Shown here one piece after another: positions 1-64,000 of a DNA stretch of 64,000 bases (position 1 is its first letter; every line of letters starts with the position of its first letter). The stretch is from contig NZ_CP082333.1 of NCBI RefSeq assembly GCF_019890935.1, positions 1,700,001 through 1,764,000 on the forward strand, read 5' to 3'. Source of the DNA: Exiguobacterium acetylicum (GTDB lineage: Bacteria; Bacillota; Bacilli; Exiguobacteriales; Exiguobacteriaceae). The position numbers were made by a program, and so were the translations under genes. Below the pieces are notes generated by a model, which did no database searches, had not been told where the DNA came from, and saw only the letters and a program-made list of their open reading frames with translations.

Positions 1-278
1 ATCAGTTGCTGTCTGAATCGATGACTGCGCAACTGTTTCATCCCCACGTCAAAGTCAACGATGTTGCGTCTTATGGTTACGGCGTCTGGCTGAAACGACT
101 CGATGCCTCGCACGAGAAGTGGCACATCATGGGCTATGATCCGGGTGTCAGCTTTCATTCCGCCTATTATCCACAATCGGAAACGATCGTCACCGTCTTA
201 TCGAATACGTCTGACGGAGCCTACGCGCTCGTTCAGGCTATCGAACAACTTTTACTTGAGAAAGGAATCCATACATGA
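1..278 (+). CDS. Serine hydrolase / beta-lactamase-fold protein, C-terminal fragment
   Basis: The reading frame is already open at the first base, so only the last 90 or so residues are seen. The visible part, with YGYGVWL, a HIMGYDPGVSFHSAYYP stretch and a final VTVLSNTSDGAYALVQAIE, resembles the C-terminal end of class C beta-lactamase / penicillin-binding-protein-like hydrolases, where an HxG-type triad stands before the last two strands and helix. The catalytic SxxK and YxN motifs would lie upstream of the window. It ends in an ATGA overlap with the next gene, so the two are translationally coupled. Substrate cannot be told from this fragment. Confidence 0.6.
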   Translation, partial: QLLSESMTAQLFHPHVKVNDVASYGYGVWLKRLDASHEKWHIMGYDPGVSFHSAYYPQSETIVTVLSNTSDGAYALVQAIEQLLLEKGIHT

Positions 279-685
279 ACCTTTATATCGCTTCTCGCTT
301 TGATCACACGTTGACCGTCCGCTGGCTCCGAGATGAACTCCGCTTGCGTGGACACGATGTAACATATGACTGGACGATGAATGATCGGGCAGAGGATCCC
401 GAATCATTACGAAAGATTGGTCTTGCTGAATTCGAAGCCGTGCAACAAGCGGACGCCTTCGTCCTCGTGTTACCAGCAGGAAAAAGTAGTCACGTCGAAC
501 TCGGGATTGCGCTCGCGACGAATCGCCCGATTTACTTATGCATGCCGGATGCGACCTACTTCACCGGACCATTGGCCAGTACGTTTTATCATATCGGACG
601 GACGACCTCTTGCTTCGGAACGAAAGAAGATTGGCTCGCGCAGATTCTCGCTGATCGCTTACCGGAAGAACAACTGACATCATGA
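275..685 (+). CDS. Nucleoside 2-deoxyribosyltransferase-like protein
   Basis: This 136-residue protein starts MNLYIASRF and contains FVLVLPAGKSSHVELGIALA, the pattern of the nucleoside 2-deoxyribosyltransferase / TIR-like superfamily (an N-terminal Rossmann strand followed by an hxElG helix with a conserved Glu). Members are often called group-specific proteins in Bacillales and their true substrate is unknown. The start overlaps the upstream stop by 4 bases (ATGA), and the same overlap joins it to the downstream kinase, so the three genes form one translational unit. Identification rests on motif pattern only. Confidence 0.6.
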   Translation: MNLYIASRFDHTLTVRWLRDELRLRGHDVTYDWTMNDRAEDPESLRKIGLAEFEAVQQADAFVLVLPAGKSSHVELGIALATNRPIYLCMPDATYFTGPLASTFYHIGRTTSCFGTKEDWLAQILADRLPEEQLTS

Positions 686-1242
686 GGACCGTCCTGTTGA
701 CGATTGGACCGACCCATGCCGGGAAAACGACCTTCGCACGTCAGCTTGCTCAACGTCTACCAGCAAGCCTTGTCATCGATCAGGATCTTCAAGCTCGCTT
801 TTTGCTCGAACATTATTCGGACCTCGTTCCAACAGAAGGACCGAATCAGATCAAACATGACTTGACGGGATGGTTGATCGACCAGGCAATCACGTCTTCC
901 GTTGAGACAATCATCTTATGTAATGCCAACACCACGCGGATTGGTCGGAAACAATTATTAGATCCATTCTCCCGTTCGACGTTCCGCTCGATCCTCGTCT
1001 GGTTCGATTTACCCGAAGCCACTTTTTTAAACCGACTGACTCACTCCAAACGCGATGGACGAGAAATTCGTGGCGACTCGTCGTACTACGACATCTATCA
1101 GCGGCAACGAATCGAGCCGCCAGTTACAGGTGAAGCGGACCAAATCGTTCGTCTTCGTTCGACGGAAGACGTTGACACATTCCTCGATCATGTCACGAAT
1201 CCGACGCTTGATGCACTCTTCGATGCGGTGTCGACTGATTGA
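682..1242 (+). CDS. P-loop kinase / AAA-family ATPase
   Basis: A 186-residue protein with a Walker A motif near the N-terminus (GPTHAGKTT, residues 8-16) and a zeta-toxin or polynucleotide-kinase-like layout: VIDQD after the first helix, an LCNANTTRIGRK segment, and VWFDLPEATFLNRLTHSKRDGREI, which looks like the lid. Such proteins phosphorylate small molecules or nucleic-acid ends; the substrate here is not known. The start is coupled by ATGA to the upstream gene. No partner toxin or antitoxin is present, so a housekeeping kinase role is more likely than a toxin role. Confidence 0.65.
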   Translation: MRTVLLTIGPTHAGKTTFARQLAQRLPASLVIDQDLQARFLLEHYSDLVPTEGPNQIKHDLTGWLIDQAITSSVETIILCNANTTRIGRKQLLDPFSRSTFRSILVWFDLPEATFLNRLTHSKRDGREIRGDSSYYDIYQRQRIEPPVTGEADQIVRLRSTEDVDTFLDHVTNPTLDALFDAVSTD

Positions 1243-1308
1243 AAAACATGACAATCGTGCGTAAAGCACCCGCTTCTGCATCAACGCATGCAAAAAGACT
1301 AGCCGATA

Positions 1309-1322
1309 TGTAACCGATTACA
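1309..1322. promoter_or_regulatory. Palindromic, cre-like operator
   Basis: TGTAACCGATTACA lies 20 bases before the phosphotransferase start. The arms TGTAA/TTACA are perfect inverted repeats and the 14-mer agrees with the CcpA consensus TGWNANCGNTNWCA. It could be a cre site or the operator of another dimeric regulator. Confidence 0.4.
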
Positions 1323-1341
1323 AAAGAAAGAAGGAATATTC

Positions 1342-2148
1342 ATGTCTGAAGAACAACGATTGACCGGCGGAAATGTCTCCGCTGTCTATCAAAAAGGTGA
1401 GCATGTCTATCGCTTACAAAAGGAGAACAGCAACAACGTCCAACGGTTATTATGCCACTTAGAAGCGAAACGCCTATCCGGTGTTCCGCGTTTCGTCGGC
1501 ATCGACGAACAAAATCGAGAGATCCTGACCTTCCTCCCTGGCGAAACGGCCGATTATCCGCTAAAAGCATACATGTGGCATGACGACGTATTGGACGATG
1601 TTGCGCATCTGATGCGCCAGTATCATGACGCAACAGTCGACTTCGACGTCTCACCGGACTGGGCACCGTTGCTCAATACCCCGACTCCGCACGAAGTCAT
1701 CTGCCACAACGATTTTGCCGTCTACAATACGATTTTTCAGGATCAAAAACTGAGTGGCGTGATTGACTTTGACCTCGCAGCACCCGGTCCACGTGCTTGG
1801 GATATCGTCTACACGCTCTATACGTTCGTTCCGCTTAGCAGCAGACGACAAGCACCTGACGGATCCGTTCTTGCTTATTCACCAGAGCAAGATGACACAC
1901 GTTTCGCCAAGCGAGTGAGTCGGTTCCTTGATGCGTATGGCTATGAAGGACCGCGTTCCGAACTGCGATCCATGTTATTGTTACGCGTCGAAGCCCTCTA
2001 TCTATTAATTGATCAAAGAGCTGCGGATGGTGATGCTGCCTTCATCAAGATGAAAGAAGAAGGTCACGACACACATTACCGCGCGGAATACCGTTTCATC
2101 GCGGAACATGGGGAGAAGTGGTTCATCGATAAATCTTCGATAACATAA
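1342..2148 (+). CDS. Aminoglycoside phosphotransferase-family kinase
   Basis: A 268-residue protein of the APH/choline-kinase fold. The catalytic loop HNDFAVYN begins at residue 122 (H122, N123, D124) and the metal-binding IDFD motif follows around residues 141-144 in VIDFDLAAPGPRAWDI. The N-lobe is short, with GGNVSAVYQKGEHVYRL as the nucleotide-binding strand. In this family the substrate may be an antibiotic, a sugar, an amino alcohol or a protein; nothing here decides. A good AAAGAAAGAAGGA ribosome site precedes the ATG. It is one of three APH-fold genes in the window. Confidence 0.75.
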   Translation: MSEEQRLTGGNVSAVYQKGEHVYRLQKENSNNVQRLLCHLEAKRLSGVPRFVGIDEQNREILTFLPGETADYPLKAYMWHDDVLDDVAHLMRQYHDATVDFDVSPDWAPLLNTPTPHEVICHNDFAVYNTIFQDQKLSGVIDFDLAAPGPRAWDIVYTLYTFVPLSSRRQAPDGSVLAYSPEQDDTRFAKRVSRFLDAYGYEGPRSELRSMLLLRVEALYLLIDQRAADGDAAFIKMKEEGHDTHYRAEYRFIAEHGEKWFIDKSSIT

Positions 2149-2185
2149 TATTCGACAACATCAATCATCACAAAGGAGTAATTTT

Positions 2186-2617
2186 TTGAAGATTATTGAT
2201 CTCGATTTTTTACTGACGACTGAAGAATATGATCTCGAACTGGATACAATGTCGTTAAAGGCAAACGACCATTACGCGATTGATTTCTATTTTTATGGCG
2301 CTGACGAAACATTCAAGCTTTTGATTGACGATCCTTCGCGCGATTACTTTTTGATGCGTTTCGAAAAGTACGCCGTTTTCCTAGGAACGTTGCAAGAGCA
2401 TGGCATCATCGACGACAGACTCCGAAATCCGTACCCGGTCGTGAAGTCAAAAGAATCGATCTTGGGAGAGTTCGCTGCGAAGTATATGAAAACGAAGGAA
2501 ATTTATACGGAACGGGGAGACTTGCACTTATTTGCCATCAGGACGCATGAACAAGATTTTTATATTCTGTCCTACAGTGATCCAATCATCATTGATCATA
2601 TGGCGAAAGAGGATTAA
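2186..2617 (+). CDS. Hypothetical protein, 143 aa
   Basis: I do not recognise this acidic, soluble protein. It starts at TTG with an AAAGGAG ribosome site 7 bases upstream (2172-2178), which supports the start. There is no signal peptide or membrane segment. The sequence is rich in Asp and aromatic residues (HYAIDFYFYGADETF, HEQDFYILSYSD), giving the look of a small alpha/beta protein such as the SMI1/KNR4 or immunity-like folds, but no motif fixes a family. It stands alone between the phosphotransferase and the zincin lipoprotein. Confidence 0.6.
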   Translation: MKIIDLDFLLTTEEYDLELDTMSLKANDHYAIDFYFYGADETFKLLIDDPSRDYFLMRFEKYAVFLGTLQEHGIIDDRLRNPYPVVKSKESILGEFAAKYMKTKEIYTERGDLHLFAIRTHEQDFYILSYSDPIIIDHMAKED

Positions 2618-2666
2618 TTGAACAGCAGATGTTGTTACACCTAAAAAAGAGGGGGACGAACGTATC

Positions 2667-3650
2667 TTGAAAAAATCACTGATATTTTTTTTAACTGCTC
2701 CCGTTCTGCTTTTATCCGCTTGTACAGAAGTGCAAAAGACATCACAGCCTACTACTCAACTGATGTCAAAGAGTGAAAAAATACAATCCGAATCAATAAA
2801 AATTGATGACGAAAGTAAATTGAACATTGTTTTTCTCTATGAACCGTACAAAAAATATCTACAGGCGTCTTTAAAAAACAATGATCCTGAAATAGATAAA
2901 AAGAATTATGCGAAGTATGTCTTAAGCTATATCGACGAAGTCGGGGAAAAGGAGCAGTTCGCGACAGCCGACTTAAAAGGTTCTCTGATGTTGCAATCAA
3001 CCGTATACGAACAAGAGCTACTCGATAAAATCGAGAACTTGATGAAACAACAGGATAACATTAAAAAAATCATCCAAAAAAAATTCATCGCTTCACATAA
3101 GATCCTTCCTAAAAAGAAAAGTACTATTATTGTCGCTCCCATTAACCCTGAATCTTCTCTCGATATCCAGCCGATGAAAGGTGTTACTGGAGCCGCCTAT
3201 AAAGATGCTTTCATTCTCTACCTGGATCCAAACTACGATCAAGATGTCTTAGCATATACGACGGCACATGAATATCATCACTTAGTCCTCATGGATACAC
3301 CCGATTTTAGTTTAAATACGACTCTTAATTCCGTCATTGTCGAAGGAAAGGCAGATGCCTTTGCCGAGCGAATCGTCAAAGACGTTTCCACTCCTTGGAA
3401 TGTGGATATGGATGAAGCAACAAAGAAACATGTCGTGCATCTCGTCAACAGCCATGAAGTATCACAACTCGACTTCGTTGTAGGTAACGAACAAAAAGAG
3501 ATTCCTCGCTGGAGTAACTACATGTTAGGGCGTGATATCCTCAATCATTATTTTGAGTTGCATCCAGATCAGTCCATTGCTGACTGGACCTATACGAATC
3601 AAACAGATATCTTAAAAGGATACAAGTATCAAAAGATTCTTGAACAATGA
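2667..3650 (+). CDS. DUF2268-like zincin lipoprotein (putative metalloprotease)
   Basis: A 327-residue lipoprotein: the N-terminus MKKSLIFFLTAPVLLLSAC is a signal peptide with lipobox LLSAC. The C-terminal half holds a zincin motif, HEYHH at residues 201-205, followed about 25 residues later by VEGKADAFAE with a Glu that can be the third zinc ligand. This is the arrangement of the DUF2268 (YjaZ-like) predicted Zn-dependent proteases. The protein would be anchored on the outer face of the membrane. Start is TTG with GAGGGGG upstream. The Lys-rich, low-GC middle part (residues 25-150) differs in base use from its neighbours. Confidence 0.75.
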   Translation: MKKSLIFFLTAPVLLLSACTEVQKTSQPTTQLMSKSEKIQSESIKIDDESKLNIVFLYEPYKKYLQASLKNNDPEIDKKNYAKYVLSYIDEVGEKEQFATADLKGSLMLQSTVYEQELLDKIENLMKQQDNIKKIIQKKFIASHKILPKKKSTIIVAPINPESSLDIQPMKGVTGAAYKDAFILYLDPNYDQDVLAYTTAHEYHHLVLMDTPDFSLNTTLNSVIVEGKADAFAERIVKDVSTPWNVDMDEATKKHVVHLVNSHEVSQLDFVVGNEQKEIPRWSNYMLGRDILNHYFELHPDQSIADWTYTNQTDILKGYKYQKILEQ

Positions 3651-3659
3651 GGTGCTTTC

Positions 3660-3974
3660 ATGAAATACACATGTCCCGTCTGTGGATATGACCAAATGGA
3701 CGACGGTGCTTATTATGAAAATGGTGACGCCTCGTTCGAACTTTGTTCTTGTTGTGGCTTTCAGTTCGGAGTAGACGATGATGTCGAAATCGAGGACGGT
3801 ATCTTCTTATCAAGAAGTGAAGCACACGACTTGTATCGCGCGAACTGGCTCAAGGACGGTGCTAAAATCTTTAGTGAATATTCCTGTACACCTGATCAAG
3901 ACGCAGGTGACCCTTTGAAAAGAAGGATACTACACAAACAATTACGAAGGATGCATATCAAGCTAGACAACTAA
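3660..3974 (+). CDS. Cysteine-rich CPCC-type zinc-binding protein
   Basis: A 104-residue protein with two cysteine knuckles, CPVCGY at residues 5-10 and CSCCGFQFG near residue 30, a pattern seen in small CPCC-family proteins that bind zinc. The remainder is hydrophilic (EAHDLYRANWLKDGAK is typical of the family). Function is unknown. It starts 9 bases after the zincin gene and has the GAGGTG ribosome site within the spacer, so the two are probably co-transcribed. A strong terminator follows. Confidence 0.65.
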   Translation: MKYTCPVCGYDQMDDGAYYENGDASFELCSCCGFQFGVDDDVEIEDGIFLSRSEAHDLYRANWLKDGAKIFSEYSCTPDQDAGDPLKRRILHKQLRRMHIKLDN

Positions 3975-4004
3975 GCAGAATCCACATTGATGACTTACGC
4001 AAAA

Positions 4005-4057
4005 GAAAAGGAGCGCTACACTTCACGATAACATCGTGTATGTCCGCGCTCCTTTTC
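4005..4057. terminator. Bidirectional intrinsic terminator
   Basis: A 12-bp perfect stem (GAAAAGGAGCGC at 4005-4016 with GCGCTCCTTTTC at 4046-4057) lies between the CPCC gene and the convergent sensor kinase gene and can serve both strands. Confidence 0.75.
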
Positions 4058-4065
4058 GTCTGTCA

Positions 4066-5379
4066 TCATTCACGCGTCTCGTGCGCCGTTAACGTAACGG
4101 TCACGATTGCGCCTTGCTCCGACTGATTCCTAATCGTTAACTCACCGTCATGTAAATCAATGATTCGTTTAACGATCGATAATCCAAGACCATGTCCTTC
4201 ATTCGCTCGTGACTGTTCGCCTTGATAAAAGCGATCGAACACGTACGGTAAGTCCGGTTCTGCGATTCCCGGTCCTTCATCGCGGATCGTGACACGAATG
4301 TTCTTTCCTTCACTTAAGGTCACTTCTAACACTCCCGATTCCGGCGAAAACCGAATCGCGTTCTCAAGCAGATTGAGCCAGACGTGCTGCATCAGTTCCT
4401 CTTCCCACTCGACGAACACTTCTGGTAAATGAAGCTCCAGTCGAAGTGATTTCTCCGTCCACTGTCGTTCCAGTAGTAAAAGACATGTTCGAAGTTGTTC
4501 ATCAAGGCGATACCATTTCCGCTCGATGATCGTCTGATGATCAAGCCGCGATAAGCGAACGAGATTCGACGTCAAGCGTGATAGACGGGTGCTCTCTTGC
4601 TCCATGATCGTCAAGTACTGCTGCCGTTTATCCGAATTTTCTTCTGTCTGTAACAACCTAGAAAATCCTTGAATCGAAGCAATCGGTGTCTTCAGCTCAT
4701 GCGAGATCGAGGCGACGAGATCTTTTGCGAGATGGTCGTTTCGTCGCAGTGCTTCGGTCATGTGGTTGAAGTTTTCAACGAGGAGTGCGACCTCATCATT
4801 TCCACCTTCCTTGATCGAGACATCATAGTTCCCGTTCGTCACTTCAATCGCCGCTTCACTGATGCTACGAATCCGTCGTGTCACGAGCGTGACAGCGAGC
4901 CAGGTCAGGATGAAGGCGACGCCGATCGTGATGACGATACCGATCCCAGCTGACGTTCGTAATCCGTCAAGGATGCGTTGTCCGGCAATCGGTGTCGAGA
5001 CGAGATATCCTGTCTCCGTCTGGCGAATGTATTGCGACGGTTCGAGCCACGTCCCATCGATCGTAATTTCTCCTTTTTGCTGTAACTGGTCACGTTCTGA
5101 CGACGATAATGATTGTACTTGATTGAGCGACGTGTATTGTGTCGTTTGAATCAAAGACTGATCCATGTACTGACTCGCCTCAGCGAACGACAGATTTTGG
5201 TCTTGCATCAATCGTTCAATCTGATCCGTTCGTTGTTGCAATTGATTATTTAGGTCTTGATCGACTTCTTGGAACTGGAACCAGACCGTCATGATGAACG
5301 GTAACAGCAGTGGTAGTAACAATAAACCGAAGAGGATGACGAAAAAGCGACCGGAGATCGAGCGGATGAAGCGTTTCAC
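4066..5379 (-). CDS. Sensor histidine kinase (HisKA/HAMP)
   Basis: A 437-residue two-membrane-segment kinase: TM1 at about residues 10-32, an extracellular domain of about 110 residues, TM2 around 145-165 (GIGIVITIGVAFILTWLAV), a HAMP linker, the H-box SISHELKTPIASIQGF, N-box WLNLLENAIRF, and G-boxes DEGPGI and GHGLGLSIV. All catalytic motifs are present. It is the last gene of a minus-strand operon that codes for the efflux pump adaptor, ATPase, permease and response regulator, and its start overlaps the regulator stop by ATGA. The likely job is to sense envelope stress or a pump substrate and phosphorylate the adjacent regulator. Confidence 0.9.
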   Translation of the reverse strand: MKRFIRSISGRFFVILFGLLLLPLLLPFIMTVWFQFQEVDQDLNNQLQQRTDQIERLMQDQNLSFAEASQYMDQSLIQTTQYTSLNQVQSLSSSERDQLQQKGEITIDGTWLEPSQYIRQTETGYLVSTPIAGQRILDGLRTSAGIGIVITIGVAFILTWLAVTLVTRRIRSISEAAIEVTNGNYDVSIKEGGNDEVALLVENFNHMTEALRRNDHLAKDLVASISHELKTPIASIQGFSRLLQTEENSDKRQQYLTIMEQESTRLSRLTSNLVRLSRLDHQTIIERKWYRLDEQLRTCLLLLERQWTEKSLRLELHLPEVFVEWEEELMQHVWLNLLENAIRFSPESGVLEVTLSEGKNIRVTIRDEGPGIAEPDLPYVFDRFYQGEQSRANEGHGLGLSIVKRIIDLHDGELTIRNQSEQGAIVTVTLTAHETRE

Positions 5380-6047
5380 TGGATCACTCCCTTATAACCG
5401 AGTCCCCAGACCGTCTCGATCGTAAAATCATCATAGGCGCTGAACTTGTCACGCAACCGCTTGATGTGGACATCGACCGTCCGACTGTCGCTCTCGACAT
5501 CATATCCCCAAATCTCGTCCATCAACTGCTGACGCGTAAAAATCTGCTTCGGATGTGCGAGCAAGCGATAGAGCAGTTGAAACTCCTTTTGTGGTAACGG
5601 TATCTCACCATGAGGCGTTACGACCGTCGCGTCCGTCATCCGTAGTTGCAGGGCACCCACGATTAATTCTTGCGCTGCTACGATCTTTGACCGGCGTAAC
5701 AACGCTCGGATCCGCAGTAACAGTTCGTCCAAATCAACCGGCTTGACCATATAATCATCAGCACCGGTCGTGAACCCGGCTTCCTTATCCTGAAAGGAAT
5801 CCAGAACCGTCAGCATCAAGACAGGTTGTTCGTATCCTGATTCACGCAGCAGCTCAACCAGTTCGATCCCTGAAACGTGCGGCATCATCACATCCGTTAC
5901 GACGAGATCGACGTGTTGTTGATCCAGTTGGTCGAGTGCGTCTTTCCCGTCTCTCGATTCAATCACCGTAAAGCCGGCGGACCGGAGTGTCTCGCCCAAT
6001 AGTAGACGGACATTCCGGTCATCTTCGGCAATCAAAATCGTTACCAT
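5376..6047 (-). CDS. OmpR-family response regulator
   Basis: 223 residues: receiver domain with the acidic pocket E8-D9-D10, phosphoacceptor D52 in VVTDVMMP, T80 and K102 (VKP), then a winged-helix DNA-binding domain ending in SDSRTVDVHIKRLRDKF and GLGYKG. It is coupled to the kinase by ATGA overlap and follows the permease by 16 bases. By position it most likely controls the efflux operon it belongs to; a candidate direct-repeat site lies upstream of the operon at 8788-8805. Confidence 0.92.
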   Translation of the reverse strand: MVTILIAEDDRNVRLLLGETLRSAGFTVIESRDGKDALDQLDQQHVDLVVTDVMMPHVSGIELVELLRESGYEQPVLMLTVLDSFQDKEAGFTTGADDYMVKPVDLDELLLRIRALLRRSKIVAAQELIVGALQLRMTDATVVTPHGEIPLPQKEFQLLYRLLAHPKQIFTRQQLMDEIWGYDVESDSRTVDVHIKRLRDKFSAYDDFTIETVWGLGYKGVIQ

Positions 6048-6063
6048 CGTCCTCCTCCTTCAC

Positions 6064-7209
6064 TTAAACATTTCGTAAGGCTTCGATCGGATTCAAACGA
6101 GATGCCTTTCGCGCTGGCATATAACCGAACAAGACACCGACACCGATCGAGAATCCGGCGGCAAGCAGAATCGTGCTCACGGAGAGTGTGAACGGTGTAC
6201 TGATCATCAGACTGACGCCAAATGCGAGCATCGCTCCGACAAGAATGCCGATCACTCCACCCATCAAGGACAGCAGAATCGATTCCAAGAGGAACTGAAG
6301 GCGGATCGTACGTGGTTTCGCACCGAGTGCTTTTCGTAAGCCAATCTCTGTCGTTCGTTCCGTGACCGAGACGAGCATCATATTCATGATGCCGATCCCA
6401 CCGACGATCAAGGAAATCGACGCAATACCCGTCAACAAGAGCGAGAGCATCGTATTGATTTGGTCAATCGAATCGAGGGCTTCATCCAAGCTGACAACGT
6501 CATACGTATCGTCGCGTCCGTTATAGAACTGGTACAGCTTTGCCGTGACATCCCGTTTGACGGTCGCGACGTCAGCTGCGTCCGTCTTGAAGATATCCAC
6601 TTGCTTAACGGCTGTCACCCCAAGCGTCCGTAGGACCGTCGTATAAGGAATGACGATTTGATCGCCATCCGCGTCACTGACACCGACGATCTGGTAATTG
6701 AGTCCATCGAGCTGGATCGTCTTACCGATCGCGACCTGACCCGGATAGAGTGTTCGGGCGACGGATGGACTGACGACGGCGACGTGTGTCTGTTGTTTCA
6801 CATCACTGATGACGATGCCGCGTCCTTGCGGGACATCTTCAGATTCCCGGTAATAGATGTGATTTCGCCCTTCGATCGTCACCTGGTCGAGTATATGATT
6901 TTCAACACGGAGGTCCCGGACCGTCGAAACGGTCGGTGAGACACCGCGTGTTCCTTTAATCGTGTTTAACTCTTCCAGTTGTGCAGGTGATAATCCTTCT
7001 TTCAACGGCGTCTCTGTCGTTTGGACCGTTAATTTATTGGCACCGAACGACGCGACCTCTTCATTAATTGAGGCCGTCGCGCCGTTGACGATCGAAATCA
7101 AGGCGATGATCGATGCGACACCGATGATGACACCAAGCGTCGTCAAGAACGACCGCATCTTATGATGCCAGATATTCGACCATGCCATCCGTAACGTTTC
7201 GCGAATCAT
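6064..7209 (-). CDS. MacB/YknZ-type ABC transporter permease
   Basis: 381 residues: one N-terminal membrane segment (FLTTLGVIIGVASIIALISIV), a MacB-PCD extracellular domain of about 200 residues, then the FtsX domain with three membrane segments and the coupling motif ERTTEIGLRKALGAKPRTI. The family transports peptides, siderophores or antibiotics together with a membrane-fusion adaptor and an ATPase. Both partners are directly upstream: the start overlaps the ATPase stop by 4 bases. The nearest described Gram-positive system is Bacillus YknXYZ. Confidence 0.9.
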   Translation of the reverse strand: MIRETLRMAWSNIWHHKMRSFLTTLGVIIGVASIIALISIVNGATASINEEVASFGANKLTVQTTETPLKEGLSPAQLEELNTIKGTRGVSPTVSTVRDLRVENHILDQVTIEGRNHIYYRESEDVPQGRGIVISDVKQQTHVAVVSPSVARTLYPGQVAIGKTIQLDGLNYQIVGVSDADGDQIVIPYTTVLRTLGVTAVKQVDIFKTDAADVATVKRDVTAKLYQFYNGRDDTYDVVSLDEALDSIDQINTMLSLLLTGIASISLIVGGIGIMNMMLVSVTERTTEIGLRKALGAKPRTIRLQFLLESILLSLMGGVIGILVGAMLAFGVSLMISTPFTLSVSTILLAAGFSIGVGVLFGYMPARKASRLNPIEALRNV

Positions 7210-7883
7210 GTCGTCACCTCCGTCACCTGACCATCTTCGATCCGGATGATCCGGCGGGCTTGCTTAGCAATATTGACATCGTGTGTGATCATGATGATCG
7301 TCTTCCCTTCCTCTGAGAGGCTCTCGAACAACTCCATGATTTGTTTCCCTGTCTTTTGATCGAGCGCTCCGGTCGGCTCATCAGCGAGTAAGATCGTCGG
7401 TCGCGTCACGAGCGCCCGGGCAATCGCAACCCGTTGTTGTTGACCACCGGACAGTTGACTCGGTAAGGCATCGGCTTTATCTGTTAATCCGACACGTTCC
7501 AGGAGCTCAAGCGATCGCGCGCGACGCTCTTTGCGCGAGACGCCGGCATAGATGAGCGGTAATTCGACGTTTTGTAAGACGCTCATGCGCGGTAGCAACT
7601 GGAACTGTTGAAAGATGAAGCCAATTTCTTCGTTGCGAATCATTGCTAGCTGATCCTCGGATAGATCGTGGACGAGCTGCTCCTGCAAACGATAGACGCC
7701 GTTTGAAGCGACATCGAGGCATCCGATGATATTCATCAGCGTTGATTTTCCTGAACCCGAAGGTCCGAGGATCGTTACATATTCACCAGCCTCGATCGTC
7801 AGCGATACTCGATCGAGGACGATGTGACGATTGGTTCCTTCGCCGTAAGCTTTTTGGATTTCTTGCAAGTCAACGACCGGCAT
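7206..7883 (-). CDS. MacB/YknY-type ABC transporter ATP-binding protein
   Basis: 225 residues with all ABC motifs: Walker A GPSGSGKST, Q-loop FQQFQLLP, signature [15 protein letters not shown], Walker B ILLADEPTGALD and H-switch MITHD. The sequence type is the LolD/MacB ATPase group that partners FtsX permeases. Its stop overlaps the permease start (ATGA) and its start shares the last base of the adaptor gene, so the three pump genes are translationally coupled. Confidence 0.93.
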   Translation of the reverse strand: MPVVDLQEIQKAYGEGTNRHIVLDRVSLTIEAGEYVTILGPSGSGKSTLMNIIGCLDVASNGVYRLQEQLVHDLSEDQLAMIRNEEIGFIFQQFQLLPRMSVLQNVELPLIYAGVSRKERRARSLELLERVGLTDKADALPSQLSGGQQQRVAIARALVTRPTILLADEPTGALDQKTGKQIMELFESLSEEGKTIIMITHDVNIAKQARRIIRIEDGQVTEVTT

Positions 7884-8740
7884 CAGGACGCACCTCCTGG
7901 TGGAGTCGGAAGAAGACCGGAACCACCGTCTTCACTCGGCAGGAAGACTTCGTCTCCGGCGGACAATCCGTCCTTGATTTCAATATCCTGTCCGTCCGTC
8001 ACGCCCGTCTCGATGTATTGACGAGTCGTTTCCCCGTTTTTTTTCACATATACATACGGACGATCCGACTTCGAATACGAAATGACATCGAGCGATAAGA
8101 CAGGTACATCTTGTGCGAGTTGATATGGTAAACGTCCCTCGACCGTCATGCCGGGTAACCAGTTTGACGAGCTCGGTACCGATACCTTTGCATTGAAATA
8201 CGTACTTCCATTTTCCGTCACAGCTTCCGGACTAATCGATTCGACCTTCCCTTTGATGGTTTTATCAGATGCATCCGTCTGTAGTTCAATCGTATCTTCA
8301 ACTTCAATCCGTTCGATATCTTGTTCATCAATTTTCAGACGAGCGATCAACTCTTTGTTGTCTGCAACAACGAAGAGGACAGTATTCGGGGCATAAACTT
8401 CGCCTTCCGTGACGTCAAGACGAACGAGTTGTCCAGAGCGAGGTGCCTTGAAATCTTCTCCTCCTTCGACGCTGACGATCGTTTGACCCGACTTAACGGT
8501 ATCTCCTTCTTCAAATCGAACGTCGGTGACACGGACATCACGATCACTGATGACCGTCTGTCGATCTTTCGCTTCAAGCGTGCCCGAGAAGTAGAAGAAT
8601 GTTTTTAATGTCTTTGACTCGACGACCTCCTTCGTTCCTTGTGCCTCTCCTCGTCCTAAAAAGAGCGTGGAACCGATTAACAGGAGTACCAGGATGACCC
8701 CTCCACTGATCCATAACCATTTCTTGCGTGTTCGTTTCAT
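7883..8740 (-). CDS. Efflux adaptor (HlyD/MacA/YknX-like membrane fusion protein)
   Basis: 285 residues: an N-terminal membrane anchor (WLWISGGVILVLLLIGSTLFL), then the lipoyl/barrel-sandwich halves (VRFEEGDTVKSGQTIVSVEGG and FKAPRSGQLVRLDVTEGEVY) and a beta-barrel and membrane-proximal domain (SNWLPGMTVEGRLPY). The coiled-coil hairpin between the lipoyl halves is almost absent, which is why it is shorter than YknX (over 370 residues). That suits a Gram-positive pump that need not reach an outer-membrane channel. It is the first gene of the efflux/two-component operon and ends in a Gly/Pro-rich tail. Confidence 0.85.
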   Translation of the reverse strand: MKRTRKKWLWISGGVILVLLLIGSTLFLGRGEAQGTKEVVESKTLKTFFYFSGTLEAKDRQTVISDRDVRVTDVRFEEGDTVKSGQTIVSVEGGEDFKAPRSGQLVRLDVTEGEVYAPNTVLFVVADNKELIARLKIDEQDIERIEVEDTIELQTDASDKTIKGKVESISPEAVTENGSTYFNAKVSVPSSSNWLPGMTVEGRLPYQLAQDVPVLSLDVISYSKSDRPYVYVKKNGETTRQYIETGVTDGQDIEIKDGLSAGDEVFLPSEDGGSGLLPTPPGGAS

Positions 8741-8787
8741 GTTAAATGCCTCCCTTGATTGGTGTTAATCCGATCATAGAGAGAAGT

Positions 8788-8805
8788 TATGAACCAACTA
8801 TGAAC
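8788..8805. promoter_or_regulatory. Direct repeat, candidate OmpR-type regulator site
   Basis: Two exact copies of TATGAAC (8788-8794 and 8799-8805) are spaced with an 11-base period, the geometry of winged-helix response-regulator sites. They lie about 50 bases upstream of the efflux adaptor start, in the region where its promoter must be. Confidence 0.45.
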
Positions 8806-8845
8806 AAATGTAAAAAAAGTGGTTGGATCAGAAATAAAAACGCAA

Positions 8846-8874
8846 TAGACAAAATTTTCTAAAAATAATACACT
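8846..8874 (+). promoter_or_regulatory. SigA-type promoter of the triple-permease cluster
   Basis: TAGACA (8846-8851) and TACACT (8869-8874) are separated by 17 bases and stand 34 bases before the ATPase start at 8909, facing the plus strand. The -35 matches 5 of 6 and the -10 matches 4 of 6 consensus bases. Confidence 0.45.
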
Positions 8875-8908
8875 AAACATAACCAAATTATGTAAAAGGA
8901 GTGGTCAT

Positions 8909-9604
8909 ATGGATATTACCTTTCAAGATATTTCGCATACATTTGAACGAAGCGGTGTCCGGACCGATGTCTTGCATCAACTAAACGGTCAGTTTTCGCA
9001 AAGTGAGGTGACGGCACTCGTCGGTCCATCCGGGTCTGGAAAATCAACGTTCCTGAGTCTCCTTGGTTCGCTTGATCGTCCGACGTCCGGGCAGATCCTC
9101 TATGACGGGCAGGACATCACGTCTTGGAAGAACAAACGGTTATCGCAATTCCGCTCGCAAGAGATCGGCTTCATCTTCCAGCAGTTTCACTTATTACCGG
9201 CACTGACGGTGTCCGAGAACTTAAAGGTCGCCTTATTAAAGCAAAAGACCTCTTTCAATCAAGATGATCGGATTCTCGAGCTGCTCGAACGGGTTGGACT
9301 CGACGATAAACGGAATGCTTTACCGGCTCAATTATCCGGTGGACAACAACAACGGGTGGCGATCGCCCGTGCCCTGCTTCATCATCCGCAATGGATTCTC
9401 GCGGACGAGCCGACCGGTAATCTCGATTCCGTGACCGGTGACGCAATCTTCGAGTTGTTACTAGAGCTGCATCGTGAAGCTAAATGTGGCGTTTTATTTG
9501 TCACACACGACCTAGAACTCGCCGAACGTGCCGACCGGATTCTCTTCATGCAGGACGGACGAATCGTTGAAGATCGCCGGAAGCGCACGGTGCAAAGTGT
9601 CTAA
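8909..9604 (+). CDS. ABC transporter ATP-binding protein (LolD/MacB type)
   Basis: 231 residues with Walker A GPSGSGKST, Q-loop FQQFHLLP, signature [15 protein letters not shown], Walker [13 protein letters not shown] and H-switch FVTHD. It is the only ATPase in the 8.9-19.9 kb plus-strand cluster, so by position it is the likely motor for all three large FtsX permeases downstream. AAAAGGAGTGGTCAT gives the ribosome site. It is divergent from the MacA-type efflux operon, with 168 bases between the two starts. Confidence 0.93.
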   Translation: MDITFQDISHTFERSGVRTDVLHQLNGQFSQSEVTALVGPSGSGKSTFLSLLGSLDRPTSGQILYDGQDITSWKNKRLSQFRSQEIGFIFQQFHLLPALTVSENLKVALLKQKTSFNQDDRILELLERVGLDDKRNALPAQLSGGQQQRVAIARALLHHPQWILADEPTGNLDSVTGDAIFELLLELHREAKCGVLFVTHDLELAERADRILFMQDGRIVEDRRKRTVQSV

Positions 9605-9631
9605 GTACTGTTTATAGGGAGGTGTTCCACG

Positions 9632-10405
9632 TTGCACACGTTTCGTGCCAAATTAATCACGAGCTTCATCGGCTCAATTGTCGTTTTTCTGTTGCTATCG
9701 GTATCGACGCAGTCCGCGTATGAAGCATTTCAGAATGCGGACTTCTCGGAACAGGAGACGACGATCGTTCGGGGATGTGGAAAAGATACATTATCAAATC
9801 TGCTATTTTCAAAATATAATTGCCAAGACGATGGCATAATTGACGAAGATTCTGAAGGTGAGATTTTAGGTATAAGTACAGGTAAAACGGAAAAAGTGGA
9901 TGGAACAGCACGTGGAAAAGCCAATGCTACCAAGTCGCCAGGCTTTTTGGAATCAGCCGAAGAAAAGGCAGGCTCTAGTTTTTCGATCATCCTTCTCTTG
10001 TTGCTTCTTGTCGTAAGTTTCATCATTTATTTTGTAATCAAAAAACGAAAGCGACTCACAGGAAAACATACTTTAGACATTACGGAGACTATGGAAGATC
10101 AATCAAATCTTTCTTTCAAGAATAAAACTTCGTCTAAAACAACTCAGTCTATGCCTACTCCTCCTATAGAATCATTACGCCTGATGCTATTTGATTTTAA
10201 CCAACGATTACCACGTGCCCTTCAGCGACGAAGTCACGAATCGTTGACAGACTGGACAGAGCGCATTCATCTGGTGACGCCACTCTCCCCTTACTTCGTC
10301 ACCCGCTACGCAGCGCAAGCAGAAGTAGAAGCACTCGATGCACAAGCGATTCACCATTTCGAACAAGATCTTGCGCGTTATTTAAAGACGCAGCTCTCCC
10401 AATAA
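9632..10405 (+). CDS. Two-TM membrane protein with DUF4129-like C-terminal domain
   Basis: 257 residues, TTG start behind AGGGAGGTG. TM1 is at about residues 8-26, followed by an extracellular segment of some 90 residues with two Cys, then TM2 around 117-136 (FSIILLLLLLVVSFIIYFVI), and a cytoplasmic tail whose end (FNQRLPRALQRRSHESLTDW, then an Arg-Tyr-Ala helix) resembles the DUF4129 tail found after transglutaminase-like domains. The protein coded at 26024-26728 has the same layout and a clearly related tail. It lies between the ATPase and the first large permease and is probably an accessory subunit of that exporter; this is inference from position. Confidence 0.6.
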   Translation: MHTFRAKLITSFIGSIVVFLLLSVSTQSAYEAFQNADFSEQETTIVRGCGKDTLSNLLFSKYNCQDDGIIDEDSEGEILGISTGKTEKVDGTARGKANATKSPGFLESAEEKAGSSFSIILLLLLLVVSFIIYFVIKKRKRLTGKHTLDITETMEDQSNLSFKNKTSSKTTQSMPTPPIESLRLMLFDFNQRLPRALQRRSHESLTDWTERIHLVTPLSPYFVTRYAAQAEVEALDAQAIHHFEQDLARYLKTQLSQ

Positions 10406-10424
10406 CAAGCAAAGGAGACTACAT

Positions 10425-13070
10425 ATGTTACGCTTCGTCATCAATCAATGGCGCCGGCAGCGCGGGAAGTTCATCCTGACGCTCGTCGGTGCCCTCATCA
10501 TCAGTGCCGGACTCAGTTTGATGTTCAATCTTACCGACTCCAGTCAAGGAACGGTCGAACAGACGTTACAAAAAAAATGGTCGTCTGCGTATGACATCGT
10601 CGTCCGACCGAAGGGAAGTCAGCTTGCAAGTGAGTCGAACGATTTACTGGAACCGAACTATTTGAATGGAATCGATGGTGGGATTTCCTTCAAACAATAC
10701 GAAACCATCAAGAAAATGAACGACATTGCCATTGCGGCACCGGTTGCTGTGATGGGTTATGTCAAACTTGGCTTACGCGTTGATGGGCAATGGGACGTTC
10801 CCGATAAACCTGGCTTTTACCGTTTGAGAGAAACGCTGACATCACCTAACGGTTTCGGGGAAAAAATCCTAAGCGACGAAGCCGTTTATAGTGTCAATGG
10901 CAATCAAAACGCACGAGTTGCTGATATACCAGGAGTCTTTACAACTAAGTCCACGTCGCGAATCATCTATCCTCGAACATTCAGCTTGCTGGTGGCAATT
11001 GATCCTGAAGCTGAAGCCAAGTTAGTAGGTCTTGACCGTAGCATCATTCCTATAAAAGGAAATAGTCGCTATTTTACTAAAAATGATAAAGCAACCGAAA
11101 AAGCAGATCCAAATACGATACCAATTCTTTTAAATCCAAATTCATTCAATCAAGGGACTTTTCAGTATTCAATCGAACGACTAGATGTTCCATTCGGTAC
11201 ACAAAAACAACAAAATACATTTTATTCAAAGATTCCAAAGGATTTTACACCTGCGTTTGAGATGCTGAATGAGATTCCAAGTAAAACAATCAAAAAATTT
11301 ACGATCTCTTCAAAAGATGTTGAGCAAAAATTTTTTAACACTTTAACGAATACTTCAACAAAAAATATCCAATCATCACGATTGGATGATGCAACGATTG
11401 CTGATTACTTACAACTCGAAATCACAACTGGACCGCTAACGTACCAATCTGAAAAAAGTCCGTATGCCGCGCGTTGGTCAAATGCCTATCAAGTTGAGAG
11501 TCAGAAAATTCAAGTCACGAATCCATTTTTAAAGGATATAAACTCTTTACCTAAAACCGGATATCGTTCCACGCATTCGTTAGAAAAAAAAGTAAAAGAC
11601 ACTATGGGTAGCGGGAATGATATTTATTATTCTCCCGGCTTTTCAATGAATGTCATCGGACTTTATGATCCTAACAAAATTCGTGTATCAAAAGATCCAC
11701 TTAATGAGTTACCGATGGAGACATATCGTCCTTCTTCAGCTGATCTGGTCTTAGATGCAAACAGAAAACCAATCAATCCAGCTAAATCTATCAATACTTC
11801 AGGCGACCCAGTCGGATTACTGACTAACTCACCGAATATGTTGACGACTTTAGACAGTGCACAGCAATATCGAGGCAACAAATCGATCTCATCGATTCGT
11901 CTAAAAATTAAAGGTGGCGAAACACTCAGCGAAGAGTCCGATCAACTCTTACAACAAATCAAAGCAACCATCGAGAGAGATCCTGGTCTTGTCGCTACGA
12001 TCACTAAGGGTTCTTCCCCACAACCGGTCGTCACGAAAGTCGTCGAACAAGGCAAAACACTCGGTTGGATCGAACAACCATGGGTTCATATCGGTGCTGC
12101 GATGACGATTTTCCGCGAGACGAGCGTCGGGTTCTCCGGTGTCATCTTCGCGATGCTCGCCGTCGCGATCGTCTATGTCCTCGCGACGAGTTATGTTTCG
12201 ATGCTCGCCCGCCGGAAAGAATTTGCCGTTTTACTCGCACTCGGCTGGCGGACGAAGGATCTCTACAAAATCGTCTTGATTGAGGCGGCGATTCTCGCCG
12301 GATTCGTTTCAACAATCGCCCTGATCGTCGAAGGGATCTTCTCATATGTCCGTAACGAAGCGATGAACGGCTGGAGTCTTCTCTGGATCGCGCTGTTCAG
12401 TCTCGTCATCTACCTGGCAGGTGCGACGTGGTCAGCGTGGACGATTCGCCGCATCTCACCGTACGAAGCGATCAAGACCGGTGAATACGCGAAAGCGGCT
12501 CGTGTCGGACTGAAACTTCGTTCGACCGTGACACTTGCACTAAAGGAACTGATCGGGAAATGGAAGCGCAATAGCCTGTCCGTCCTCTCGATTGCTTTAC
12601 CGACAGCTCTCTTAACCTTCTTCCTGTTCGTGACATTCCATTTACAAGGTGTCCTCTATACATCGTGGCTCGGACAATTCGTTGCCCTGCAAGTCGGTCC
12701 AATGCATTACGTAACGATGGGTGTTGCAATTACGATCGCCATTTTAACGACGGGTGAGATCATGTGGCAAAACGTCACCGATCGCCGTGCTTCACTCGCT
12801 GTCTTAAAAGCACTCGGCTGGACGAACGGTGCGATCCGACAGTTGATTGTCCTCGAAGGTTTCCTTGTTGGTCTGATTTCTGGAGTCATTGGGCTGATTG
12901 TTGCCTACACGACGATTTATGTCTTATACGACCTTGTTCCATGGAATGAGCCTTTGTTGATTGGCGTATCGCTCGCCTTACCGATTCTGTTCGGTGTCAT
13001 TGCGGCGTTCATCCCAGCACAACTGGCCGCACGTGTTCAACCGTATCAAGAACTAAAGGACGCAGGATAA
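10425..13070 (+). CDS. Large FtsX-family ABC permease, copy 1
   Basis: 881 residues. TM1 at about residues 15-37 (FILTLVGALIISAGLSLMF), a very large extracellular region up to about residue 545, an FtsX domain with three membrane segments around 560-690 and the coupling motif RRKEFAVLLALGWRTKDLYK, and a second FtsX half (four segments) to the end with RRASLAVLKALGWTN. Residues 1-112 and about 412-881 are nearly identical to copies 2 and 3, while 113-411 have diverged strongly. The middle part has lower GC and Asn/Lys-rich coding. AAAGGAG precedes the ATG. This is probably an exporter or a lipid/peptide-sensing permease working with the ATPase at 8909. Confidence 0.85.
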   Translation: MLRFVINQWRRQRGKFILTLVGALIISAGLSLMFNLTDSSQGTVEQTLQKKWSSAYDIVVRPKGSQLASESNDLLEPNYLNGIDGGISFKQYETIKKMNDIAIAAPVAVMGYVKLGLRVDGQWDVPDKPGFYRLRETLTSPNGFGEKILSDEAVYSVNGNQNARVADIPGVFTTKSTSRIIYPRTFSLLVAIDPEAEAKLVGLDRSIIPIKGNSRYFTKNDKATEKADPNTIPILLNPNSFNQGTFQYSIERLDVPFGTQKQQNTFYSKIPKDFTPAFEMLNEIPSKTIKKFTISSKDVEQKFFNTLTNTSTKNIQSSRLDDATIADYLQLEITTGPLTYQSEKSPYAARWSNAYQVESQKIQVTNPFLKDINSLPKTGYRSTHSLEKKVKDTMGSGNDIYYSPGFSMNVIGLYDPNKIRVSKDPLNELPMETYRPSSADLVLDANRKPINPAKSINTSGDPVGLLTNSPNMLTTLDSAQQYRGNKSISSIRLKIKGGETLSEESDQLLQQIKATIERDPGLVATITKGSSPQPVVTKVVEQGKTLGWIEQPWVHIGAAMTIFRETSVGFSGVIFAMLAVAIVYVLATSYVSMLARRKEFAVLLALGWRTKDLYKIVLIEAAILAGFVSTIALIVEGIFSYVRNEAMNGWSLLWIALFSLVIYLAGATWSAWTIRRISPYEAIKTGEYAKAARVGLKLRSTVTLALKELIGKWKRNSLSVLSIALPTALLTFFLFVTFHLQGVLYTSWLGQFVALQVGPMHYVTMGVAITIAILTTGEIMWQNVTDRRASLAVLKALGWTNGAIRQLIVLEGFLVGLISGVIGLIVAYTTIYVLYDLVPWNEPLLIGVSLALPILFGVIAAFIPAQLAARVQPYQELKDAG

Positions 13071-13139
13071 TTAATTCCTGTTGAGTAATAATTTTTATAC
13101 GTATGTATAGCTAACCAGTTGAACAATAGGAGGTTCTAT

Positions 13140-13421
13140 ATGAAAAAGAGGCTATTAAGAATCGCTACAGAAATTATTGTCGGTATATTAGTTTCTACAG
13201 TTCTATTTTCTTTCGTTATCTATTTCGGATATACAGAAGCCTCCGCACGCAATAGTGCAATAACTATCTTCGGATTAGAAATCTTTAATTTTGAAAATGG
13301 TACAGAAACTCCTAATTCAAACAATATGATGATACTCGGCAGTGTGTGTTCTTTTCTATTTGTCATTATTGGAGAGTTTTTATTCGGACGAAAGAAAACT
13401 GTTTTGAATAGAGCAACATAA
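13140..13421 (+). CDS. Small two-TM membrane protein
   Basis: 93 residues from the ATG at 13140, chosen because AATAGGAGG lies just before it; an ATG 21 bases earlier has no ribosome site. Two membrane segments are clear (IIVGILVSTVLFSFVIYFGY and MILGSVCSFLFVIIGEFLF) with a short extracellular loop of about 30 residues between them. Base composition is AT-rich compared with the flanking permeases. I do not recognise a family. It sits between permease copies 1 and 2 and may have entered the cluster separately. Confidence 0.6.
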   Translation: MKKRLLRIATEIIVGILVSTVLFSFVIYFGYTEASARNSAITIFGLEIFNFENGTETPNSNNMMILGSVCSFLFVIIGEFLFGRKKTVLNRAT

Positions 13422-13531
13422 AGAATCATTATCGATACTAATGAATGTGAAGGTATCTCTCTAATCATCTTTTCGAAATAATTGAAGACCGTATTATGTC
13501 ACTTTTTTTAAATGCATTTTAATATTTACCG

Positions 13532-13555
13532 GAGGGGCAACAGGCGTTGTCCCTC
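13532..13555 (+). repeat. Leader hairpin, copy A
   Basis: GAGGGGCAAC and GTTGTCCCTC form a 10-bp stem (one G-U pair) with an AGGC loop, 7 bases before the ribosome site of the NUDIX gene. The same element with conserved flanks, including the upstream TTAATATTT and the downstream TTCAC-GGAGGAAG, occurs at 16650-16673 before permease copy 3. Confidence 0.6.
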
Positions 13556-13574
13556 TCTTCACAGGAGGAAGTCT

Positions 13575-13991
13575 ATGTTCCCGACATCGATTTATTCGTT
13601 ATCAGCAGGAGCGGTCGTCTTGAATGACCAAAACGAGATTCTTTTGATCCAAGGACCGGATCGCGGCTGGGAGTTTCCGGGTGGCATCGTCGAGCCTGGG
13701 GAAAGTGCAGCTGACGGTATCATTCGCGAAGTCAAAGAAGAGTCTGGAATTGAGATTGAAATCGTGAAATTTTGCGGCATCTATCAAAACCTCGAGGCGA
13801 ATGTCTGTGCGACCTGTTGGCTTGCAAAAGCGATTGGTGGTCAACTGCAGACGAGCAGTGAAAGTTTAGCAGTCGGTTTTTTCCCGCTCGAAGAAGTGTT
13901 ACGACGCGTAACGTGGTCGAACTTCAGCGAACGAATCTTACATATCTTAGATGAACAGTCTCATCCATTTTTCGTAGCCTTTACCCCATAA
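13575..13991 (+). CDS. NUDIX hydrolase
   Basis: 138 residues from the ATG at 13575, which has ACAGGAGGAAG just upstream; the frame is open further 5' without a ribosome site. The Nudix box runs GGIVEPGESAADGIIREVKEESGIEI (only the key residues matter: G, E, R, E-x-x-E-E), all catalytic residues present. The family cleaves nucleoside diphosphates linked to another group; the substrate is not predictable here. It lies inside the exporter cluster, 15 bases before permease copy 2, and its leader repeats before copy 3. Confidence 0.85.
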   Translation: MFPTSIYSLSAGAVVLNDQNEILLIQGPDRGWEFPGGIVEPGESAADGIIREVKEESGIEIEIVKFCGIYQNLEANVCATCWLAKAIGGQLQTSSESLAVGFFPLEEVLRRVTWSNFSERILHILDEQSHPFFVAFTP

Positions 13992-14005
13992 AAGGAGGAA
14001 TGACG

Positions 14006-16633
14006 ATGTTCCGTTTTGTCTTAAATCAATGGCGCCGGCAGCGCGGGAAATTCATCCTGACGCTTGTCGGTGCACTGATCATCAGTGCCGGGCTCAGTTT
14101 GATGTTCAACTTGACGGACTCCAGTCAAGGAACGGTCGAACAGACGTTACAAAAGAAATGGTCGTCTGCGTATGATATCGTCGTGCGACCGAAAGGCAGT
14201 CAGATGACGACCGAGTCGAGTAAGTTACTCGAACCGAATTATCTCAATGGAATCAATGGTGGGATTTCGTTTAAACAATATCAACAAATCAAACAAATGG
14301 ATGCGATTGATATCGCAGCCCCGGTGGCTGTCATGGGATACGCCAATATTGGCATCTCGATTCCAAATCAAATCCACTTTCCGGATGAGCCTGGTATTTA
14401 TCGACTGAGTAATTCACATTATGGTGCTGGTGGATTTTCGAAAGAACTCATTGCACAGGATGGTGCCTACTTTTCAACTATGGAAGAGCCGCTCGTTCCT
14501 CCGAATACGCGATTGATCCATCTTCAAGATCCGAAAGGTTTTTCATCCATACAACCCTTTACCTATAGTCTTATCGTCGGAATCGATCCGGAGGCGGAAG
14601 CGCAACTCGTCGGTTTGGATAAGAGCATCCTCAATCAGAAGAAGTTTCGTTACTTCAACCAGGAGGATGTCCCCTCAGCCAGCAAGAAGAGTTCCAATGA
14701 ATTCAATATCCCGGTATTGATTAATCCAAAATCCTTCAATACGGGGTATAGTCAATTTAAGTTAGAACAAGTTAACGTCGATCTGAAAACGAAACAAGCA
14801 CGCGACACATTTTATCAACGACTAGCTCAATCGAACGCTCCTCAACCTCTCGATCAAGAAAAACGAAAGATCATCCAAGACATTAAAGTCGATGCCTCTA
14901 AAGTCGAGAGCGCTTTTTTTGATTCCCTACTCGGTCAAAAAACTAAGGTATTTCCGCATTCGGAAGCAAATACTAACGCTCAACTCGTCGCCCAGACAGG
15001 CTCATTGACTTATCAAACGGTGAAGAGTCCGTTCCCTACACGATGGGAGAATGCTTATGAAGTACACACAGCACCTACTGCATTCAAAAATGCTATATTA
15101 CCATCCTCTTATCTTCCGAAGCGTGGCTTCCGGACGGTAGATTCTTATGAAATAAAAATGAAAAAATCGGATGGATCTGCTTTTAAGTCAATGAATCCTT
15201 ATCTGACGTTTAATGTCGTCGGTTTGTATGATCCGAACAAGATCAATGTCTCCAAAGATCCATTAAACGAATTACCGATGGAGACCTATCGACCATCGGC
15301 TGCGAGTATCGTACTTGACTCAAAAAATGAACCGGTCAATCCTGCCCAACCGATCAACACGACCGGGAATCCAATTGGTCTGTTGACGAACTCTCCAAAC
15401 GTTCTTACGACAGTCGATAGTGTCCAAGAGGTGATGGGCGATCAATCGATTTCATCGATCCGATTGAAAGTAAAGGGGGCTTCTACTGTCGGTGAACAGT
15501 CAGATAAAACCTTACAACGTATCAAGTCGGAAATCGAACAAGAGACTGGTCTTATCGCTACGATCACCAAAGGTTCCTCTCCTCAACCCGTCGTCACGAA
15601 GGTCGTCGATGACGAGAAGACGCTCGGTTGGATCGAACAACCGTGGATCCACATCGGCGCTGCGATGACGATCTTCCGCGAGACGAGTGTCGGGTTCTCA
15701 GGTGTCATCTTCGCGATGCTCGCCGTCGCGATCGTCTATGTCCTCGCGACGAGTTATGTCTCAATGCTCGCGCGCAGAAAAGAATTCGCTGTTTTACTCG
15801 CACTCGGCTGGCGGACGAAGGATCTCTATAAAATCGTCTTGATCGAGGCGGCGATCCTCGCCGGATTCGTTTCAACAATCGCCTTGATCGTCGAAGGTAT
15901 CTTCTCAATCGTTCGGAGAGAAGCGATGAACGGCTGGAGTCTCCTCTGGATCGCACTGTTCAGTCTCGTCATTTACCTGGCTGGCGCAATCTGGTCGGCG
16001 TGGACGATTCGACGGATCTCACCGTACGAAGCAATCAAGACCGGTGAATACGCGAAAGCCGCTCGCGTCGGACTGAAACTTCGTTCGACGGTGACACTCG
16101 CACTAAAGGAACTGATCGGGAAATGGAAGCGCAATAGCTTATCCGTCCTCTCAATCGCTCTCCCAACGGCACTGCTGACGTTCTTCTTATTCGTGACGTT
16201 CCATTTACAAGGAGTGCTTTATACATCGTGGCTTGGTCAATTCGTTGCCCTGCAAGTCGGTCCGATGCATTACGTGACGATGGGTGTTGCGATCACGATC
16301 GCTATTTTGACGACGGGAGAGATTATGTGGCAAAACGTCACCGATCGCCGGGCTTCGCTCGCCGTCTTAAAAGCACTCGGCTGGACGAACAAAGCGATTC
16401 GTCAGTTGATCGTCCTTGAAGGTTTCTTAATCGGACTCTTTTCCGGTATCGTCGGACTGTTAATCGCTTACACGACAATTTATACACTGTACGATCTTGT
16501 TCCGTGGAATGAGCCGTTGTTGATTGGCGTATCGCTCGCCTTACCAATTTTATTCGGTATCATCGCCGCGATCATTCCAGCACAACTGGCAGCACGTGTT
16601 CAACCGTATCAAGAACTCAAAGATGCAGCTTAA
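14006..16633 (+). CDS. Large FtsX-family ABC permease, copy 2
   Basis: 875 residues starting MFRFVLNQWRRQRGKF; the ATG at 14006 is preferred over the one at 14000 because AAAGGAGG is better spaced and the other copies start at the same residue. Architecture as in copy 1: TM1, an extracellular domain of about 500 residues, then two FtsX halves. The extracellular stretch between the conserved APVAVMGY and GLYDPNKI motifs shares only scattered residues with copies 1 and 3 (such as the IDPEAEAQLVGLDKSI segment), while the membrane parts are almost identical at DNA level. Confidence 0.85.
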   Translation: MFRFVLNQWRRQRGKFILTLVGALIISAGLSLMFNLTDSSQGTVEQTLQKKWSSAYDIVVRPKGSQMTTESSKLLEPNYLNGINGGISFKQYQQIKQMDAIDIAAPVAVMGYANIGISIPNQIHFPDEPGIYRLSNSHYGAGGFSKELIAQDGAYFSTMEEPLVPPNTRLIHLQDPKGFSSIQPFTYSLIVGIDPEAEAQLVGLDKSILNQKKFRYFNQEDVPSASKKSSNEFNIPVLINPKSFNTGYSQFKLEQVNVDLKTKQARDTFYQRLAQSNAPQPLDQEKRKIIQDIKVDASKVESAFFDSLLGQKTKVFPHSEANTNAQLVAQTGSLTYQTVKSPFPTRWENAYEVHTAPTAFKNAILPSSYLPKRGFRTVDSYEIKMKKSDGSAFKSMNPYLTFNVVGLYDPNKINVSKDPLNELPMETYRPSAASIVLDSKNEPVNPAQPINTTGNPIGLLTNSPNVLTTVDSVQEVMGDQSISSIRLKVKGASTVGEQSDKTLQRIKSEIEQETGLIATITKGSSPQPVVTKVVDDEKTLGWIEQPWIHIGAAMTIFRETSVGFSGVIFAMLAVAIVYVLATSYVSMLARRKEFAVLLALGWRTKDLYKIVLIEAAILAGFVSTIALIVEGIFSIVRREAMNGWSLLWIALFSLVIYLAGAIWSAWTIRRISPYEAIKTGEYAKAARVGLKLRSTVTLALKELIGKWKRNSLSVLSIALPTALLTFFLFVTFHLQGVLYTSWLGQFVALQVGPMHYVTMGVAITIAILTTGEIMWQNVTDRRASLAVLKALGWTNKAIRQLIVLEGFLIGLFSGIVGLLIAYTTIYTLYDLVPWNEPLLIGVSLALPILFGIIAAIIPAQLAARVQPYQELKDAA

Positions 16634-16649
16634 TATTTTATTTTGTAGC

Positions 16650-16673
16650 GAGGGGCAACAGACGTTGTCCCTC
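16650..16673 (+). repeat. Leader hairpin, copy B
   Basis: The same 10-bp stem as at 13532 (GAGGGGCAAC / GTTGTCCCTC) with an AGAC loop. It is followed by a CT-rich run and the GGGAGGAAGG ribosome site of permease copy 3. Stem bases are fully conserved; only the loop differs. Confidence 0.6.
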
Positions 16674-16695
16674 TCTCTTCACGGGAGGAAGGATT

Positions 16696-19332
16696 ATGTT
16701 TCGTTTTGTCTTAAACCAGTGGCGCCGGCAACGTGGAAAATTCATTTTGACGCTCGTCGGTGCGCTCATCATCAGCGCTGGACTCAGTCTGATGTTCAAC
16801 TTGACCGATTCAAGTCAGGGTACGGTCGAACAGACGTTACAAAAGAAATGGTCGTCCGCGTATGATATCGTCGTTCGACCGAAAGGCAGTCAGATGACGA
16901 CGGAGTCGAGTAAGTTACTCGAACCGAATTATCTTAATGGGATTAACGGTGGGATTTCGTTTAAACAATATCAACAAATCAAACAAATGAATGAGGTTGA
17001 TATTGCAGCCCCGGTCGCTGTCATGGGGTATGTCATGTCTAATGTTTCCTTTGAAAAAGCGATTAAAATTCCTTCCACACCAGGAATCTATCGTTTTACA
17101 GAAACCACTTATATTCAAAACGGCTTCAAGAAAGAGCGACAATCAAAAACTGTGCTTCATCTTGCTCAAGGAACAAAAGTTCAAGTTCCTGAGAACGCTT
17201 CATTCATTTCTGAACAAATTGATGGTTTTTCAACGGCTGTCGCTAGAAATCCAGTCCTGATCGTCGGTATTGATCCAAAAGAAGAAGCACGGTTGGTCGG
17301 TCTGGACAAGAGTGTACGTACGACGAACAAATCCCGATACTTCAATTCGACCGATCACCATGAGTCAGACGCGGCTAATAATCAAAATATCATCCCGATC
17401 TTAGTGAATCCGAATTCTTTTAATAAGGGAAGTTACGACTATGATATCGAACGTCTCGATGCTCCTTATCAAACCGAACAAGACCAGCAAAAACTAATTG
17501 ATAAGGTCATCAAAACACAACCAAAACGGTCTATTATCAATTCTCCTCTTGCCTCTTATCCCGCTAAGAGTATTCAACACCTTTCCATCCCAACCGCTAA
17601 AGTAGAAGAAACCTATCTGCGAACGATGGTTGAAAAAACGAACAGCTTACAAACGGATTCTGAATATGCAGAAGGAGGACAATTGGTTTATCAATCTGGC
17701 CCTCTTCAATTCCAATCAACGCTTAGTCCATTTACAAGCCGATGGAGCAACGCTTTCGAAGTATCCGCGACGTCGACACGAATTTCAGGAATCGGTATTG
17801 AGAAGGAACTTATTTCAGATAAAGGATATCGCTCCCTCACATCGATGGGACAAAAGGTTAAAAAACCAGAACCAGGCTCATCTAATGTCCGCTTTCCATT
17901 TTTACAATTTAAAGTCGTTGGTCTGTACGATCCGAAAAACATCAAGGTCTCAAAAGACCCGCTGAACGAGTTACCAATGGAAACTTATCGTCCTTCGTCT
18001 GCCGATCTTGTTTTAGATGCGAAGGGGGAACCTGTCAACCCAGCGAAATCGATTGATACGTCTGGTAATCCCGTCGGACTGTTGACGAGTTCTCCAAACA
18101 TCCTGACGACGATTGACAGCGCGCGAGCAGTCAATGGTGAACAAGCCATTTCTTCGATTCGCCTTAAAATCAAAGGCGCTTCGACCGTCAGTGAAGCATC
18201 GGAGCAACTACTCCAAGACGTGAAAAAGCAAATCGAACAGAAAACTGGATTAATGGTCACAATTACTAAGGGTTCCTCTCCTCAACCCGTCGTCACGAAG
18301 GTTGTCGATGACGGTAAGACGCTTGGCTGGATCGAACAACCGTGGATCCACATCGGTGCTGCGATGACAATCTTCCGCGAGACGAGTGTTGGGTTCTCAG
18401 GCGTCATCTTCGCGATGCTTGCCGTCGCGATCGTCTATGTCCTCGCGACGAGCTATGTCTCGATGTTAGCGCGTCGGAAAGAATTCGCTGTTTTACTCGC
18501 ACTCGGATGGCGGACGAAGGATCTCTACAAAATCGTTTTGATCGAGGCGGCGATTCTCGCTGGATTCGTCTCGACGGTCGCCTTGATTGTTGAAGGAATC
18601 TTCTCATATGTTCGTAATGAAGCGATGAACGGCTGGAGCCTTCTTTGGATCGCGTTGTTCAGTCTCGTCATCTACCTCGCTGGTGCGACCTGGTCAGCTT
18701 GGACGATTCGCCGCATCTCACCGTACGAAGCGATCAAGACCGGTGAATACGCGAAAGCCGCTCGCGTCGGACTGAAACTTCGTTCGACTGCGACACTCGC
18801 ACTAAAGGAACTGATCGGGAAATGGAAGCGTAATAGCCTGTCCGTTCTCTCAATCGCTTTACCGACGGCACTGCTGACGTTCTTCTTATTCGTGACGTTC
18901 CATTTACAAGGTGTTCTTTACACGTCGTGGCTCGGTCAATTCGTCGCCCTGCAAGTCGGTCCGATGCATTACGTTACGATGGGCGTTGCAATCACAATCG
19001 CTATTTTGACGACAGGTGAAATCATGTGGCAAAACGTCACCGATCGCCGCGCCTCACTCGCCGTCTTAAAAGCGCTCGGCTGGACGAACAGAGCGATCCG
19101 ACAGTTGATTGTCCTTGAAGGCTTCCTGGTCGGTCTGATTTCCGGAGTCATTGGACTGATTGTTGCTTATACGACGATTTATGTCTTGTATGACCTCGTA
19201 CCGTGGAATGAACCGTTGTTGATTGGCGTATCGCTCGCCTTACCGATTTTGTTCGGTGTCATCGCCGCCTTCATCCCAGCTCAACTGGCAGCACGTGTCC
19301 AACCGTATCAAGAACTAAAAGATGCTTCGTAA
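16696..19332 (+). CDS. Large FtsX-family ABC permease, copy 3
   Basis: 878 residues with the same build as copies 1 and 2: TM1 near residues 15-37, variable extracellular region of about 300 residues, conserved GLYDPKNIKVSKDPLNELP block, then two FtsX halves with eight membrane segments in total for the protein. The first 100 residues are almost identical to copy 2 and the last 350 nearly identical to copy 1. It is the last permease and is followed after 17 bases by the HAD phosphatase gene. The three ectodomains probably see different ligands or partners. Confidence 0.85.
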   Translation: MFRFVLNQWRRQRGKFILTLVGALIISAGLSLMFNLTDSSQGTVEQTLQKKWSSAYDIVVRPKGSQMTTESSKLLEPNYLNGINGGISFKQYQQIKQMNEVDIAAPVAVMGYVMSNVSFEKAIKIPSTPGIYRFTETTYIQNGFKKERQSKTVLHLAQGTKVQVPENASFISEQIDGFSTAVARNPVLIVGIDPKEEARLVGLDKSVRTTNKSRYFNSTDHHESDAANNQNIIPILVNPNSFNKGSYDYDIERLDAPYQTEQDQQKLIDKVIKTQPKRSIINSPLASYPAKSIQHLSIPTAKVEETYLRTMVEKTNSLQTDSEYAEGGQLVYQSGPLQFQSTLSPFTSRWSNAFEVSATSTRISGIGIEKELISDKGYRSLTSMGQKVKKPEPGSSNVRFPFLQFKVVGLYDPKNIKVSKDPLNELPMETYRPSSADLVLDAKGEPVNPAKSIDTSGNPVGLLTSSPNILTTIDSARAVNGEQAISSIRLKIKGASTVSEASEQLLQDVKKQIEQKTGLMVTITKGSSPQPVVTKVVDDGKTLGWIEQPWIHIGAAMTIFRETSVGFSGVIFAMLAVAIVYVLATSYVSMLARRKEFAVLLALGWRTKDLYKIVLIEAAILAGFVSTVALIVEGIFSYVRNEAMNGWSLLWIALFSLVIYLAGATWSAWTIRRISPYEAIKTGEYAKAARVGLKLRSTATLALKELIGKWKRNSLSVLSIALPTALLTFFLFVTFHLQGVLYTSWLGQFVALQVGPMHYVTMGVAITIAILTTGEIMWQNVTDRRASLAVLKALGWTNRAIRQLIVLEGFLVGLISGVIGLIVAYTTIYVLYDLVPWNEPLLIGVSLALPILFGVIAAFIPAQLAARVQPYQELKDAS

Positions 19333-19349
19333 ACTAAGGAGTTGTACAC

Positions 19350-19877
19350 ATGAATTCTATTCAGGCAATATTTCTTGACCGAGACGGAACGATTGGTGGA
19401 GATGCTACCGTCCACTACCCTGGAACGTTTGCGCTATTTCCATACGTTTCTTCGCTAATCGAACGCTTACGTAATCAAGGGATTTTACTGATTGCGTTTA
19501 CGAATCAACCTGGTATCTCAAAAGGATTGGCGCGTGAAGAGGATTTTCGGACAGAATTACTGAGCTTTGGCTTTGATGATACGCTGATTTGCCCGCATGC
19601 CGCGGAAGATTGTTGCACCTGTCGCAAACCATCACCTGAATTATTAAAACAAGCACAAGCAAAACACGATCTCCGACTCGATCAATGTGTCGTCATCGGG
19701 GACCGATGGAGTGATATGATGGCAGCTGCGCACGCCGGGTGTATCAAAATTTTAGTCCGAACCGGTGCTGGAGAGAGCTCCATTCGTGATTACGCTGATC
19801 GCGTGGAACAAGCAAACGTCGACTATATTGCCGACGACTTAACGGACGCGATCGCTTGGCTCGATACACAAAACTGA
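19350..19877 (+). CDS. HAD-IIIA hydrolase (histidinol-phosphatase/GmhB-like)
   Basis: 175 residues with the HAD motif I FLDRDGT (nucleophile D10, acid D12), motif II in IAFTNQPGI, and motif III/IV CRKPSPELL and VIGDRWSDMMAA. A zinc-knuckle-like CPHAAEDCCTC loop matches the histidinol phosphatase / heptose bisphosphatase subgroup. It should dephosphorylate a small phosphorylated sugar or amino alcohol. It follows permease copy 3 with an AAGGAG site and closes the cluster before a terminator. There is no heptose or histidine gene next to it, so the substrate is open. Confidence 0.85.
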   Translation: MNSIQAIFLDRDGTIGGDATVHYPGTFALFPYVSSLIERLRNQGILLIAFTNQPGISKGLAREEDFRTELLSFGFDDTLICPHAAEDCCTCRKPSPELLKQAQAKHDLRLDQCVVIGDRWSDMMAAAHAGCIKILVRTGAGESSIRDYADRVEQANVDYIADDLTDAIAWLDTQN

Positions 19878-19880
19878 ACA

Positions 19881-19922
19881 AACAAAAAGGCGCACTTCCA
19901 CAACGGAAGTCGCGCCTTTGTT
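19881..19922. terminator. Bidirectional intrinsic terminator
   Basis: AAAGGCGC-A-CTTCC and GGAAG-T-CGCGCCTTT form a long stem around ACAAC, flanked by an A-run on the left and TTTG on the right. It ends the exporter cluster and, on the other strand, the small gene at 19921-20007. Confidence 0.75.
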
Positions 19923-20007
19923 AATGCTTTGAACGTTTTGGTTGAGAAGATGCGTAGACACTGACCGCTAACACAAATAAGATTGAAAACCATGTCCAAA
20001 ATGACAT
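19921..20007 (-). CDS. 28-aa single-TM peptide
   Basis: A short frame coding for a 28-residue peptide that begins MSFWTWFSILFVLAVSVYAS and ends in a basic QPKRSKH tail. A perfect CAAAGGAGGCG ribosome site stands 6 bases before the ATG, which is the main support. It looks like a membrane-inserted small protein, hydrophobic first with a positive tail inside. Its stop lies within the bidirectional terminator stem. Function unknown. Confidence 0.5.
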   Translation of the reverse strand: MSFWTWFSILFVLAVSVYASSQPKRSKH

Positions 20008-20078
20008 GTTATCGCCTCCTTTGAATGATGCGTAGGTACTTTAACTATCTTCTTTTCATTACCAATAAACCCCTGCAA

Positions 20079-20201
20079 TCATTTATTAGCGATTTTTCGT
20101 AACAGATAAAGCGCGTAGATGATCGATGGAACAGCCATCGCCATGAGGATGAGATGGACACTTCCGAATAACACGTTCACAGCTAGATTAAAATCTGACA
20201 C
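20079..20201 (-). CDS. 40-aa single-TM peptide (GTG start)
   Basis: Reads (M)SDFNLAVNVLFGSVHLILMA and continues with MAVPSIIYALYLLRKIANK; one membrane segment with a basic end. The GTG start has GTAGGAGG 7 bases upstream. It lies 71 bases upstream of the other small peptide gene on the same strand, so the two probably form one transcript. No family recognised. Confidence 0.45.
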   Translation of the reverse strand: MSDFNLAVNVLFGSVHLILMAMAVPSIIYALYLLRKIANK

Positions 20202-20466
20202 TTTTGTTTCCTCCTACAGCTTAATACTACTTCTAGTTACTCTTCTAGAATAATACATTAAATCGTGTTCGACGCCTTACAATTATGTAATAAATTTCAA
20301 TTCACATTCTTTTTCCAATACTTCACGTTACACTGAACGTATGAGAAAGAGAAAGTACTCATCGATGGTCTTCTCTTTTACTTGAACAATTAGCTGATAT
20401 TGTACACCTGTTTTTGATCAATCATCATTATGAATCAGCTAATCGTTATTTAAAGGAGTGAACGTA

Positions 20467-21723
20467 GTGCATATCTTAACTAACCAATTAGTCGAATTCA
20501 TTATCGAGAAGTATCAGTTAAATGATTACATTCTCTATGAGTCATCTTACGCTCGACACAAACGGAACGACCAAACCGTCTACTCTTTTGAAACGTTTTG
20601 GATTCCACGAGATGCATCGGTTATCGAGGAAGAGGATAACACGATGCTTCCTGAAGGAACCGTGCAGATTACAATTGACCCTGTCACGAAACGAACGACG
20701 ACGTTATCCTTACACGGTTCGACCCCGATTCATTCCGTTCCTGACGATTTACGTGAGCCAACCACTCGGATCGCTTGGATCGAATCAGAGACTGATATGA
20801 TCCATGGTACGCATTTCATGCTCGAAGAAGAAAACGACACTTTTTTCAGTTATGTGAGTTGTCACGAAGGGATTCGGCTTTCACCCGATTGTTTCATTCA
20901 CTTGACGTTAACGGAAAACGGTCAACTCGATGAGTTGTTCCTATACGGTCCTCACCCGAGTGATCATCATGTGAATCAGGAACCTTTCGCTTTAACGCTC
21001 GAGGACATCGACTCGCTAGCTAAACAACAAATAAAGTGGTTCTCCTATACAAAACCAGGACATCAATACGCGCATACTGTCGTCGAGACGATCGTGACGC
21101 AAGAAGGGTCTATCCTTGTGCCTAGTAAACTGGATTTCACGTCATCACTTGATCGAAATGACATCTTAACGTGGGCAAATCCGTCAACTTCAATTCTCAA
21201 GCGCCATCCTTTCCAATCAGCAGCAAGCGTGACAGCAGAGGATGTGATCATGCAGACTGAACATCCTGATTTTCATCCAATCCAGCAAGAGACAGTGAAT
21301 GCCTGTCGAATTGCGGTTCAAGAAATCGTCCAAAACGTCTACCCCAGTGAATCCGGACAATGGGCGATTCGGTACATCTACCGGCAACATCCCTACCTTG
21401 CTGTCAAATTGTCACGCGCGTATCCGACGTCATATGTTGATCAGCAAAGACGCGTCACAATTCTCCTTGACGAAAAGACGCTTAACTGGATTAGCTTGAC
21501 CGACGATCAGGAACTCCATACCGCGCTCGCATCCGTTACTGCACCAAAGCTCGAGGATGATCAGCAAGACATCATCTTCAATGCATTACGTCCGTACCTT
21601 TTGCTCACGCCGCGTTATGTGTTCGATATCTCAAAAGGTCAATACGTTCTTTGTGGCAAGCTTGACTCGAACCATGCCTACTTACCAGCAACAAATGAGG
21701 TCGTTTTAATACGTGATCTATAA
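20467..21723 (+). CDS. Unknown 418-aa protein, paralogue 1 (possible YcdB/YcdC-repeat type)
   Basis: Starts at the GTG at 20467; an earlier GTG at 20458 falls inside the AAAGGAG ribosome site and is rejected. The protein is soluble and acidic and looks bipartite: an N-terminal half with YSFETFWIP...GTVQITIDPVTKRTT and a middle IAWIESE block, and a C-terminal half ending YVLCGKLDSNHAYLPATNEVV. The alternation of strands and the DxxTKRTT/DSNHAYLP turns recall the repeated YcdB/YcdC domain of Bacillus, but this is a weak resemblance. Its neighbour at 21754 is a clear paralogue, about 40 percent alike by eye. Confidence 0.6.
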   Translation: MHILTNQLVEFIIEKYQLNDYILYESSYARHKRNDQTVYSFETFWIPRDASVIEEEDNTMLPEGTVQITIDPVTKRTTTLSLHGSTPIHSVPDDLREPTTRIAWIESETDMIHGTHFMLEEENDTFFSYVSCHEGIRLSPDCFIHLTLTENGQLDELFLYGPHPSDHHVNQEPFALTLEDIDSLAKQQIKWFSYTKPGHQYAHTVVETIVTQEGSILVPSKLDFTSSLDRNDILTWANPSTSILKRHPFQSAASVTAEDVIMQTEHPDFHPIQQETVNACRIAVQEIVQNVYPSESGQWAIRYIYRQHPYLAVKLSRAYPTSYVDQQRRVTILLDEKTLNWISLTDDQELHTALASVTAPKLEDDQQDIIFNALRPYLLLTPRYVFDISKGQYVLCGKLDSNHAYLPATNEVVLIRDL

Positions 21724-21753
21724 AGTGAAGATAGATATAAAGGAGTGAACGAG

Positions 21754-23028
21754 TTGCATCCATTAACGAAAGATTTAATCTCCCATATCCAAGACAAATA
21801 TCAACTGAACGATTATGTCTTACATGAAACCTTCTATCGCCGTGAAAAAATTCATGGTGAAACGCAATATTCGCTTGAGACGTGTTGGTTACCCATCAAT
21901 CACGGCCCTTGGTCTGAAGATGAGAGTTATCCAGACGGTACGATAGAGATCCAAGTCGATACGGCTACAAAACGAACGACTGCGATCCACAAAAATGGCG
22001 CTGTCGCGATTCATTCAGTTCCAGAGGATTTACGTGATTCAGACATACGGATTGCTTGGCTTGAGCAAGAATTAGGAATGACGTTCGAGAAGCAGTTCAT
22101 GTTCCTTACGCATCAAGATTCTCTGTATCAGTACGTCAACTGTCATCACGGGATTCGCCTCTCCCCTGGTCTGTTCATATCGCTTGAGCTAACGAATGAA
22201 GGAGCGCTCGATTCTTTCAGTGTCTATGGAACCCCCGCGCTGAGTAACAAGTATTCGACTGAACCGTTCACATTGTCACCTATACAAATCGCACCGATCA
22301 TATCAGAACAAATACGGTTCTTTTTTGCACCTGATGACCAACAACCAATACAAGCGCATGCAATTGAAGAAATCTTTGTTTCTCAAGACGGCTTGCGCAC
22401 GTATCTTCTAAGTAATCCCGAAACTTCGTCCGTTGCCATGAACGAGATCGTGACATGGGACAAACCGTCCACCTTCTCCTATACGCGCAAATTGATTAAG
22501 CGGCGAGACGCTGTCACGGCACTCGATGCCGAAGCTCAAACGCCACATCCGGATTACCGACCGTTGACTGACGAGATGCTGGAAACATGTCAGTCGATTG
22601 CTGTAGATCTCATCGCTGCCGAATATCCGGAGGAGTCCGGAGCGTGGACGATTCAAGAAATCCATCGGGATTTTCCATTCATTAACGTAGTAGTACGCCG
22701 GACTCTTGACGACATAAATCTCGCTTACAAACGTCGTTTAACGATTCTTTTGATCGAAGATACTTTTGAAGTCAGCCTAATCGTTGATAATGAAGCATTT
22801 ATTGACCTCTATCATGACTCGACACAAGGATTGCCTGATAGCGTTCCGGAAGAAGTCATACGTCACGCACTCATGCCTTACCTGACATTGAAACCGTATT
22901 ATGTTTTCGACCGGGCACTTGACCACTATGTTCTCTGTGGTTTGCTTGACTCGAACCACGCTTACTTACCGGCAACAAATGAGGTCGTCTTACTCGAAGA
23001 CCTGTATGTCATTTCAGCCACTGATTGA
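21754..23028 (+). CDS. Unknown 424-aa protein, paralogue 2
   Basis: Starts at the TTG at 21754 behind AAAGGAG; the layout ribosome site-TGAACG-AG-start is the same as in the paralogue before it, which also supports both starts. The sequence follows paralogue 1 over its full length (KYQLNDYVLHE, TKRTTAI, IHSVPEDLRD, the YVNCHHGIRLSP block, LDSNHAYLPATNEVVLLEDL) with a ten-residue longer tail. No signal peptide. Its 3' end overlaps the convergent nucleotidyltransferase gene by 20 bases. Function unknown. Confidence 0.6.
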   Translation: MHPLTKDLISHIQDKYQLNDYVLHETFYRREKIHGETQYSLETCWLPINHGPWSEDESYPDGTIEIQVDTATKRTTAIHKNGAVAIHSVPEDLRDSDIRIAWLEQELGMTFEKQFMFLTHQDSLYQYVNCHHGIRLSPGLFISLELTNEGALDSFSVYGTPALSNKYSTEPFTLSPIQIAPIISEQIRFFFAPDDQQPIQAHAIEEIFVSQDGLRTYLLSNPETSSVAMNEIVTWDKPSTFSYTRKLIKRRDAVTALDAEAQTPHPDYRPLTDEMLETCQSIAVDLIAAEYPEESGAWTIQEIHRDFPFINVVVRRTLDDINLAYKRRLTILLIEDTFEVSLIVDNEAFIDLYHDSTQGLPDSVPEEVIRHALMPYLTLKPYYVFDRALDHYVLCGLLDSNHAYLPATNEVVLLEDLYVISATD

Positions 23029-23539
23029 TTCGTTTCTTTACTATTTGCGGAAGAACGAGGCTTCTCAGCTGTTCGAGACGCTTACGGTCGACTTCCTGTT
23101 TCGTAAATACGTCTTCAATCATCGTGACCTTTTGTTCCCGCCCCGGAATCAGTTGATAGATGACGTACCAATCGACGAGTGCCATGAACGGAAGTCCAAC
23201 TGAATCGATCGATTGTTCAGCAAACGGATAGACGAACACGCCCTCGTCATGGCGAACCTGTAGTCCGCTCATCAGATCGAGATCGATTCCTTCGATCATA
23301 AATTCTTGGAACACTTCCGTCGCGTAAAGTGACGTCTCGTCTTGTTCAACGACAGTTCCCATCTCAGATAACAATAGGACTGCCCGTTCGGCGTCCGCTA
23401 ACGCGACGACGAGATCGATGTCGCGCGGAGTGACAGGCAGTCCATGATGGTGTAACAATAATGAACCACCGATGCCAAACTGAATCCGTTCTTGCTGCAA
23501 ACACGCGACGACTTTTTCTAAGACTTGCTCAAGACTCAT
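23009..23539 (-). CDS. Nucleotidyltransferase-fold protein
   Basis: 176 residues with an NTase signature: GIGGSLLLHHHGL at about residue 22 and RDIDLVVAL at about 39, plus a later Asp in EGIDLDLMSG as the third carboxylate. This resembles the AbiEii/MNT-like or antibiotic nucleotidyltransferase group, but the family is diverse and no toxin/antitoxin partner is adjacent. The start overlaps the stop of the TetR regulator by ATGA, so it is co-expressed with that regulator. Confidence 0.7.
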   Translation of the reverse strand: MSLEQVLEKVVACLQQERIQFGIGGSLLLHHHGLPVTPRDIDLVVALADAERAVLLLSEMGTVVEQDETSLYATEVFQEFMIEGIDLDLMSGLQVRHDEGVFVYPFAEQSIDSVGLPFMALVDWYVIYQLIPGREQKVTMIEDVFTKQEVDRKRLEQLRSLVLPQIVKKRINQWLK

Positions 23540-24123
23540 CGTCGGAACCCCGCTGCTCGAAACGGCCCTTCCATCGAAATCGTAAAGATGATTCGAGCAA
23601 TCTCTTCCGGTGATGTCTCGTTTGAATGGCTCAACCAGGATTCGATGACACCGAGATGGGCGGCTGAGAGATAGGCAATGAGATAATTTTCTGGAACGAG
23701 CCGTTCTCCTTGTTCCGGTAGTCCTGAAAACAGAATCTGTTGCATGTAATCACGGACCCGGTTCCGAAACATCCCGTCACTCGTCGGACTGAGTAGGATT
23801 CGCATCAGCGTCCGGTGTTCATAAAGAAACGTCAGAAACGGAATAATTCGTCGGTACGGTGAGTCCTCCTTTTGGTTGATTAAGACAAAGGGAATCTCGC
23901 GTTCAAACGTCGCTTCAATCTTTTCAAAAATCTCATTCGTCATCCGCTCGAGTAGTTCGTATTTATCCGCGTAATGATGATAGAACGTCCCGCGGTTGAC
24001 TTCCGCCCGATCTGTCAACAACTTGATCGTCACGGCATCAAAACCAACTTCGTCGATCAGCTGAAGGAACGTCTCACGAATCCTCCGGTCAGTCCGGATA
24101 ACGCGTAAATCCTGTTTTTTCAT
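23536..24123 (-). CDS. TetR/AcrR-family transcriptional regulator
   Basis: 195 residues from the ATG at 24123 (AAAGAGGCG upstream; the frame extends 8 codons further without support). N-terminal helix-turn-helix: RRIRETFLQLIDEVGFDAVT then LLTDRAEVNRGTFYHHYADKYELLE, a standard TetR_N pattern. The C-terminal half is the ligand domain of the YhgD/TetR_C_33-like type. It is divergent from the ABC exporter at 24279, and the intergenic region holds two dyads likely to be its operators. Expected role: repressor of the exporter and of itself. Confidence 0.88.
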   Translation of the reverse strand: MKKQDLRVIRTDRRIRETFLQLIDEVGFDAVTIKLLTDRAEVNRGTFYHHYADKYELLERMTNEIFEKIEATFEREIPFVLINQKEDSPYRRIIPFLTFLYEHRTLMRILLSPTSDGMFRNRVRDYMQQILFSGLPEQGERLVPENYLIAYLSAAHLGVIESWLSHSNETSPEEIARIIFTISMEGPFRAAGFRR

Positions 24124-24159
24124 TGAAATCGCCTCTTTCTTCAACATTTTAGAAGGATG

Positions 24160-24175
24160 TGTCGCTTAAGCGACA
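24160..24175. promoter_or_regulatory. Perfect 16-bp palindrome, candidate TetR operator
   Basis: TGTCGCTTAAGCGACA is a perfect palindrome 37 bases upstream of the TetR start and about 20 bases before the -35 box of the divergent exporter promoter, well placed to repress the regulator gene. Confidence 0.55.
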
Positions 24176-24194
24176 GATGGACGTCAACTGGTCA

Positions 24195-24251
24195 TTGCTC
24201 CCAGTTTCTCTCCCTTTTATAATGAAATTAATCAACACGTTGTTCAATAAT
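24195..24251 (+). promoter_or_regulatory. Exporter promoter with overlapping dyad operator
   Basis: TTGCTC (24195-24200) and TATAAT (24218-24223) with 17-base spacing form a good SigA promoter. Starting 4 bases after the -10 box, ATTAATCAACA (24227-24237) and TGTTCAATAAT (24241-24251) form an inverted repeat (9 of 11 arm positions pair, CGT centre), the usual place and size for a TetR operator. Confidence 0.6.
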
Positions 24252-24278
24252 TATTTTATAAAAAGGAGGGAGAATACG

Positions 24279-24995
24279 ATGGATTTACGACTGAACGGTG
24301 TATCAAAATCGTTTCATCAACAGAACGTCCTCCAACAGATTGATCTTTTGATTCCGTCCGGTGAGATTTGTGGCTTGCTCGGTCCGTCAGGTTCTGGTAA
24401 GACGACACTGATTCGTTTGATGATTGGTGCGATCCAGGCAGACGCAGGTTCGATTCAGATTGGTGACACTTCGATGCCAAGCTTCAAGATGTTATCGCAG
24501 ATTGGTTTCATGCCACAAAACGATGCTTTGTATGAGGATTTATCGGGGCTTGCGAACCTGCAATTTTTCGGTTCCTTATACAACATGTCCCGTCAGGATT
24601 TAGCAAAACGCATCGAGGAGGTCTTGACACTCGTCGATTTAACGAATGATCAAAAAAAGCTCGTTCGCCATTATTCCGGCGGGATGAAGAAACGATTGTC
24701 CCTCGCCATCTCAATCTTGCATCGTCCGACCGTCTTATTCCTGGATGAGCCGACCGTCGGGATTGATCCCGTGTTACGCCGCCAGATTTGGAATCAATTC
24801 CAAGCGATTCGTGCGCAAGGTACGACGATTGTCGTCTCGACCCACGTCATGGATGAAATCAATGAATGTGACCGGGCAGCATTGATCTATAACGGTCGGA
24901 TCATCGCCTACGATCCGCTCGACCGTTTGCTCGCACAGACTGAAAACGGTCAGGTCGAGGAACTGTTCCTGCTCGCTGGAAAGGACGTGACGTGA
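24279..24995 (+). CDS. ABC-2 type exporter ATP-binding protein
   Basis: 238 residues from the ATG at 24279, preceded by AAAAGGAGGG; the frame is open upstream but without a ribosome site. Motifs: Walker A GPSGSGKTT, Q-loop FMPQNDALYEDL, signature YSGGMKKRLSLA, Walker B VLFLDEPTVGIDP, H-switch VSTHVMDE. This is the DrrA/NatA-like group that partners ABC-2 permeases, and such a permease follows with a 1-base overlap. Likely drug or lipid export, induced when the TetR ligand is present. Confidence 0.92.
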   Translation: MDLRLNGVSKSFHQQNVLQQIDLLIPSGEICGLLGPSGSGKTTLIRLMIGAIQADAGSIQIGDTSMPSFKMLSQIGFMPQNDALYEDLSGLANLQFFGSLYNMSRQDLAKRIEEVLTLVDLTNDQKKLVRHYSGGMKKRLSLAISILHRPTVLFLDEPTVGIDPVLRRQIWNQFQAIRAQGTTIVVSTHVMDEINECDRAALIYNGRIIAYDPLDRLLAQTENGQVEELFLLAGKDVT

Positions 24996-26023
24996 TGTGG
25001 CAACTCGCACGACGGGTCATCCGTCAAACGTTGAACGATAAACGAAGCGTCGGACTGATTTTGCTTGCTCCGTTATTAATCTTCACCTTGATCTATTTCC
25101 TACTTGGAAACGATGATTACACGCCTGTCGTCGCCATCAGTCAAGATGTACCGGCACCGGTCTCACAAGCGATCGAAAAACAGGATCTGTCGCTTAAAAC
25201 GTATAACGGCAGCGATGCGGACGCCTACCTCAAGGACCATGAAACGGTCGACGTCGTGTTAGACATGAAAGATAACCAGCTAGCATTGAACCTCCGCGAA
25301 CCTTCAACGAAAAGTTCAAAGGCACTACGCGAGATTCAAGCTGGACTGGCATCGCTGCAACCGACGATGCAACTCGAGACGAACTATCTGTACGGAGATG
25401 TCGATCAATCAACGTTTGATGCGCTCGGTTTCGTTTTTTTATCGCTGTTCTCGTTCTTCTTCGTCTTCATCTTATCAGCAATGGCTCTCGTCAAGGAACG
25501 CAGTGGTGGCACGCTCGAGCGGTTGATGATGACACCGATTCGCCAAACCGACGTCATCTTCGGCTATACGCTCGGTTATAGCGTCTTCGCCTCCATCCAG
25601 GCGATTCTTGTGGTCCTGTATGCAACGACCGTTCTTGACTTACCGTCTGAAGGTTCGATCATCTGGGTCTTCCTGACGATGCTTGGACTTGCCGTCGTCG
25701 CGGTCTTGTTCGGCGCAACGATTTCGATTTTCGCCCAGTCTGAATTACAAGTCGTCCAATTGATTCCTTTTACGATCATTCCGCAGATTTTCTTCTCGGG
25801 ATTGATTCCGCTTGATTTGATTCCATACGGACTCGGTAACATCGGATACATCACCCCGATTTTCTACGGAGCGAGTGCGATCAAAGAGGTACTTGTCTAC
25901 GGCAACGGTTGGTCGAGCATCTGGCCGTACTGGCTCGGACTATTTCTTTATGGTGCAGCACTGTTCCTCTTAAATATGCTCGCCCTTAACAAGTATCGCG
26001 GACACCAAAAAAGACACGGCTGA
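24995..26023 (+). CDS. ABC-2 family exporter permease
   Basis: 342 residues from the ATG at 24995 that overlaps the ATPase stop. TM1 at about residues 20-38 (VGLILLAPLLIFTLIYFLL), an extracellular domain of about 120 residues, then five membrane segments with the ABC-2 coupling motif VKERSGGTLERLMMTPIRQTDVIFGY and the conserved FSGLIPLD-x-IP-x-GL near the fifth segment. This fits the YhgE/DrrB/LinearmycinR-like exporters. Its stop codon is inside a bidirectional terminator shared with the convergent gene. Confidence 0.9.
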   Translation: MWQLARRVIRQTLNDKRSVGLILLAPLLIFTLIYFLLGNDDYTPVVAISQDVPAPVSQAIEKQDLSLKTYNGSDADAYLKDHETVDVVLDMKDNQLALNLREPSTKSSKALREIQAGLASLQPTMQLETNYLYGDVDQSTFDALGFVFLSLFSFFFVFILSAMALVKERSGGTLERLMMTPIRQTDVIFGYTLGYSVFASIQAILVVLYATTVLDLPSEGSIIWVFLTMLGLAVVAVLFGATISIFAQSELQVVQLIPFTIIPQIFFSGLIPLDLIPYGLGNIGYITPIFYGASAIKEVLVYGNGWSSIWPYWLGLFLYGAALFLLNMLALNKYRGHQKRHG

Positions 26024-26040
26024 TTACACGAGCCGTGTCT
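26012..26040. terminator. Bidirectional terminator containing both stop codons
   Basis: AGACACGGCT (26012-26021) pairs with AGCCGTGTCT (26031-26040); an A-run lies on the left and GATTTT on the right. The adjacent stop codons of the convergent genes at 26021-26026 lie at the edge of the stem and in the loop, so the stem itself codes for the last residues of both proteins. Confidence 0.7.
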
Positions 26041-26728
26041 GATTTTGCTTAAGCTGTTCGAGGAAAGCAGTCCGTTGAGAGGGATCGAGTGTCTGTTCTG
26101 CTACGTCGGCATAGCGAACGAGCTGATAGATTTCATGCGGGACTGTGACTTCTAAGCGTATTAACCACTCCGTCAGCGTTTCATATGTCCGCCGTTGCTG
26201 CGCTGGAGCAAGTGATTGATTGAACGCGCGCACCGCTTCACGAATTTTTGAATCAAGCATACTGTCTTCTAAGGAGAGCTGGACTTCAGGGGTTAGCGGA
26301 AGCGATAGAGCGGTTCGTTTCGGTTGATGCTTTGATGGGAATGACCACTGCATGCGGTTGAATCGTTGTCGACGATACAGATAGATGATCATCACTAGAG
26401 CGACAATCCAAGAAGCCACGCGAGTGATTTGATTGATTGCATCCGTCCATGATCCCTTTCCCACTTCAACAACAGGTTTCTTATCCGGCTCTTTCCGATA
26501 TCCTTTGTGCCCATTTTTTGAAGAGTTCAGTGCCTTTGTGATCAAATCTTTTTTCGCATAAATGACTTTTTTAGTCGGTAAAATTGTGCTCGGGACATGT
26601 ACCCAGTTTCCTGTCGATTGATCAATCGGAGGATCAATCAATGCCTGATACGACATTTTTACGCCCACGACGCCTAAAAATAGCACTAGGCACGTCAAAA
26701 AAGTCATTCCAATGATTCGATATCTCAT
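26024..26728 (-). CDS. Two-TM membrane protein with DUF4129-like C-terminal domain (paralogue)
   Basis: 234 residues from the ATG at 26728 (GGAGGTG upstream; the frame extends 14 codons further 5' without support). TM1 at about 5-27, an extracellular part of about 90 residues, TM2 near 125-143 (VASWIVALVMIIYLY), and a tail with FNQSLAPAQQRRTYETLTEW followed by RYADVAEQTLDPSQR. The layout and the tail match the protein at 9632-10405, which lies in a different ABC cluster. A role as membrane accessory factor is inference; the DUF4129 tail is otherwise found behind transglutaminase domains. Confidence 0.6.
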   Translation of the reverse strand: MRYRIIGMTFLTCLVLFLGVVGVKMSYQALIDPPIDQSTGNWVHVPSTILPTKKVIYAKKDLITKALNSSKNGHKGYRKEPDKKPVVEVGKGSWTDAINQITRVASWIVALVMIIYLYRRQRFNRMQWSFPSKHQPKRTALSLPLTPEVQLSLEDSMLDSKIREAVRAFNQSLAPAQQRRTYETLTEWLIRLEVTVPHEIYQLVRYADVAEQTLDPSQRTAFLEQLKQNQTRLV

Positions 26729-26810
26729 TTCATCCTGCACCTCCAAACCGAATTGAAATCCGTGACACAAGACCTTTTCCCATATGTTACCATGAAAGGA
26801 GGCGATTCAG

Positions 26811-27155
26811 ATGAGTTACGAAAAAGTATTTCAAATGCCAATGTTGCAGCTGTATCAGGTATACCGTCAAAAAGTCGAGCGTAAGCAACGGACACAAGAC
26901 GAACTCGATGACGTGCTGTTCTGGTTGACCGGACACACGCAATCCACTCTTGAACAAGCCATACAAACCCAAAACGTCGCAGCCTTTTTCGAGCACGCAC
27001 CTGCCCTGAATGAACGTCGTTTTTTAGTCACTGGCGTCATCTGCGGGATTCGTGTGGAACATCTAACGGATCCGCTCATTCGTAACATCCGGATTCTCGA
27101 CAAACTCGTCGACGAACTGGCGAAAGGAAAAGCGTTATCTAAAATCCTACGATAA
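26811..27155 (+). CDS. DUF2200-family protein
   Basis: 114 residues. The whole length matches what I know of the DUF2200 family: FQMPMLQLYQVYRQKVERKQRT at the start, VLFWLTGHTQ, FFEHAPALNERRFLVTGVICGIRVE and the closing IRILDKLVDELAKGKALSKILR. It is cytoplasmic and of unknown function; related proteins in other Firmicutes are close in length. AAAGGAGGCG stands before the ATG. The next small membrane protein gene starts 12 bases after its stop and is probably co-transcribed. Confidence 0.8.
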   Translation: MSYEKVFQMPMLQLYQVYRQKVERKQRTQDELDDVLFWLTGHTQSTLEQAIQTQNVAAFFEHAPALNERRFLVTGVICGIRVEHLTDPLIRNIRILDKLVDELAKGKALSKILR

Positions 27156-27167
27156 GGAGGAATGCTG

Positions 27168-27338
27168 ATGTCTACTTTACTCAGTACACTGGCGATCCTC
27201 GTCATGGTGACCAGTGTGATTTATTTCATCGTCTATCAAGTTAAACGAAATAAAGGAACCCATCGTTCCCCCGTTTATCGACTTGTCTTTGGTGGTCTGT
27301 TGGTCGGCTTGATGGTCAGTTATTTTTTGTTGACGTGA
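27168..27338 (+). CDS. 56-aa two-TM membrane protein
   Basis: A frame of 56 residues with two membrane segments (LAILVMVTSVIYFIVYQV and LVFGGLLVGLMVSYFLL) joined by a basic KRNKGTHRSPVYR loop. The ATG at 27168 has AAGGAGG at 7 bases; an in-frame ATG at 27162 is too close to it. No family recognised. Confidence 0.55.
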   Translation: MSTLLSTLAILVMVTSVIYFIVYQVKRNKGTHRSPVYRLVFGGLLVGLMVSYFLLT

Positions 27339-27413
27339 GTCGTGATTTTCAGTTTTTAAATTAAACAATAAAATCATTAATACAGTATTTGAAATAATGA
27401 AGGAGGTATACGC

Positions 27414-27623
27414 TTGAAACTTCGAAAATGGTTCCTTCCACTTGTATTGCTCACCTGTCTCGCCTCTCCGAATGCTGCGACGTCGTATGTGAAATGGACG
27501 GTCACTCCAACAGGTCACTATCTCGAACGTCTGCAAGCGGCTGACATTCCTTATAAAGTCCGCCAACACACGCTTTACATTCAAGAAAAGGATCTGCGCC
27601 GCGTCACGTCGTGTTGTACATGA
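27414..27623 (+). CDS. Small secreted protein, 69 aa
   Basis: TTG start with AAGGAGG upstream. The N-terminus MKLRKWFLPLVLLTCLASPNAATS is a signal peptide with a likely cleavage after SPNA or NAA. The mature part of about 45 residues has two adjacent Cys near the end (TSCC) and a YLERLQAADIPYKVRQHTLYI stretch. I do not recognise it. A strong terminator follows directly, so it is a single-gene transcript or the end of the 26811 unit. Confidence 0.55.
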   Translation: MKLRKWFLPLVLLTCLASPNAATSYVKWTVTPTGHYLERLQAADIPYKVRQHTLYIQEKDLRRVTSCCT

Positions 27624-27630
27624 CAACGAT

Positions 27631-27669
27631 AGAAAACCCCCTCATTTCGCTGAAATGAGGGGGTTTTCT
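27631..27669. terminator. Strong bidirectional terminator
   Basis: A 17-bp perfect stem (27631-27647 with 27653-27669, core CCCCCTCATTT / AAATGAGGGGG) and CGCTG loop, flanked by AAAA and TTTT parts, separates the small secreted protein from the convergent FMN reductase. Confidence 0.85.
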
Positions 27670-27682
27670 GATCAATCACGAT

Positions 27683-28225
27683 TTAGCGGATTGTTTTTAA
27701 TGCTGTTGCCCACGGAATGACTTGATCGAGCATTTGGTTGACCGATGTTTCTTGAACGGCTGCCGCTTTTAAGACCGATCCGTTCTCGAAATCCGTGAAC
27801 AAGGATAACGCCGGATGCACCCGGACATCGGCAATCAATAACTCACCGAGGATGCCGCGCAAGTGTTCTGCTGCCCGCGCTCCACCGACAGAACCGTAAG
27901 AGACGATCCCTGCCGCTTTATTGTTCCATTCGACTCGTAAATAATCGAGCGCATTCTTGAGTGACGCTGCAATCGAGTGGTTGTATTCCTGGACGATGAA
28001 GACGAATCCGTCTTGCGCTGCGACATCCTTCGACCAATCAGCAGCACCCGACGAATCCCCATCCTTTTCACCTAGAAGCGGTAATTTGTAGTCGGCGATA
28101 TCAAGAATCGTGTAGTTTGCATCCCCCCGTTGATCGGCGAGTTGTTTGACCCAGTTCCCGACTTGTGGGCTGAGACGTCCTTCACGTGTGGATCCTAAGA
28201 TGATACCAATGTTTAATTTCTCCAT
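27683..28225 (-). CDS. NADPH-dependent FMN reductase
   Basis: 180 residues from the ATG at 28225 (second of two close ATGs; AGGAGG is correctly spaced only to this one). Flavodoxin-like fold of the NADPH-dependent FMN reductase / azoreductase family: LGSTREGRLSPQVGNW binds FMN phosphate, PLL..D near residue 50, and FVFIVQEYNHSIAASLKNALDYL plus SYGSVGGARAAEHLR are family hallmarks. In this MhqR-controlled unit it should reduce quinones or azo compounds to lower their toxicity. It follows the dioxygenase gene by 54 bases. Confidence 0.85.
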   Translation of the reverse strand: MEKLNIGIILGSTREGRLSPQVGNWVKQLADQRGDANYTILDIADYKLPLLGEKDGDSSGAADWSKDVAAQDGFVFIVQEYNHSIAASLKNALDYLRVEWNNKAAGIVSYGSVGGARAAEHLRGILGELLIADVRVHPALSLFTDFENGSVLKAAAVQETSVNQMLDQVIPWATALKTIR

Positions 28226-28279
28226 TTTCATTTCCTCCTCTTGTTTAGATGCGGTTGGCTACGTTATCGTTACGTTCTC

Positions 28280-29263
28280 TTAAAGGTATTCTTTTTCGAT
28301 CTTGCGCGTACTCCGGACCGTATCGATTGGACGGACCATTTGTTCGATCTGTGCTCGTTGCGGCTCGAGGAACGGTGGTAACGACAATTTCTCCCCGACC
28401 GTTTCGTATGGCTCATCCCCCATGAAACCAGGACCATCCGTTGCCCACTCGAACAAGACACCGCGCGCGACACGGGCATAAAGGGACTCGAAGAAAAAGC
28501 GATCGACGTAACCGGACGTGTTGAAGCGTAGCTGTTGCATCCGCTCGATCCATTCTTGTAAGGCAGCCGTATCTTCAACGCGGAAAGCGACGTGGTGGAC
28601 CGTTCCGAATCCTTGACGTCCGCTTGGTAGAACGACGTTGTGCTCAACGATGACTTGGGCACCATTTCCGCCTTCGCCCATCTCGAACAAGTGCAGGGAA
28701 CCCGCTTGATCGACTTCGCGCATCAACATCGCTTGTTCAAGTACCGCTTTTAAATTGTCGAATTCCGCGATCCGGATGTGAATTGGACCGAGTCCCGTGA
28801 TCGCGAACTCGAGGGGTACCGGACCGTTTTGCCACGGTGTGCCGGAAGCGACACCTTGATTATGCTCGTCAGAGATCAACATGTATTGTTGCTCATCAAA
28901 ATCGACGAACGAGAGCGTCTGCTTGCCGAATTGTTCTTTGATACCACGGTGCTTGACGTCGTATTTGTCAAAGCGTTTAATCCAGTATTCGAGTGCCGCA
29001 TCCGTTGGAACACGGAACGCTGTCTTAAAGATTTCATTCGTTCCGTGTGACCCTTTTTGAATACCAGGGAAATCAAAGAACGTCATATCTGTGCCGGCAG
29101 ATCCTTTATCATCGGCGAAGAATAAGTGATACGTCTGGATGTCATCCTGATTGACGGTCTTCTTGACCAATCGCATCCCTAGGACGTTCGTAAAGAAGTC
29201 ATAGTTTTTCTCGGCACTGCTTGTAATCGCCGTCACGTGGTGGATTCCTTTTAATTCATTCAT
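28280..29263 (-). CDS. Ring-cleaving dioxygenase (VOC family, MhqA/MhqO-like)
   Basis: 327 residues made of two vicinal-oxygen-chelate modules: the first with GIHHVTAITSSAEKNYDFFTNVLGM (metal-ligand His), the second with GTVHHVAFRVEDTAALQEWI and a Glu ligand in RGVLFEWATDGPGF. Length and pattern match the Bacillus MhqA/MhqE/MhqO dioxygenases that open hydroquinones during quinone stress. It lies just behind a perfect MhqR-type operator and is divergently placed in no other unit, so regulation by the adjacent MarR protein is very likely. Confidence 0.88.
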   Translation of the reverse strand: MNELKGIHHVTAITSSAEKNYDFFTNVLGMRLVKKTVNQDDIQTYHLFFADDKGSAGTDMTFFDFPGIQKGSHGTNEIFKTAFRVPTDAALEYWIKRFDKYDVKHRGIKEQFGKQTLSFVDFDEQQYMLISDEHNQGVASGTPWQNGPVPLEFAITGLGPIHIRIAEFDNLKAVLEQAMLMREVDQAGSLHLFEMGEGGNGAQVIVEHNVVLPSGRQGFGTVHHVAFRVEDTAALQEWIERMQQLRFNTSGYVDRFFFESLYARVARGVLFEWATDGPGFMGDEPYETVGEKLSLPPFLEPQRAQIEQMVRPIDTVRSTRKIEKEYL

Positions 29264-29288
29264 GAAAAATCGCTCCTTTAATGGTTAT

Positions 29289-29306
29289 TATCTCGAATTC
29301 GAGATA
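29289..29306. promoter_or_regulatory. MhqR-type operator 1 (perfect palindrome)
   Basis: TATCTCGAATTCGAGATA is an 18-bp perfect palindrome 26 bases before the dioxygenase start. It matches the operator described for Bacillus MhqR (ATCTcgaAtTCgAGAT core). Confidence 0.8.
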
Positions 29307-29322
29307 TCAGTCTAAAAAATTT

Positions 29323-29757
29323 TTATTGTTTTTTTGCTTGATAGCCGATCGTTTTGGCTGTCTCGATGAATGCTTCGAGGTCTGACGGGGCTATTCCTTG
29401 AAATACTTGATTGATTGCTTGCTCGTGCTCCGGAAAAATCGTTTCCATCAATTGTTGCCCTTCAGGTGTCAGTTCCGCAAATGTCACACGCCGATCCTCT
29501 GGACATGCTTTGCGGACAACGTAATTCTTCTTTTCAAGCTTATCGATGACGTATGTGATGCTACTGCTCGTGATCAAGACTTTTTTCCCAATCAATTGAA
29601 TCGGTTGCCTGCCCCTGTGAAACAGCAACTCAAGAACTGAAAAATCCGTTGGGTTCAACCCCCATTGCGCAACGTCCTTCTTGATGACTTCATGTAACGC
29701 ATCGACTGCACGCACCATGACCGTTAATGCTTTCAAGTTCGGATTCGATGGAGTCAT
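29323..29757 (-). CDS. mhqR: MarR-family regulator, MhqR-like
   Basis: 144 residues from the ATG at 29757, chosen because the earlier GTG is part of the GAGGTG ribosome site. Winged helix: DFSVLELLFHRGRQPIQLIGKKVLITSSSITYVIDKLEKKNYVVRKACPEDRRVTFAELT is the standard MarR pattern (shown here by its ends: ILITSSSITYVIDKLE and DRR). It stands upstream of the dioxygenase and FMN reductase genes, and both its own leader and theirs carry the MhqR-type operator, so it is an autoregulated repressor of quinone detoxification. There is one Cys (ACPED) next to the wing. Confidence 0.85.
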   Translation of the reverse strand: MTPSNPNLKALTVMVRAVDALHEVIKKDVAQWGLNPTDFSVLELLFHRGRQPIQLIGKKVLITSSSITYVIDKLEKKNYVVRKACPEDRRVTFAELTPEGQQLMETIFPEHEQAINQVFQGIAPSDLEAFIETAKTIGYQAKKQ

Positions 29758-29789
29758 TTCGTTCACCTCTATTGTATCTTCAATTCATA

Positions 29790-29807
29790 TATCTTTAATT
29801 CGAGATA
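29790..29807. promoter_or_regulatory. MhqR-type operator 2
   Basis: TATCTTTAATTCGAGATA agrees with operator 1 at 16 of 18 positions. It lies 33 bases upstream of the mhqR start and so points to autorepression. Confidence 0.7.
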
Positions 29808-29875
29808 AATATACCATCTTGATTTTTGTTCGTCAACTGTTTTGATGATTATTTATATGACCATGATGCCTAGTA

Positions 29876-29911
29876 AACAAAAAACTGAGCCGAAGAAAAA
29901 TTTCGGCTCAG
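29876..29911 (-). terminator. Intrinsic terminator of the nitroreductase gene
   Basis: CTGAGCCGAA (29885-29894) and TTCGGCTCAG (29902-29911) form a 10-bp stem; read on the minus strand it is followed by TTTTTTG. It lies 39 bases after the nitroreductase stop. Confidence 0.75.
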
Positions 29912-29949
29912 ATGGGATGAATCACATAGTTTTTAAAATAGCTTGAATA

Positions 29950-30630
29950 TTAGACCCAATCAACGAGATCAGCGATGGCTTGACGCGTTTGCGCATGCGC
30001 CGGTGCTGCATTTCGGTAACCGAACGCTGCCATGACCGCGACATTCAGATTGTCCGTCAAATGTCCTTCTTCACGTAACAGCTGTTCGACAGCTTGTTGG
30101 TCGAACCCTTCGATTGGACACGAATCAATCCCGATTTGTGCCGCGCTGGTCATCATGTTACCGAGCGCAATGTATGTTTGTTTTGCCGACCAATCCCGCA
30201 TGGCACGCTTTGATGACACAAGATCGAAGTCGGATTCTTGGAACTGACGATAAAATGAATGACGACCTTTCTGTGCTTCAGGCGTTAATCCGATCACGTC
30301 CTGCATCATATGGTTGATGTAAGGCGCGTCAAAATGCATGTCCTGTTCATTTCGAGCCAAGAGGATGACGAAGTGGCTCGCTGTCTCAAGTTGTCCAGCA
30401 GCGCCCCACGCAAACGGTGCAAGACGCGCACGAAGTGACTCATCTTGAATGACGAGAAAGCGCCACGGTTCGTAGCCAAACGATGACGGTGAAAGACGCC
30501 CCGTTTCAAGAATGAAAGCAAAATCATCTTCCGGAATCTGTTTGTCCGCAAATCGTTTTGTCGCGTGACGGAAGGCGAATGCCTCGAGAATCTGTTGTTT
30601 TCGTAAATCGGTAGTCGTTTTAGTTAACAT
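29950..30630 (-). CDS. NAD(P)H-dependent nitroreductase (YfkO/HypO-like)
   Basis: 226 residues of the nitroreductase fold: FAFRHATKRFADKQIPEDDF and SPSSFGYEPWRFLVIQD form the FMN site at the N-terminus, IALGNMMTSAAQIGIDSCPIEGFD is the central dimer helix and Gly-rich turn, and AFGYRNA closes it. It reduces nitro-aromatics or quinones with two electrons. It is divergent from a DUF24/HxlR regulator, the same arrangement as redox-controlled nitroreductases in Bacillus (HypR-HypO, YodB-YodC). Confidence 0.88.
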   Translation of the reverse strand: MLTKTTTDLRKQQILEAFAFRHATKRFADKQIPEDDFAFILETGRLSPSSFGYEPWRFLVIQDESLRARLAPFAWGAAGQLETASHFVILLARNEQDMHFDAPYINHMMQDVIGLTPEAQKGRHSFYRQFQESDFDLVSSKRAMRDWSAKQTYIALGNMMTSAAQIGIDSCPIEGFDQQAVEQLLREEGHLTDNLNVAVMAAFGYRNAAPAHAQTRQAIADLVDWV

Positions 30631-30674
30631 GTTCTAGCCTCATTTCGTATGATAGTGACATCTGAAGTGTATGC

Positions 30675-30711
30675 CGCTTCCTAGCAAGCGACAAGTACGC
30701 ACTTTGAAGTG
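30675..30711. promoter_or_regulatory. Two dyads between the divergent nitroreductase and HxlR genes
   Basis: CGCTTCCTAGCAAGCG (30675-30690, 14 of 16 paired) lies in the middle of the intergenic region and CACTTTGAAGTG (30700-30711, 5-bp perfect arms) on the regulator side. They are candidate operators of the HxlR protein. Confidence 0.45.
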
Positions 30712-30749
30712 ACATACTATCAATCATGTAACTAAAGGAGACGATCCAC

Positions 30750-31121
30750 ATGCAAAACGAAGAAAGTTGTGTCTTTCTAAATATCTATTCTTGCGCGACG
30801 GCAGCGACGGTTGAAGTGATCGGTGGAAAATGGAAAGCCATCCTGATCCATCAATTGCTTGACGGTCCGCTTCGCTTTTCAGAACTATTGAAGACCTCCG
30901 AATCCATTAGTCCGCGTATCTTGACCTTACAATTACGAGAACTCGAGTACGATGGGCTGATCCAACGTGTGACATACGCAGAAGTGCCACCTCGGGTCGA
31001 GTATTCGCTTACCCCACTCGGTGAGACCCTTCGTCCACTCGTCCTGATGATGAAACAATGGGCGACCGAACACATGTCTAGCGTGCTCGAACATCGTGCT
31101 ACAGGAGAACTCGTTCGATGA
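30750..31121 (+). CDS. HxlR/DUF24-family redox regulator
   Basis: 123 residues. The DUF24 pattern is complete: VEVIGGKWKAILIHQLLDGPLRFSELLK, SPRILTLQLRELEYDGLIQR and the wing PPRVEYSLTPLGETLRPLV. Two Cys stand before the helix-turn-helix (C7 and C15); in HypR, YodB and relatives such N-terminal Cys sense disulfide or quinone stress. It is divergent from the nitroreductase and overlaps the VOC gene by ATGA, so it probably controls both. Confidence 0.88.
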   Translation: MQNEESCVFLNIYSCATAATVEVIGGKWKAILIHQLLDGPLRFSELLKTSESISPRILTLQLRELEYDGLIQRVTYAEVPPRVEYSLTPLGETLRPLVLMMKQWATEHMSSVLEHRATGELVR

Positions 31122-31576
31122 CGTTCTCACTATATGAAGCGCATCTACCGGTAACTGATTTACATCGATCGATTGTATTTTACGAATCACTCGGATTGAC
31201 CTTTGATCATACCGTTGACGATCGAATCGCATTCTTATGGATTGAACCCGGGAAAAGCTGGATTGGCCTTTGGCTTAGCGAGCACGCGAACACGCCGTAT
31301 CATCCTTCCATCCGACACATCGCTTTAACTGTCGATATCGACTTTTTACGGAATGCTCCGAATTGGTTGCGCGAGCGTCAAATCGAACCACGCGCTGCAT
31401 TTGGATTTGGACCAGATGAGCCCTTCGTGATGACACATAAGGATTACGCCCATGCCAAACTGCATTTCAATGATCCAGATGGCAATAGTCTTGAATTCAT
31501 CTGTCATTTATCGAATCCGAAACGACTATCGAAGAAGATGACACTCCTAGAGTTCGAGACGCTAACGTTCACATAA
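31118..31576 (+). CDS. VOC-family (glyoxalase/bleomycin-resistance-like) protein
   Basis: 152 residues: one VOC module pair with EAHLPVTDLHRSIVFYESLGL at the start (possible His ligand), IRHIALTVD in the middle and AKLHFNDPDGNSLEFICH at the end with the usual Glu ligand. Members are glyoxalases, FosX/FosB-like thiol transferases or dioxygenases. Translation is coupled to the HxlR regulator by ATGA overlap, which suggests a part in electrophile detoxification. It converges with the next gene with only one base between stops. Confidence 0.82.
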   Translation: MTFSLYEAHLPVTDLHRSIVFYESLGLTFDHTVDDRIAFLWIEPGKSWIGLWLSEHANTPYHPSIRHIALTVDIDFLRNAPNWLRERQIEPRAAFGFGPDEPFVMTHKDYAHAKLHFNDPDGNSLEFICHLSNPKRLSKKMTLLEFETLTFT

Positions 31577-31577
31577 T

Positions 31578-32201
31578 CTAACGCCCATACAACGCGTGCC
31601 CTTCTCCTACTCGATAGTGATCTGTCCCGGAAAGAATATACGCCGTATCATCAGGTAATCCGATGGCATGATTCATTTGAGGCAGATGTTCCTGAAAACG
31701 GGTTTCCCGTTTTTCCTGGTTCAAGTGCGGACAAAGACAGCCGCTCAGCCAGCCTTGCCCCGTATCCAGACAATAGTCCGTTCCGTCCTCACTCGTACGG
31801 ATTCCGTATTCCATCGCATAGATCGCTCCAGCACTGACACCGACGTACCATGTTCCACGCTTAACGGCTTGTTCAAGCAATACATCCATGCCTTTTAGAG
31901 CAAGCGTCTGAACGAGTAACGGATAATTGCCACCCCCGACATAAAGAATGTCGGCACTATCTATTAATCGTCGTTGCGTCGCCATGGATTGTTTGTCGTC
32001 AAACAGCGTGACGATCGAGACGATCGCGCCAAGTGCTTCATATGTATTTCGAAATTGGTGTTGGTATAACGATTCATCCCGACTTGCCGTCGGCAGGAAG
32101 ACGATATGTGGCGCGTGTTTCGTCAGTTGAACGACATGCCGATTGATGAATTGATGAGATGGAGCAACCAGTTGACCGCCTCCGATTAGCATGAGGTTCA
32201 T
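31578..32201 (-). CDS. Type 1 glutamine amidotransferase-like / peptidase S51 family protein
   Basis: 207 residues from the ATG at 32201 (AAAGGAG upstream); the frame is open further and would overlap the next gene. The nucleophile elbow is YVGVSAGAIYA with Ser, and ILYVGGGNYPLLVQTL is the typical glycine-rich strand-turn before it. This groups with peptidase E / cyanophycinase-like proteins. It likely cleaves an Asp-containing dipeptide or a related amide. A second member of the family is coded at 35720. Confidence 0.75.
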   Translation of the reverse strand: MNLMLIGGGQLVAPSHQFINRHVVQLTKHAPHIVFLPTASRDESLYQHQFRNTYEALGAIVSIVTLFDDKQSMATQRRLIDSADILYVGGGNYPLLVQTLALKGMDVLLEQAVKRGTWYVGVSAGAIYAMEYGIRTSEDGTDYCLDTGQGWLSGCLCPHLNQEKRETRFQEHLPQMNHAIGLPDDTAYILSGTDHYRVGEGHALYGR

Positions 32202-32226
32202 CTCTTTTCTCCTTTGCAACGACTTT

Positions 32227-32985
32227 TTAGAAAAAGGAATACAGTCCGTGTTCGTAATAATCAAATTCTCGTGTAGTCAATCGCTCGAAACGGTAGCCTT
32301 CGTAAAAGGCATCGAGGGCTCGCGGATCATCGATGATCGGACTGATCGCAAGAGCGATGTCATACCGCCGATCGCCCGGTCTCATTGCACCGACATCAAT
32401 GAACGACAGCGTTCCGTCCGTCGCGACCAACAGATTGTCCGTCGTACAGTCGCCATGAATCCAACTGGCAGTTATCGCCTTCGGACAGGAGGACTTTAAT
32501 CGTTTCAGTAAATCCATCGTACCAGACGTCCAAGCAGATGCGACATAACGTTCCGCTGTCATAAGTCGTTCCGTTAGCCACTCCTGTGACGTTCCCCCTG
32601 TCGTGCGTTGATGAAACTGGAAAAGATACGTTCCGAACGCTTGCCACAGCTGAATCCGCTGCTCGCTTGTCGCCTGTCTTAAGGCTGTCGACAACGTCAT
32701 CCCGTCTCGCCACTGCATCAAGAGATGGCTTTGCTGTTCCGTCTTAAAAAAACCAACGTACTCCGGTAGGAACCCTGGTTCTCGTTGCATCCATTCTTCT
32801 AAGACAATCGCTTCTTCTGCGAGCCATTCTTGGTATCTCGCTTCCGTAGCAGTCTTTAGTAAGTAACTCCCTTTTTTTGCTTCAATCCGGTACACAATCG
32901 AAGTGCCCCCTTGCTCACCAAGCTTTTCGACGTGCCCGATATCCCCCGTCAGTTGTTCGATCCGTACACGTGTCGCTTCCGTCAT
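32227..32985 (-). CDS. Phosphotransferase (APH-fold) family protein
   Basis: 252 residues. APH motifs: N-lobe LGEQGGTSIVYRIEAKKGSYLLKT with the ATP-binding Lys, catalytic loop WIHGDCTTDNLLV and metal loop SFIDVGAMRPGDRRYDIAL. HGD-x-x-x-x-N and IDxG are intact, so kinase activity is expected, on an unknown small molecule. It starts inside the stop of the Lrp-type regulator (ATGA overlap) and may be regulated with it. Confidence 0.8.
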   Translation of the reverse strand: MTEATRVRIEQLTGDIGHVEKLGEQGGTSIVYRIEAKKGSYLLKTATEARYQEWLAEEAIVLEEWMQREPGFLPEYVGFFKTEQQSHLLMQWRDGMTLSTALRQATSEQRIQLWQAFGTYLFQFHQRTTGGTSQEWLTERLMTAERYVASAWTSGTMDLLKRLKSSCPKAITASWIHGDCTTDNLLVATDGTLSFIDVGAMRPGDRRYDIALAISPIIDDPRALDAFYEGYRFERLTTREFDYYEHGLYSFF

Positions 32986-33407
32986 ACCGTATATCCCGTG
33001 AACGGCACTGGCGTCGACAGTCGAATCCAGGTCGACGGTTTGCCGTAGACCGATGCGTCATCAAGAAAATGTTCCAGTGTTGTAACGGACGCCGTTTGCA
33101 ACTTGACCATGAAGTTATAGCTACCGGTCAGGCGGTGACACTCGACGACTTCTGGATGTCCTTTACAAAATTCAATCAAGCCTGCGCAGCGTGTCTCTTC
33201 GAACATGACGATCGCGAGTAACCCTTGCGCGAGTGCTTCCGGATTTATGACAGCGCGGAATCCTTCGATGATTCCCGCGTCCTCCATTTTTCGGACTCGT
33301 TCGATGACGGCAGGTGCCGATAACCCAATCTGTCGTCCGAGTTCCGACCACGGAATCCGGGCATCGTCTTGCAGAATCCGGACAATCTGTTGATCAATTT
33401 GGTCCAT
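32982..33407 (-). CDS. Lrp/AsnC-family transcriptional regulator
   Basis: 141 residues: N-terminal helix-turn-helix (DQIDQQIVRILQDDARIPWSELGRQIGLS, then APAVIERVRKMEDAGII) and a C-terminal RAM domain (VVECHRLTGSYNFMVKLQTASVTTLEHFLDD). Lrp-type proteins sense amino acids and form octamers. Full length for the family. The downstream phosphotransferase is coupled by ATGA, so control of that gene is the simplest guess. Confidence 0.9.
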   Translation of the reverse strand: MDQIDQQIVRILQDDARIPWSELGRQIGLSAPAVIERVRKMEDAGIIEGFRAVINPEALAQGLLAIVMFEETRCAGLIEFCKGHPEVVECHRLTGSYNFMVKLQTASVTTLEHFLDDASVYGKPSTWIRLSTPVPFTGYTV

Positions 33408-33543
33408 TTTTCATCTCCCTTTCGAATTAAAACCACTTTCTTCAAATTACCACGGAATCAAAGGAAAATATAGCCTTTCCCTATGTTCTCCTACTGTGCT
33501 CCTCAAAGTGCTTTTCTTATACTAATTACAGGAGGTGATACAT

Positions 33544-33702
33544 ATGGAATCAACCTGTGTCCGGTGTCAAGAAACGATTGAAACGACGGTCTATCAGTGC
33601 TCGCACGCTTGTACGTTTTGCGAACCGTGTACGAAAACGCTCGATCATATTTGCCAAAACTGCGGGGAGATGCTCGAACCCGTCACGCCAGTCGCGACAT
33701 AA
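33544..33702 (+). CDS. DUF1272-family small zinc-binding protein
   Basis: A 52-residue protein with a strong ribosome site (ACAGGAGGTG). Seven Cys: CVRC at residues 5-8, then QCSHACTFCEPCTKTLDHIC and the closing QNCGEMLEP. This is the pattern of DUF1272 proteins, short cysteine-rich zinc binders of unknown function. A terminator starts at its stop codon. Confidence 0.75.
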   Translation: MESTCVRCQETIETTVYQCSHACTFCEPCTKTLDHICQNCGEMLEPVTPVAT

Positions 33703-33731
33703 AAAGACGGATGCCTCGGCACCCGTCTTTT
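33702..33731. terminator. Bidirectional intrinsic terminator
   Basis: AAAAGACGG pairs with CCGTCTTTT with an inner TGCC/GGCA extension; A-run and T-run on opposite sides serve the DUF1272 gene and the convergent DUF4188 gene. Confidence 0.7.
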
Positions 33732-33737
33732 GTCTAT

Positions 33738-34202
33738 TTAGATCGTCTCTTGTGATTGCCGCTCGGCTAAGCGCCCTTTTGCTTGTTCTTGATGCGGCTT
33801 GATCGCCGACTCCCCGAGTGCTTTCGCTAGACCTCGTGTTGGAAGATTGACATACATCGACTCATAATTGCTGACTTCGAACGTCTCATGAAAGATCCCG
33901 ACCGCTTCTGTTGTCCGTGCCTTCTGATTGAATCGTTTCCACGCCGTCAAATGACGGGAACCATGGGCATATGCCATCAATTCTTCCGTCGAACGCCAAT
34001 ATTGAATCAACGTCACGGAACGCCAACCGACAAGTGACTCATGCGAAATCAGACCGACATCGTTTGCATAACACTCTTGTAGCATCGGTCCCATCGCCTG
34101 GACCGTCGGCAACCATTGCCGGACGGAACGCAGACGATTGATCCGTAAACCGATGATGAACACGACGACGTCTTTGTTCGGAGTCGCAATGATCCGTTTC
34201 AT
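33738..34202 (-). CDS. DUF4188-family protein (monooxygenase-like fold)
   Basis: 154 residues from the ATG at 34202, with GGAGGAGGAAATT upstream; the frame extends 27 codons but would run into the PadR gene. The sequence VVVFIIGLRINRLRSVRQWLP, then GLISHESLVGWRSVTLIQYWRSTEELMAYAHG, then W-x-x-F and GIFHETF is the DUF4188 pattern, a dimeric alpha/beta barrel related to heme-degrading and antibiotic monooxygenases. It is coupled to the PadR regulator, whose stop is next to its start, so the pair is probably a detoxification unit. Confidence 0.82.
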   Translation of the reverse strand: MKRIIATPNKDVVVFIIGLRINRLRSVRQWLPTVQAMGPMLQECYANDVGLISHESLVGWRSVTLIQYWRSTEELMAYAHGSRHLTAWKRFNQKARTTEAVGIFHETFEVSNYESMYVNLPTRGLAKALGESAIKPHQEQAKGRLAERQSQETI

Positions 34203-34203
34203 G

Positions 34204-34740
34204 TCAATTTCCTCCTCCAAGGGTCTCAAGGGAAGCGTCACACCAATCGAGTAACGCCCGTGTCTTCCGAATGCCATAATCAAGCGTCAATAACCAATAG
34301 ACGGCATCATTCGAGTCCGGATAAGAACGAATCATCGCATCGATTGCTTGATACGTCTCAAGCCGTTCTTCAAGCAATCGCGCGTGCTCCTGAATTTTCT
34401 GCAAGGTAACCTCTTTTGAAGCATGTCGAGCGAAGTACAGCTTCAACAACAGGTCGTTCCGTTGCACCGGCAGCTCGACGGACGGTTCAGCGACCCATCG
34501 CGCAAGCTCCGCATGCCCGTTTTCCGTCAGGGCGAATTGTTTCCGTTCCCCATCCGTGACCTCTTCAACGATCAACCCTTCCGCCTCTAACCGTTTCAGC
34601 GTTGGATAGACTTGTCCGAAGCTAATTTTCCAAAAGTGATTCAAACTCGTATCGATCGTGTGTTTCATCTCATAACCAGACGTACACCCGCTTGCAAGAA
34701 GTCCGAGAATCGCATAACGGGTCATGTTTTCTTTTGGCAT
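34204..34740 (-). CDS. PadR-family transcriptional regulator
   Basis: 178 residues: N-terminal winged helix (YAILGLLASGCTSGYEMKHTID, ISFGQVYPTLKRLEAEGLIVEE and the wing GERKQFALTENGHAEL) and a C-terminal dimerisation coiled coil with LLLKLYFARHAS. Typical of the longer PadR group (PadR plus Vir_act_alpha_C). It is expected to repress its own operon; a 33-bp perfect inverted repeat lies between its promoter and its ribosome site. Confidence 0.9.
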   Translation of the reverse strand: MPKENMTRYAILGLLASGCTSGYEMKHTIDTSLNHFWKISFGQVYPTLKRLEAEGLIVEEVTDGERKQFALTENGHAELARWVAEPSVELPVQRNDLLLKLYFARHASKEVTLQKIQEHARLLEERLETYQAIDAMIRSYPDSNDAVYWLLTLDYGIRKTRALLDWCDASLETLGGGN

Positions 34741-34749
34741 CGGTCCCTC

Positions 34750-34782
34750 CTATATCTAAAAGATAGTATCTTTTAGATATAG
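34750..34782. promoter_or_regulatory. 33-bp perfect inverted repeat, PadR operator candidate
   Basis: CTATATCTAAAAGATA (34750-34765) and TATCTTTTAGATATAG (34767-34782) are exact reverse complements around one base. The element covers the -10 region and transcript start of the PadR promoter and ends at the ribosome site. Confidence 0.75.
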
Positions 34783-34804
34783 TTCCCGTTCATTCAAATG
34801 CCAA
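34776..34804 (-). promoter_or_regulatory. Promoter of the PadR-DUF4188 operon
   Basis: Read on the minus strand: -35 TTGGCA (34799-34804), 17-base spacer, -10 TATATC (34776-34781). The -10 box lies in the outer arm of the inverted repeat, so regulator binding would block polymerase. Confidence 0.5.
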
Positions 34805-34887
34805 ACAGGAAATTTACTGGATGAAGCAGGAATTTACGTTTTAAGTCCGAATTCTTGTTCACATACTTAATTAAAAGGAGTTCTCAT

Positions 34888-35160
34888 ATGACATACGCTA
34901 AAGCTTCTATCTTCTTTAGTTTGCTCGGTCTGCTCATCGCCTATATGATTTTCCCACCGCTCAACTGGTCGTTCGGACCGAACTCGATGCTGACGATCCC
35001 AATCGGACTTGTCATTTATCTGTTTGGAATCGGACTTGGGATCGTCGCCATCAAACGACGCGAATCGGGAATCCTCAAATACGTCAGTCTCGCCTGTGCC
35101 GTTCCGCTTGGTGTGTTACTACTGCTCTTTCTCGGTTTCATCTTCAGTGGGCAGATTTAA
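34888..35160 (+). CDS. Small three-TM membrane protein
   Basis: 90 residues from the ATG at 34888 (AAAAGGAG upstream). Three hydrophobic segments: ASIFFSLLGLLIAYMIF, LTIPIGLVIYLFGIGLGIVA and YVSLACAVPLGVLLLLFLGF, with KRRES on the inner side. This resembles generic small integral membrane proteins; no family is clear. It is a single gene, convergent with the histidine phosphatase. Confidence 0.6.
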   Translation: MTYAKASIFFSLLGLLIAYMIFPPLNWSFGPNSMLTIPIGLVIYLFGIGLGIVAIKRRESGILKYVSLACAVPLGVLLLLFLGFIFSGQI

Positions 35161-35165
35161 TCATT

Positions 35166-35723
35166 TTACAATAGTTGTTCATGAGACGTTTTCCCGCCTG
35201 CATCGAATGTCAGCTGATGGATTGTTGGACTCCCCATCGCGCCCAGCCACTCATTTGCCGGTCGTTCAGTGTAGTGTTCGAGCACTAAAGCCAACACGAG
35301 ACCATGCGTCGCGACGACCACTCGGTGGTGCGGGTGGGTTTTAAGTAGCTGATCGATGACTGTTAGAGCACGATTACGTGCTATTTGATTCGACTCTCCA
35401 CCACTTTGCGCGTAATCATCATTTTGAAATGATCGCTTCAACAGTTCTTCTAGCCGTTCAGGCGATAAACGTTCGTCTGTTTCCTGAAAACGCCGTTCCT
35501 GAAACGCTGCCTCGTAGATTCGCAAACCTCGTTGCTCAGCAAGCGGGCGAACGGAGTCCATCGCTCGTTGCATCGGACTCGAGTAGATGGCGTCAATCGG
35601 TATCTCTTTAAAGAACGCTACGAGTTCCTGTGCTTGTTCTTGACCTGCATCCGTTAATCCCCGCCCTTGATCACTGCCTGTTTTGATCGATTCGCAATGG
35701 CGAATGAAATAGATCGTCCTCAT
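35166..35723 (-). CDS. Histidine phosphatase family protein
   Basis: 185 residues from the ATG at 35723. Motif RHCESI at residue 8 has the phospho-accepting His (the usual RHGE is here RHCE), YSSPMQRAMDS gives the second phosphate-binding Arg, and VVVATHGLVLALVL supplies the second His. Phosphoglycerate-mutase-like phosphatase acting on small phosphorylated metabolites. It is coupled to the peptidase E gene by ATGA overlap. The Cys in the RHGE motif is a mild oddity. Confidence 0.85.
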   Translation of the reverse strand: MRTIYFIRHCESIKTGSDQGRGLTDAGQEQAQELVAFFKEIPIDAIYSSPMQRAMDSVRPLAEQRGLRIYEAAFQERRFQETDERLSPERLEELLKRSFQNDDYAQSGGESNQIARNRALTVIDQLLKTHPHHRVVVATHGLVLALVLEHYTERPANEWLGAMGSPTIHQLTFDAGGKTSHEQLL

Positions 35724-36382
35724 CGCAACTGGACCCACTTTCCTTCAGAAATCACGTCTACGTTCGAACCGATAACACGAATCGCTGTCGCGTCGTCGAT
35801 TGCGTAAGCTGGATTCGTCAATGTCTCAGCCCATGATTCGGCAGCTTGTAAGTGATTATCTGGTAACTGCGGATGATCGAGGTGTGGAAAAATTGAAAAG
35901 TCAAAGAGACCTAATGTTGCGTCCGATTGCTCCGGCGTCTTTTTCCATCCAACGAAATCTGTTCCGATTCGTGGCGTCAGAACCATGCTACCGGCGCTCA
36001 TCCCGACATAAACACCGGTCAGTTGCGGTAATAGTCGATCGAAGCCCGATTCGACAAACCAGTGATGTAGAAAGAGTGGATCACCACCATTAACGAGAAT
36101 GACATCCGCTTGTTCGACCGCTGGTTGCCAAATTGCTGGATCAATTACCGAGACCGCTGATAATTCCAACAGACCGACTGATTTCCATCCTAAATCGACC
36201 ATCGGTGCCTCATCTTTTCCTTGAATGAAGTTGACAGCGAGGTCCGTTCCTCTGCCTAATGCGTAGGAAGCTGTCGTGATTGCAATGGCACGGCATTCTT
36301 CAATCGGTTTTCCGAGCATCTCGCGTAACGCGTTATGAATCGAGAGATTCTGTACCCCACCGGACGTTAATAAATAGTCCAT
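35720..36382 (-). CDS. Peptidase E / S51-family dipeptidase-like protein
   Basis: 220 residues from the ATG at 36382 (CAGGAGGTG upstream). Catalytic elbow VYVGMSAGSMVL with Ser, VILVNGGDPLFLHHWF glycine-rich turn and FSIFPHLDHPQLPDN with the likely His. This is the peptidase E (Asp-dipeptidase) / type 1 amidotransferase-like group, usual length. The phosphatase gene follows with ATGA overlap. Paralogous in fold to the gene at 31578 but not close in sequence. Confidence 0.82.
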   Translation of the reverse strand: MDYLLTSGGVQNLSIHNALREMLGKPIEECRAIAITTASYALGRGTDLAVNFIQGKDEAPMVDLGWKSVGLLELSAVSVIDPAIWQPAVEQADVILVNGGDPLFLHHWFVESGFDRLLPQLTGVYVGMSAGSMVLTPRIGTDFVGWKKTPEQSDATLGLFDFSIFPHLDHPQLPDNHLQAAESWAETLTNPAYAIDDATAIRVIGSNVDVISEGKWVQLR

Positions 36383-36544
36383 CGTGACACCTCCTGTTCT
36401 TTGCTTCAGTTTACAATATTTGTGCGTTTCTGGTATTCTTACTTTTATTAACAACTTACTTCATCAGGAACTTTTCTCCATTTTCTTTCGTATCAAAACA
36501 TACAGGCTCATATTTTGACCAATTTTTGTGAACAGGAGGCACAT

Positions 36545-37252
36545 ATGTATTCGATTCCTAGCTACTTCATACTCTACTTAAAAATCATGCTGACGGATAA
36601 GATTCCGGTCTTTTGGTCGTTGATTTTCCCGTTGATTCTCGCCTTTGTCTTCGGGTCACGACTTGACTTCACCGAGAACAGTTTCCTCTCGTTCCTTGCG
36701 CTCTTTTGGGGCTATATCTTGCTCTCGATTTACGTGAACAGTATCGGACTCCAACTTGCCCGGATGCGGGAGCATGGTTTGATGAAGACGTATATCATGA
36801 TTTCCGGTAGTAAGATTGGTTGTATTCTCGCACTCGTACTCGTTCAGCTCGTGTTTGCAGCCGTTAGTTTGACGGTCTTTACGACGATCCTGATGCTCGT
36901 ATTCGGTTACTTCTCACCTTTGACGTTGTTACTCGCTTATCTCGTCTTGTTGCTCAGCATCCCGCTTGCTTTTGCAAGCATTGCCTTGACGATGCTTCCA
37001 GCAAAGATTTCGAGTATGTCGACATTAATCAACATCGTCATGTATCCCCTGTTCTTGTTCGCAAATAGCCAACCGGATCGCTTGTACAGTTACTTGAATC
37101 CTTTTTATGTCATGAAAACACTTGGTCTCGCCGTCTCTGAGCACGTTACGGGAGCATCGTTACTGATCTTGACCGTCGTACTCGTCGTTTATCTGTTACT
37201 TGGTCTATTCTCTGTCAAACGCTTTAATCTGATGTCATTACTGACCCGATAG
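36545..37252 (+). CDS. ABC exporter permease
   Basis: 235 residues from the ATG at 36545 (ACAGGAGGCAC upstream). Six membrane segments; the pattern of ABC-2 permeases is there (KIPVFWSLIFPLILAFVFG start, RMREHGLMKTYIMISGSKIG cytoplasmic coupling helix, LPAKISSMSTLINIVMYPLFLF and YLNPFYVMKTL). In contrast to most such pairs the permease comes before the ATPase. It is probably an exporter of a peptide or lipid; nothing marks a substrate. Confidence 0.82.
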   Translation: MYSIPSYFILYLKIMLTDKIPVFWSLIFPLILAFVFGSRLDFTENSFLSFLALFWGYILLSIYVNSIGLQLARMREHGLMKTYIMISGSKIGCILALVLVQLVFAAVSLTVFTTILMLVFGYFSPLTLLLAYLVLLLSIPLAFASIALTMLPAKISSMSTLINIVMYPLFLFANSQPDRLYSYLNPFYVMKTLGLAVSEHVTGASLLILTVVLVVYLLLGLFSVKRFNLMSLLTR

Positions 37253-37262
37253 GAGGATTCAG

Positions 37263-37967
37263 ATGCACGTTCAACACGTACGCTTCAACTATCCGAAATC
37301 ACCTGATCTGTTACACGATGTCTCCTTTTCGCTTGTTCCCGGGAAACTGAACGTCTTGATCGGGATGAACGGTGCCGGGAAAACGACACTGTTTGATTGC
37401 ATGACCGGTGCTTTACCGATCACGTCCGGAGAACTGGACTTACCCGATATCTCGGACATCCTCTATTTGACGCAATTCATCTATTACTCGGATGAATTAA
37501 AGGGTAAGGATGTCGCCGTTTTCGTCGGTCGGCTCGCTCGTTTGAAAGCATATCGCAAGCAAGAGACCTATACGCGTCATCTGAAACAGCCGCGAGAGCT
37601 CGATTTATTCGCTCATCTGTGGGAGATGAAAATCGGTAAGATGTCCGCTGGCGAAAAGAAATGGTTGTTCGTGACCCTGTTGACGACAGTACCACGTTCG
37701 CTCTACATCTTTGACGAGCCGACGAGCGGAGTCGACCCGGCAACACGGCTTCATATCATGCGACGCTTCGAGCAGATGACAGCAAACGGTCAAACATGCC
37801 TCTTCTCGACGCATCAATTACACGATCTATTGCATACCGATGCCCATGTCATCTTCCTTCATCAAGGTCGTATTTTGTACGAAGGTGACTTCAAGGATTG
37901 GTTGAACCGATTCGAGACGACGGATCCGGACGTCGCGTTCGTCCAAATGCTAGAACTAGCAGGGTAA
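37263..37967 (+). CDS. ABC exporter ATP-binding protein
   Basis: 234 residues, 10 bases after the permease. Walker A GMNGAGKTT, Walker B SLYIFDEPTSGVDP and H-switch FSTHQLHDL are intact. The signature is MSAGEKKW instead of LSGGQ, which is still an S-x-G-E type. The Q-loop region YLTQFIYYSDEL is also unusual. It is a dedicated partner of the permease upstream. A terminator follows 4 bases after its stop. Confidence 0.88.
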   Translation: MHVQHVRFNYPKSPDLLHDVSFSLVPGKLNVLIGMNGAGKTTLFDCMTGALPITSGELDLPDISDILYLTQFIYYSDELKGKDVAVFVGRLARLKAYRKQETYTRHLKQPRELDLFAHLWEMKIGKMSAGEKKWLFVTLLTTVPRSLYIFDEPTSGVDPATRLHIMRRFEQMTANGQTCLFSTHQLHDLLHTDAHVIFLHQGRILYEGDFKDWLNRFETTDPDVAFVQMLELAG

Positions 37968-37971
37968 CGTT

Positions 37972-38000
37972 AACCACCTCTCTTTTGGAGGTGGTTTTTT
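37972..38000 (+). terminator. Intrinsic terminator
   Basis: AACCACCTC (37972-37980) pairs with GAGGTGGTT (37988-37996), followed by a run of six T. It ends the ABC pair. Confidence 0.85.
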
Positions 38001-38071
38001 GTAATATTTGAAATATAGGTTTTCGAAAAACATGTACTGGATATACACATTATAAGAAAGGAGGTCGTCCG

Positions 38072-38419
38072 ATGAACTTCATTTCCGGTCAAGCATTTAT
38101 CACAATGATGGATTCACTTTTTAGCGAAGAGGAATGGAATCGACACGTCTTATACATCACTGCGAATTCAGCAGCGATCCACTTACAAAAACGATCTACC
38201 ACCATTCTCTCGCAGCCTTTGGAATGTCAGATTTCGTTTCTCGTGCATTTACCAACGCTAGAAAAACGACTGATCGTCAAAACGAATCAACAGGAGACGC
38301 GTCAATTTTTCTTTGATTCAATGGCTTCCATCGATTGTATGTGCACTAGTTTGATGCCATGGACGAATCCAGGGCGATTCAATAAGGAGGAAAACGTTCA
38401 TGTCCACCAACACTCTTGA
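38072..38419 (+). CDS. Unknown 115-aa protein
   Basis: Start has a very good AAAGGAGG site. I do not recognise the sequence. It is soluble, with WNRHVLYITANSAAIHLQK and a FLVHLPTLEKRLIVKTNQQETRQFFF strand-rich middle, then a CMCTSLMPW segment. The end overlaps the helix-turn-helix gene at 38400 by 20 bases; the ribosome site of that gene is inside this frame. The pair may be a small regulatory unit or what is left of a mobile element. Confidence 0.45.
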   Translation: MNFISGQAFITMMDSLFSEEEWNRHVLYITANSAAIHLQKRSTTILSQPLECQISFLVHLPTLEKRLIVKTNQQETRQFFFDSMASIDCMCTSLMPWTNPGRFNKEENVHVHQHS

Positions 38420-38618
38420 ACAACGCATGAATGCCGTCCTCGATTGTTTGGCGGCCGCAAAGGACTACCAACGCATCGCCGGACGGCATGATGTGTCGTA
38501 TCAACAATTGTATAACTGGGTCCGGCGCTATGAGAGCGGCGGTATTCCTGCCCTGACGGATCGCCGTGGTCGGAAGTTACGAAGCGAACGATTTACTTCG
38601 ACTCAGCATACGCCTTGA
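38400..38618 (+). CDS. HTH protein, possible remnant of an IS3-type OrfA
   Basis: 72 residues: LDCLAAAKDYQRIAGRHDVSYQQLYNWVRRYESGGIPALTDRRGRK is the helix-turn-helix of IS3/IS150-type transposase OrfA proteins (only its first 60 residues or so). OrfA normally goes on for about 100 residues or more; here the frame runs into the 3' end of the SRPBCC gene and stops there, overlapping it by 26 bases on the opposite strand. So this is most likely a truncated element, although the clean AAGGAGG site would permit expression as a small DNA-binding protein. Confidence 0.55.
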   Translation: MSTNTLEQRMNAVLDCLAAAKDYQRIAGRHDVSYQQLYNWVRRYESGGIPALTDRRGRKLRSERFTSTQHTP

Positions 38619-39003
38619 ACCGATCAAGGATCGCCTGCCAGCCCGCTTGTTGCATCTCAGGCGGGTTGCTTGTTTCGGCATCAAACGATTCGACGACTTC
38701 GGTCTGTTGCCCGTTCCGAGAGAAGTCGATCGTCACCTGGCGACCATCTTCGAGGACATACGCAATGTGTTCGTAAGGAATGATTGTCTCGTATGTACCC
38801 GTGAAATCAAATCCCATGCTACCGTCTTTTGCTTCCATTCGATTCGTGAATTGACCACCGACCGTCAAATCATTCGTTGACGCCGTCGTATGCCAGTCGT
38901 CAGACGCTGCGTTCCAGCGTTTGATGTCTTCTGGTGCGTTCCAGATCTCCCACACGGTCTCGACTGGACGGTCAATCACGGCTTGAATCGTTAGTTTCGT
39001 CAT
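38593..39003 (-). CDS. SRPBCC / AHSA1-like domain protein
   Basis: 136 residues: begins MTKLTIQAVIDRPVETVWEIWNAPEDIKRWN and has the AHSA1/YndB pattern (helix-grip fold) with YETIIPYEHIAYVLEDGRQVTIDF and a final long helix GWQAILDRFKAYAESK. The family binds hydrophobic ligands in a central cavity. Single gene with AGGAGG upstream. It overlaps the convergent helix-turn-helix frame by 26 bases. Confidence 0.85.
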   Translation of the reverse strand: MTKLTIQAVIDRPVETVWEIWNAPEDIKRWNAASDDWHTTASTNDLTVGGQFTNRMEAKDGSMGFDFTGTYETIIPYEHIAYVLEDGRQVTIDFSRNGQQTEVVESFDAETSNPPEMQQAGWQAILDRFKAYAESK

Positions 39004-39089
39004 CTTTTTTCCTCCTTACTAATTGAAGTTCCCTCCCTATTTCGAGGATGATTAAATGAATTCCTTGTTATTTTCGATTAATTCAGGTG

Positions 39090-39308
39090 TTAATTTGAAC
39101 GCTTTGTTTTCCATACCATGAACAATAGAATCGCCGGAATGAGACAGATGATTGCATCGGTAACGGTCGGCAGTCGTAACGCGGGACTTGTTAAAAAACG
39201 AACGCCTTCCACCGTCCAAATCGTTAACATACAGGCGGTCAACGCTGCAAGCCGCCAGCGTCTTGGAATCCGAATCCAGAAAGCGAGGAGTCGCTCCGAT
39301 AACTTCAT
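39090..39308 (-). CDS. Small two-TM membrane protein
   Basis: 72 residues with a basic N-terminus, LAALTACMLTIWTVEGVRFL and TDAIICLIPAILLFMVW as membrane segments, and a KTKRSN tail. The ATG overlaps the stop of the beta-helix lipoprotein by ATGA, so it is made from the same message. No family recognised. Confidence 0.55.
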   Translation of the reverse strand: MKLSERLLAFWIRIPRRWRLAALTACMLTIWTVEGVRFLTSPALRLPTVTDAIICLIPAILLFMVWKTKRSN

Positions 39309-40591
39309 CTTCCTTCCACCTTTCGGACCGCTTTCAGAAAGCTTCGTTCCGTTTTATAGGAGGCGTCGCGCCACATGAAACGTTTTGTATGCTTGAACGT
39401 ATTTTTTTCAAACTGATTTCCAGAACTCGTCTTGAAGTAATGGGCGACACTTAACGAACCATCGAATGTGTTCCCGATGATCTTGTTGTCTTGGACATCA
39501 TGCTGGACGAGCAATTGACCACCCTCGAGCCCTTTCGTATCATTCCCGATCAGCTGATTTTGCTCGATCCGGACACGTTTTGTACCGCCCCGCTTCGTGT
39601 CATACCCACCAATCGCAATTCCGGTGTAGACATTTTGCCGTACCTCATTCTGGCGGACGATGATATCTTCTGCGTACCGTCCGGCATGTTCACTCGTCAC
39701 TTCAATCCCGATATCACTCGCTTCGACGAGATTCTTCTCAATCGTCAAATTCTTCCCACCATCGACATAGATACCGGCTGCGCTGTATTCCTTCCCGTAA
39801 GCAGGATTGCCGTAGCTCGACGTCCGGTAGACACGATTTTCCGACACGACGCCCTCACGGACGTAGTCGTCTTTTTTAGACTGAGCAATCCCTTCGTGTC
39901 CGATCAAATCAATGCCGATGTTGTCGTTATCCCGTACGACGTTCTTCGTCACCCGGAAATGTTTGACGTTTCCGTTTAAGACGAGGGCTTCGCTGAAACC
40001 GAGACGATTTTGCTCGACTCGGTTGCCGGAAATCGTCAGGTGACGAATCGCTCCCGTTCCGTAAACGGCGATGCCGTGTGCATTCCCATCTTTCGCGAGC
40101 GTCTTGATGTCGCGAACCGTATTGTTCTTCAACGTGATGTAGGATCCTGATCCCGTGACCAAAATGCCAATCGGTGTCGCGTCCGTTCGTTTCGACTGAA
40201 CGGCTTCGATCGTCAGTCCTTGGATTGTCACATATTTTCGATCCTTAATCTGTATGATCGGTAAGGTTGCGTCTCGATCTTTAATGTTTTCCCCATTTAA
40301 GACGACTCGTTCTTGTTTATAATTCCGAAAGACGATTGGATGTTGTTTCGTTCCACTTTGTCTAACGTCCAGCTTCTCGTGATACGTTCCTTTTCGCAAG
40401 TAGACCGTCGTACCCGCAGTCGCTTTTAGTGTCGCTTGCCGGATTGTTTTAAACGGGTGCTTCAACGTGCCTGTATTTTTATCACTGCCGTTCGGTGCGA
40501 CGTATAACGATTTTGCCGTCGATTCGGCCTCTTCACTTGTCGAGGCACAACCGACGAGCAGGACGGTTGCTAATAACCATTTGCCTTTCAT
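39305..40591 (-). CDS. Right-handed beta-helix lipoprotein
   Basis: 428 residues: signal peptide MKGKWLLATVLLVGC with lipobox LVGC, then LYVAPNGSDKNTGTLKHPF, the DUF1565 entry to pectate-lyase-like beta-helix proteins. About ten coils follow, visible as repeated N-x-(V/I)-x-x-N turns (ITLKNNTVRDI, LTISGNRVEQN, FRVTKNVVRDN, LTIEKNLVEAS, IIVRQNEVRQN, VRIEQNQLIGN). It probably binds or cleaves a polysaccharide at the cell surface. Without alignment I cannot place it among the polysaccharide lyase families. ATG has AGGAGG upstream. Confidence 0.82.
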   Translation of the reverse strand: MKGKWLLATVLLVGCASTSEEAESTAKSLYVAPNGSDKNTGTLKHPFKTIRQATLKATAGTTVYLRKGTYHEKLDVRQSGTKQHPIVFRNYKQERVVLNGENIKDRDATLPIIQIKDRKYVTIQGLTIEAVQSKRTDATPIGILVTGSGSYITLKNNTVRDIKTLAKDGNAHGIAVYGTGAIRHLTISGNRVEQNRLGFSEALVLNGNVKHFRVTKNVVRDNDNIGIDLIGHEGIAQSKKDDYVREGVVSENRVYRTSSYGNPAYGKEYSAAGIYVDGGKNLTIEKNLVEASDIGIEVTSEHAGRYAEDIIVRQNEVRQNVYTGIAIGGYDTKRGGTKRVRIEQNQLIGNDTKGLEGGQLLVQHDVQDNKIIGNTFDGSLSVAHYFKTSSGNQFEKNTFKHTKRFMWRDASYKTERSFLKAVRKVEGR

Positions 40592-40708
40592 GATTTCCTC
40601 CTTTATTTAGCAAGAACATTGTTGGTATAATCTAGGTATCATTTCTAATTTTTTGAATATTTCAATTTCATCCCGATTCACCATGACTACGGAAAAGAGG
40701 AACACGTC

Positions 40709-41287
40709 ATGAAATATGCTCTCTTATTCACCCTAACCTTCTTGCTTGCTGGTTGCACAACGGAAGCAACCGTCCTTCCAAAAGAAACCGTCAAGATCAA
40801 GAAGTCTTCCTTTTCGATTACACCCTCTACCGCAAAGGACGCGTCGCAGCAACAGCGGACATTTTTCTTAACTGGTACACTCGATCGCCCGCTCCAGCTC
40901 AAGGCGGTCCAATTTGACGATACAGAACCACCAGAGGTGCTGATCGACAAATCGATTCCTGCCGGTACATATGATCGCACACCGTTCCAGTTGACGTATG
41001 ATTTGAACCTACTCAACGATTCGCATGCCTTCACCTATTCGCTTGATGCGAAGAATGGTATTCCTGAGACGAAAACGGCCTATACCTTACCTCAAAACGT
41101 CCAGACTGACAGCGGTCAATTCAATGATCAAAAACAGACGAATGTTTCGTTCTATCCCTTACTCCTCAAACGCTATACGACAGGAGAATCGATCATCGGT
41201 CGCTCAATCGACACGTTATCCACTCCTCACCTAAAGGTCAGAAAACAAGAAGGCGCAATTTTGATTTATTTGACGAAATCACGATAA
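40709..41287 (+). CDS. Lipoprotein of unknown function
   Basis: 192 residues: signal peptide MKYALLFTLTFLLAGC with lipobox LAGC. The mature part has a strand-rich look (FFLTGTLDRPLQLKAVQFD, FQLTYDLNLLNDSHAFTYSLDAKNG), perhaps an immunoglobulin-like domain. No family recognised. It is divergent from the beta-helix lipoprotein with 117 bases between the starts. A strong terminator follows. Confidence 0.65.
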   Translation: MKYALLFTLTFLLAGCTTEATVLPKETVKIKKSSFSITPSTAKDASQQQRTFFLTGTLDRPLQLKAVQFDDTEPPEVLIDKSIPAGTYDRTPFQLTYDLNLLNDSHAFTYSLDAKNGIPETKTAYTLPQNVQTDSGQFNDQKQTNVSFYPLLLKRYTTGESIIGRSIDTLSTPHLKVRKQEGAILIYLTKSR

Positions 41288-41291
41288 GGAG

Positions 41292-41326
41292 AACGGCGGA
41301 CCGAGAAAAAGTCCGCCGTTTTTTTA
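41292..41326 (+). terminator. Intrinsic terminator
   Basis: AACGGCGGAC (41292-41301) and GTCCGCCGTT (41311-41320) with a run of eight T; it overlaps the stop of the convergent phosphatase gene. Confidence 0.85.
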
Positions 41327-41938
41327 GTCTGCTATGACATGCGACATGTCAGCTTCTAATCGAATCACGGCTTCCCCATCCCTGTATTCAACGATCGTCA
41401 AACTCGTTCCATGAATGAACGGCGGATCCCATAATGTCGCGAACGGCTTTCGTTGAAGATATGTCAGCAAGATGTTAAGGAAGATGCCGTGGGTGACGAT
41501 TAAGATGTTTTCGTCTTCTTCATGATCTGCCAGTCGTTCCAAAAATGATAGAATGCGCTCCCGGACCGCGTCAAAGGATTCTCCACTCTCTGGTATGTAG
41601 GTATGCGGCGTTTGCCAAAACGCAGCATGAGCAAGCGGGTGTGCGACTTCAATTTCCGCCGCCGTCCGCCCTTCCCAGGTCCCCATGTGCATTTCACGCA
41701 ATCGATCGTCGATGGTGACCGGAATCGCTGGATCGAGATCCAACATTCGAACTGTTTCTCGGACGCGACCAATCGGACTGATGTAGAGGTGATCCAGATG
41801 AACTTTACGTAAGCGGTGACCAAGGTCCCGCGCATTTTGCCTGCCCTTTGCTGTCAAGGGAGAGTCTTCCCAGCCTTGCATTCGTTTTTCTAAGTTCCAT
41901 TCCGTCTCGCCATGACGCGTAATGTAAAGTGTTGGCAT
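41324..41938 (-). CDS. Histidine phosphatase (phosphoglycerate mutase-like)
   Basis: 204 residues from the ATG at 41938; an ATG three codons earlier is too near the AAAGGATGG site. Motifs: LYITRHGETEWN (phospho-His and Arg), SPLTAKGRQNA, YISPIGRVRET, REMHMGTWEGR and ILIVTHGIFLNIL with the second His. It is the cobalamin-pathway/CobC- and GpmB-like group; probably a broad phosphatase of small metabolites. Confidence 0.88.
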   Translation of the reverse strand: MPTLYITRHGETEWNLEKRMQGWEDSPLTAKGRQNARDLGHRLRKVHLDHLYISPIGRVRETVRMLDLDPAIPVTIDDRLREMHMGTWEGRTAAEIEVAHPLAHAAFWQTPHTYIPESGESFDAVRERILSFLERLADHEEDENILIVTHGIFLNILLTYLQRKPFATLWDPPFIHGTSLTIVEYRDGEAVIRLEADMSHVIAD

Positions 41939-42082
41939 CTGTTCCATCCTTTCGATTTCTAGTTTCTTTCAAAAGTGTATCAAACTCTGGCTGCTTTTTC
42001 CTTCAACTAGAGAAAACGAATCCAGAAGAGCAATTCACCAATCCGTTCGGTATGATGAAGATAGACCTAAAGGAGGAATTCG

Positions 42083-42970
42083 ATGAATCGCCAAGAGATG
42101 ATTGACCTTGCCAAACAAATCCGCTCGGATGAGGAACGACCTCAAGTCACACCTCCTCATCCACCGCAAGCGACCACGACTACGCTACACGTGCCGACTT
42201 CAGTCGGAGATGTCCGAGTGTTGTGTCACTCACCGATTGATGCAGCAGAACCGCTACCTGGATTCATCAGTTTCCATGGCGGCGGTTTCATCACCGGAAC
42301 GCCAGAGATGGATGAACCATGGAATCTGTTTCTCGCTGAGACCGCCAACTGTCATGTTCTCAATGTCGAGTACCCGTTAGCGCCGGAGCATCCGTTTCCT
42401 GTTCCGGTCCACGTCGCCTATGAAGTCGTTCAATGGATTTTCCAACATGCTGAGACGCTACATCTCGATGCGGCGCGCATTGCGATTGGAGGGCATAGTG
42501 CCGGTGGGAATCTTGCGACTGCCATATCGTTATGGAACGCCGAGCAGACGTATCCGGTTCCGCTCATCGCTCAAATCCTTGATTATCCTCCGCTCGATCT
42601 CGCGACGGATCCCGCGGACAAACCGTTCTTCGAAGAAGCGATACCAGCTGAACAGGCACGTCAGTTCAATGCGATGTACATCGCACGACCGGAAGACGCG
42701 TACCATCATCTCGCTTCACCACTTTATGCGGCTCAACTCGAAGCATTACCACAGACGCTCGTCCTGACGGCGGAGCTCGACTCGCTGGCGCAGGAAGCGC
42801 GGCAGTATGCGAAACGTCTTCAAGCGGCAGGTGTCGCTGTTGAGCACCAGGAATTCGCCGGTCAAGCTCATGCCTTTACACACCACGGGGACATCGACGC
42901 GGCGCTTCAGGCGTGGCAACGGATTGCTGATTTTCTTCGGCATGCCTTTCAAGCTACTGAACGTTCGTAA
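42083..42970 (+). CDS. Alpha/beta hydrolase (HSL-type esterase)
   Basis: 295 residues. Oxyanion-hole motif HGGGF at residues 65-69 and nucleophile motif GGHSAGG with S139, the signs of the hormone-sensitive-lipase family of carboxylesterases. The acid is expected in LTAELDSLAQEA and the His in GQAHAFTHHGD. Cytoplasmic, no signal peptide. It should hydrolyse short-chain acyl esters. AAAGGAGG upstream; a single gene followed by a terminator. Confidence 0.88.
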   Translation: MNRQEMIDLAKQIRSDEERPQVTPPHPPQATTTTLHVPTSVGDVRVLCHSPIDAAEPLPGFISFHGGGFITGTPEMDEPWNLFLAETANCHVLNVEYPLAPEHPFPVPVHVAYEVVQWIFQHAETLHLDAARIAIGGHSAGGNLATAISLWNAEQTYPVPLIAQILDYPPLDLATDPADKPFFEEAIPAEQARQFNAMYIARPEDAYHHLASPLYAAQLEALPQTLVLTAELDSLAQEARQYAKRLQAAGVAVEHQEFAGQAHAFTHHGDIDAALQAWQRIADFLRHAFQATERS

Positions 42971-42988
42971 TGTCGCATTATGAAGTAC

Positions 42989-43022
42989 AACAGTCCCTCA
43001 CTCCATCGAGTAAGGGACTGTT
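42989..43022. terminator. Bidirectional terminator
   Basis: CAGTCCCT-C-ACTC and GAGT-A-AGGGACTG form an imperfect stem of about 12 bp around CATC, with AA before and TTT after; it lies between the esterase and the convergent proP. Confidence 0.6.
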
Positions 43023-43032
43023 TGGTTTGCCG

Positions 43033-44433
43033 TTATTCGTTTTTGTTATCTTCTTTCCACCACAGGGCATCTTCTGGATTTTTTGCAATTTCATGGACTT
43101 CCTGTTCCGAAGCAACGGTCGGATGTGATCCTTTTAGCGCCTTCCCTGCCGTGTTCTCAAAGAAAAAGAAGAACGTGATGAAGCCGATGACGCTGACGGC
43201 TGTCAGGTAGTACGCAGGCGCAAGAGGGTCCTGCGTCGTATGCACGAGCCAGGTCGAGACGAGTGGGGTCGTCCCTCCGAAGATCGACACCGCAATGTTA
43301 AACGTGACGGAAAGCGTCCGGTACCGCACATCGGAATAAAAAATACTTGGCAACAAACTTGGCATCGTTCCCTCAAAGATTGACAAGAAGAAACCAAGGA
43401 TGAAGATTCCGAGACCGACGTATAGCAACCAGTCTTGACCGATTAGGAAAAATGACAGGATTGATGTGAAGGATAATCCCGTCAATCCTAGCAAGACTAG
43501 TCGGCGATTGCCGCGCCGATCGCTCAGGCGACCAAACGAGAAAGCGAGCGGAATCATGACGATCATGACACCTGTGATCAACATCGTACTCGTCGCACTC
43601 GGTAGACCAATGATTTCGTCCAGATAAGACGGCATATAGGATAACAACATATAGTTCGTGATGTTATAAAAGGCAACGGCGATGAAGCAGACGATGATAT
43701 CTTTCCGGTGTTCTTGAACGATCGTTCGAAACGTCGCCTGTTCCTGCTTACTTTCATTGATCTCATTCTCGAAAATCGGTGACTCATCCAGGTGACGCCG
43801 GAGATACAGACCAAATAATCCGAGCGGTGCGCCTAAGATGAAGGGAATCCGCCATCCCCAAGATGACATTTGATCGTCTGACAAAGAGACGAACAAAATC
43901 GTCGCTAGCACGGAAGCCAGAATGTACCCGGCTAATGTTCCGATTTCAAGACCACTGCCATACGCACTCCGGTGTTTATCGGGTGAAGATTCGGCGATAT
44001 AGACCATCGCCCCAGCATATTCACCACCGGTTGAAAAACCTTGCAAGACTCGTGCCAAGAGTAAAAGAATTGGTGCCCAAACACCGATTTGATCATACGT
44101 CGGCAGCAATCCAATCAATAAGGTCGAAAATGCCATCATGACGATCGTTGTCGTCAAAACGACTTTTCGTCCCAGACGGTCACCCATACGCCCAAAAATT
44201 ACGCCTCCGAGTGGTCGCATCAAAAAGGCAATCGCAAACGTCGCGAACGTAAAGACGAGTTTCAGTTCATCATTTTCCACACCACTAAAGAAGTTTTGAC
44301 TGATGATGACGGCGAGGTAGGAGTACAGTCCAAAGTCAAACCACTCCATCGCATTGCCGATTCCGGTCGCATAGACACTCTTTTTCGTTTGCGCCGGATC
44401 GACGACGTTGACGCGTTCCCTTTTGAATCGCAT
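43033..44433 (-). CDS. proP: ProP-like proline/glycine betaine MFS symporter
   Basis: 466 residues, 12 membrane segments. The N-terminus ([21 protein letters not shown]), the loop [14 protein letters not shown], the [21 protein letters not shown] signature of the metabolite:H+ symporter group and the C-terminal [20 protein letters not shown] and [14 protein letters not shown] follow ProP of staphylococci closely. Uptake of proline/betaine for osmotic protection is expected. The E. coli-type C-terminal coiled coil is absent, as in Gram-positive members. Single gene with GGAAGTG upstream. Confidence 0.85.
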
Positions 44434-44613
44434 GAAATTCTCACTTCCTTTACTATGAATGCGTTACGGTTAACATCTCACCTCACCTTTTTGATCATCG
44501 ATCACTTTCATTATTTTCAACATATGATTGCATGAATAAGATTCCCCCTATGCATGACCGATAAACGCTTCTTGACCTCAACCATATACAATTTCTCGTA
44601 GGGTTACGGAAAA

Positions 44614-44640
44614 TAAAAAAAGACCCACCGAGGCGGATCT
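44614..44640 (-). terminator. Intrinsic terminator of the lipoprotein gene
   Basis: On the minus strand AGATCCGCC pairs with GGTGGGTCT (two G-U pairs) and is followed by seven T. The stem begins within the stop codon of the lipoprotein gene at 44639. Confidence 0.65.
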
Positions 44641-45325
44641 AAAAGTCATCGGATAGTTCCGAAATCGGACTGTCAGGAGATGCCGTTATGAGCCGGAGCA
44701 GGACTTGTTCCGGTCGATCACTGACGATCCACATCACGTCCGTTCCGTTTTGGTAGGCAAGATTGAGCTGTTTCCCTTGCTTTTGAACGTGTACCTTCAA
44801 TCCGTTAACGGTACGTATCCGTTTTCCAAATTGTGCCGGAATCTGCTCACTTTTCAGTCGTGTCTCAATCACCGTGTAATGACGATTCGTGACAATTTTC
44901 GTCGTCATTTTTTTCTTGTTTCCTTCCCACGCTAGACTCCCTTCGATCGACTCGCCTTTCGTGGATTGATCCCGAATGAGATCCATCGAACTGCTTAACA
45001 TCCAGTTCGACTTCTTTTCATAAATCATTAGCGAATCATATCGTCCATCGATGACGCTTGCTAGCAGTAAATTATAGTCATCGAATCGCGCGTCCACTTG
45101 GAAATCGTCTTGCTTTAACGTATAGGTGGACTTGTCACTCAAGTCATACTTAAACTGATGCTCGGCCGTCTCTATAGCAGTCGGGTAGGACCCACTGTCG
45201 AACAAACTCGTACCATCAACTTGAATCTTTTCCTTCACCTCGTTCTTTTCCGGTGCGCATCCGCTGATACAGAGGAGTCCTACTAGTAGAAGCGGTATCG
45301 TTTTTTTATAACTGATTCGTTTCAT
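44639..45325 (-). CDS. Lipoprotein of unknown function
   Basis: 228 residues from the ATG at 45325 (AAGGAGCG upstream; the longer frame lacks a ribosome site). Signal peptide MKRISYKKTIPLLLVGLLCISGC with lipobox ISGC. The mature protein has long strands (YTLKQDDFQVDARFDDYNLLLASVIDG, HYTVIETRLK, LKVHVQKQGKQLNLAYQNGTDVMWIV) and looks like a beta-rich domain of the DUF4367/MucB-like kind, but I cannot name it. It lies 21 bases after the nucleotidyltransferase gene and could share its transcript. Confidence 0.6.
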   Translation of the reverse strand: MKRISYKKTIPLLLVGLLCISGCAPEKNEVKEKIQVDGTSLFDSGSYPTAIETAEHQFKYDLSDKSTYTLKQDDFQVDARFDDYNLLLASVIDGRYDSLMIYEKKSNWMLSSSMDLIRDQSTKGESIEGSLAWEGNKKKMTTKIVTNRHYTVIETRLKSEQIPAQFGKRIRTVNGLKVHVQKQGKQLNLAYQNGTDVMWIVSDRPEQVLLRLITASPDSPISELSDDF

Positions 45326-45345
45326 CACATACGCTCCTTCTTGTT

Positions 45346-45876
45346 TCATGTACATATTTGTAGACCCGGGTCGTCTTGCCATCCTTTTTCGATCACCCGT
45401 CGCTGAAAAATCGAATGACGCGCGGTACCGACTTGAAAAGATGGCGTCGGTCGAATGATCCGATCCATAAAGTCATCTGCTCCATATGGAAGGTAAAGTT
45501 CAAAATCTGGTCGTCTCGTCACGCCGATTGCTGTGACGGTCTCAGGAAACTGTGAAATCGCATCCGTTGCGGACTGATAAGGTGGTAATCCATTGACGAG
45601 ATGCATTCGCGTTTGATTTTTAACAGACCACGGCAAATCCAATAATTTTCGTAACTGTTCTTCATGACGTTTTTCCGTGGCTTCCGAAAGATCAGTAGGA
45701 TCGAAATAGACGATATCGATGTCCGATGTCGCCTGTCGTTCGACGTTCCAAATTTTCGAACGTAAGACACCGGCACAGATCCACCAATCAGGCAAGTGGA
45801 GTGTCGCTACCAACGCTAGCATCTTTTGTAACTCATGATCGTTTCGTAATCGCTGTTCAATTTCTTTATGATCCAC
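45346..45876 (-). CDS. Nucleotidyltransferase-family protein (PF06042-like)
   Basis: 176 residues from the GTG at 45876; the ATG two codons before is directly on the GGAGGAG site and cannot use it. Pattern of the DUF925/PF06042 family: LHLPDWWICAGVLRSKIWNV and SDIDIVYFDPTDLSE with the DxD, then WSVKNQTRMHLVNGLPPYQSATDAISQFPETVTAIGV. All are family hallmarks known from E. coli YiaL-like neighbours and many Firmicutes; substrate unknown. The 5' end overlaps the 3' end of the oxidoreductase gene by about 10 bases. Confidence 0.82.
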   Translation of the reverse strand: MDHKEIEQRLRNDHELQKMLALVATLHLPDWWICAGVLRSKIWNVERQATSDIDIVYFDPTDLSEATEKRHEEQLRKLLDLPWSVKNQTRMHLVNGLPPYQSATDAISQFPETVTAIGVTRRPDFELYLPYGADDFMDRIIRPTPSFQVGTARHSIFQRRVIEKGWQDDPGLQICT

Positions 45877-46852
45877 ACTCATCTCCTCCGATTCGTAGAA
45901 CTATTTTCCCTTGATACTGTCGGGATTCCATCAACTGATGTGCCTCTTGCACTTCTGATAGTTGAAACTCGTGAATCATCGGCATCTTCAATTTCTTATT
46001 TTCGAGTAGAAGCAGGATATGGGATGCAGCCCGTTTAATCCGATTTGGATCCAATTGACGCGTCGTTCCAAGGCTAAATCCACGAATCGTCCGGCAACTG
46101 GCGTGGACATCAGTCGTCGAGAGCTCACCTGCTGATCCGCTACTGTTACCAAATTGTACGAGTGTCCCGTAATTAGCGAGACAATCAAGACTTTTTCGCG
46201 TTACGTGACCTGCGACAGAATCAAAAATGACATCTGCTCCCTTCCCATTCGTCAACAAAAGGACGTTTTCGGCAAAATCATCATATGTGAATACATGTTC
46301 CACACCAAACGATTGTACGTATTTTATTTTCTCAAGATTTCCTACTGTTGCGATGAGTTGCTTCACACCTCTATGTAACGCAAGCTGAATCAATGCAGTT
46401 CCTACTCCACCTGCTGCACTATGGATAATGATTGTGTCGGTCGGCTTCACTTGACCAATTTCAGTCAGTAACATCTCGCTCAGAATTCCTACCGTAGTAA
46501 ATAAGGTTGCTTCGCGCAACGAGATCGATAGTGGGACTCGATATACGAGTCGCTCGTCCGCTCGAACGATTTCGGCATATGATCCGGTTTTTGCAAATGC
46601 CATGACACGATCGCCTATTTGAAATGCCGAATTTGGGTTAGAAGCTATTACAATGCCGGTTACGTCTAAACCAAGTACGAACGGAAACGTACCCGTTGCT
46701 TTTCCTCCTCGGCGTTGTTTAATATCAGCAAAATTCACACCCGCCCAAGCAACTCGAATCAAGACCTCTCCAGGGTTAAGTACTGGATCCAAACATTCAT
46801 CTTGTTGAAGCACGTTAGCCTCTCCGTATGTATGTTGTATGATACGTCTCAT
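45866..46852 (-). CDS. Quinone oxidoreductase-like zinc-independent MDR dehydrogenase
   Basis: 328 residues from the ATG at 46852 (AGGAGGAATAAG upstream). GroES-like N-terminal domain (VLIRVAWAGVNFADIKQRRGG) and Rossmann domain with the NADPH motif IIHSAAGGVGTALIQLA. It lacks the catalytic Cys/His zinc set, so it is of the QOR/zeta-crystallin type: NADPH-dependent reduction of quinones or enones. Fits the other electrophile-reducing enzymes of the window, though no MhqR or HxlR site is seen here. Confidence 0.87.
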   Translation of the reverse strand: MRRIIQHTYGEANVLQQDECLDPVLNPGEVLIRVAWAGVNFADIKQRRGGKATGTFPFVLGLDVTGIVIASNPNSAFQIGDRVMAFAKTGSYAEIVRADERLVYRVPLSISLREATLFTTVGILSEMLLTEIGQVKPTDTIIIHSAAGGVGTALIQLALHRGVKQLIATVGNLEKIKYVQSFGVEHVFTYDDFAENVLLLTNGKGADVIFDSVAGHVTRKSLDCLANYGTLVQFGNSSGSAGELSTTDVHASCRTIRGFSLGTTRQLDPNRIKRAASHILLLLENKKLKMPMIHEFQLSEVQEAHQLMESRQYQGKIVLRIGGDECGS

Positions 46853-46912
46853 CTTATTCCTCCTTATCATCCTTTCATTTTACCTCATATTTCCATTTAA
46901 AAGCATAAAAAT

Positions 46913-46944
46913 AGACATCTGCAACCGACGGATTGCAGATGTCT
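46913..46944. terminator. Bidirectional terminator
   Basis: AGACATCTGCAA (46913-46924) pairs perfectly with TTGCAGATGTCT (46933-46944). On the minus strand it ends the YdcZ-type transporter transcript (A-run to the left). Confidence 0.75.
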
Positions 46945-46949
46945 TTGAT

Positions 46950-47873
46950 TTACAGCCGAATCAATACGATACCACCAAGCATGATGAGCAAGCTGACGAT
47001 TTGCACCCCTGTGACTGGTTGTTTTTTTGCACCGAACCAACCGAAACGATCAATCAATAGGCTGCCAGTCAGAAGACCGATCGTCACGATGACGACAGCG
47101 AGTCCTGTACCGACGAGCGGAACGATGAAGGCATTCCCGGCAACGAACAACGCACCGATCAATCCACCGATCCAAATCCAGGCAGGTAAGGATTGCGACC
47201 GATCGATGTGCCACTTCGTTCGGAGGATCAGATTCAGCAATAGCAAGCTAATCGTACCGATGACAAATGAAATCAAGGCGCCTTTGACGGCTGACCCGAG
47301 AACACTTCCGAGATGACCATTGATCGCCGTCTGGGCAGCACTCATCATTCCGGTTAGAATTCCGAGCAGACGCCAGACAAACAACGAGTTTTCTGTTGAT
47401 CCCACCTGCTGTTTACGACGGCGTGCGAAATAATCACCGAGGGCGACCGTCCCAACGACACCGAGTAACACTAGCACTGCACCGATGACCCGTGTCAACG
47501 AAAGTGTCGTGACGTTCGCTTCAAACAATCCAAAATGATCGATCAACAGTCCCATGATGACTTGACCGAAAATTGGCATGATGACCGTTTGGACACCACC
47601 GAGTCGCGGAAACAGCAAGATGTTTCCGGTCAAATAGATGACGCCGAGCAACCCTCCACCCCAAATCCAGAACGGTTCATCGGCGGTAGCTGAGAGACCT
47701 GTAAAATCCCCATCGACGAGCAAGACGAGAAGCAGTAAGAAGAGTGAGCCGATCGAAAAGGAAATCAGCGAAGCGAGGAACGGTGAACCGACGACACCCC
47801 GTAATCGTGTATTGACACTCGTTTGAACCGGTACGAGCAGACCGATGATGAATCCAATGATGATCGCAAGCAT
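46950..47873 (-). CDS. Double YdcZ/DUF606 DMT-family membrane protein
   Basis: 307 residues, ten membrane segments arranged as two copies of the five-segment YdcZ (DUF606) unit: copy 1 at residues 1-148 (GFIIGLLVPVQTSVNTRLRGVVGSPFLASLISF) and copy 2 at 165-307 (GILTGMMSAAQTAINGHLGSVLGSAVKGALISF). They are joined by a basic FARRRKQQ linker that keeps both halves in the same or opposite sense. Single-unit members act as paired small proteins in other bacteria, so this is a fused pair. Exported substrate unknown. Confidence 0.85.
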   Translation of the reverse strand: MLAIIIGFIIGLLVPVQTSVNTRLRGVVGSPFLASLISFSIGSLFLLLLVLLVDGDFTGLSATADEPFWIWGGGLLGVIYLTGNILLFPRLGGVQTVIMPIFGQVIMGLLIDHFGLFEANVTTLSLTRVIGAVLVLLGVVGTVALGDYFARRRKQQVGSTENSLFVWRLLGILTGMMSAAQTAINGHLGSVLGSAVKGALISFVIGTISLLLLNLILRTKWHIDRSQSLPAWIWIGGLIGALFVAGNAFIVPLVGTGLAVVIVTIGLLTGSLLIDRFGWFGAKKQPVTGVQIVSLLIMLGGIVLIRL

Positions 47874-47944
47874 ACGAGGACCTCCTTCTTCATGTGCCTT
47901 TCCATCATACGGCAGTCTCGCACGCGGAAGCGACCGGAATGCTC

Positions 47945-47973
47945 AAAAAGGAGCCGGTTCATCGACCGGCTCC
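47945..47973 (-). terminator. Intrinsic terminator of the 48-52 kb operon
   Basis: GGAGCCGGT (47950-47958) pairs with ACCGGCTCC (47965-47973); read on the minus strand it is followed by TTTTT. It lies 6 bases after the last gene of the operon. Confidence 0.8.
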
Positions 47974-47978
47974 ACGAA

Positions 47979-48449
47979 TTAGATCTTTTTCCACGACTTC
48001 GGATACGTCCTTAACTCCTTCTTCGTCGGATGCTCGGCATCGAGACGTTTTCCGTTTCGTTCAAGTAGCATATCGGACACGAGCAAAACAATCGCAAGGA
48101 CGACATAGACGGCAAAACTGAGGAAGAATGGCAAGTCGAATACGATGATCAGTGGGAAAAATAATCCCATTAAGATCACGAACAAAAAATCAGTCACATA
48201 CTGCCATTGAATGATTTTTTTCATCTGTGGTTTTACCGTTAATGCCATATCACGTTCGACTTCTTGCGAGTGAATCCGCGCAATCCAGACCAATGCTACA
48301 AGTAAAAAGAACAATGGCCAGTACACGTCCCGATTGGCGACGACTAATAAAATACTGACGCCGTACAGCAACGAGCTGTACAAACGTGGTTTGACGAGTT
48401 GACGCTTTTCTTCTTGAATGAACGCGATGCGTTCTGCTTTTGTTTTCAT
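47979..48449 (-). CDS. Four-TM membrane protein of unknown function
   Basis: 156 residues. A basic N-terminal helix (KTKAERIAFIQEEKRQLVKP), then membrane segments YSSLLYGVSILLVVA, WPLFFLLVALVWIAR, FLFVILMGLFFPLIIVF and FLSFAVYVVLAIVLLVSDML, with a hydrophilic tail. GGGGGA site before the ATG. It is the last gene of the ATPase/permease operon and may be an accessory or immunity-like factor; no family recognised. Confidence 0.6.
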   Translation of the reverse strand: MKTKAERIAFIQEEKRQLVKPRLYSSLLYGVSILLVVANRDVYWPLFFLLVALVWIARIHSQEVERDMALTVKPQMKKIIQWQYVTDFLFVILMGLFFPLIIVFDLPFFLSFAVYVVLAIVLLVSDMLLERNGKRLDAEHPTKKELRTYPKSWKKI

Positions 48450-48480
48450 TTAAATCCCCCAACTGATGTGACGTATCTTT

Positions 48481-48798
48481 TTAATCTGATCGAACCGTCC
48501 GTGATCGACCGATGTACTCGACTTTATTTTGAAGTACACGATACATCCGGTATTCTCCCGTCGGTGCCGACTTCAGCTGAACGGCAATCTGATGACGTCG
48601 TGATTTCGATGATTCCGACGCTACGAAGTACGGTTTGACCGATGCGATATCATCACGTCCGAACTGCTTCGTCACGTGTCGAACGACTTGCACTTCAACA
48701 ATCTGCTCATAGGTCGCATCCCGTTCACCTGCGATCATCCACCAACCGACACCGCTAATTACTACGAGTAATAGAATCGCCCCGATCGTTTTTCGCAT
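48481..48798 (-). CDS. Membrane-anchored small protein
   Basis: 105 residues: signal anchor MRKTIGAILLLVVISGVGWWMI, then an extracellular domain of about 80 residues (YEQIVEVQVVRHVTKQF, GRDDIASVKPYFV, GEYRMYRVLQNKVEYIGRSRTVR). Unrecognised. It lies between the FtsX permease and the four-TM protein in the same orientation, so it may be a small partner of the exporter ectodomain. Confidence 0.6.
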   Translation of the reverse strand: MRKTIGAILLLVVISGVGWWMIAGERDATYEQIVEVQVVRHVTKQFGRDDIASVKPYFVASESSKSRRHQIAVQLKSAPTGEYRMYRVLQNKVEYIGRSRTVRSD

Positions 48799-48827
48799 TT
48801 CGATCCCCCCGGTTCACTTGCCCTTAC

Positions 48828-51272
48828 TTACTGTTTCAATTCGTGAACGAGGTTTTCCTGCTTTCGTCGGGTGACGAACCAAGCGATGCCTATGACAAGC
48901 ACTATCAAACCGGCACTGGTTCCGGCAATCGTCGGTACATTGAAGTAAAATGATCCCGTATCATCGATCCGTGTCATGAAGAAGGTCGCACCAAGACCAC
49001 TGATCAGTCCAAAGGTGATGCCACTCCCAATGAATAAGAGCATTTGAATGAGTGTCAGCTGACGAAGCTTGTTCTGTGTCAACGCAATCGTTCGTAGCAA
49101 GGCGTATTCGCCTCGTTTTCCACTCACGAAACTGAGTAAGGCGTTCGCAAGTCCGAACCAGACGGATCCACTCATGACGACGAGCGCAATCAAGAAGACG
49201 AACCAGCGTTCCGTCGTTTGTTGCTCTGCATCGCGAAGCGCGTCAGATAGTCGATTCACTTGCAATGTCGGATAACTTTCTGTGATCTCTGATAATGTTG
49301 TGGTCATTTGCGCCTTCGATAATTCGGACGGAACGTCGATAAAGACATTCAATATCTGATCGTTCGGTTGCCGCAGCTGCTCGTTCCGCCAATCCACGAG
49401 GATGTCTGGTGCCATCTTCTTTTCGATTCCAACGATTCGGAATTGACCGACCGAAACGCTTCGTTCTTGTTCCCCGTCCCACCGCCCGAGCGGCAACGTA
49501 TCGCCTTTTTCGAGACTGTGTTTTTTAGCAAAGGTCCGTGAGACGATGATTCCTTCTGTGTCACTCGTCTGTTCTCCCGCTAAGACGTCAAGACGACGAT
49601 AGTCCGTCAATTCGTATTCAATCGAGACATCTTCTTGAGGCGACTGGTATTCGAGTGAATTTCGAGACGACAGGAAGGTCGCTTTTGCGCCAGGTAGTTC
49701 CGTTTCAATTTGTCGAATCAATTGCAGCGGGTTTCCTTGCGATCCTTCATCTAAACGACTCTTTAAGACGACCTCCGTCGGATATTGGCTGATGATGTAC
49801 TTCCGCTCATTTTGTTGTACCGTCTCAAGGAACGTCGAGCCGATGACGACGATGATCATCAAGACTTGAACGATCAGCATCAACCAGGCATTTTTCCGAA
49901 GTTGCGGTAATACGCCCCGGAAGGCGACGAAACTTGTCGGTCCCGCTAACCGACGAACGATCGGTTCCGCTCGCTGGAGCACTCCCTTCAAGAGGAGTGG
50001 CGTCACAAGATACATCGTCAGTAAAAAGGCGACAGTCGCACCGAGCCAGGCGATTGCCCGTGACCCTTCCGTACTGGCAATCACTTCAGCGAATAACACC
50101 AAACTGACGGTCAATCCACTACTGAACAGGACGAGACGTTTTCGCCGGGTCGGTCGCGACGCCGTTTTCAGATTTTCTCGCAAGACGTGGAGTGGTAACA
50201 CATCCCGTTTTCGGTAAGCCGTACTCGCGAGCAACAGCAGAATTAACAAAGCACTACCGAACGTTACGAGCATCAAGAACGCTCCCTGTTCGATCATGAG
50301 GGAGACGATCATTTTACCCTCTGTCGGCCATACGAGTTGACCGAGTAACGGGAAGAAAATACTGCCTAGAATCGTAAGCATCGTGCCCGCTAAGACAATC
50401 AATCCAGATTGAACGAAGAACAGCTGAAACAGTTGCCGTGTCGTCGCCCCAAGCGTCCGCATGATCGCAAATTGGACGGCATATTTACGTAAATACAAGT
50501 CAAAATTCGCCATCAAGATGAAGCCGGACACGACAAGGATCAATACTGACAAGATTCCGATGTAGCCGTTCAGCGCCGGTGAGAGCGCTTGCCCTTCCGA
50601 AAGTTCAATCCGGAGCTCCGGATTCGCTTTGACGAGTGTATCGGCATAGTGGACGAGATCCGCCTCTTTTTTTAGATTGAGCAAGACGGCTTTCGTTTCG
50701 ATCGGATGATACTTCTTCAGATCAGCATACGAAAGCAAGACTTGATCGTGCGAGACTCCCAGTGTTTTTGAATTTGGTAAAATCTCACGGATTCGATACG
50801 TCGCTTCTCCGACGCGAAGCGTTTGCCCGACACTACGATCAAGCGACGTCGCGAGTCGATCTGACACGATCACTTCTCCCTGTTTCAATTCGTTCGTGAA
50901 ATGATACCGACTTTTCGTCAGGGCATCCGAATGAACTCCTATCGTCTCCACGTCGGCCATCGCTTGACCAGCGACGCGCGCTGTCGTCTGTAAGATCGAC
51001 TCTGCGCCCAAGACATCGTGATCCTTTTTAAGTTGCTCAAACACGGACTGATCCGTCCGCTCGTCTTCAGGTGTATATTTGACCGTCAGATCGACTTGAC
51101 CATATCTTTGTACACGATCTGTCTCGATAGCGGCTTGATTATGTAGTAAAAAAATGACCATCGTTAAGACAAGACCAATCGAAATCATGACGCTTCCGAT
51201 TGAGGTCACTAAAATCATCGGACTTTTACGGTACAGTCGGTGGGAAAGACGAAAGAGATGTTGTCGTTTCAT
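48828..51272 (-). CDS. FtsX-family ABC permease (814 aa)
   Basis: 814 residues: TM1 near residues 18-43 (LVTSIGSVMISIGLVLTMVIF), an ectodomain to about 240, first FtsX domain with VQFAIMRTLGATTRQLFQLFF, a fifth segment, second ectodomain (about 470-680) and a second FtsX domain with GEYALLRTIALTQNKLRQLTLIQ. It is the two-module type (LolC/BceB-like in size but with two large ectodomains). Its ATPase is directly upstream with ATGA overlap. This type takes part in lipoprotein or antimicrobial peptide handling; the substrate is open. Confidence 0.88.
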   Translation of the reverse strand: MKRQHLFRLSHRLYRKSPMILVTSIGSVMISIGLVLTMVIFLLHNQAAIETDRVQRYGQVDLTVKYTPEDERTDQSVFEQLKKDHDVLGAESILQTTARVAGQAMADVETIGVHSDALTKSRYHFTNELKQGEVIVSDRLATSLDRSVGQTLRVGEATYRIREILPNSKTLGVSHDQVLLSYADLKKYHPIETKAVLLNLKKEADLVHYADTLVKANPELRIELSEGQALSPALNGYIGILSVLILVVSGFILMANFDLYLRKYAVQFAIMRTLGATTRQLFQLFFVQSGLIVLAGTMLTILGSIFFPLLGQLVWPTEGKMIVSLMIEQGAFLMLVTFGSALLILLLLASTAYRKRDVLPLHVLRENLKTASRPTRRKRLVLFSSGLTVSLVLFAEVIASTEGSRAIAWLGATVAFLLTMYLVTPLLLKGVLQRAEPIVRRLAGPTSFVAFRGVLPQLRKNAWLMLIVQVLMIIVVIGSTFLETVQQNERKYIISQYPTEVVLKSRLDEGSQGNPLQLIRQIETELPGAKATFLSSRNSLEYQSPQEDVSIEYELTDYRRLDVLAGEQTSDTEGIIVSRTFAKKHSLEKGDTLPLGRWDGEQERSVSVGQFRIVGIEKKMAPDILVDWRNEQLRQPNDQILNVFIDVPSELSKAQMTTTLSEITESYPTLQVNRLSDALRDAEQQTTERWFVFLIALVVMSGSVWFGLANALLSFVSGKRGEYALLRTIALTQNKLRQLTLIQMLLFIGSGITFGLISGLGATFFMTRIDDTGSFYFNVPTIAGTSAGLIVLVIGIAWFVTRRKQENLVHELKQ

Positions 51273-52012
51273 ACAGCCCCCACGAACTGCTCGTATGTCT
51301 CTAAGATCGGCGCCACGTCTCCGGTTGACAGCTGATCGGCAACGATCTGTCCGTCATGGAAATACAGCACCCGTTTCGCATGAGCAGCTACGGTCGCATC
51401 ATGGGTCACGAGCAGGATGCTCGTTAATTGTTCGCGATTGAGTTCTTGAAGCAACTGCATGATTTCAGCAGATGTCTTGAAATCGAGGTTTCCCGTCGGC
51501 TCATCCGCTAAGATGATCGGTGGTCGACTGATCAAGGCACGTGCGATTGCGACACGTTGTTGTTGCCCACCCGACAGCTCTTGCGGTCGATGATTGTTCC
51601 ACTTCGTCAGTCCGACTCGTTTGAGCCAAGTGTCCACCTCTTGATTGATCGTTTTATCATCCATCCCCTTCAGCATCAATGGTAAAGCGACATTCTCCTG
51701 AACCGTCAAATCATCGAGCAGATGAAACGATTGAAAGATGAACCCGATGTGCTGTTGTCGGTATAACGTCGCAGCAGGTTCAGTGAAGATGTCGCGTTGC
51801 CGTTTTTCCTTTAAGGTCAACGTACCGCCGGTTGGCGCATCAAGCGCTCCCAGGATATTCAACAGTGTACTTTTCCCGGAGCCACTCGTGCCCATGATGG
51901 CGATGAATCCTCCTTCCTCTAACGTAAAGCTGACTTGTTTTAATGCATGGATTGTCTCCGTTCCACGTATGTAGGTTTTTGATAACCGTTCGACTTCTAA
52001 TAAAGCTGACAC
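51269..52012 (-). CDS. ABC transporter ATP-binding protein (LolD/MacB type)
   Basis: 247 residues from the GTG at 52012 (AAGGAGGG upstream). Walker [11 protein letters not shown]-loop FQSFHLLDD, signature [15 protein letters not shown], Walker [13 protein letters not shown] and H-switch LVTHD. Partner of the 814-residue permease. First gene of a four-gene minus-strand operon that ends at the terminator at 47950. Confidence 0.92.
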
Positions 52013-52083
52013 GCATATCCCTCCTTAGTTATTCCGTCTTTATCATAACCATAATAAGGATGATTTAGAAGTAAATGCAAAAA

Positions 52084-52110
52084 AACTCCTCATTCAAACG
52101 ACGAGGAGTT
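52084..52110 (-). terminator. Intrinsic terminator of the cytidine deaminase gene
   Basis: AACTCCTC (52084-52091) pairs with GAGGAGTT (52103-52110); the A-run to the left gives the T-run on the minus strand. Confidence 0.7.
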
Positions 52111-52115
52111 ACTGG

Positions 52116-52538
52116 TTATTGTCGGACATATTTTAATGGAATCAAATCTGCAATCCGGACTTTCGTCAACTGATCGTCGATCGTTAAGAGGACAAATGCG
52201 TCCGGTGCATAGTCGGAAATCAATTCGCGACACATGCCGCACGGACTGACGACGCGGATCGTTCGGTCAGCCTCATCCGAATAGGGATGTCGGACGGCGA
52301 CGATCGTCTCAAAATCCGTCAATCCATCCGTGATGGCGGAACCGATCGTGATGGCTTCCGCGCACACCGTCACCCGTCCGACATAGGCTTCGACATGAAC
52401 CCCCGTTTTTATTGCGCCATCTTTTGTCCGCAACGCAGCTGCGACGTGATGTTTATCGTCAGCGTAACGGCTTTGAATCGTTTCAGTTGCTCGTTCGACC
52501 AGTTGCAGGTCGGCTTCAGTAATCGGATAAGTCTGCAT
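52116..52538 (-). CDS. Cytidine deaminase-family protein
   Basis: 140 residues. Zinc motifs: VCAEAITIG (Cys ligand and catalytic Glu) and SPCGMCREL (two Cys ligands). The pattern C-A-E and PCxxC is that of homotetrameric cytidine deaminases; the surrounding HVEAYVGRV instead of the usual VENASY is closer to blasticidin-S-deaminase-like members, so the substrate may not be cytidine. Single gene 10 bases after fetB on the same strand, and probably read with fetAB. Confidence 0.8.
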   Translation of the reverse strand: MQTYPITEADLQLVERATETIQSRYADDKHHVAAALRTKDGAIKTGVHVEAYVGRVTVCAEAITIGSAITDGLTDFETIVAVRHPYSDEADRTIRVVSPCGMCRELISDYAPDAFVLLTIDDQLTKVRIADLIPLKYVRQ

Positions 52539-52548
52539 AACGTGCTCC

Positions 52549-53319
52549 TTACGTGTCTTTTTTCTTATAGGTCAAACCGATGAATTGTGCTTTTTCATTG
52601 AACAGTCGACGGTAGGATAGAAAACCAACGAGGACCGATGCCATCGCCGCCGTCGTCAAAATCAGGAATAGAATCAATAGTTGATAAAGGACCGCTTCCA
52701 TTGGATCGGCGCCACCGATGATCAACCCACTCATCATCCCTGGCAGTTGGACGAGCCCCATCGTTTTTTGCGCTTCGATCGTTGGAATCATACTTGTCCG
52801 GATCGCGCCTTTTAAGCTCGTATCAATCGCTGTCTTCGCATCTCCACCAAGTGAAAGAATCAGTTCGATGACCTCGTCGCTTCGTTCGACCTCGTCCTTG
52901 AACTTATTGAGAAACAATAAGGACAAGATCATACAGTTTCCGATGACCATCCCGCTGATCGGAATGACTTGCTGGGCTTCGAACGGAATGATTTGTAACC
53001 CGAGCAAAATGCCCATCGTCAATGCTTCGACCGCAATCAGTGTGAACAAGATGATCCACTGGATCCCGGGAATCCCGTCCCCTTTACGGATGACGTTCAG
53101 TGTCGCTGCACCGATCATCAACAGAATCATCAGTAACATAAAAATTGGACTGCCGCTTTCAAAGACGAACGTCAGAATATAACCGATGATCAAGAGTTGA
53201 ACGATTGATCGAACGGTTGCGATGAGGATGTCCTTCTCTAGACCAAGCCGTAACGTCCGCGCTAAAACGAGGGGGATCAAAATGAAGATGAGTGAAGTTG
53301 CCAGTTGGAGGTAACTCAT
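52549..53319 (-). CDS. fetB: FetB-type iron exporter permease
   Basis: 256 residues, about seven membrane segments, UPF0014 family: IPLVLARTLRLGLEKDILIATVRSIVQL at the start, ISGMVIGNCMILSLLFLNKF, LSLGGDAKTAI and LPGMMSGLIIGGADPMEAVLYQ are family hallmarks. With FetA it exports iron and protects against peroxide stress in E. coli. Start overlaps the FetA stop by ATGA. Confidence 0.9.
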   Translation of the reverse strand: MSYLQLATSLIFILIPLVLARTLRLGLEKDILIATVRSIVQLLIIGYILTFVFESGSPIFMLLMILLMIGAATLNVIRKGDGIPGIQWIILFTLIAVEALTMGILLGLQIIPFEAQQVIPISGMVIGNCMILSLLFLNKFKDEVERSDEVIELILSLGGDAKTAIDTSLKGAIRTSMIPTIEAQKTMGLVQLPGMMSGLIIGGADPMEAVLYQLLILFLILTTAAMASVLVGFLSYRRLFNEKAQFIGLTYKKKDT

Positions 53320-54017
53320 ACCGATTCCCCCTTCAAGAAAGCTTGTGTCTCTGCTTGACCACTTGAAACGAGTTCCTTGAATGCACCAGACTCAATCAAT
53401 CGACCGTCTTTTAAAAACCAGACGTCGTCGCTGACCCGCTTGGCTTGCTCTAAGTCATGCGTAATCCAAATAATTGTCGTCTGTAACTCCTGCTGTAAAT
53501 CAAGAATTAACTTCTCAATCTCCTGTACCATCCGGTAATCGAGACTTGCCGTGATTTCGTCAAGCAGCAGGACGTCCGGTCGATTGACGAGTGTCCGCGC
53601 GATTCCGAGTCGGCTTCGTTCGCCACCGGACAAATCTTTGACCGGTCGCTCAAGTTCGACGGATAGGTCAACTTGTTGTAGCAAACGTTCCGCTTCTTCG
53701 CGCGGTAACGATTCACCGAAGATCGATTTCGGCAAATTGATATTATCGTAGACAGTACCCGGAATCATCGGCGCGCTTTGGAACGCCATCCCGATCCGTT
53801 TGCGGACGTCGAGCAGATTCATCTGCTCTAGTCGTTCGCCTCGAAAACGAATTTCGCCGCGATCGGGAGAAATTAGTCCATTGATGTGTTTCAATGTCGT
53901 CGATTTCCCGGCACCACTTGGTCCGACGAGCGTTGTAATGACACCTTCGCGGAACTCACCTGTTATTTCGTGTAAGATGTGTTGATAGCTGACTTCGTGA
54001 AACGTAAGAATCGACAT
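53316..54017 (-). CDS. fetA: FetA-type iron exporter ATP-binding protein
   Basis: 233 residues: Walker A GPSGAGKST, Q-loop FQSAPMIPG, signature LSGGERSRLGIARTL, Walker B VLLLDEITASLD and H-switch WITHD. It is coupled to fetB by ATGA overlap. The Walker B DEITASLD with Thr-Ala replacing Pro-Thr is the usual FetA form. A 9-bp hairpin lies just upstream of its ribosome site (54046-54080). Confidence 0.9.
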   Translation of the reverse strand: MSILTFHEVSYQHILHEITGEFREGVITTLVGPSGAGKSTTLKHINGLISPDRGEIRFRGERLEQMNLLDVRKRIGMAFQSAPMIPGTVYDNINLPKSIFGESLPREEAERLLQQVDLSVELERPVKDLSGGERSRLGIARTLVNRPDVLLLDEITASLDYRMVQEIEKLILDLQQELQTTIIWITHDLEQAKRVSDDVWFLKDGRLIESGAFKELVSSGQAETQAFLKGESV

Positions 54018-54045
54018 ACCGTGTGTTCACCTGACTTTCTACAAG

Positions 54046-54080
54046 TTTCGGGTAATGCTCCTGTAGTGTTGTACCCGAAA
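54046..54080. terminator. Hairpin between the NUDIX gene and fetA
   Basis: TTTCGGGTA (54046-54054) pairs perfectly with TACCCGAAA (54072-54080). No T-run follows, so it may be a weak terminator of the NUDIX gene or a leader structure of fetA. Confidence 0.35.
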
Positions 54081-54113
54081 ATCCGTCACGTTAGTACGTC
54101 AAGCGACACTTCC

Positions 54114-54554
54114 TTAAACGTGGATGATTTCTCCAGCAAAGTCATACGGTACCGTTCGACCAGCAAAGAGCGATTCTTTTGATGCTTCCGGTAAATTGAG
54201 GTGTTTGAACGCTTCTTCACGGTCCATCCAGACGAGTCCGGAAATTTCTTCTGGAACATTCGTCTTTAATTGACCGGAGGTGATTTTTCCCGCGAAGAAG
54301 AAAAAGAGACAATGTTCCCCCGCTTGCGGGAAGAATGCTTCTGCCAGATGGACGATGTCACCTGGTATGATTGTAAATCCTGTCTCTTCCAGAACTTCAC
54401 GCGTGATTGCCGTATGTAGCGTTTCGTCGCGCTCGACTGTCCCACCGGGCAATGTATAGTAGTCACCATGATCGCCACGATTCTCGACCATCAATAATTG
54501 ATCGCCGGTTTCATTAAATAATGTCGCATAGACGATGTTTTTGCGGATATTCAT
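54114..54554 (-). CDS. NUDIX hydrolase
   Basis: 146 residues. The Nudix box starts at GGTVERDETLHTAITREVLEETG (key residues G, E-T, R-E-x-x-E-E-T-G all there) and is followed by YxxAEAFFPQAGEHCLFFFFAGK, the arrangement of MutT/ADP-ribose-type enzymes. AGGAGG before the ATG. Substrate not predictable. It has its own transcript or the start of the fetAB unit, 97 bases upstream of fetA. Confidence 0.86.
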   Translation of the reverse strand: MNIRKNIVYATLFNETGDQLLMVENRGDHGDYYTLPGGTVERDETLHTAITREVLEETGFTIIPGDIVHLAEAFFPQAGEHCLFFFFAGKITSGQLKTNVPEEISGLVWMDREEAFKHLNLPEASKESLFAGRTVPYDFAGEIIHV

Positions 54555-54609
54555 GTTCGTCCTCCTATCGTTTTGTACATCTGCTGTTTCTGATTAAAAC
54601 GTGTTGTTT

Positions 54610-56208
54610 TTAATATGCCTTTTCTAACTCATTTGTCCAAACTTCAATTTGACCTTCTAGGAACGCCATCAACTCCTTCAGTTCCGCATCACTTGGTAAG
54701 AAGGATACGCCAGCTCTCGCATAGACGTCTTGGATCGAATGGGTTTGACTAAGCGCCAAGGCTGCGATGAAATCTTTCAGCGTTTGGTCAGGGTCTTTCG
54801 TGAAACGGTGATAAACCTGGAGAGCGGCGATTTGAGCAATCGCGTACTCGATGTAATAAAAAGGTGTCTCAAAGAGATGGATGACACTCATCCATGCGTG
54901 ACCTTTCCAATCGGGTGTTTCCGACCAATCGATGACGTCCGTATCGTATGACTCTCGGAGATCAGCATAATAGGCATGTCGTTCTTTTGGATCATGACCC
55001 GGGTAAGCATAGAGCCATGATTGAAAACGATCGACGATGATCGTCTCGGGTAAGAACTCGACAATGGAACGAATCTGTTCCAGTTTTGCCCGGGCAACGT
55101 CTTTTTTATCCGAAATCACCTGATGCCATTCGTTCATCGTCAACAACTCGAGCGACATGGCAGCGAACTCCCCTACTTCAAGCGGAATTGGTTGTAGTCC
55201 GTCGTACGTTTCTTTCATCGCATCATGATGGACGGCATGGCCGATCTCATGCATAAAGATGACGAGATCATCGAAGGTATCGATGCGATTCATGAATAAG
55301 AACGATTGTTGTTCGACCGGTAAATACTCACAAAACCCTCCGCCCGCTTTGTTCGACCGGGCACCGATATCGAGATGATTCATCAGTCGCATGTCTTTTA
55401 ATACGTCAGCAAAATAGGGGTGAACGCTCTCGAGGATGGCTTGAGTCTGATCTAAGAATGAAGTATCAGAACCGCTCACGTGATGATCAATCTGTGTATA
55501 GGCCGATTGCCGGACATCCCACGGATGGAGCGCCTGTTTGCCGAGAAACGTTTGTTGTTCGCGCTGAAATCGCCGTTTGACCGGTAGAAAGTCGGATTGA
55601 ATGATGGTGGCGTAATGATCGACATCTTGACTCGTATAATCAACGCGTCCGAGTTCTACAAAAGCTAGTTCCTCGAATCCGATCTTACCACTTGCAGTGG
55701 CACGCGCTTGTCGTAACTCAACGAGTCGTGAAAACAACGGTTGAATGACGGATTCCTTCATGCGGAACGCTTCCTCAATCGATAAGAGCGCTTGTTTTCG
55801 AGTGGATTCATCCGCGTCAAATAAAACAGCATAGAGATCCGAAACCGGCTCTCCCGACTTTGTCAGCATCGTCGCCTCAATTCGGAGATAGTCTTGAATA
55901 AGACTAGCTTCCTCTTCTGTCACACTTGTTGCTCTGAGTGATTGTTCAAAACGTGCTCTCGTTCGAAGTGTGACGTCATCACGCGAGACGATATCCATTT
56001 TTACGGAACGTCTCAACGTATCGAGCTTATCCGATAGCTGCTGACGCCCTTGTTCGTATTCAGAAATGGTACCGGGGTCTGTGACGTCCTGGAGATACGC
56101 ATTTTTTTGTTTGAGCAATGTCTCTTCCATTTGGAGAATCGAATGAATCCGACTCTCCATGTTCTGATCGTACAAGACATCATATGTATGAAATTGAGAT
56201 TCTTTCAA
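54610..56208 (-). CDS. M3-family oligoendopeptidase
   Basis: 532 residues from the TTG at 56208 (AAAGGAG 12 bases upstream; no better start). Zinc motif HEIGH at residues 320-324 with H-H-D following, and the downstream Glu in LEVGEFAAMSLELLT (third ligand). C-terminal part AYAQIAALQVYHRF and LSLGKTHSI-like LALSQTHSIQDVYARAG are typical of the PepF/M3 family. It cleaves short cytoplasmic peptides. Somewhat shorter than PepF (about 600) and of the type annotated M3 family oligoendopeptidase. Confidence 0.88.
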   Translation of the reverse strand: MKESQFHTYDVLYDQNMESRIHSILQMEETLLKQKNAYLQDVTDPGTISEYEQGRQQLSDKLDTLRRSVKMDIVSRDDVTLRTRARFEQSLRATSVTEEEASLIQDYLRIEATMLTKSGEPVSDLYAVLFDADESTRKQALLSIEEAFRMKESVIQPLFSRLVELRQARATASGKIGFEELAFVELGRVDYTSQDVDHYATIIQSDFLPVKRRFQREQQTFLGKQALHPWDVRQSAYTQIDHHVSGSDTSFLDQTQAILESVHPYFADVLKDMRLMNHLDIGARSNKAGGGFCEYLPVEQQSFLFMNRIDTFDDLVIFMHEIGHAVHHDAMKETYDGLQPIPLEVGEFAAMSLELLTMNEWHQVISDKKDVARAKLEQIRSIVEFLPETIIVDRFQSWLYAYPGHDPKERHAYYADLRESYDTDVIDWSETPDWKGHAWMSVIHLFETPFYYIEYAIAQIAALQVYHRFTKDPDQTLKDFIAALALSQTHSIQDVYARAGVSFLPSDAELKELMAFLEGQIEVWTNELEKAY

Positions 56209-56280
56209 AATTGTTCACATCTCCTTTCATCTTATTCTAGTATACAGTTTATTCCATTAATTTGATTCATTTATCGTTAA

Positions 56281-56316
56281 AAAGGAGCATCCAGTCAATC
56301 GACTGGGTGCTCCTTT
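56281..56316. terminator. Bidirectional terminator
   Basis: AAAGGAGCATCCAGTC and GACTGGGTGCTCCTTT form a 16-bp stem (one G-T pair) with AATC loop. It ends the small gene at 56325 on the minus strand; the M3 gene starts beyond it. Confidence 0.8.
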
Positions 56317-56324
56317 AGATGCTT

Positions 56325-56474
56325 TCAAAAATCACGATGATTTTGTTGCTGATGGACATCATGTTGGTTCAGTGTGTACTCCTGATCGTCGAGCGAGCGA
56401 TGTTTCGATTGACTCCGCGCTGAAATGAACCAGACGACTCCACCAACGGCGAGAAAGATAGCAATGAAGATCAT
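56325..56474 (-). CDS. 49-aa single-TM small protein
   Basis: 49 residues: MIFIAIFLAVGGVVWFISA membrane segment, then a hydrophilic, His/Gln-rich tail (SQSKHRSLDDQEYTLNQHD and QQQNHRDF). AAAGGAGGG stands before the ATG and a terminator follows 9 bases after the stop, so it is a complete single-gene unit. No family recognised. Confidence 0.55.
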   Translation of the reverse strand: MIFIAIFLAVGGVVWFISARSQSKHRSLDDQEYTLNQHDVHQQQNHRDF

Positions 56475-56574
56475 AGACACCCTCCTTTAGATTCCTTTTT
56501 TACTTTATTCTTCCAACTCCCTGGTTTTTCCTTTACGATAAGATAGAAGATATTAATTTATAGGGGGCGTTAGG

Positions 56575-56757
56575 ATGTTCGGCAAAGAACCGACATGTAT
56601 GCATTGCGGCAAAACGATTGAAGGAAACGAAAAAGTCTACATCCAGATGCGCTATCCGAAACATCGCGGGATGACGGAAGTCAAAGCATACCTAAAAAGC
56701 GAAGGACGTTTCATTTGTGAGCAATGTTTTGCTGAAAAGACAGAGTCAAAGGGGTAA
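56575..56757 (+). CDS. Small zinc-ribbon protein
   Basis: 60 residues with two CxxC pairs, CMHCGK at residues 8-13 and CEQCF near residue 49, and an IQMRYPKHRGMTEVKAYLKSEG middle typical of small zinc-ribbon proteins of Bacillales that are sometimes mislabelled as Fe3+ hydroxamate transport proteins. TAGGGGGCG ribosome site. It lies 6 bases before the epimerase gene and is probably co-transcribed. Confidence 0.7.
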   Translation: MFGKEPTCMHCGKTIEGNEKVYIQMRYPKHRGMTEVKAYLKSEGRFICEQCFAEKTESKG

Positions 56758-56763
56758 GCACTT

Positions 56764-57627
56764 ATGAACCTGAAAGAGAGTACGATTTTAATTACAGGAA
56801 TGACCGGGACGCTTGGCTCTCGTGTTGCGCGACGTTTTCTAGAAGAAGCGCGTGAAGTGCGCGGTTTGTATCGCTCTAAGGAACAAGCGGATCAATACGC
56901 TTTCAAAGATGTCCACGCAGTCATCGGTGAGCTCGGTGATCCGGATTCGCTTCTTACAGCACTTCAAGGCGTCGATCTGTTGATTCACTGTGCTGCCTAT
57001 CTCGGAGACGATCCCGATTTAGCACAGGAAGCAAATGTCACAGGTGTACAACATCTCGCGGATGCTGCGACAAAAGCTCGTGTCAAGCGCATCGTTCACA
57101 TCTCGACGACTTCCGTGTACGGCGAAGTCGTGAGTGGACATTTTATGGAACCGTCACCACTCCTACCGTCCGAACACGTCTACATTCATACAAAACAGGA
57201 ATCCGAACGCCTGTTACAGGAAAATACACCCGATTCCGATTTAATCATCTTACGTCCAGGATCAATTTGTGCCGAGGAGCAGTCCTACTGGGGGGATCGT
57301 CAAGTCGAGCGGATGAAGGAGGCGGATGTGATTACCTGGGTGCATCCGGATGATGTCGTTCCGTGGGTCCATACGGATAATTTAGTCGAAATGATCGTCA
57401 TCGCCGCAAAAAATGCGCATAATGGGGACATCTTTAATGCGATCGATGCGAATCTACCTGAGACGGATTTCCGGATGAAGTTGATCACAGCAAGTGACAA
57501 GCCGTACCAAACACCGAATCGTCCGGCGGAATGCGCTACTTTCTCGAACGAACGAATCAAACGACTCGGATATATTCCATTACGAACGCCGCAAGAGACG
57601 ATTGAACAGTTGGTCAAATCGTTTTAA
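56764..57627 (+). CDS. NAD(P)-dependent epimerase/dehydratase (extended SDR)
   Basis: 287 residues. Rossmann motif ITGMTGTLGSRVARR (GxxGxxG), catalytic STTSVYG and YIHTK (YxxxK) intact, and the substrate segment VHPDDVVPWVHTDNLVEMI. It belongs to the atypical/extended SDR group of NAD-dependent epimerases. The substrate is unknown. AGGGGTAAGC precedes the ATG. A terminator follows. Confidence 0.87.
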   Translation: MNLKESTILITGMTGTLGSRVARRFLEEAREVRGLYRSKEQADQYAFKDVHAVIGELGDPDSLLTALQGVDLLIHCAAYLGDDPDLAQEANVTGVQHLADAATKARVKRIVHISTTSVYGEVVSGHFMEPSPLLPSEHVYIHTKQESERLLQENTPDSDLIILRPGSICAEEQSYWGDRQVERMKEADVITWVHPDDVVPWVHTDNLVEMIVIAAKNAHNGDIFNAIDANLPETDFRMKLITASDKPYQTPNRPAECATFSNERIKRLGYIPLRTPQETIEQLVKSF

Positions 57628-57633
57628 TAACGA

Positions 57634-57668
57634 AATAGGCATCGAATTCGAGTGATTCGGTGCCTATT
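57634..57668. terminator. Bidirectional terminator
   Basis: AATAGGCATCGAAT (57634-57647) pairs with ATTCGGTGCCTATT (57655-57668, one G-T pair), then TTT; it separates the epimerase and the convergent phosphotransferase. Confidence 0.8.
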
Positions 57669-57675
57669 TTTATGC

Positions 57676-58662
57676 TTATCTTACGGATATCCACCTGATC
57701 CAGCGATTCCGGTCGTGCGCTCGTAATTCTTCTATCGTTAAAAGGACTTGCTTCGTTCCAAGTACTCGTTCCGCCTCAGGGATTCCACTTTTCCCAAGTG
57801 AGCGATTGAGATTAAAATTCAGCCAGTCGAGCTTTCCTTGAACACTGCTATCGATGACGTGCGTCCAGTCGACATCAGGCAAACGTTGGTTTGTCGCGTA
57901 ACCATCAAGAAATGCGTTAAATCGAACGCGGTCAAACGTATCGTTTTCCTGCTTCGACCAATAACAGGCTGTCTCGAACACGTCGACCGCTCGATGGATC
58001 AGACCCGCAGACTCCCAGTCAATCAAGACTGGACCCATTGGTGTCCAGAGGACGTTCTTTGGATCGAGATCACGATGACTGACGATCCAGTCTATTGGCA
58101 GTTGCTTCTGTGCTTCCTGTGCTAGTCTTTCTATTCGTTGCAGCTGTTCCTGCTTTTCCATGAATAGTTGCAGCCACTTTGCTCGCTGCCGTTTTCCTTC
58201 TTCTACATGACCGTCCCAATCGATTGAAGTACTTGAGGTATCCGGCTTTACAAAGCCAGTCGTCGCTATAGAAAGACCGTGCAACCGTCCTAATTGAACT
58301 CCGATTTGTCGTGCATGTGCCGGTCGAAGTTGATCGGTTGATAACGTCTTGCCATCGATCCAATCAAATAAAAGGTAATCCGAGCCGTCAATCGTTTGTA
58401 CCGCTTGGTCTTTGATGCGACGTGCTGGTAATGCTGCTAAGTGAAATGACGCTTGCATGGCGACCTCTTCAGACATTTTAAAATTATTTCGTGCTTCAGG
58501 GCGTCGCATGATGTCGGGATTCAATCGTTTTAAAACGTAAGATCCAGTCGTCGTATGTAGTCGCCATGTCTCATGCAAGAGTCCGCCTGTCAATCGTACA
58601 GGTTCGCTAATCATTTGCCCTAATAAAAAACGTTCACAAATCAAATTCATCGTTTGTTGCAT
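57676..58662 (-). CDS. Phosphotransferase (APH/HSK2-like) family protein
   Basis: 328 residues from the ATG at 58662 (ATGGAGAATAGG upstream; 22 further open codons lack support). N-lobe LTGGLLHETWRLHTTTGSYVLKRLN with the ATP Lys, catalytic loop VSHRDLDPKNVLW (His-Arg-Asp form) and metal loop VLIDWESAG. This is the choline-kinase/homoserine-kinase-type subfamily. Substrate unknown. Divergent from the VOC gene with about 90 bases between. Confidence 0.8.
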   Translation of the reverse strand: MQQTMNLICERFLLGQMISEPVRLTGGLLHETWRLHTTTGSYVLKRLNPDIMRRPEARNNFKMSEEVAMQASFHLAALPARRIKDQAVQTIDGSDYLLFDWIDGKTLSTDQLRPAHARQIGVQLGRLHGLSIATTGFVKPDTSSTSIDWDGHVEEGKRQRAKWLQLFMEKQEQLQRIERLAQEAQKQLPIDWIVSHRDLDPKNVLWTPMGPVLIDWESAGLIHRAVDVFETACYWSKQENDTFDRVRFNAFLDGYATNQRLPDVDWTHVIDSSVQGKLDWLNFNLNRSLGKSGIPEAERVLGTKQVLLTIEELRAHDRNRWIRWISVR

Positions 58663-58751
58663 CCTATTCTCCATTTCGTTCGTTCCAACCGATCCGTGAA
58701 ATGCTACACTAGTTTTGCATGATTTCATTGAACACGAAGGAAGGTTTTAGT

Positions 58752-59153
58752 ATGAAACAAATTCATCACATCTGTATTCAGACGACGGACTACGCTGCGT
58801 CTAAACAATTTTATGAACAGCTTGGGTTCTCCCTCGTTCAAGAGTCACCTGGTTTTCACGACCGCGCCTTTAACAGCTGGTTACGACTCGGTGATTTCTA
58901 TATCGAATTGCAAACACCCAAATCGGGTCAGCCGTTCACCGATTATACGAAACAAGCAGCGGGTCCCGTCCATTTCGCACTTTACGTTGACGACTTGCAA
59001 GAAGAAGTAGCACGCTTGGAACGACTTGGGATGCCTTTCCTACCGAAACACGGCGGAAACATCTACTTCGTCGTCGATGGTCATCTTAGCAAATTAAAAG
59101 CACCCGAAGGAACAATCATCGAATTACGGGATACGTTTGCGATTCATGGTTGA
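58752..59153 (+). CDS. VOC-family (glyoxalase I-like) protein
   Basis: 133 residues from the ATG at 58752 (GAAGGAAGG upstream). KQIHHICIQTTDYAASKQFYEQLGF start with His ligand, FYIELQTP, GPVHFALYVDD and APEGTIIELRD give the four metal positions H-E-H-E of the glyoxalase I type. Likely a lyase acting on a glutathione- or bacillithiol-like adduct, or a related isomerase. Single gene. Confidence 0.84.
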   Translation: MKQIHHICIQTTDYAASKQFYEQLGFSLVQESPGFHDRAFNSWLRLGDFYIELQTPKSGQPFTDYTKQAAGPVHFALYVDDLQEEVARLERLGMPFLPKHGGNIYFVVDGHLSKLKAPEGTIIELRDTFAIHG

Positions 59154-59210
59154 ATATTGAAAATACCTTCATTGATGATTTTTTATGAAAGAATCTAATA
59201 ATAATTAAAA

Positions 59211-59257
59211 AGCTAACGATTTGTAATCTAAACATTTCTAGATCAAAATCGTTAGCT
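59211..59257. terminator. Bidirectional terminator of the bgl operon
   Basis: AGCTAACGATTT (59211-59222) pairs with AAATCGTTAGCT (59246-59257); the A-run on the left gives a T-run on the minus strand, so it ends bglH. Confidence 0.75.
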
Positions 59258-59263
59258 ATACCT

Positions 59264-62568
<3,305 letters not shown>

Positions 62569-62593
62569 AAGACACCTCCATAGTTGATAGACA

Positions 62594-62660
62594 CAAAAAG
62601 AAACCCAGATGAGAACAAGTTACGTATTTCATAGAAATACGCATTGCTTCACCTAGGTTT
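62594..62660 (-). terminator. LicT-controlled terminator in the bglP leader
   Basis: On the minus strand AAACCTAGGTG (62650-62660) pairs with CATCTGGGTTT (62601-62611), two G-U pairs, followed by CTTTTTG. The 5' arm overlaps the end of the RAT, so the two structures exclude each other. Confidence 0.85.
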
Positions 62661-62683
62661 CGCCTGCTTGACCAGTAACAACC
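62655..62683 (-). promoter_or_regulatory. RAT (ribonucleic antiterminator) of bglP
   Basis: The minus-strand sequence GGTTGTTACTGGTC then AAGCAGGCGAAACC agrees with the LicT/BglG RAT consensus (GGATTGTTACT-GC--AAGCAGGC-AAACC). LicT dimer binding here prevents the overlapping terminator. Confidence 0.9.
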
Positions 62684-62713
62684 CTATTAGATAAATATAT
62701 ATTTATTAACCAT

Positions 62714-62742
62714 ATAATAACAACAATACATTAATATGTCAA
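62714..62742 (-). promoter_or_regulatory. Strong SigA promoter of bglP-bglH
   Basis: On the minus strand TTGACA (62737-62742), exactly 17 bases, TATTAT (62714-62719). The -35 box overlaps the last codons of licT, so bglP-bglH has its own promoter apart from licT. Confidence 0.75.
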
Positions 62743-63581
62743 TCTTTCTTTTTTTCTTTAATCAATCTTGTAATATGAACCGTTAGGTATAATTTCTCTT
62801 CATCCGTCAACCGATAATCATACTTTGTCTGAATAAAGGAACCGATTTTTTCAGTGCAGACATAGGATTTTGGATATTGCATTTTCACTAGATCAAAAAG
62901 TGCACTCTCATCTCCTTCGTATTCAGTACGTGTCACGAGTCGTTGCGCAAAAAATTTTAAATGAGTAACAAAACGATGATAAGCGAGAGCATTCTCATCC
63001 CATTCTAGTGCAAAGTGATATTTTACAAGATTCAATACTTCTTGAATGACTTTTGTCATTGAAACGATGTTCGGCATTTCTTCATTTAATTCAGCATTCA
63101 CGATATGAAGAGCTATATAGGCTGCTTCGTCTTCAGGTAGTACGATATTAAATTTTTCTTCAACCAGTTCAAGCGCTTGCAAACCAACATTAAACTCATC
63201 TTGGTATAAACGTTTAATCTCCCAAAGCAATACATTTTTGATCTCTAAACCTTTTTCATGACGTTCTAATGCAAAATGTAAATGGTCGGCAAGAGCGATA
63301 TAGACAAGTTCATTGAGTTTTTTTCCAAGCGTCAATTTAGCAATCGTTACGATATCATCAGTCAAGACGATGATTTCTTCAGGAATTTCTTGAAGTAGTA
63401 ATTTAAATCGTTCATGATTGCCAGCATCATCGAGATAAAAGACTTTTTCAACATCGGAGGCTAATATCGTCTGCCCTGAATTCCGCTTAAATCCGATCCC
63501 CTTCCCCATGACGACTCGCTCACGCCCTGCTTCGTCAAAAACACTGATGACATTGTTGTTGAAAATTTGGTGAATGATCAT
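62739..63581 (-). CDS. licT: BglG/LicT-family transcriptional antiterminator
   Basis: 280 residues: the RNA-binding CAT domain (residues 1-56, with IFNNNVISVFD and RERVVMGKGIGFKRNSG, the Asn/Gly/Phe set that contacts the RAT), PRD1 (about 65-170; His in LADHLHFALERHEKG and LHIVNAE) and PRD2 (about 172-280; His in TVHITRL). PTS phosphorylation of the PRDs sets activity. It stands upstream of bglP and has its own RAT, so it is autoregulated by antitermination. Confidence 0.94.
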   Translation of the reverse strand: MIIHQIFNNNVISVFDEAGRERVVMGKGIGFKRNSGQTILASDVEKVFYLDDAGNHERFKLLLQEIPEEIIVLTDDIVTIAKLTLGKKLNELVYIALADHLHFALERHEKGLEIKNVLLWEIKRLYQDEFNVGLQALELVEEKFNIVLPEDEAAYIALHIVNAELNEEMPNIVSMTKVIQEVLNLVKYHFALEWDENALAYHRFVTHLKFFAQRLVTRTEYEGDESALFDLVKMQYPKSYVCTEKIGSFIQTKYDYRLTDEEKLYLTVHITRLIKEKKKD

Positions 63582-63613
63582 CGGTGACCTCCTTTCAAAT
63601 CAGAAAAATAGAA

Positions 63614-63689
63614 AAACCCAAATCAAACGTCACTCACGGTTCCAGTGATCGCTGATTTGGGTTTCGCCTGCTTGACCAGTAACAATCCC
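63614..63689 (-). promoter_or_regulatory. RAT and terminator in the licT leader
   Basis: Minus strand: RAT GGGATTGTTACTGG-TCAAGCAGGC-GAAACCC at 63659-63689, overlapping the terminator stem GATTTGGGTTT (63614-63624 arm) with AAACCCAAATC (63654-63664), followed by TTTTTC. Both RATs share the stretch GTTACTGGTCAAGCAGGCG. Confidence 0.88.
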
Positions 63690-63695
63690 TATTCC

Positions 63696-63729
63696 ATTAT
63701 ATTCTATACCATTGTTGATAACGGTTACA
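63696..63729 (-). promoter_or_regulatory. licT promoter -10 and CcpA cre site
   Basis: TATAAT (63696-63701, minus strand) lies just before the RAT. TGTAACCGTTATCA (63716-63729, minus) fits the cre consensus TGWNANCGNTNWCA at all fixed positions and covers the weak -35 region, so CcpA would block transcription on preferred sugars. Confidence 0.65.
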
Positions 63730-63757
63730 AGTATCATTTTTATAAACATTCACTTCT

Positions 63758-64000
63758 TCACATCTTTCGATTCACATATAGCAATGTGAGTGGGAAGAGT
63801 AAAACTTGTCCTCCAAATGCTAATAACATCGCAAACTGAATGTCTTGAATGATAGACAGATTAACGAGAACCAAAATTACGAAAAGATAACCGATACTAA
63901 TTAAATAGGCGATATGCCCACTACGTATTTTGACCTCGTATTGCCGCTCATCATGCGGTTCGTCCGGTGAGAAACTCACCGCTGTGATGCGTGAGGAAAC
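63758..64000 (-). CDS. Two-TM membrane protein, cut by window end
   Basis: At least 80 residues; the frame is open to the last base of the window. A GTG at 63979 has no ribosome site, so the true start is probably beyond the window. Visible: hydrophilic EPHDERQYEVKIRSG, then two membrane segments, AYLISIGYLFVILVLVNLSI and FAMLLAFGGQVLLFPLTLLYV. Unrecognised, resembles small membrane proteins encoded near PTS operons in Bacillales. Confidence 0.5.
   Translation of the reverse strand, partial: VSSRITAVSFSPDEPHDERQYEVKIRSGHIAYLISIGYLFVILVLVNLSIIQDIQFAMLLAFGGQVLLFPLTLLYVNRKM

What the first reader, a model, noticed from the sequence alone, without database searches (positions are those of the whole stretch)
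10425..19332. Three tandem FtsX permeases with near-identical ends and divergent ectodomains
The sequence shows three proteins of 875-881 residues in a row with one ATPase. Residues 1-112 and about 412-881 are almost the same, even at third codon positions in the FtsX part, while about 300 extracellular residues (113-411) have diverged and contain lower-GC, Asn/Lys-rich coding. Diversified sensor or capture domains on a constant engine would explain this, as would gene conversion restricted to the membrane part. I know no described system with this exact set (ATPase, DUF4129-tail protein, three permeases, NUDIX, HAD phosphatase). Function is inference.
Basis: partly seen in the sequence, partly recalled or inferred. 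Interest (0 to 1): 0.72.

Follow-up and report, generated by a model that had tools for sequence, protein, structure and literature searches.

The report
Swappable outer domains on membrane pumps
Three neighbouring membrane-pump genes in an Exiguobacterium bacterium share one engine but carry different outer domains that pass as ready-made pieces between species, and relatives of these pumps sit beside genes for a family of small cysteine-rich peptides that looks like an undescribed bacterial weapon, so the pumps may be a stock of resistance specificities.

Summary
Observation confirmed and sharpened. The three permeases (881, 875, 878 aa) share both ends but have ectodomains only 31-34% identical, with saturated silent sites. 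The block that differs is about residues 105-525, not 113-411.

Shown: in 14 copies from 9 Exiguobacterium species the ectodomains fall into discrete types that moved between species. One type is 99-100% identical, with 98-100% of four-fold sites equal, in four species whose engines differ at 22-41% of such sites. Breakpoints lie near the conserved flanks; cassette and engine trees conflict for two types. Engines are no more alike within genomes than between them, so gene conversion of the membrane part is not the explanation. A longer subfamily (8 copies in this genome) behaves alike.

Lead: some long relatives lie in a cluster with an unannotated six-cysteine peptide, MsbA-like exporter, MauE and thioredoxins; some carry or adjoin an HExxH (peptidase-like) domain. 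19 of 19 Exiguobacterium genomes have a permease, 2 of 19 the peptide.

Inferred: a YbbAP/LolCDE-like (type VII) ABC machine that removes secreted peptide toxins, kept as a cassette-swapped array of orphan immunity specificities. No such peptide was found in the window, so this function is only moderately likely here.

The parts
8909..9604 (+). LolD-like ABC ATPase, 231 aa, the only ATPase gene next to the three permeases
   Evidence: PF00005 E 1e-37; TIGR02211 LolD 229 bits against a cut-off of 308
9632..10405 (+). 257-aa protein with two hydrophobic segments; conserved ends, two alleles of the middle; possible partner of the permease (inference)
   Evidence: no Pfam family over its cut-off, no DUF4129 match
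10425..13070 (+). FtsX permease 1 (881 aa), ectodomain type E1
   Evidence: two PF02687 stretches; types
10737..11999 (+). approximate ectodomain cassette of permease 1 (residues 105-525)
   Evidence: identity profiles and silent-site divergence
13119..13421 (+). LlsX-family small membrane protein, 100 aa
   Evidence: NF033904 E 2e-22, PF19388 E 2e-14
13512..13991 (+). NUDIX hydrolase, 159 aa
   Evidence: PF00293 E 6e-19
14006..16633 (+). FtsX permease 2 (875 aa), ectodomain type E2
14318..15562 (+). approximate ectodomain cassette of permease 2
16696..19332 (+). FtsX permease 3 (878 aa), ectodomain type E3, the type that is 99-100% identical in three other species
   Evidence: model
17008..18261 (+). 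approximate ectodomain cassette of permease 3
19350..19877 (+). HAD-IIIA family hydrolase, 175 aa; neighbour, role in the system unknown
   Evidence: NF005264 244 bits against a cut-off of 217

Best explanation
The cluster is a short array of type VII (FtsX/LolD-like) ABC permeases that share one ATPase and one conserved engine, each with a different extracellular recognition domain. SHOWN: the recognition domains are discrete cassettes (about residues 105-525) that have been exchanged between species and tandem positions, with breakpoints near the conserved flanks. INFERRED: each permease is a transporter of its own; its ectodomain binds a particular secreted peptide toxin of competing bacteria at the outer face of the membrane; ATP-driven movement through the conserved helices pulls the toxin off the membrane and ejects it or hands it to a partner (a fused or adjacent HExxH domain in several relatives, perhaps the 257-aa membrane protein here). 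Because toxin types vary, strains gain by holding several types in tandem and by taking new types from neighbours, as in an orphan immunity array. I put the cassette exchange at about 0.95 and the peptide-toxin immunity function of the window copies at about 0.45; the confidence given is for the whole statement.
For: Cassettes: six ectodomain types in 14 copies of 9 species, 89-100% identical within a type, 30-37% between types except E3/E4 at 60%. E3 is third in the window's genome, second in G006 and first in G010 and G011; its cassettes agree at 98-100% of four-fold sites, their engines at 59-78%, and other genes of the window's genome and G010 at 61-80%. Identity profiles change near codon 105 and near codons 495-540. 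Silent divergence is lower in ectodomain than engine in 14 of 14 same-type pairs and higher in 6 of 6 within-genome pairs of different types. Cassette tree: each of four types 100/100; engine tree rejects E3 and E2 as clades (AU p 7.7e-5, 2.4e-4). Long subfamily, 36 copies: median identity 51% in the ectodomain against 93, 88 and 87% in the other three membrane-protein segments. Machine: two FtsX units, Foldseek hits YbbAP, LolCDE, MacB. Immunity: nine loci combine the six-cysteine peptide, MsbA-like exporter and MauE; eight of them hold a family permease, the ninth ends at a contig edge; three of the nine (G147, G325, G392) came from a genome-wide peptide search. Permeases are in 19 of 19 Exiguobacterium genomes, peptides in 2 of 19. 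The peptide-linked permease of G015 is 94-100% identical in DNA from about codon 120 on to a chromosomal copy of G007, in which no peptide was found, but 84-91% before that. Several types kept in one cell fit added protection.
Against: No peptide of the family was found in the window (best E 0.1) or in the 18 related stretches (best E 0.025, one hit, not credible). The peptide-linked relatives are the long or other subfamilies, about 40% identical to the window copies. Six of the nine peptide loci were reached through the permease, so their permease is no independent evidence. The peptide's activity is unknown, and the permease could serve its export or maturation. The zinc-peptidase label rests on Pfam for two extended permeases and otherwise on the HExxH motif; the separate HExxH genes score below the Pfam cut-offs. 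The E1 pair is not separated by the engine tree, and 15 of 200 shuffles needed as few changes of type as the engine tree. Structural superposition on known transporters is loose (TM-score at most 0.41 by query length among the best 50). Only one genome per species was held.
Confidence: 0.45

Rival explanations
1. Escape from predators: the ectodomain is a receptor for phages or bacteriocins, and alleles are exchanged because changed surfaces are not recognised, as with the variable region of PIP in Enterococcus faecalis. The transporter's own work is ordinary.
For: PIP-EF is a membrane protein with conserved ends and a hypervariable region in the extracellular domain between the first and second membrane segments, with discrete clades that set phage tropism (PMC4999554: abstract and sections 9 and 14 read). 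The geometry here is the same.
Against: Keeping three receptor types in one cell should widen sensitivity, not narrow it (argument, not test). No phage link: 0 of 50,697 phage records encode the permease. The association with the peptide clusters is not predicted.
Confidence: 0.15
2. Exporter or maturation partner: the permease with its peptidase-like partner releases or processes a cell's own secreted peptide, and ectodomain types match the peptide they handle.
For: Peptide, exporter, redox genes and permease are neighbours in eight loci; HExxH domains are fused to 13 extended permeases and encoded next to four others.
Against: The clusters already hold an MsbA-like exporter. Permeases are in 19 of 19 Exiguobacterium genomes, the peptide in 2 of 19, and no peptide was found by the window copies.
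Confidence: 0.15
3. Substrate specialisation without warfare: the permeases extract or place lipoproteins or other surface molecules, and ectodomains follow changing partners such as surface proteins.
For: Closest folds and profiles are YbbAP, LolCDE and MacB. No toxin gene lies in the window.
Against: Does not predict near-identical cassettes in different species or the co-occurrence with the six-cysteine peptide.
Confidence: 0.2
4. Gene conversion restricted to the membrane part: old duplicates diverged everywhere, and the engines alone are homogenised inside each genome.
For: Engines are much less diverged than ectodomains among copies of one genome.
Against: Engine pS is 0.389 within genomes (6 pairs) and 0.396 between genomes (85 pairs); the three window engines are rejected as one clade; the ectodomain is the younger part in 14 of 14 same-type pairs.
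Confidence: 0.05

Closest known systems
[quoted passage not shown]
   Same: Best Foldseek match (9ge6, E 1.1e-5); large permease with a LolD-type ATPase; relatives here couple the permease to a hydrolase-like domain (HExxH), as YbbAP is coupled to TesA.
   Different: YbbP has ten membrane helices and two periplasmic domains (paper); the model here shows about eight helices and one large outer domain. No tandem types with exchanged ectodomains are mentioned in the parts read.
LolCDE and MacB
   Same: FtsX fold, LolD-like ATPase, outer domain after the first helix.
   Different: Scores far below the family cut-offs (lolCE 19-22 bits against 362; MacB 13-20 against 966); two FtsX units in one chain.
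ADOP duplicated permeases (TIGR03434)
   Same: Two FtsX units in one chain; best NCBIfam match of the window permeases. Large paralogous families, often without an ATPase gene beside them: recalled, not checked.
   Different: 38-42 bits against a cut-off of 622; the window copies have an ATPase.
PIP of Enterococcus faecalis (PMC4999554, parts read)
   Same: Variable region in the extracellular domain between membrane segments 1 and 2, discrete allele clades.
   Different: Another protein family (YhgE/PIP); single gene; a phage-infection factor. No PIP model was hit by the window permeases.
Orphan immunity gene arrays of type VI secretion in Vibrio cholerae (PMC5361080: abstract and opening text seen)
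   Same: Tandem copies without the toxin, similar to toxin-linked copies in other strains, spread by recombination.
   Different: Small immunity proteins, whole genes gained; here large ABC permeases in which the recognition domain is the unit exchanged. Immunity is not shown here.

Membership tests
Type VII (FtsX/MacB/Lol-like) ABC transporter | FtsX permease domain | tested here: met
   two PF02687 stretches in each of the three permeases, over the cut-off
Type VII (FtsX/MacB/Lol-like) ABC transporter | LolD-like ATPase gene beside it | tested here: met
   8909-9604
Type VII (FtsX/MacB/Lol-like) ABC transporter | large extracytoplasmic domain after the first helix | tested here: met
   model of permease 3, residues about 55-554; hydropathy
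Type VII (FtsX/MacB/Lol-like) ABC transporter | mechanotransmission driven by ATP | not testable with these tools
   -
ADOP (TIGR03434) | score over the curated cut-off of 622 bits | tested here: not met
   40.1, 42.2 and 38.1 bits
LolC/LolE or MacB | score over the curated cut-off | tested here: not met
PIP (YhgE/PIP) phage infection protein | YhgE/PIP family match | tested here: not met
   only FtsX (and one weak MacB_PCD) in Pfam at E <= 0.1; no PIP model in NCBIfam
Bacteriocin immunity transporter | gene beside the bacteriocin gene | tested here: not met
   window: no peptide of the family, best E 0.1; met for eight loci of relatives
Bacteriocin immunity transporter | protects against the cognate peptide | not testable with these tools
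   -
DUF4129 (for the 257-aa protein) | Pfam DUF4129 match | tested here: not met
   0 of 11 homologues at E <= 10
Diversity-generating retroelement or phase-variation system | reverse transcriptase with template repeat, or a recombinase at the locus | not tested
   no dedicated search; profile breakpoints near conserved flanks fit ordinary homologous recombination

The most novel reading that the evidence does not exclude
An undescribed family of six-cysteine secreted peptides, exported by an MsbA-like transporter and oxidised with the help of MauE and thioredoxins, is countered by a 'capture and cleave' type VII ABC transporter whose ectodomain sets the specificity and whose fused or adjacent zinc peptidase destroys the toxin. 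Exiguobacterium keeps tandem arrays of such transporters without the toxins and updates them by exchanging ectodomain cassettes between species and between toxin-linked and chromosomal copies: a shared repertoire of immunity specificities. The window cluster is one such array.
Probability: 0.3. Interest if true: 0.87.

Novelty: new variant of a known kind. Interest (0 to 1): 0.72.

Why it matters
If right, it gives a function to a group of large FtsX permeases present in all 19 Exiguobacterium genomes held, and it exposes a peptide family for which Pfam and NCBIfam gave no meaningful match in the members scanned. It offers a natural system, discrete specificity modules on a constant engine, for asking how type VII ABC transporters choose what they act on. 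It would extend orphan immunity arrays from small immunity proteins to ABC transporters of Gram-positive bacteria, with the recognition domain as the unit of exchange. Even without the toxin reading, cassettes at 99-100% identity in species whose neighbouring genes differ at 20-39% of four-fold sites point to recent spread of ectodomains under selection.

Tried and rejected
Gene conversion confined to the engine: not supported. Uniform divergence: rejected. DUF4129 label: no match. PADLOC: only generic ATPase matches, a LolE-type CARF fusion model and a NUDIX candidate model, not informative. Phage link: no phage record encodes the permease; no viral structure at E <= 0.001. A six-cysteine peptide in the window: not found. 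Peptide hit in G002 (E 0.04, two stops inside): set aside as chance. ECF sigma factor and a 250-aa partner upstream of the ATPase in L099, L106 and L117 (Pfam on L117 only): noted, not followed. Comparing the fold of a second ectodomain type: the job was interrupted and the tool then switched off. Papers: the ten searches listed no description of FtsX permeases with exchanged ectodomains or of this peptide; I saw listings and the parts of three papers named under Closest known systems; the library holds open-licence papers only.

Rows dropped and choices that matter. Of 24 window-type copies in 18 of 19 genomes, G002's first copy (a stop codon inside) and G003's (an 824-aa open frame lacking about 58 residues) were left out, so one search used 22; pair tests and trees used the 14 copies of nine related genomes (two further rows as outgroup). 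Of 35 loci, 26 stand in alignment A2 with the three window proteins. I named the ectodomain types from the identity table, so same-type pairs were chosen for ectodomain similarity; joint inheritance would still give equal silent divergence along the gene, and the engine tests use other columns. Peptide profile A5 was built from seven peptides, all found beside permeases; profile A6 adds the later ones, so searches are not independent of them. G060's peptide was found only by looking beside its permease. Pfam was run on 5 and NCBIfam on 6 of the 12 aligned peptides, one of the six only at E <= 1e-10.

Full report
What is there. Window 8909-19877 (+) holds a LolD-like ATPase, a 257-aa protein with two hydrophobic segments, three FtsX-type permeases (881, 875, 878 aa), an LlsX-family ORF and a NUDIX gene between permeases 1 and 2, and a HAD hydrolase. 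The DUF4129 label was not supported (0 of 11).

Where else. All 19 held genomes of the genus have a relative at E <= 1e-20. The genus is Exiguobacterium: contigs of same-genus handles have the lengths of records named (for example G006, E. indicum HHS 31; G010, Exiguobacterium sp. Leaf196; G003, E. antarcticum DSM 14480). Window-type copies number 3 in this genome, 2 in four, 1 in thirteen and 0 in one. A longer subfamily (1072-1274 aa in the copies read) adds 8 copies here: five in tandem on the chromosome (C1:1476430-1493476), with no LolD-like ATPase found in the 30 kb fetched around them, one alone, and two on the 133-kb contig C2, each behind its own ATPase. In a class-level draw 30 of 299 genomes, from 6 of 118 genera, have a relative at E <= 1e-60.

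Ectodomain cassettes. Among 14 window-type copies of nine related species the ectodomains fall into six types: 89-100% identical within a type and 30-37% between types, except E3 and E4 at 60%. Types sit at different tandem positions: E3 is third here, second in G006, and first in G010 and G011. E3 cassettes agree at 98-100% of four-fold sites while the engines of the same genes agree at 59-78%; the ATPase, 257-aa, HAD and TetR genes of this genome and G010 agree at 61-80%. Identity profiles change near codon 105 and near codons 495-540. In 14 of 14 same-type pairs silent divergence is lower in the ectodomain than in the engine; in 6 of 6 within-genome pairs of different types the ectodomain is saturated and the engine is not. 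The cassette tree gives each of four types 100/100 support, though deep branches are long and their order unsure, and it rejects the three window copies as a clade. The engine tree has few strong branches (3 of 13); it rejects E3, E2 and the three window copies as clades but does not separate the E1 pair, and 15 of 200 shuffles needed as few changes of type. Engine divergence is the same within and between genomes (0.389 and 0.396). So cassettes have been exchanged across species, and the engines look recombined too. Within types dN/dS of the ectodomain is 0.07-0.31: types are kept by purifying selection rather than by continuous point change.

The same habit elsewhere. In 36 long copies (630 pairs) median protein identities are 93% (N end), 51% (ectodomain), 88% (next block), 87% (engine) and 42% (C-terminal tail): two variable outer modules. 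The C2 copy at 93197 shares ectodomain (97%) and engine (99%) with a chromosomal array copy, but its tail is 83% identical, with 55% of four-fold sites equal. The 257-aa protein shows the pattern on a small scale: conserved ends and two alleles of the middle, 30-43% and 17-26% identical in two parts (15 pairs between alleles).

Machine. The model of permease 3 (mean pLDDT 77.7, pTM 0.66) has one outer domain between the first and second of about eight membrane helices. Foldseek finds YbbAP, LolCDE, MacB and YtrF at E < 0.001, but superposition is loose. By sequence only the last FtsX unit matches solved structures. Two FtsX units in one chain suggest that each permease is a whole transporter (inference), so that three specificities share one ATPase.

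A lead to function. Beside long relatives on contig C2 and on plasmid pE73 of E. alkaliphilum I found small ORFs without a listed gene or family; twelve aligned members have 51-71 aa and six invariant cysteines. Scans of 5 (Pfam) and 6 (NCBIfam) of them gave one weak Pfam match below its cut-off. They lie with an MsbA-like exporter, MauE and thioredoxin-like genes. A profile of seven of them, run on 398 genomes of the class, found ten places in five genomes: this one and G015, which had supplied members, and G147, G325 and G392, which had not; the ten lie in such clusters. A phylum draw of 398 with the wider profile found only this genome. Of nine peptide loci eight hold a family permease; the ninth (G392) ends at a contig edge after the exporter. 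In Caenibacillus (L111) and G325 (L133) no LolD was found beside the permease, and in G060 the exporter is in two ORFs. Six of the nine loci were reached through the permease. In the genus of G147 the peptide is in 4 of 26 genomes; full-length permeases are in those 4 and in 2 of the other 22 (Fisher p 0.001); without G060, found through its permease, 3 of 3 against 2 of 22, p about 0.004 by hand.

Orphan immunity reading. Peptides were found in 2 of 19 Exiguobacterium genomes, permeases in 19 of 19. The permease beside the peptides of G015 is 94-100% identical in DNA (mostly 98-100%) from about codon 120 on to a chromosomal copy of G007, where no peptide was found, but 84-91% before that; two other genes of these species agree at 84-85% of four-fold sites. 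Thirteen extended permeases of other Bacilli have an HExxH motif in the tail (Pfam M1, over its cut-off, in the two scanned), and four loci have a separate HExxH gene, three of them with the peptide; these separate genes score below Pfam cut-offs. A transporter coupled to a hydrolase recalls YbbAP-TesA. Together this suggests resistance to secreted peptides by capture and removal or cleavage.

Limits. The window copies have no peptide, HExxH tail or HExxH gene of this kind found beside them, so the function is carried over from relatives at about 40% identity. One genome per species was available. The peptide's activity is unproven. The receptor reading (PIP) remains possible, though three types kept in one cell argue against it.

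Noticed in passing
L013 7065-7241 and 1267-1449; L119 10831-10998 and 11095-11271; L140 44-602; L076 7379-7546; L111 798-992; L113 3550-3717; L132 5993-6199; L133 7596-7808; L134 8625-8822; L135 4407-4622: Unannotated six-cysteine peptides beside an MsbA-like exporter, MauE and thioredoxin-like genes, likely an undescribed secreted peptide (bacteriocin-like) family.
   Followed up: partly
L132, L133, L135, L136, L097, L098, L103, L104, L107, L109, L114, L115, L116 (extended permeases): Permeases of 1380-1527 aa whose tail holds an HExxH motif, Pfam peptidase M1 in the two scanned; the tail alone also matches 483-492-aa open frames in four genomes of the genus of G147.
   Followed up: partly
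G000 C1:1476430-1493476 (L009, L010): Five long permeases in tandem with no LolD-like ATPase found in the 30 kb around them.
   Followed up: no
window 20458-21723 and 21745-23028: Tandem pair of 421- and 427-aa proteins without a Pfam or NCBIfam match; their number differs between related genomes.
   Followed up: no
window 4066-8740 (-): Divergent neighbour operon: adaptor protein, MacB-like ATPase and permease, response regulator and histidine kinase; looks like an envelope-stress or drug-efflux module.
   Followed up: no
L099, L106, L117 upstream of the ATPase: Sigma-factor cluster gene (ECF type by Pfam in L117) and a 250-aa partner directly before ATPase and permease, suggesting stress-induced expression in those species.
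   Followed up: no
L012 10960-12680, L065 8117-9832, L119 16866-18548: A three-gene group (small regulator, ImmA/IrrE-type peptidase, about 210-aa protein) recurs beside long permeases on contig C2, pE73 and the G007 chromosome.
   Followed up: no
G002 C1:1662166-1664808; G003 C6:150224-152695: G002's first window-type copy has a stop codon inside; G003's copy is an 824-aa open frame lacking about 58 residues after residue 67.
   Followed up: no
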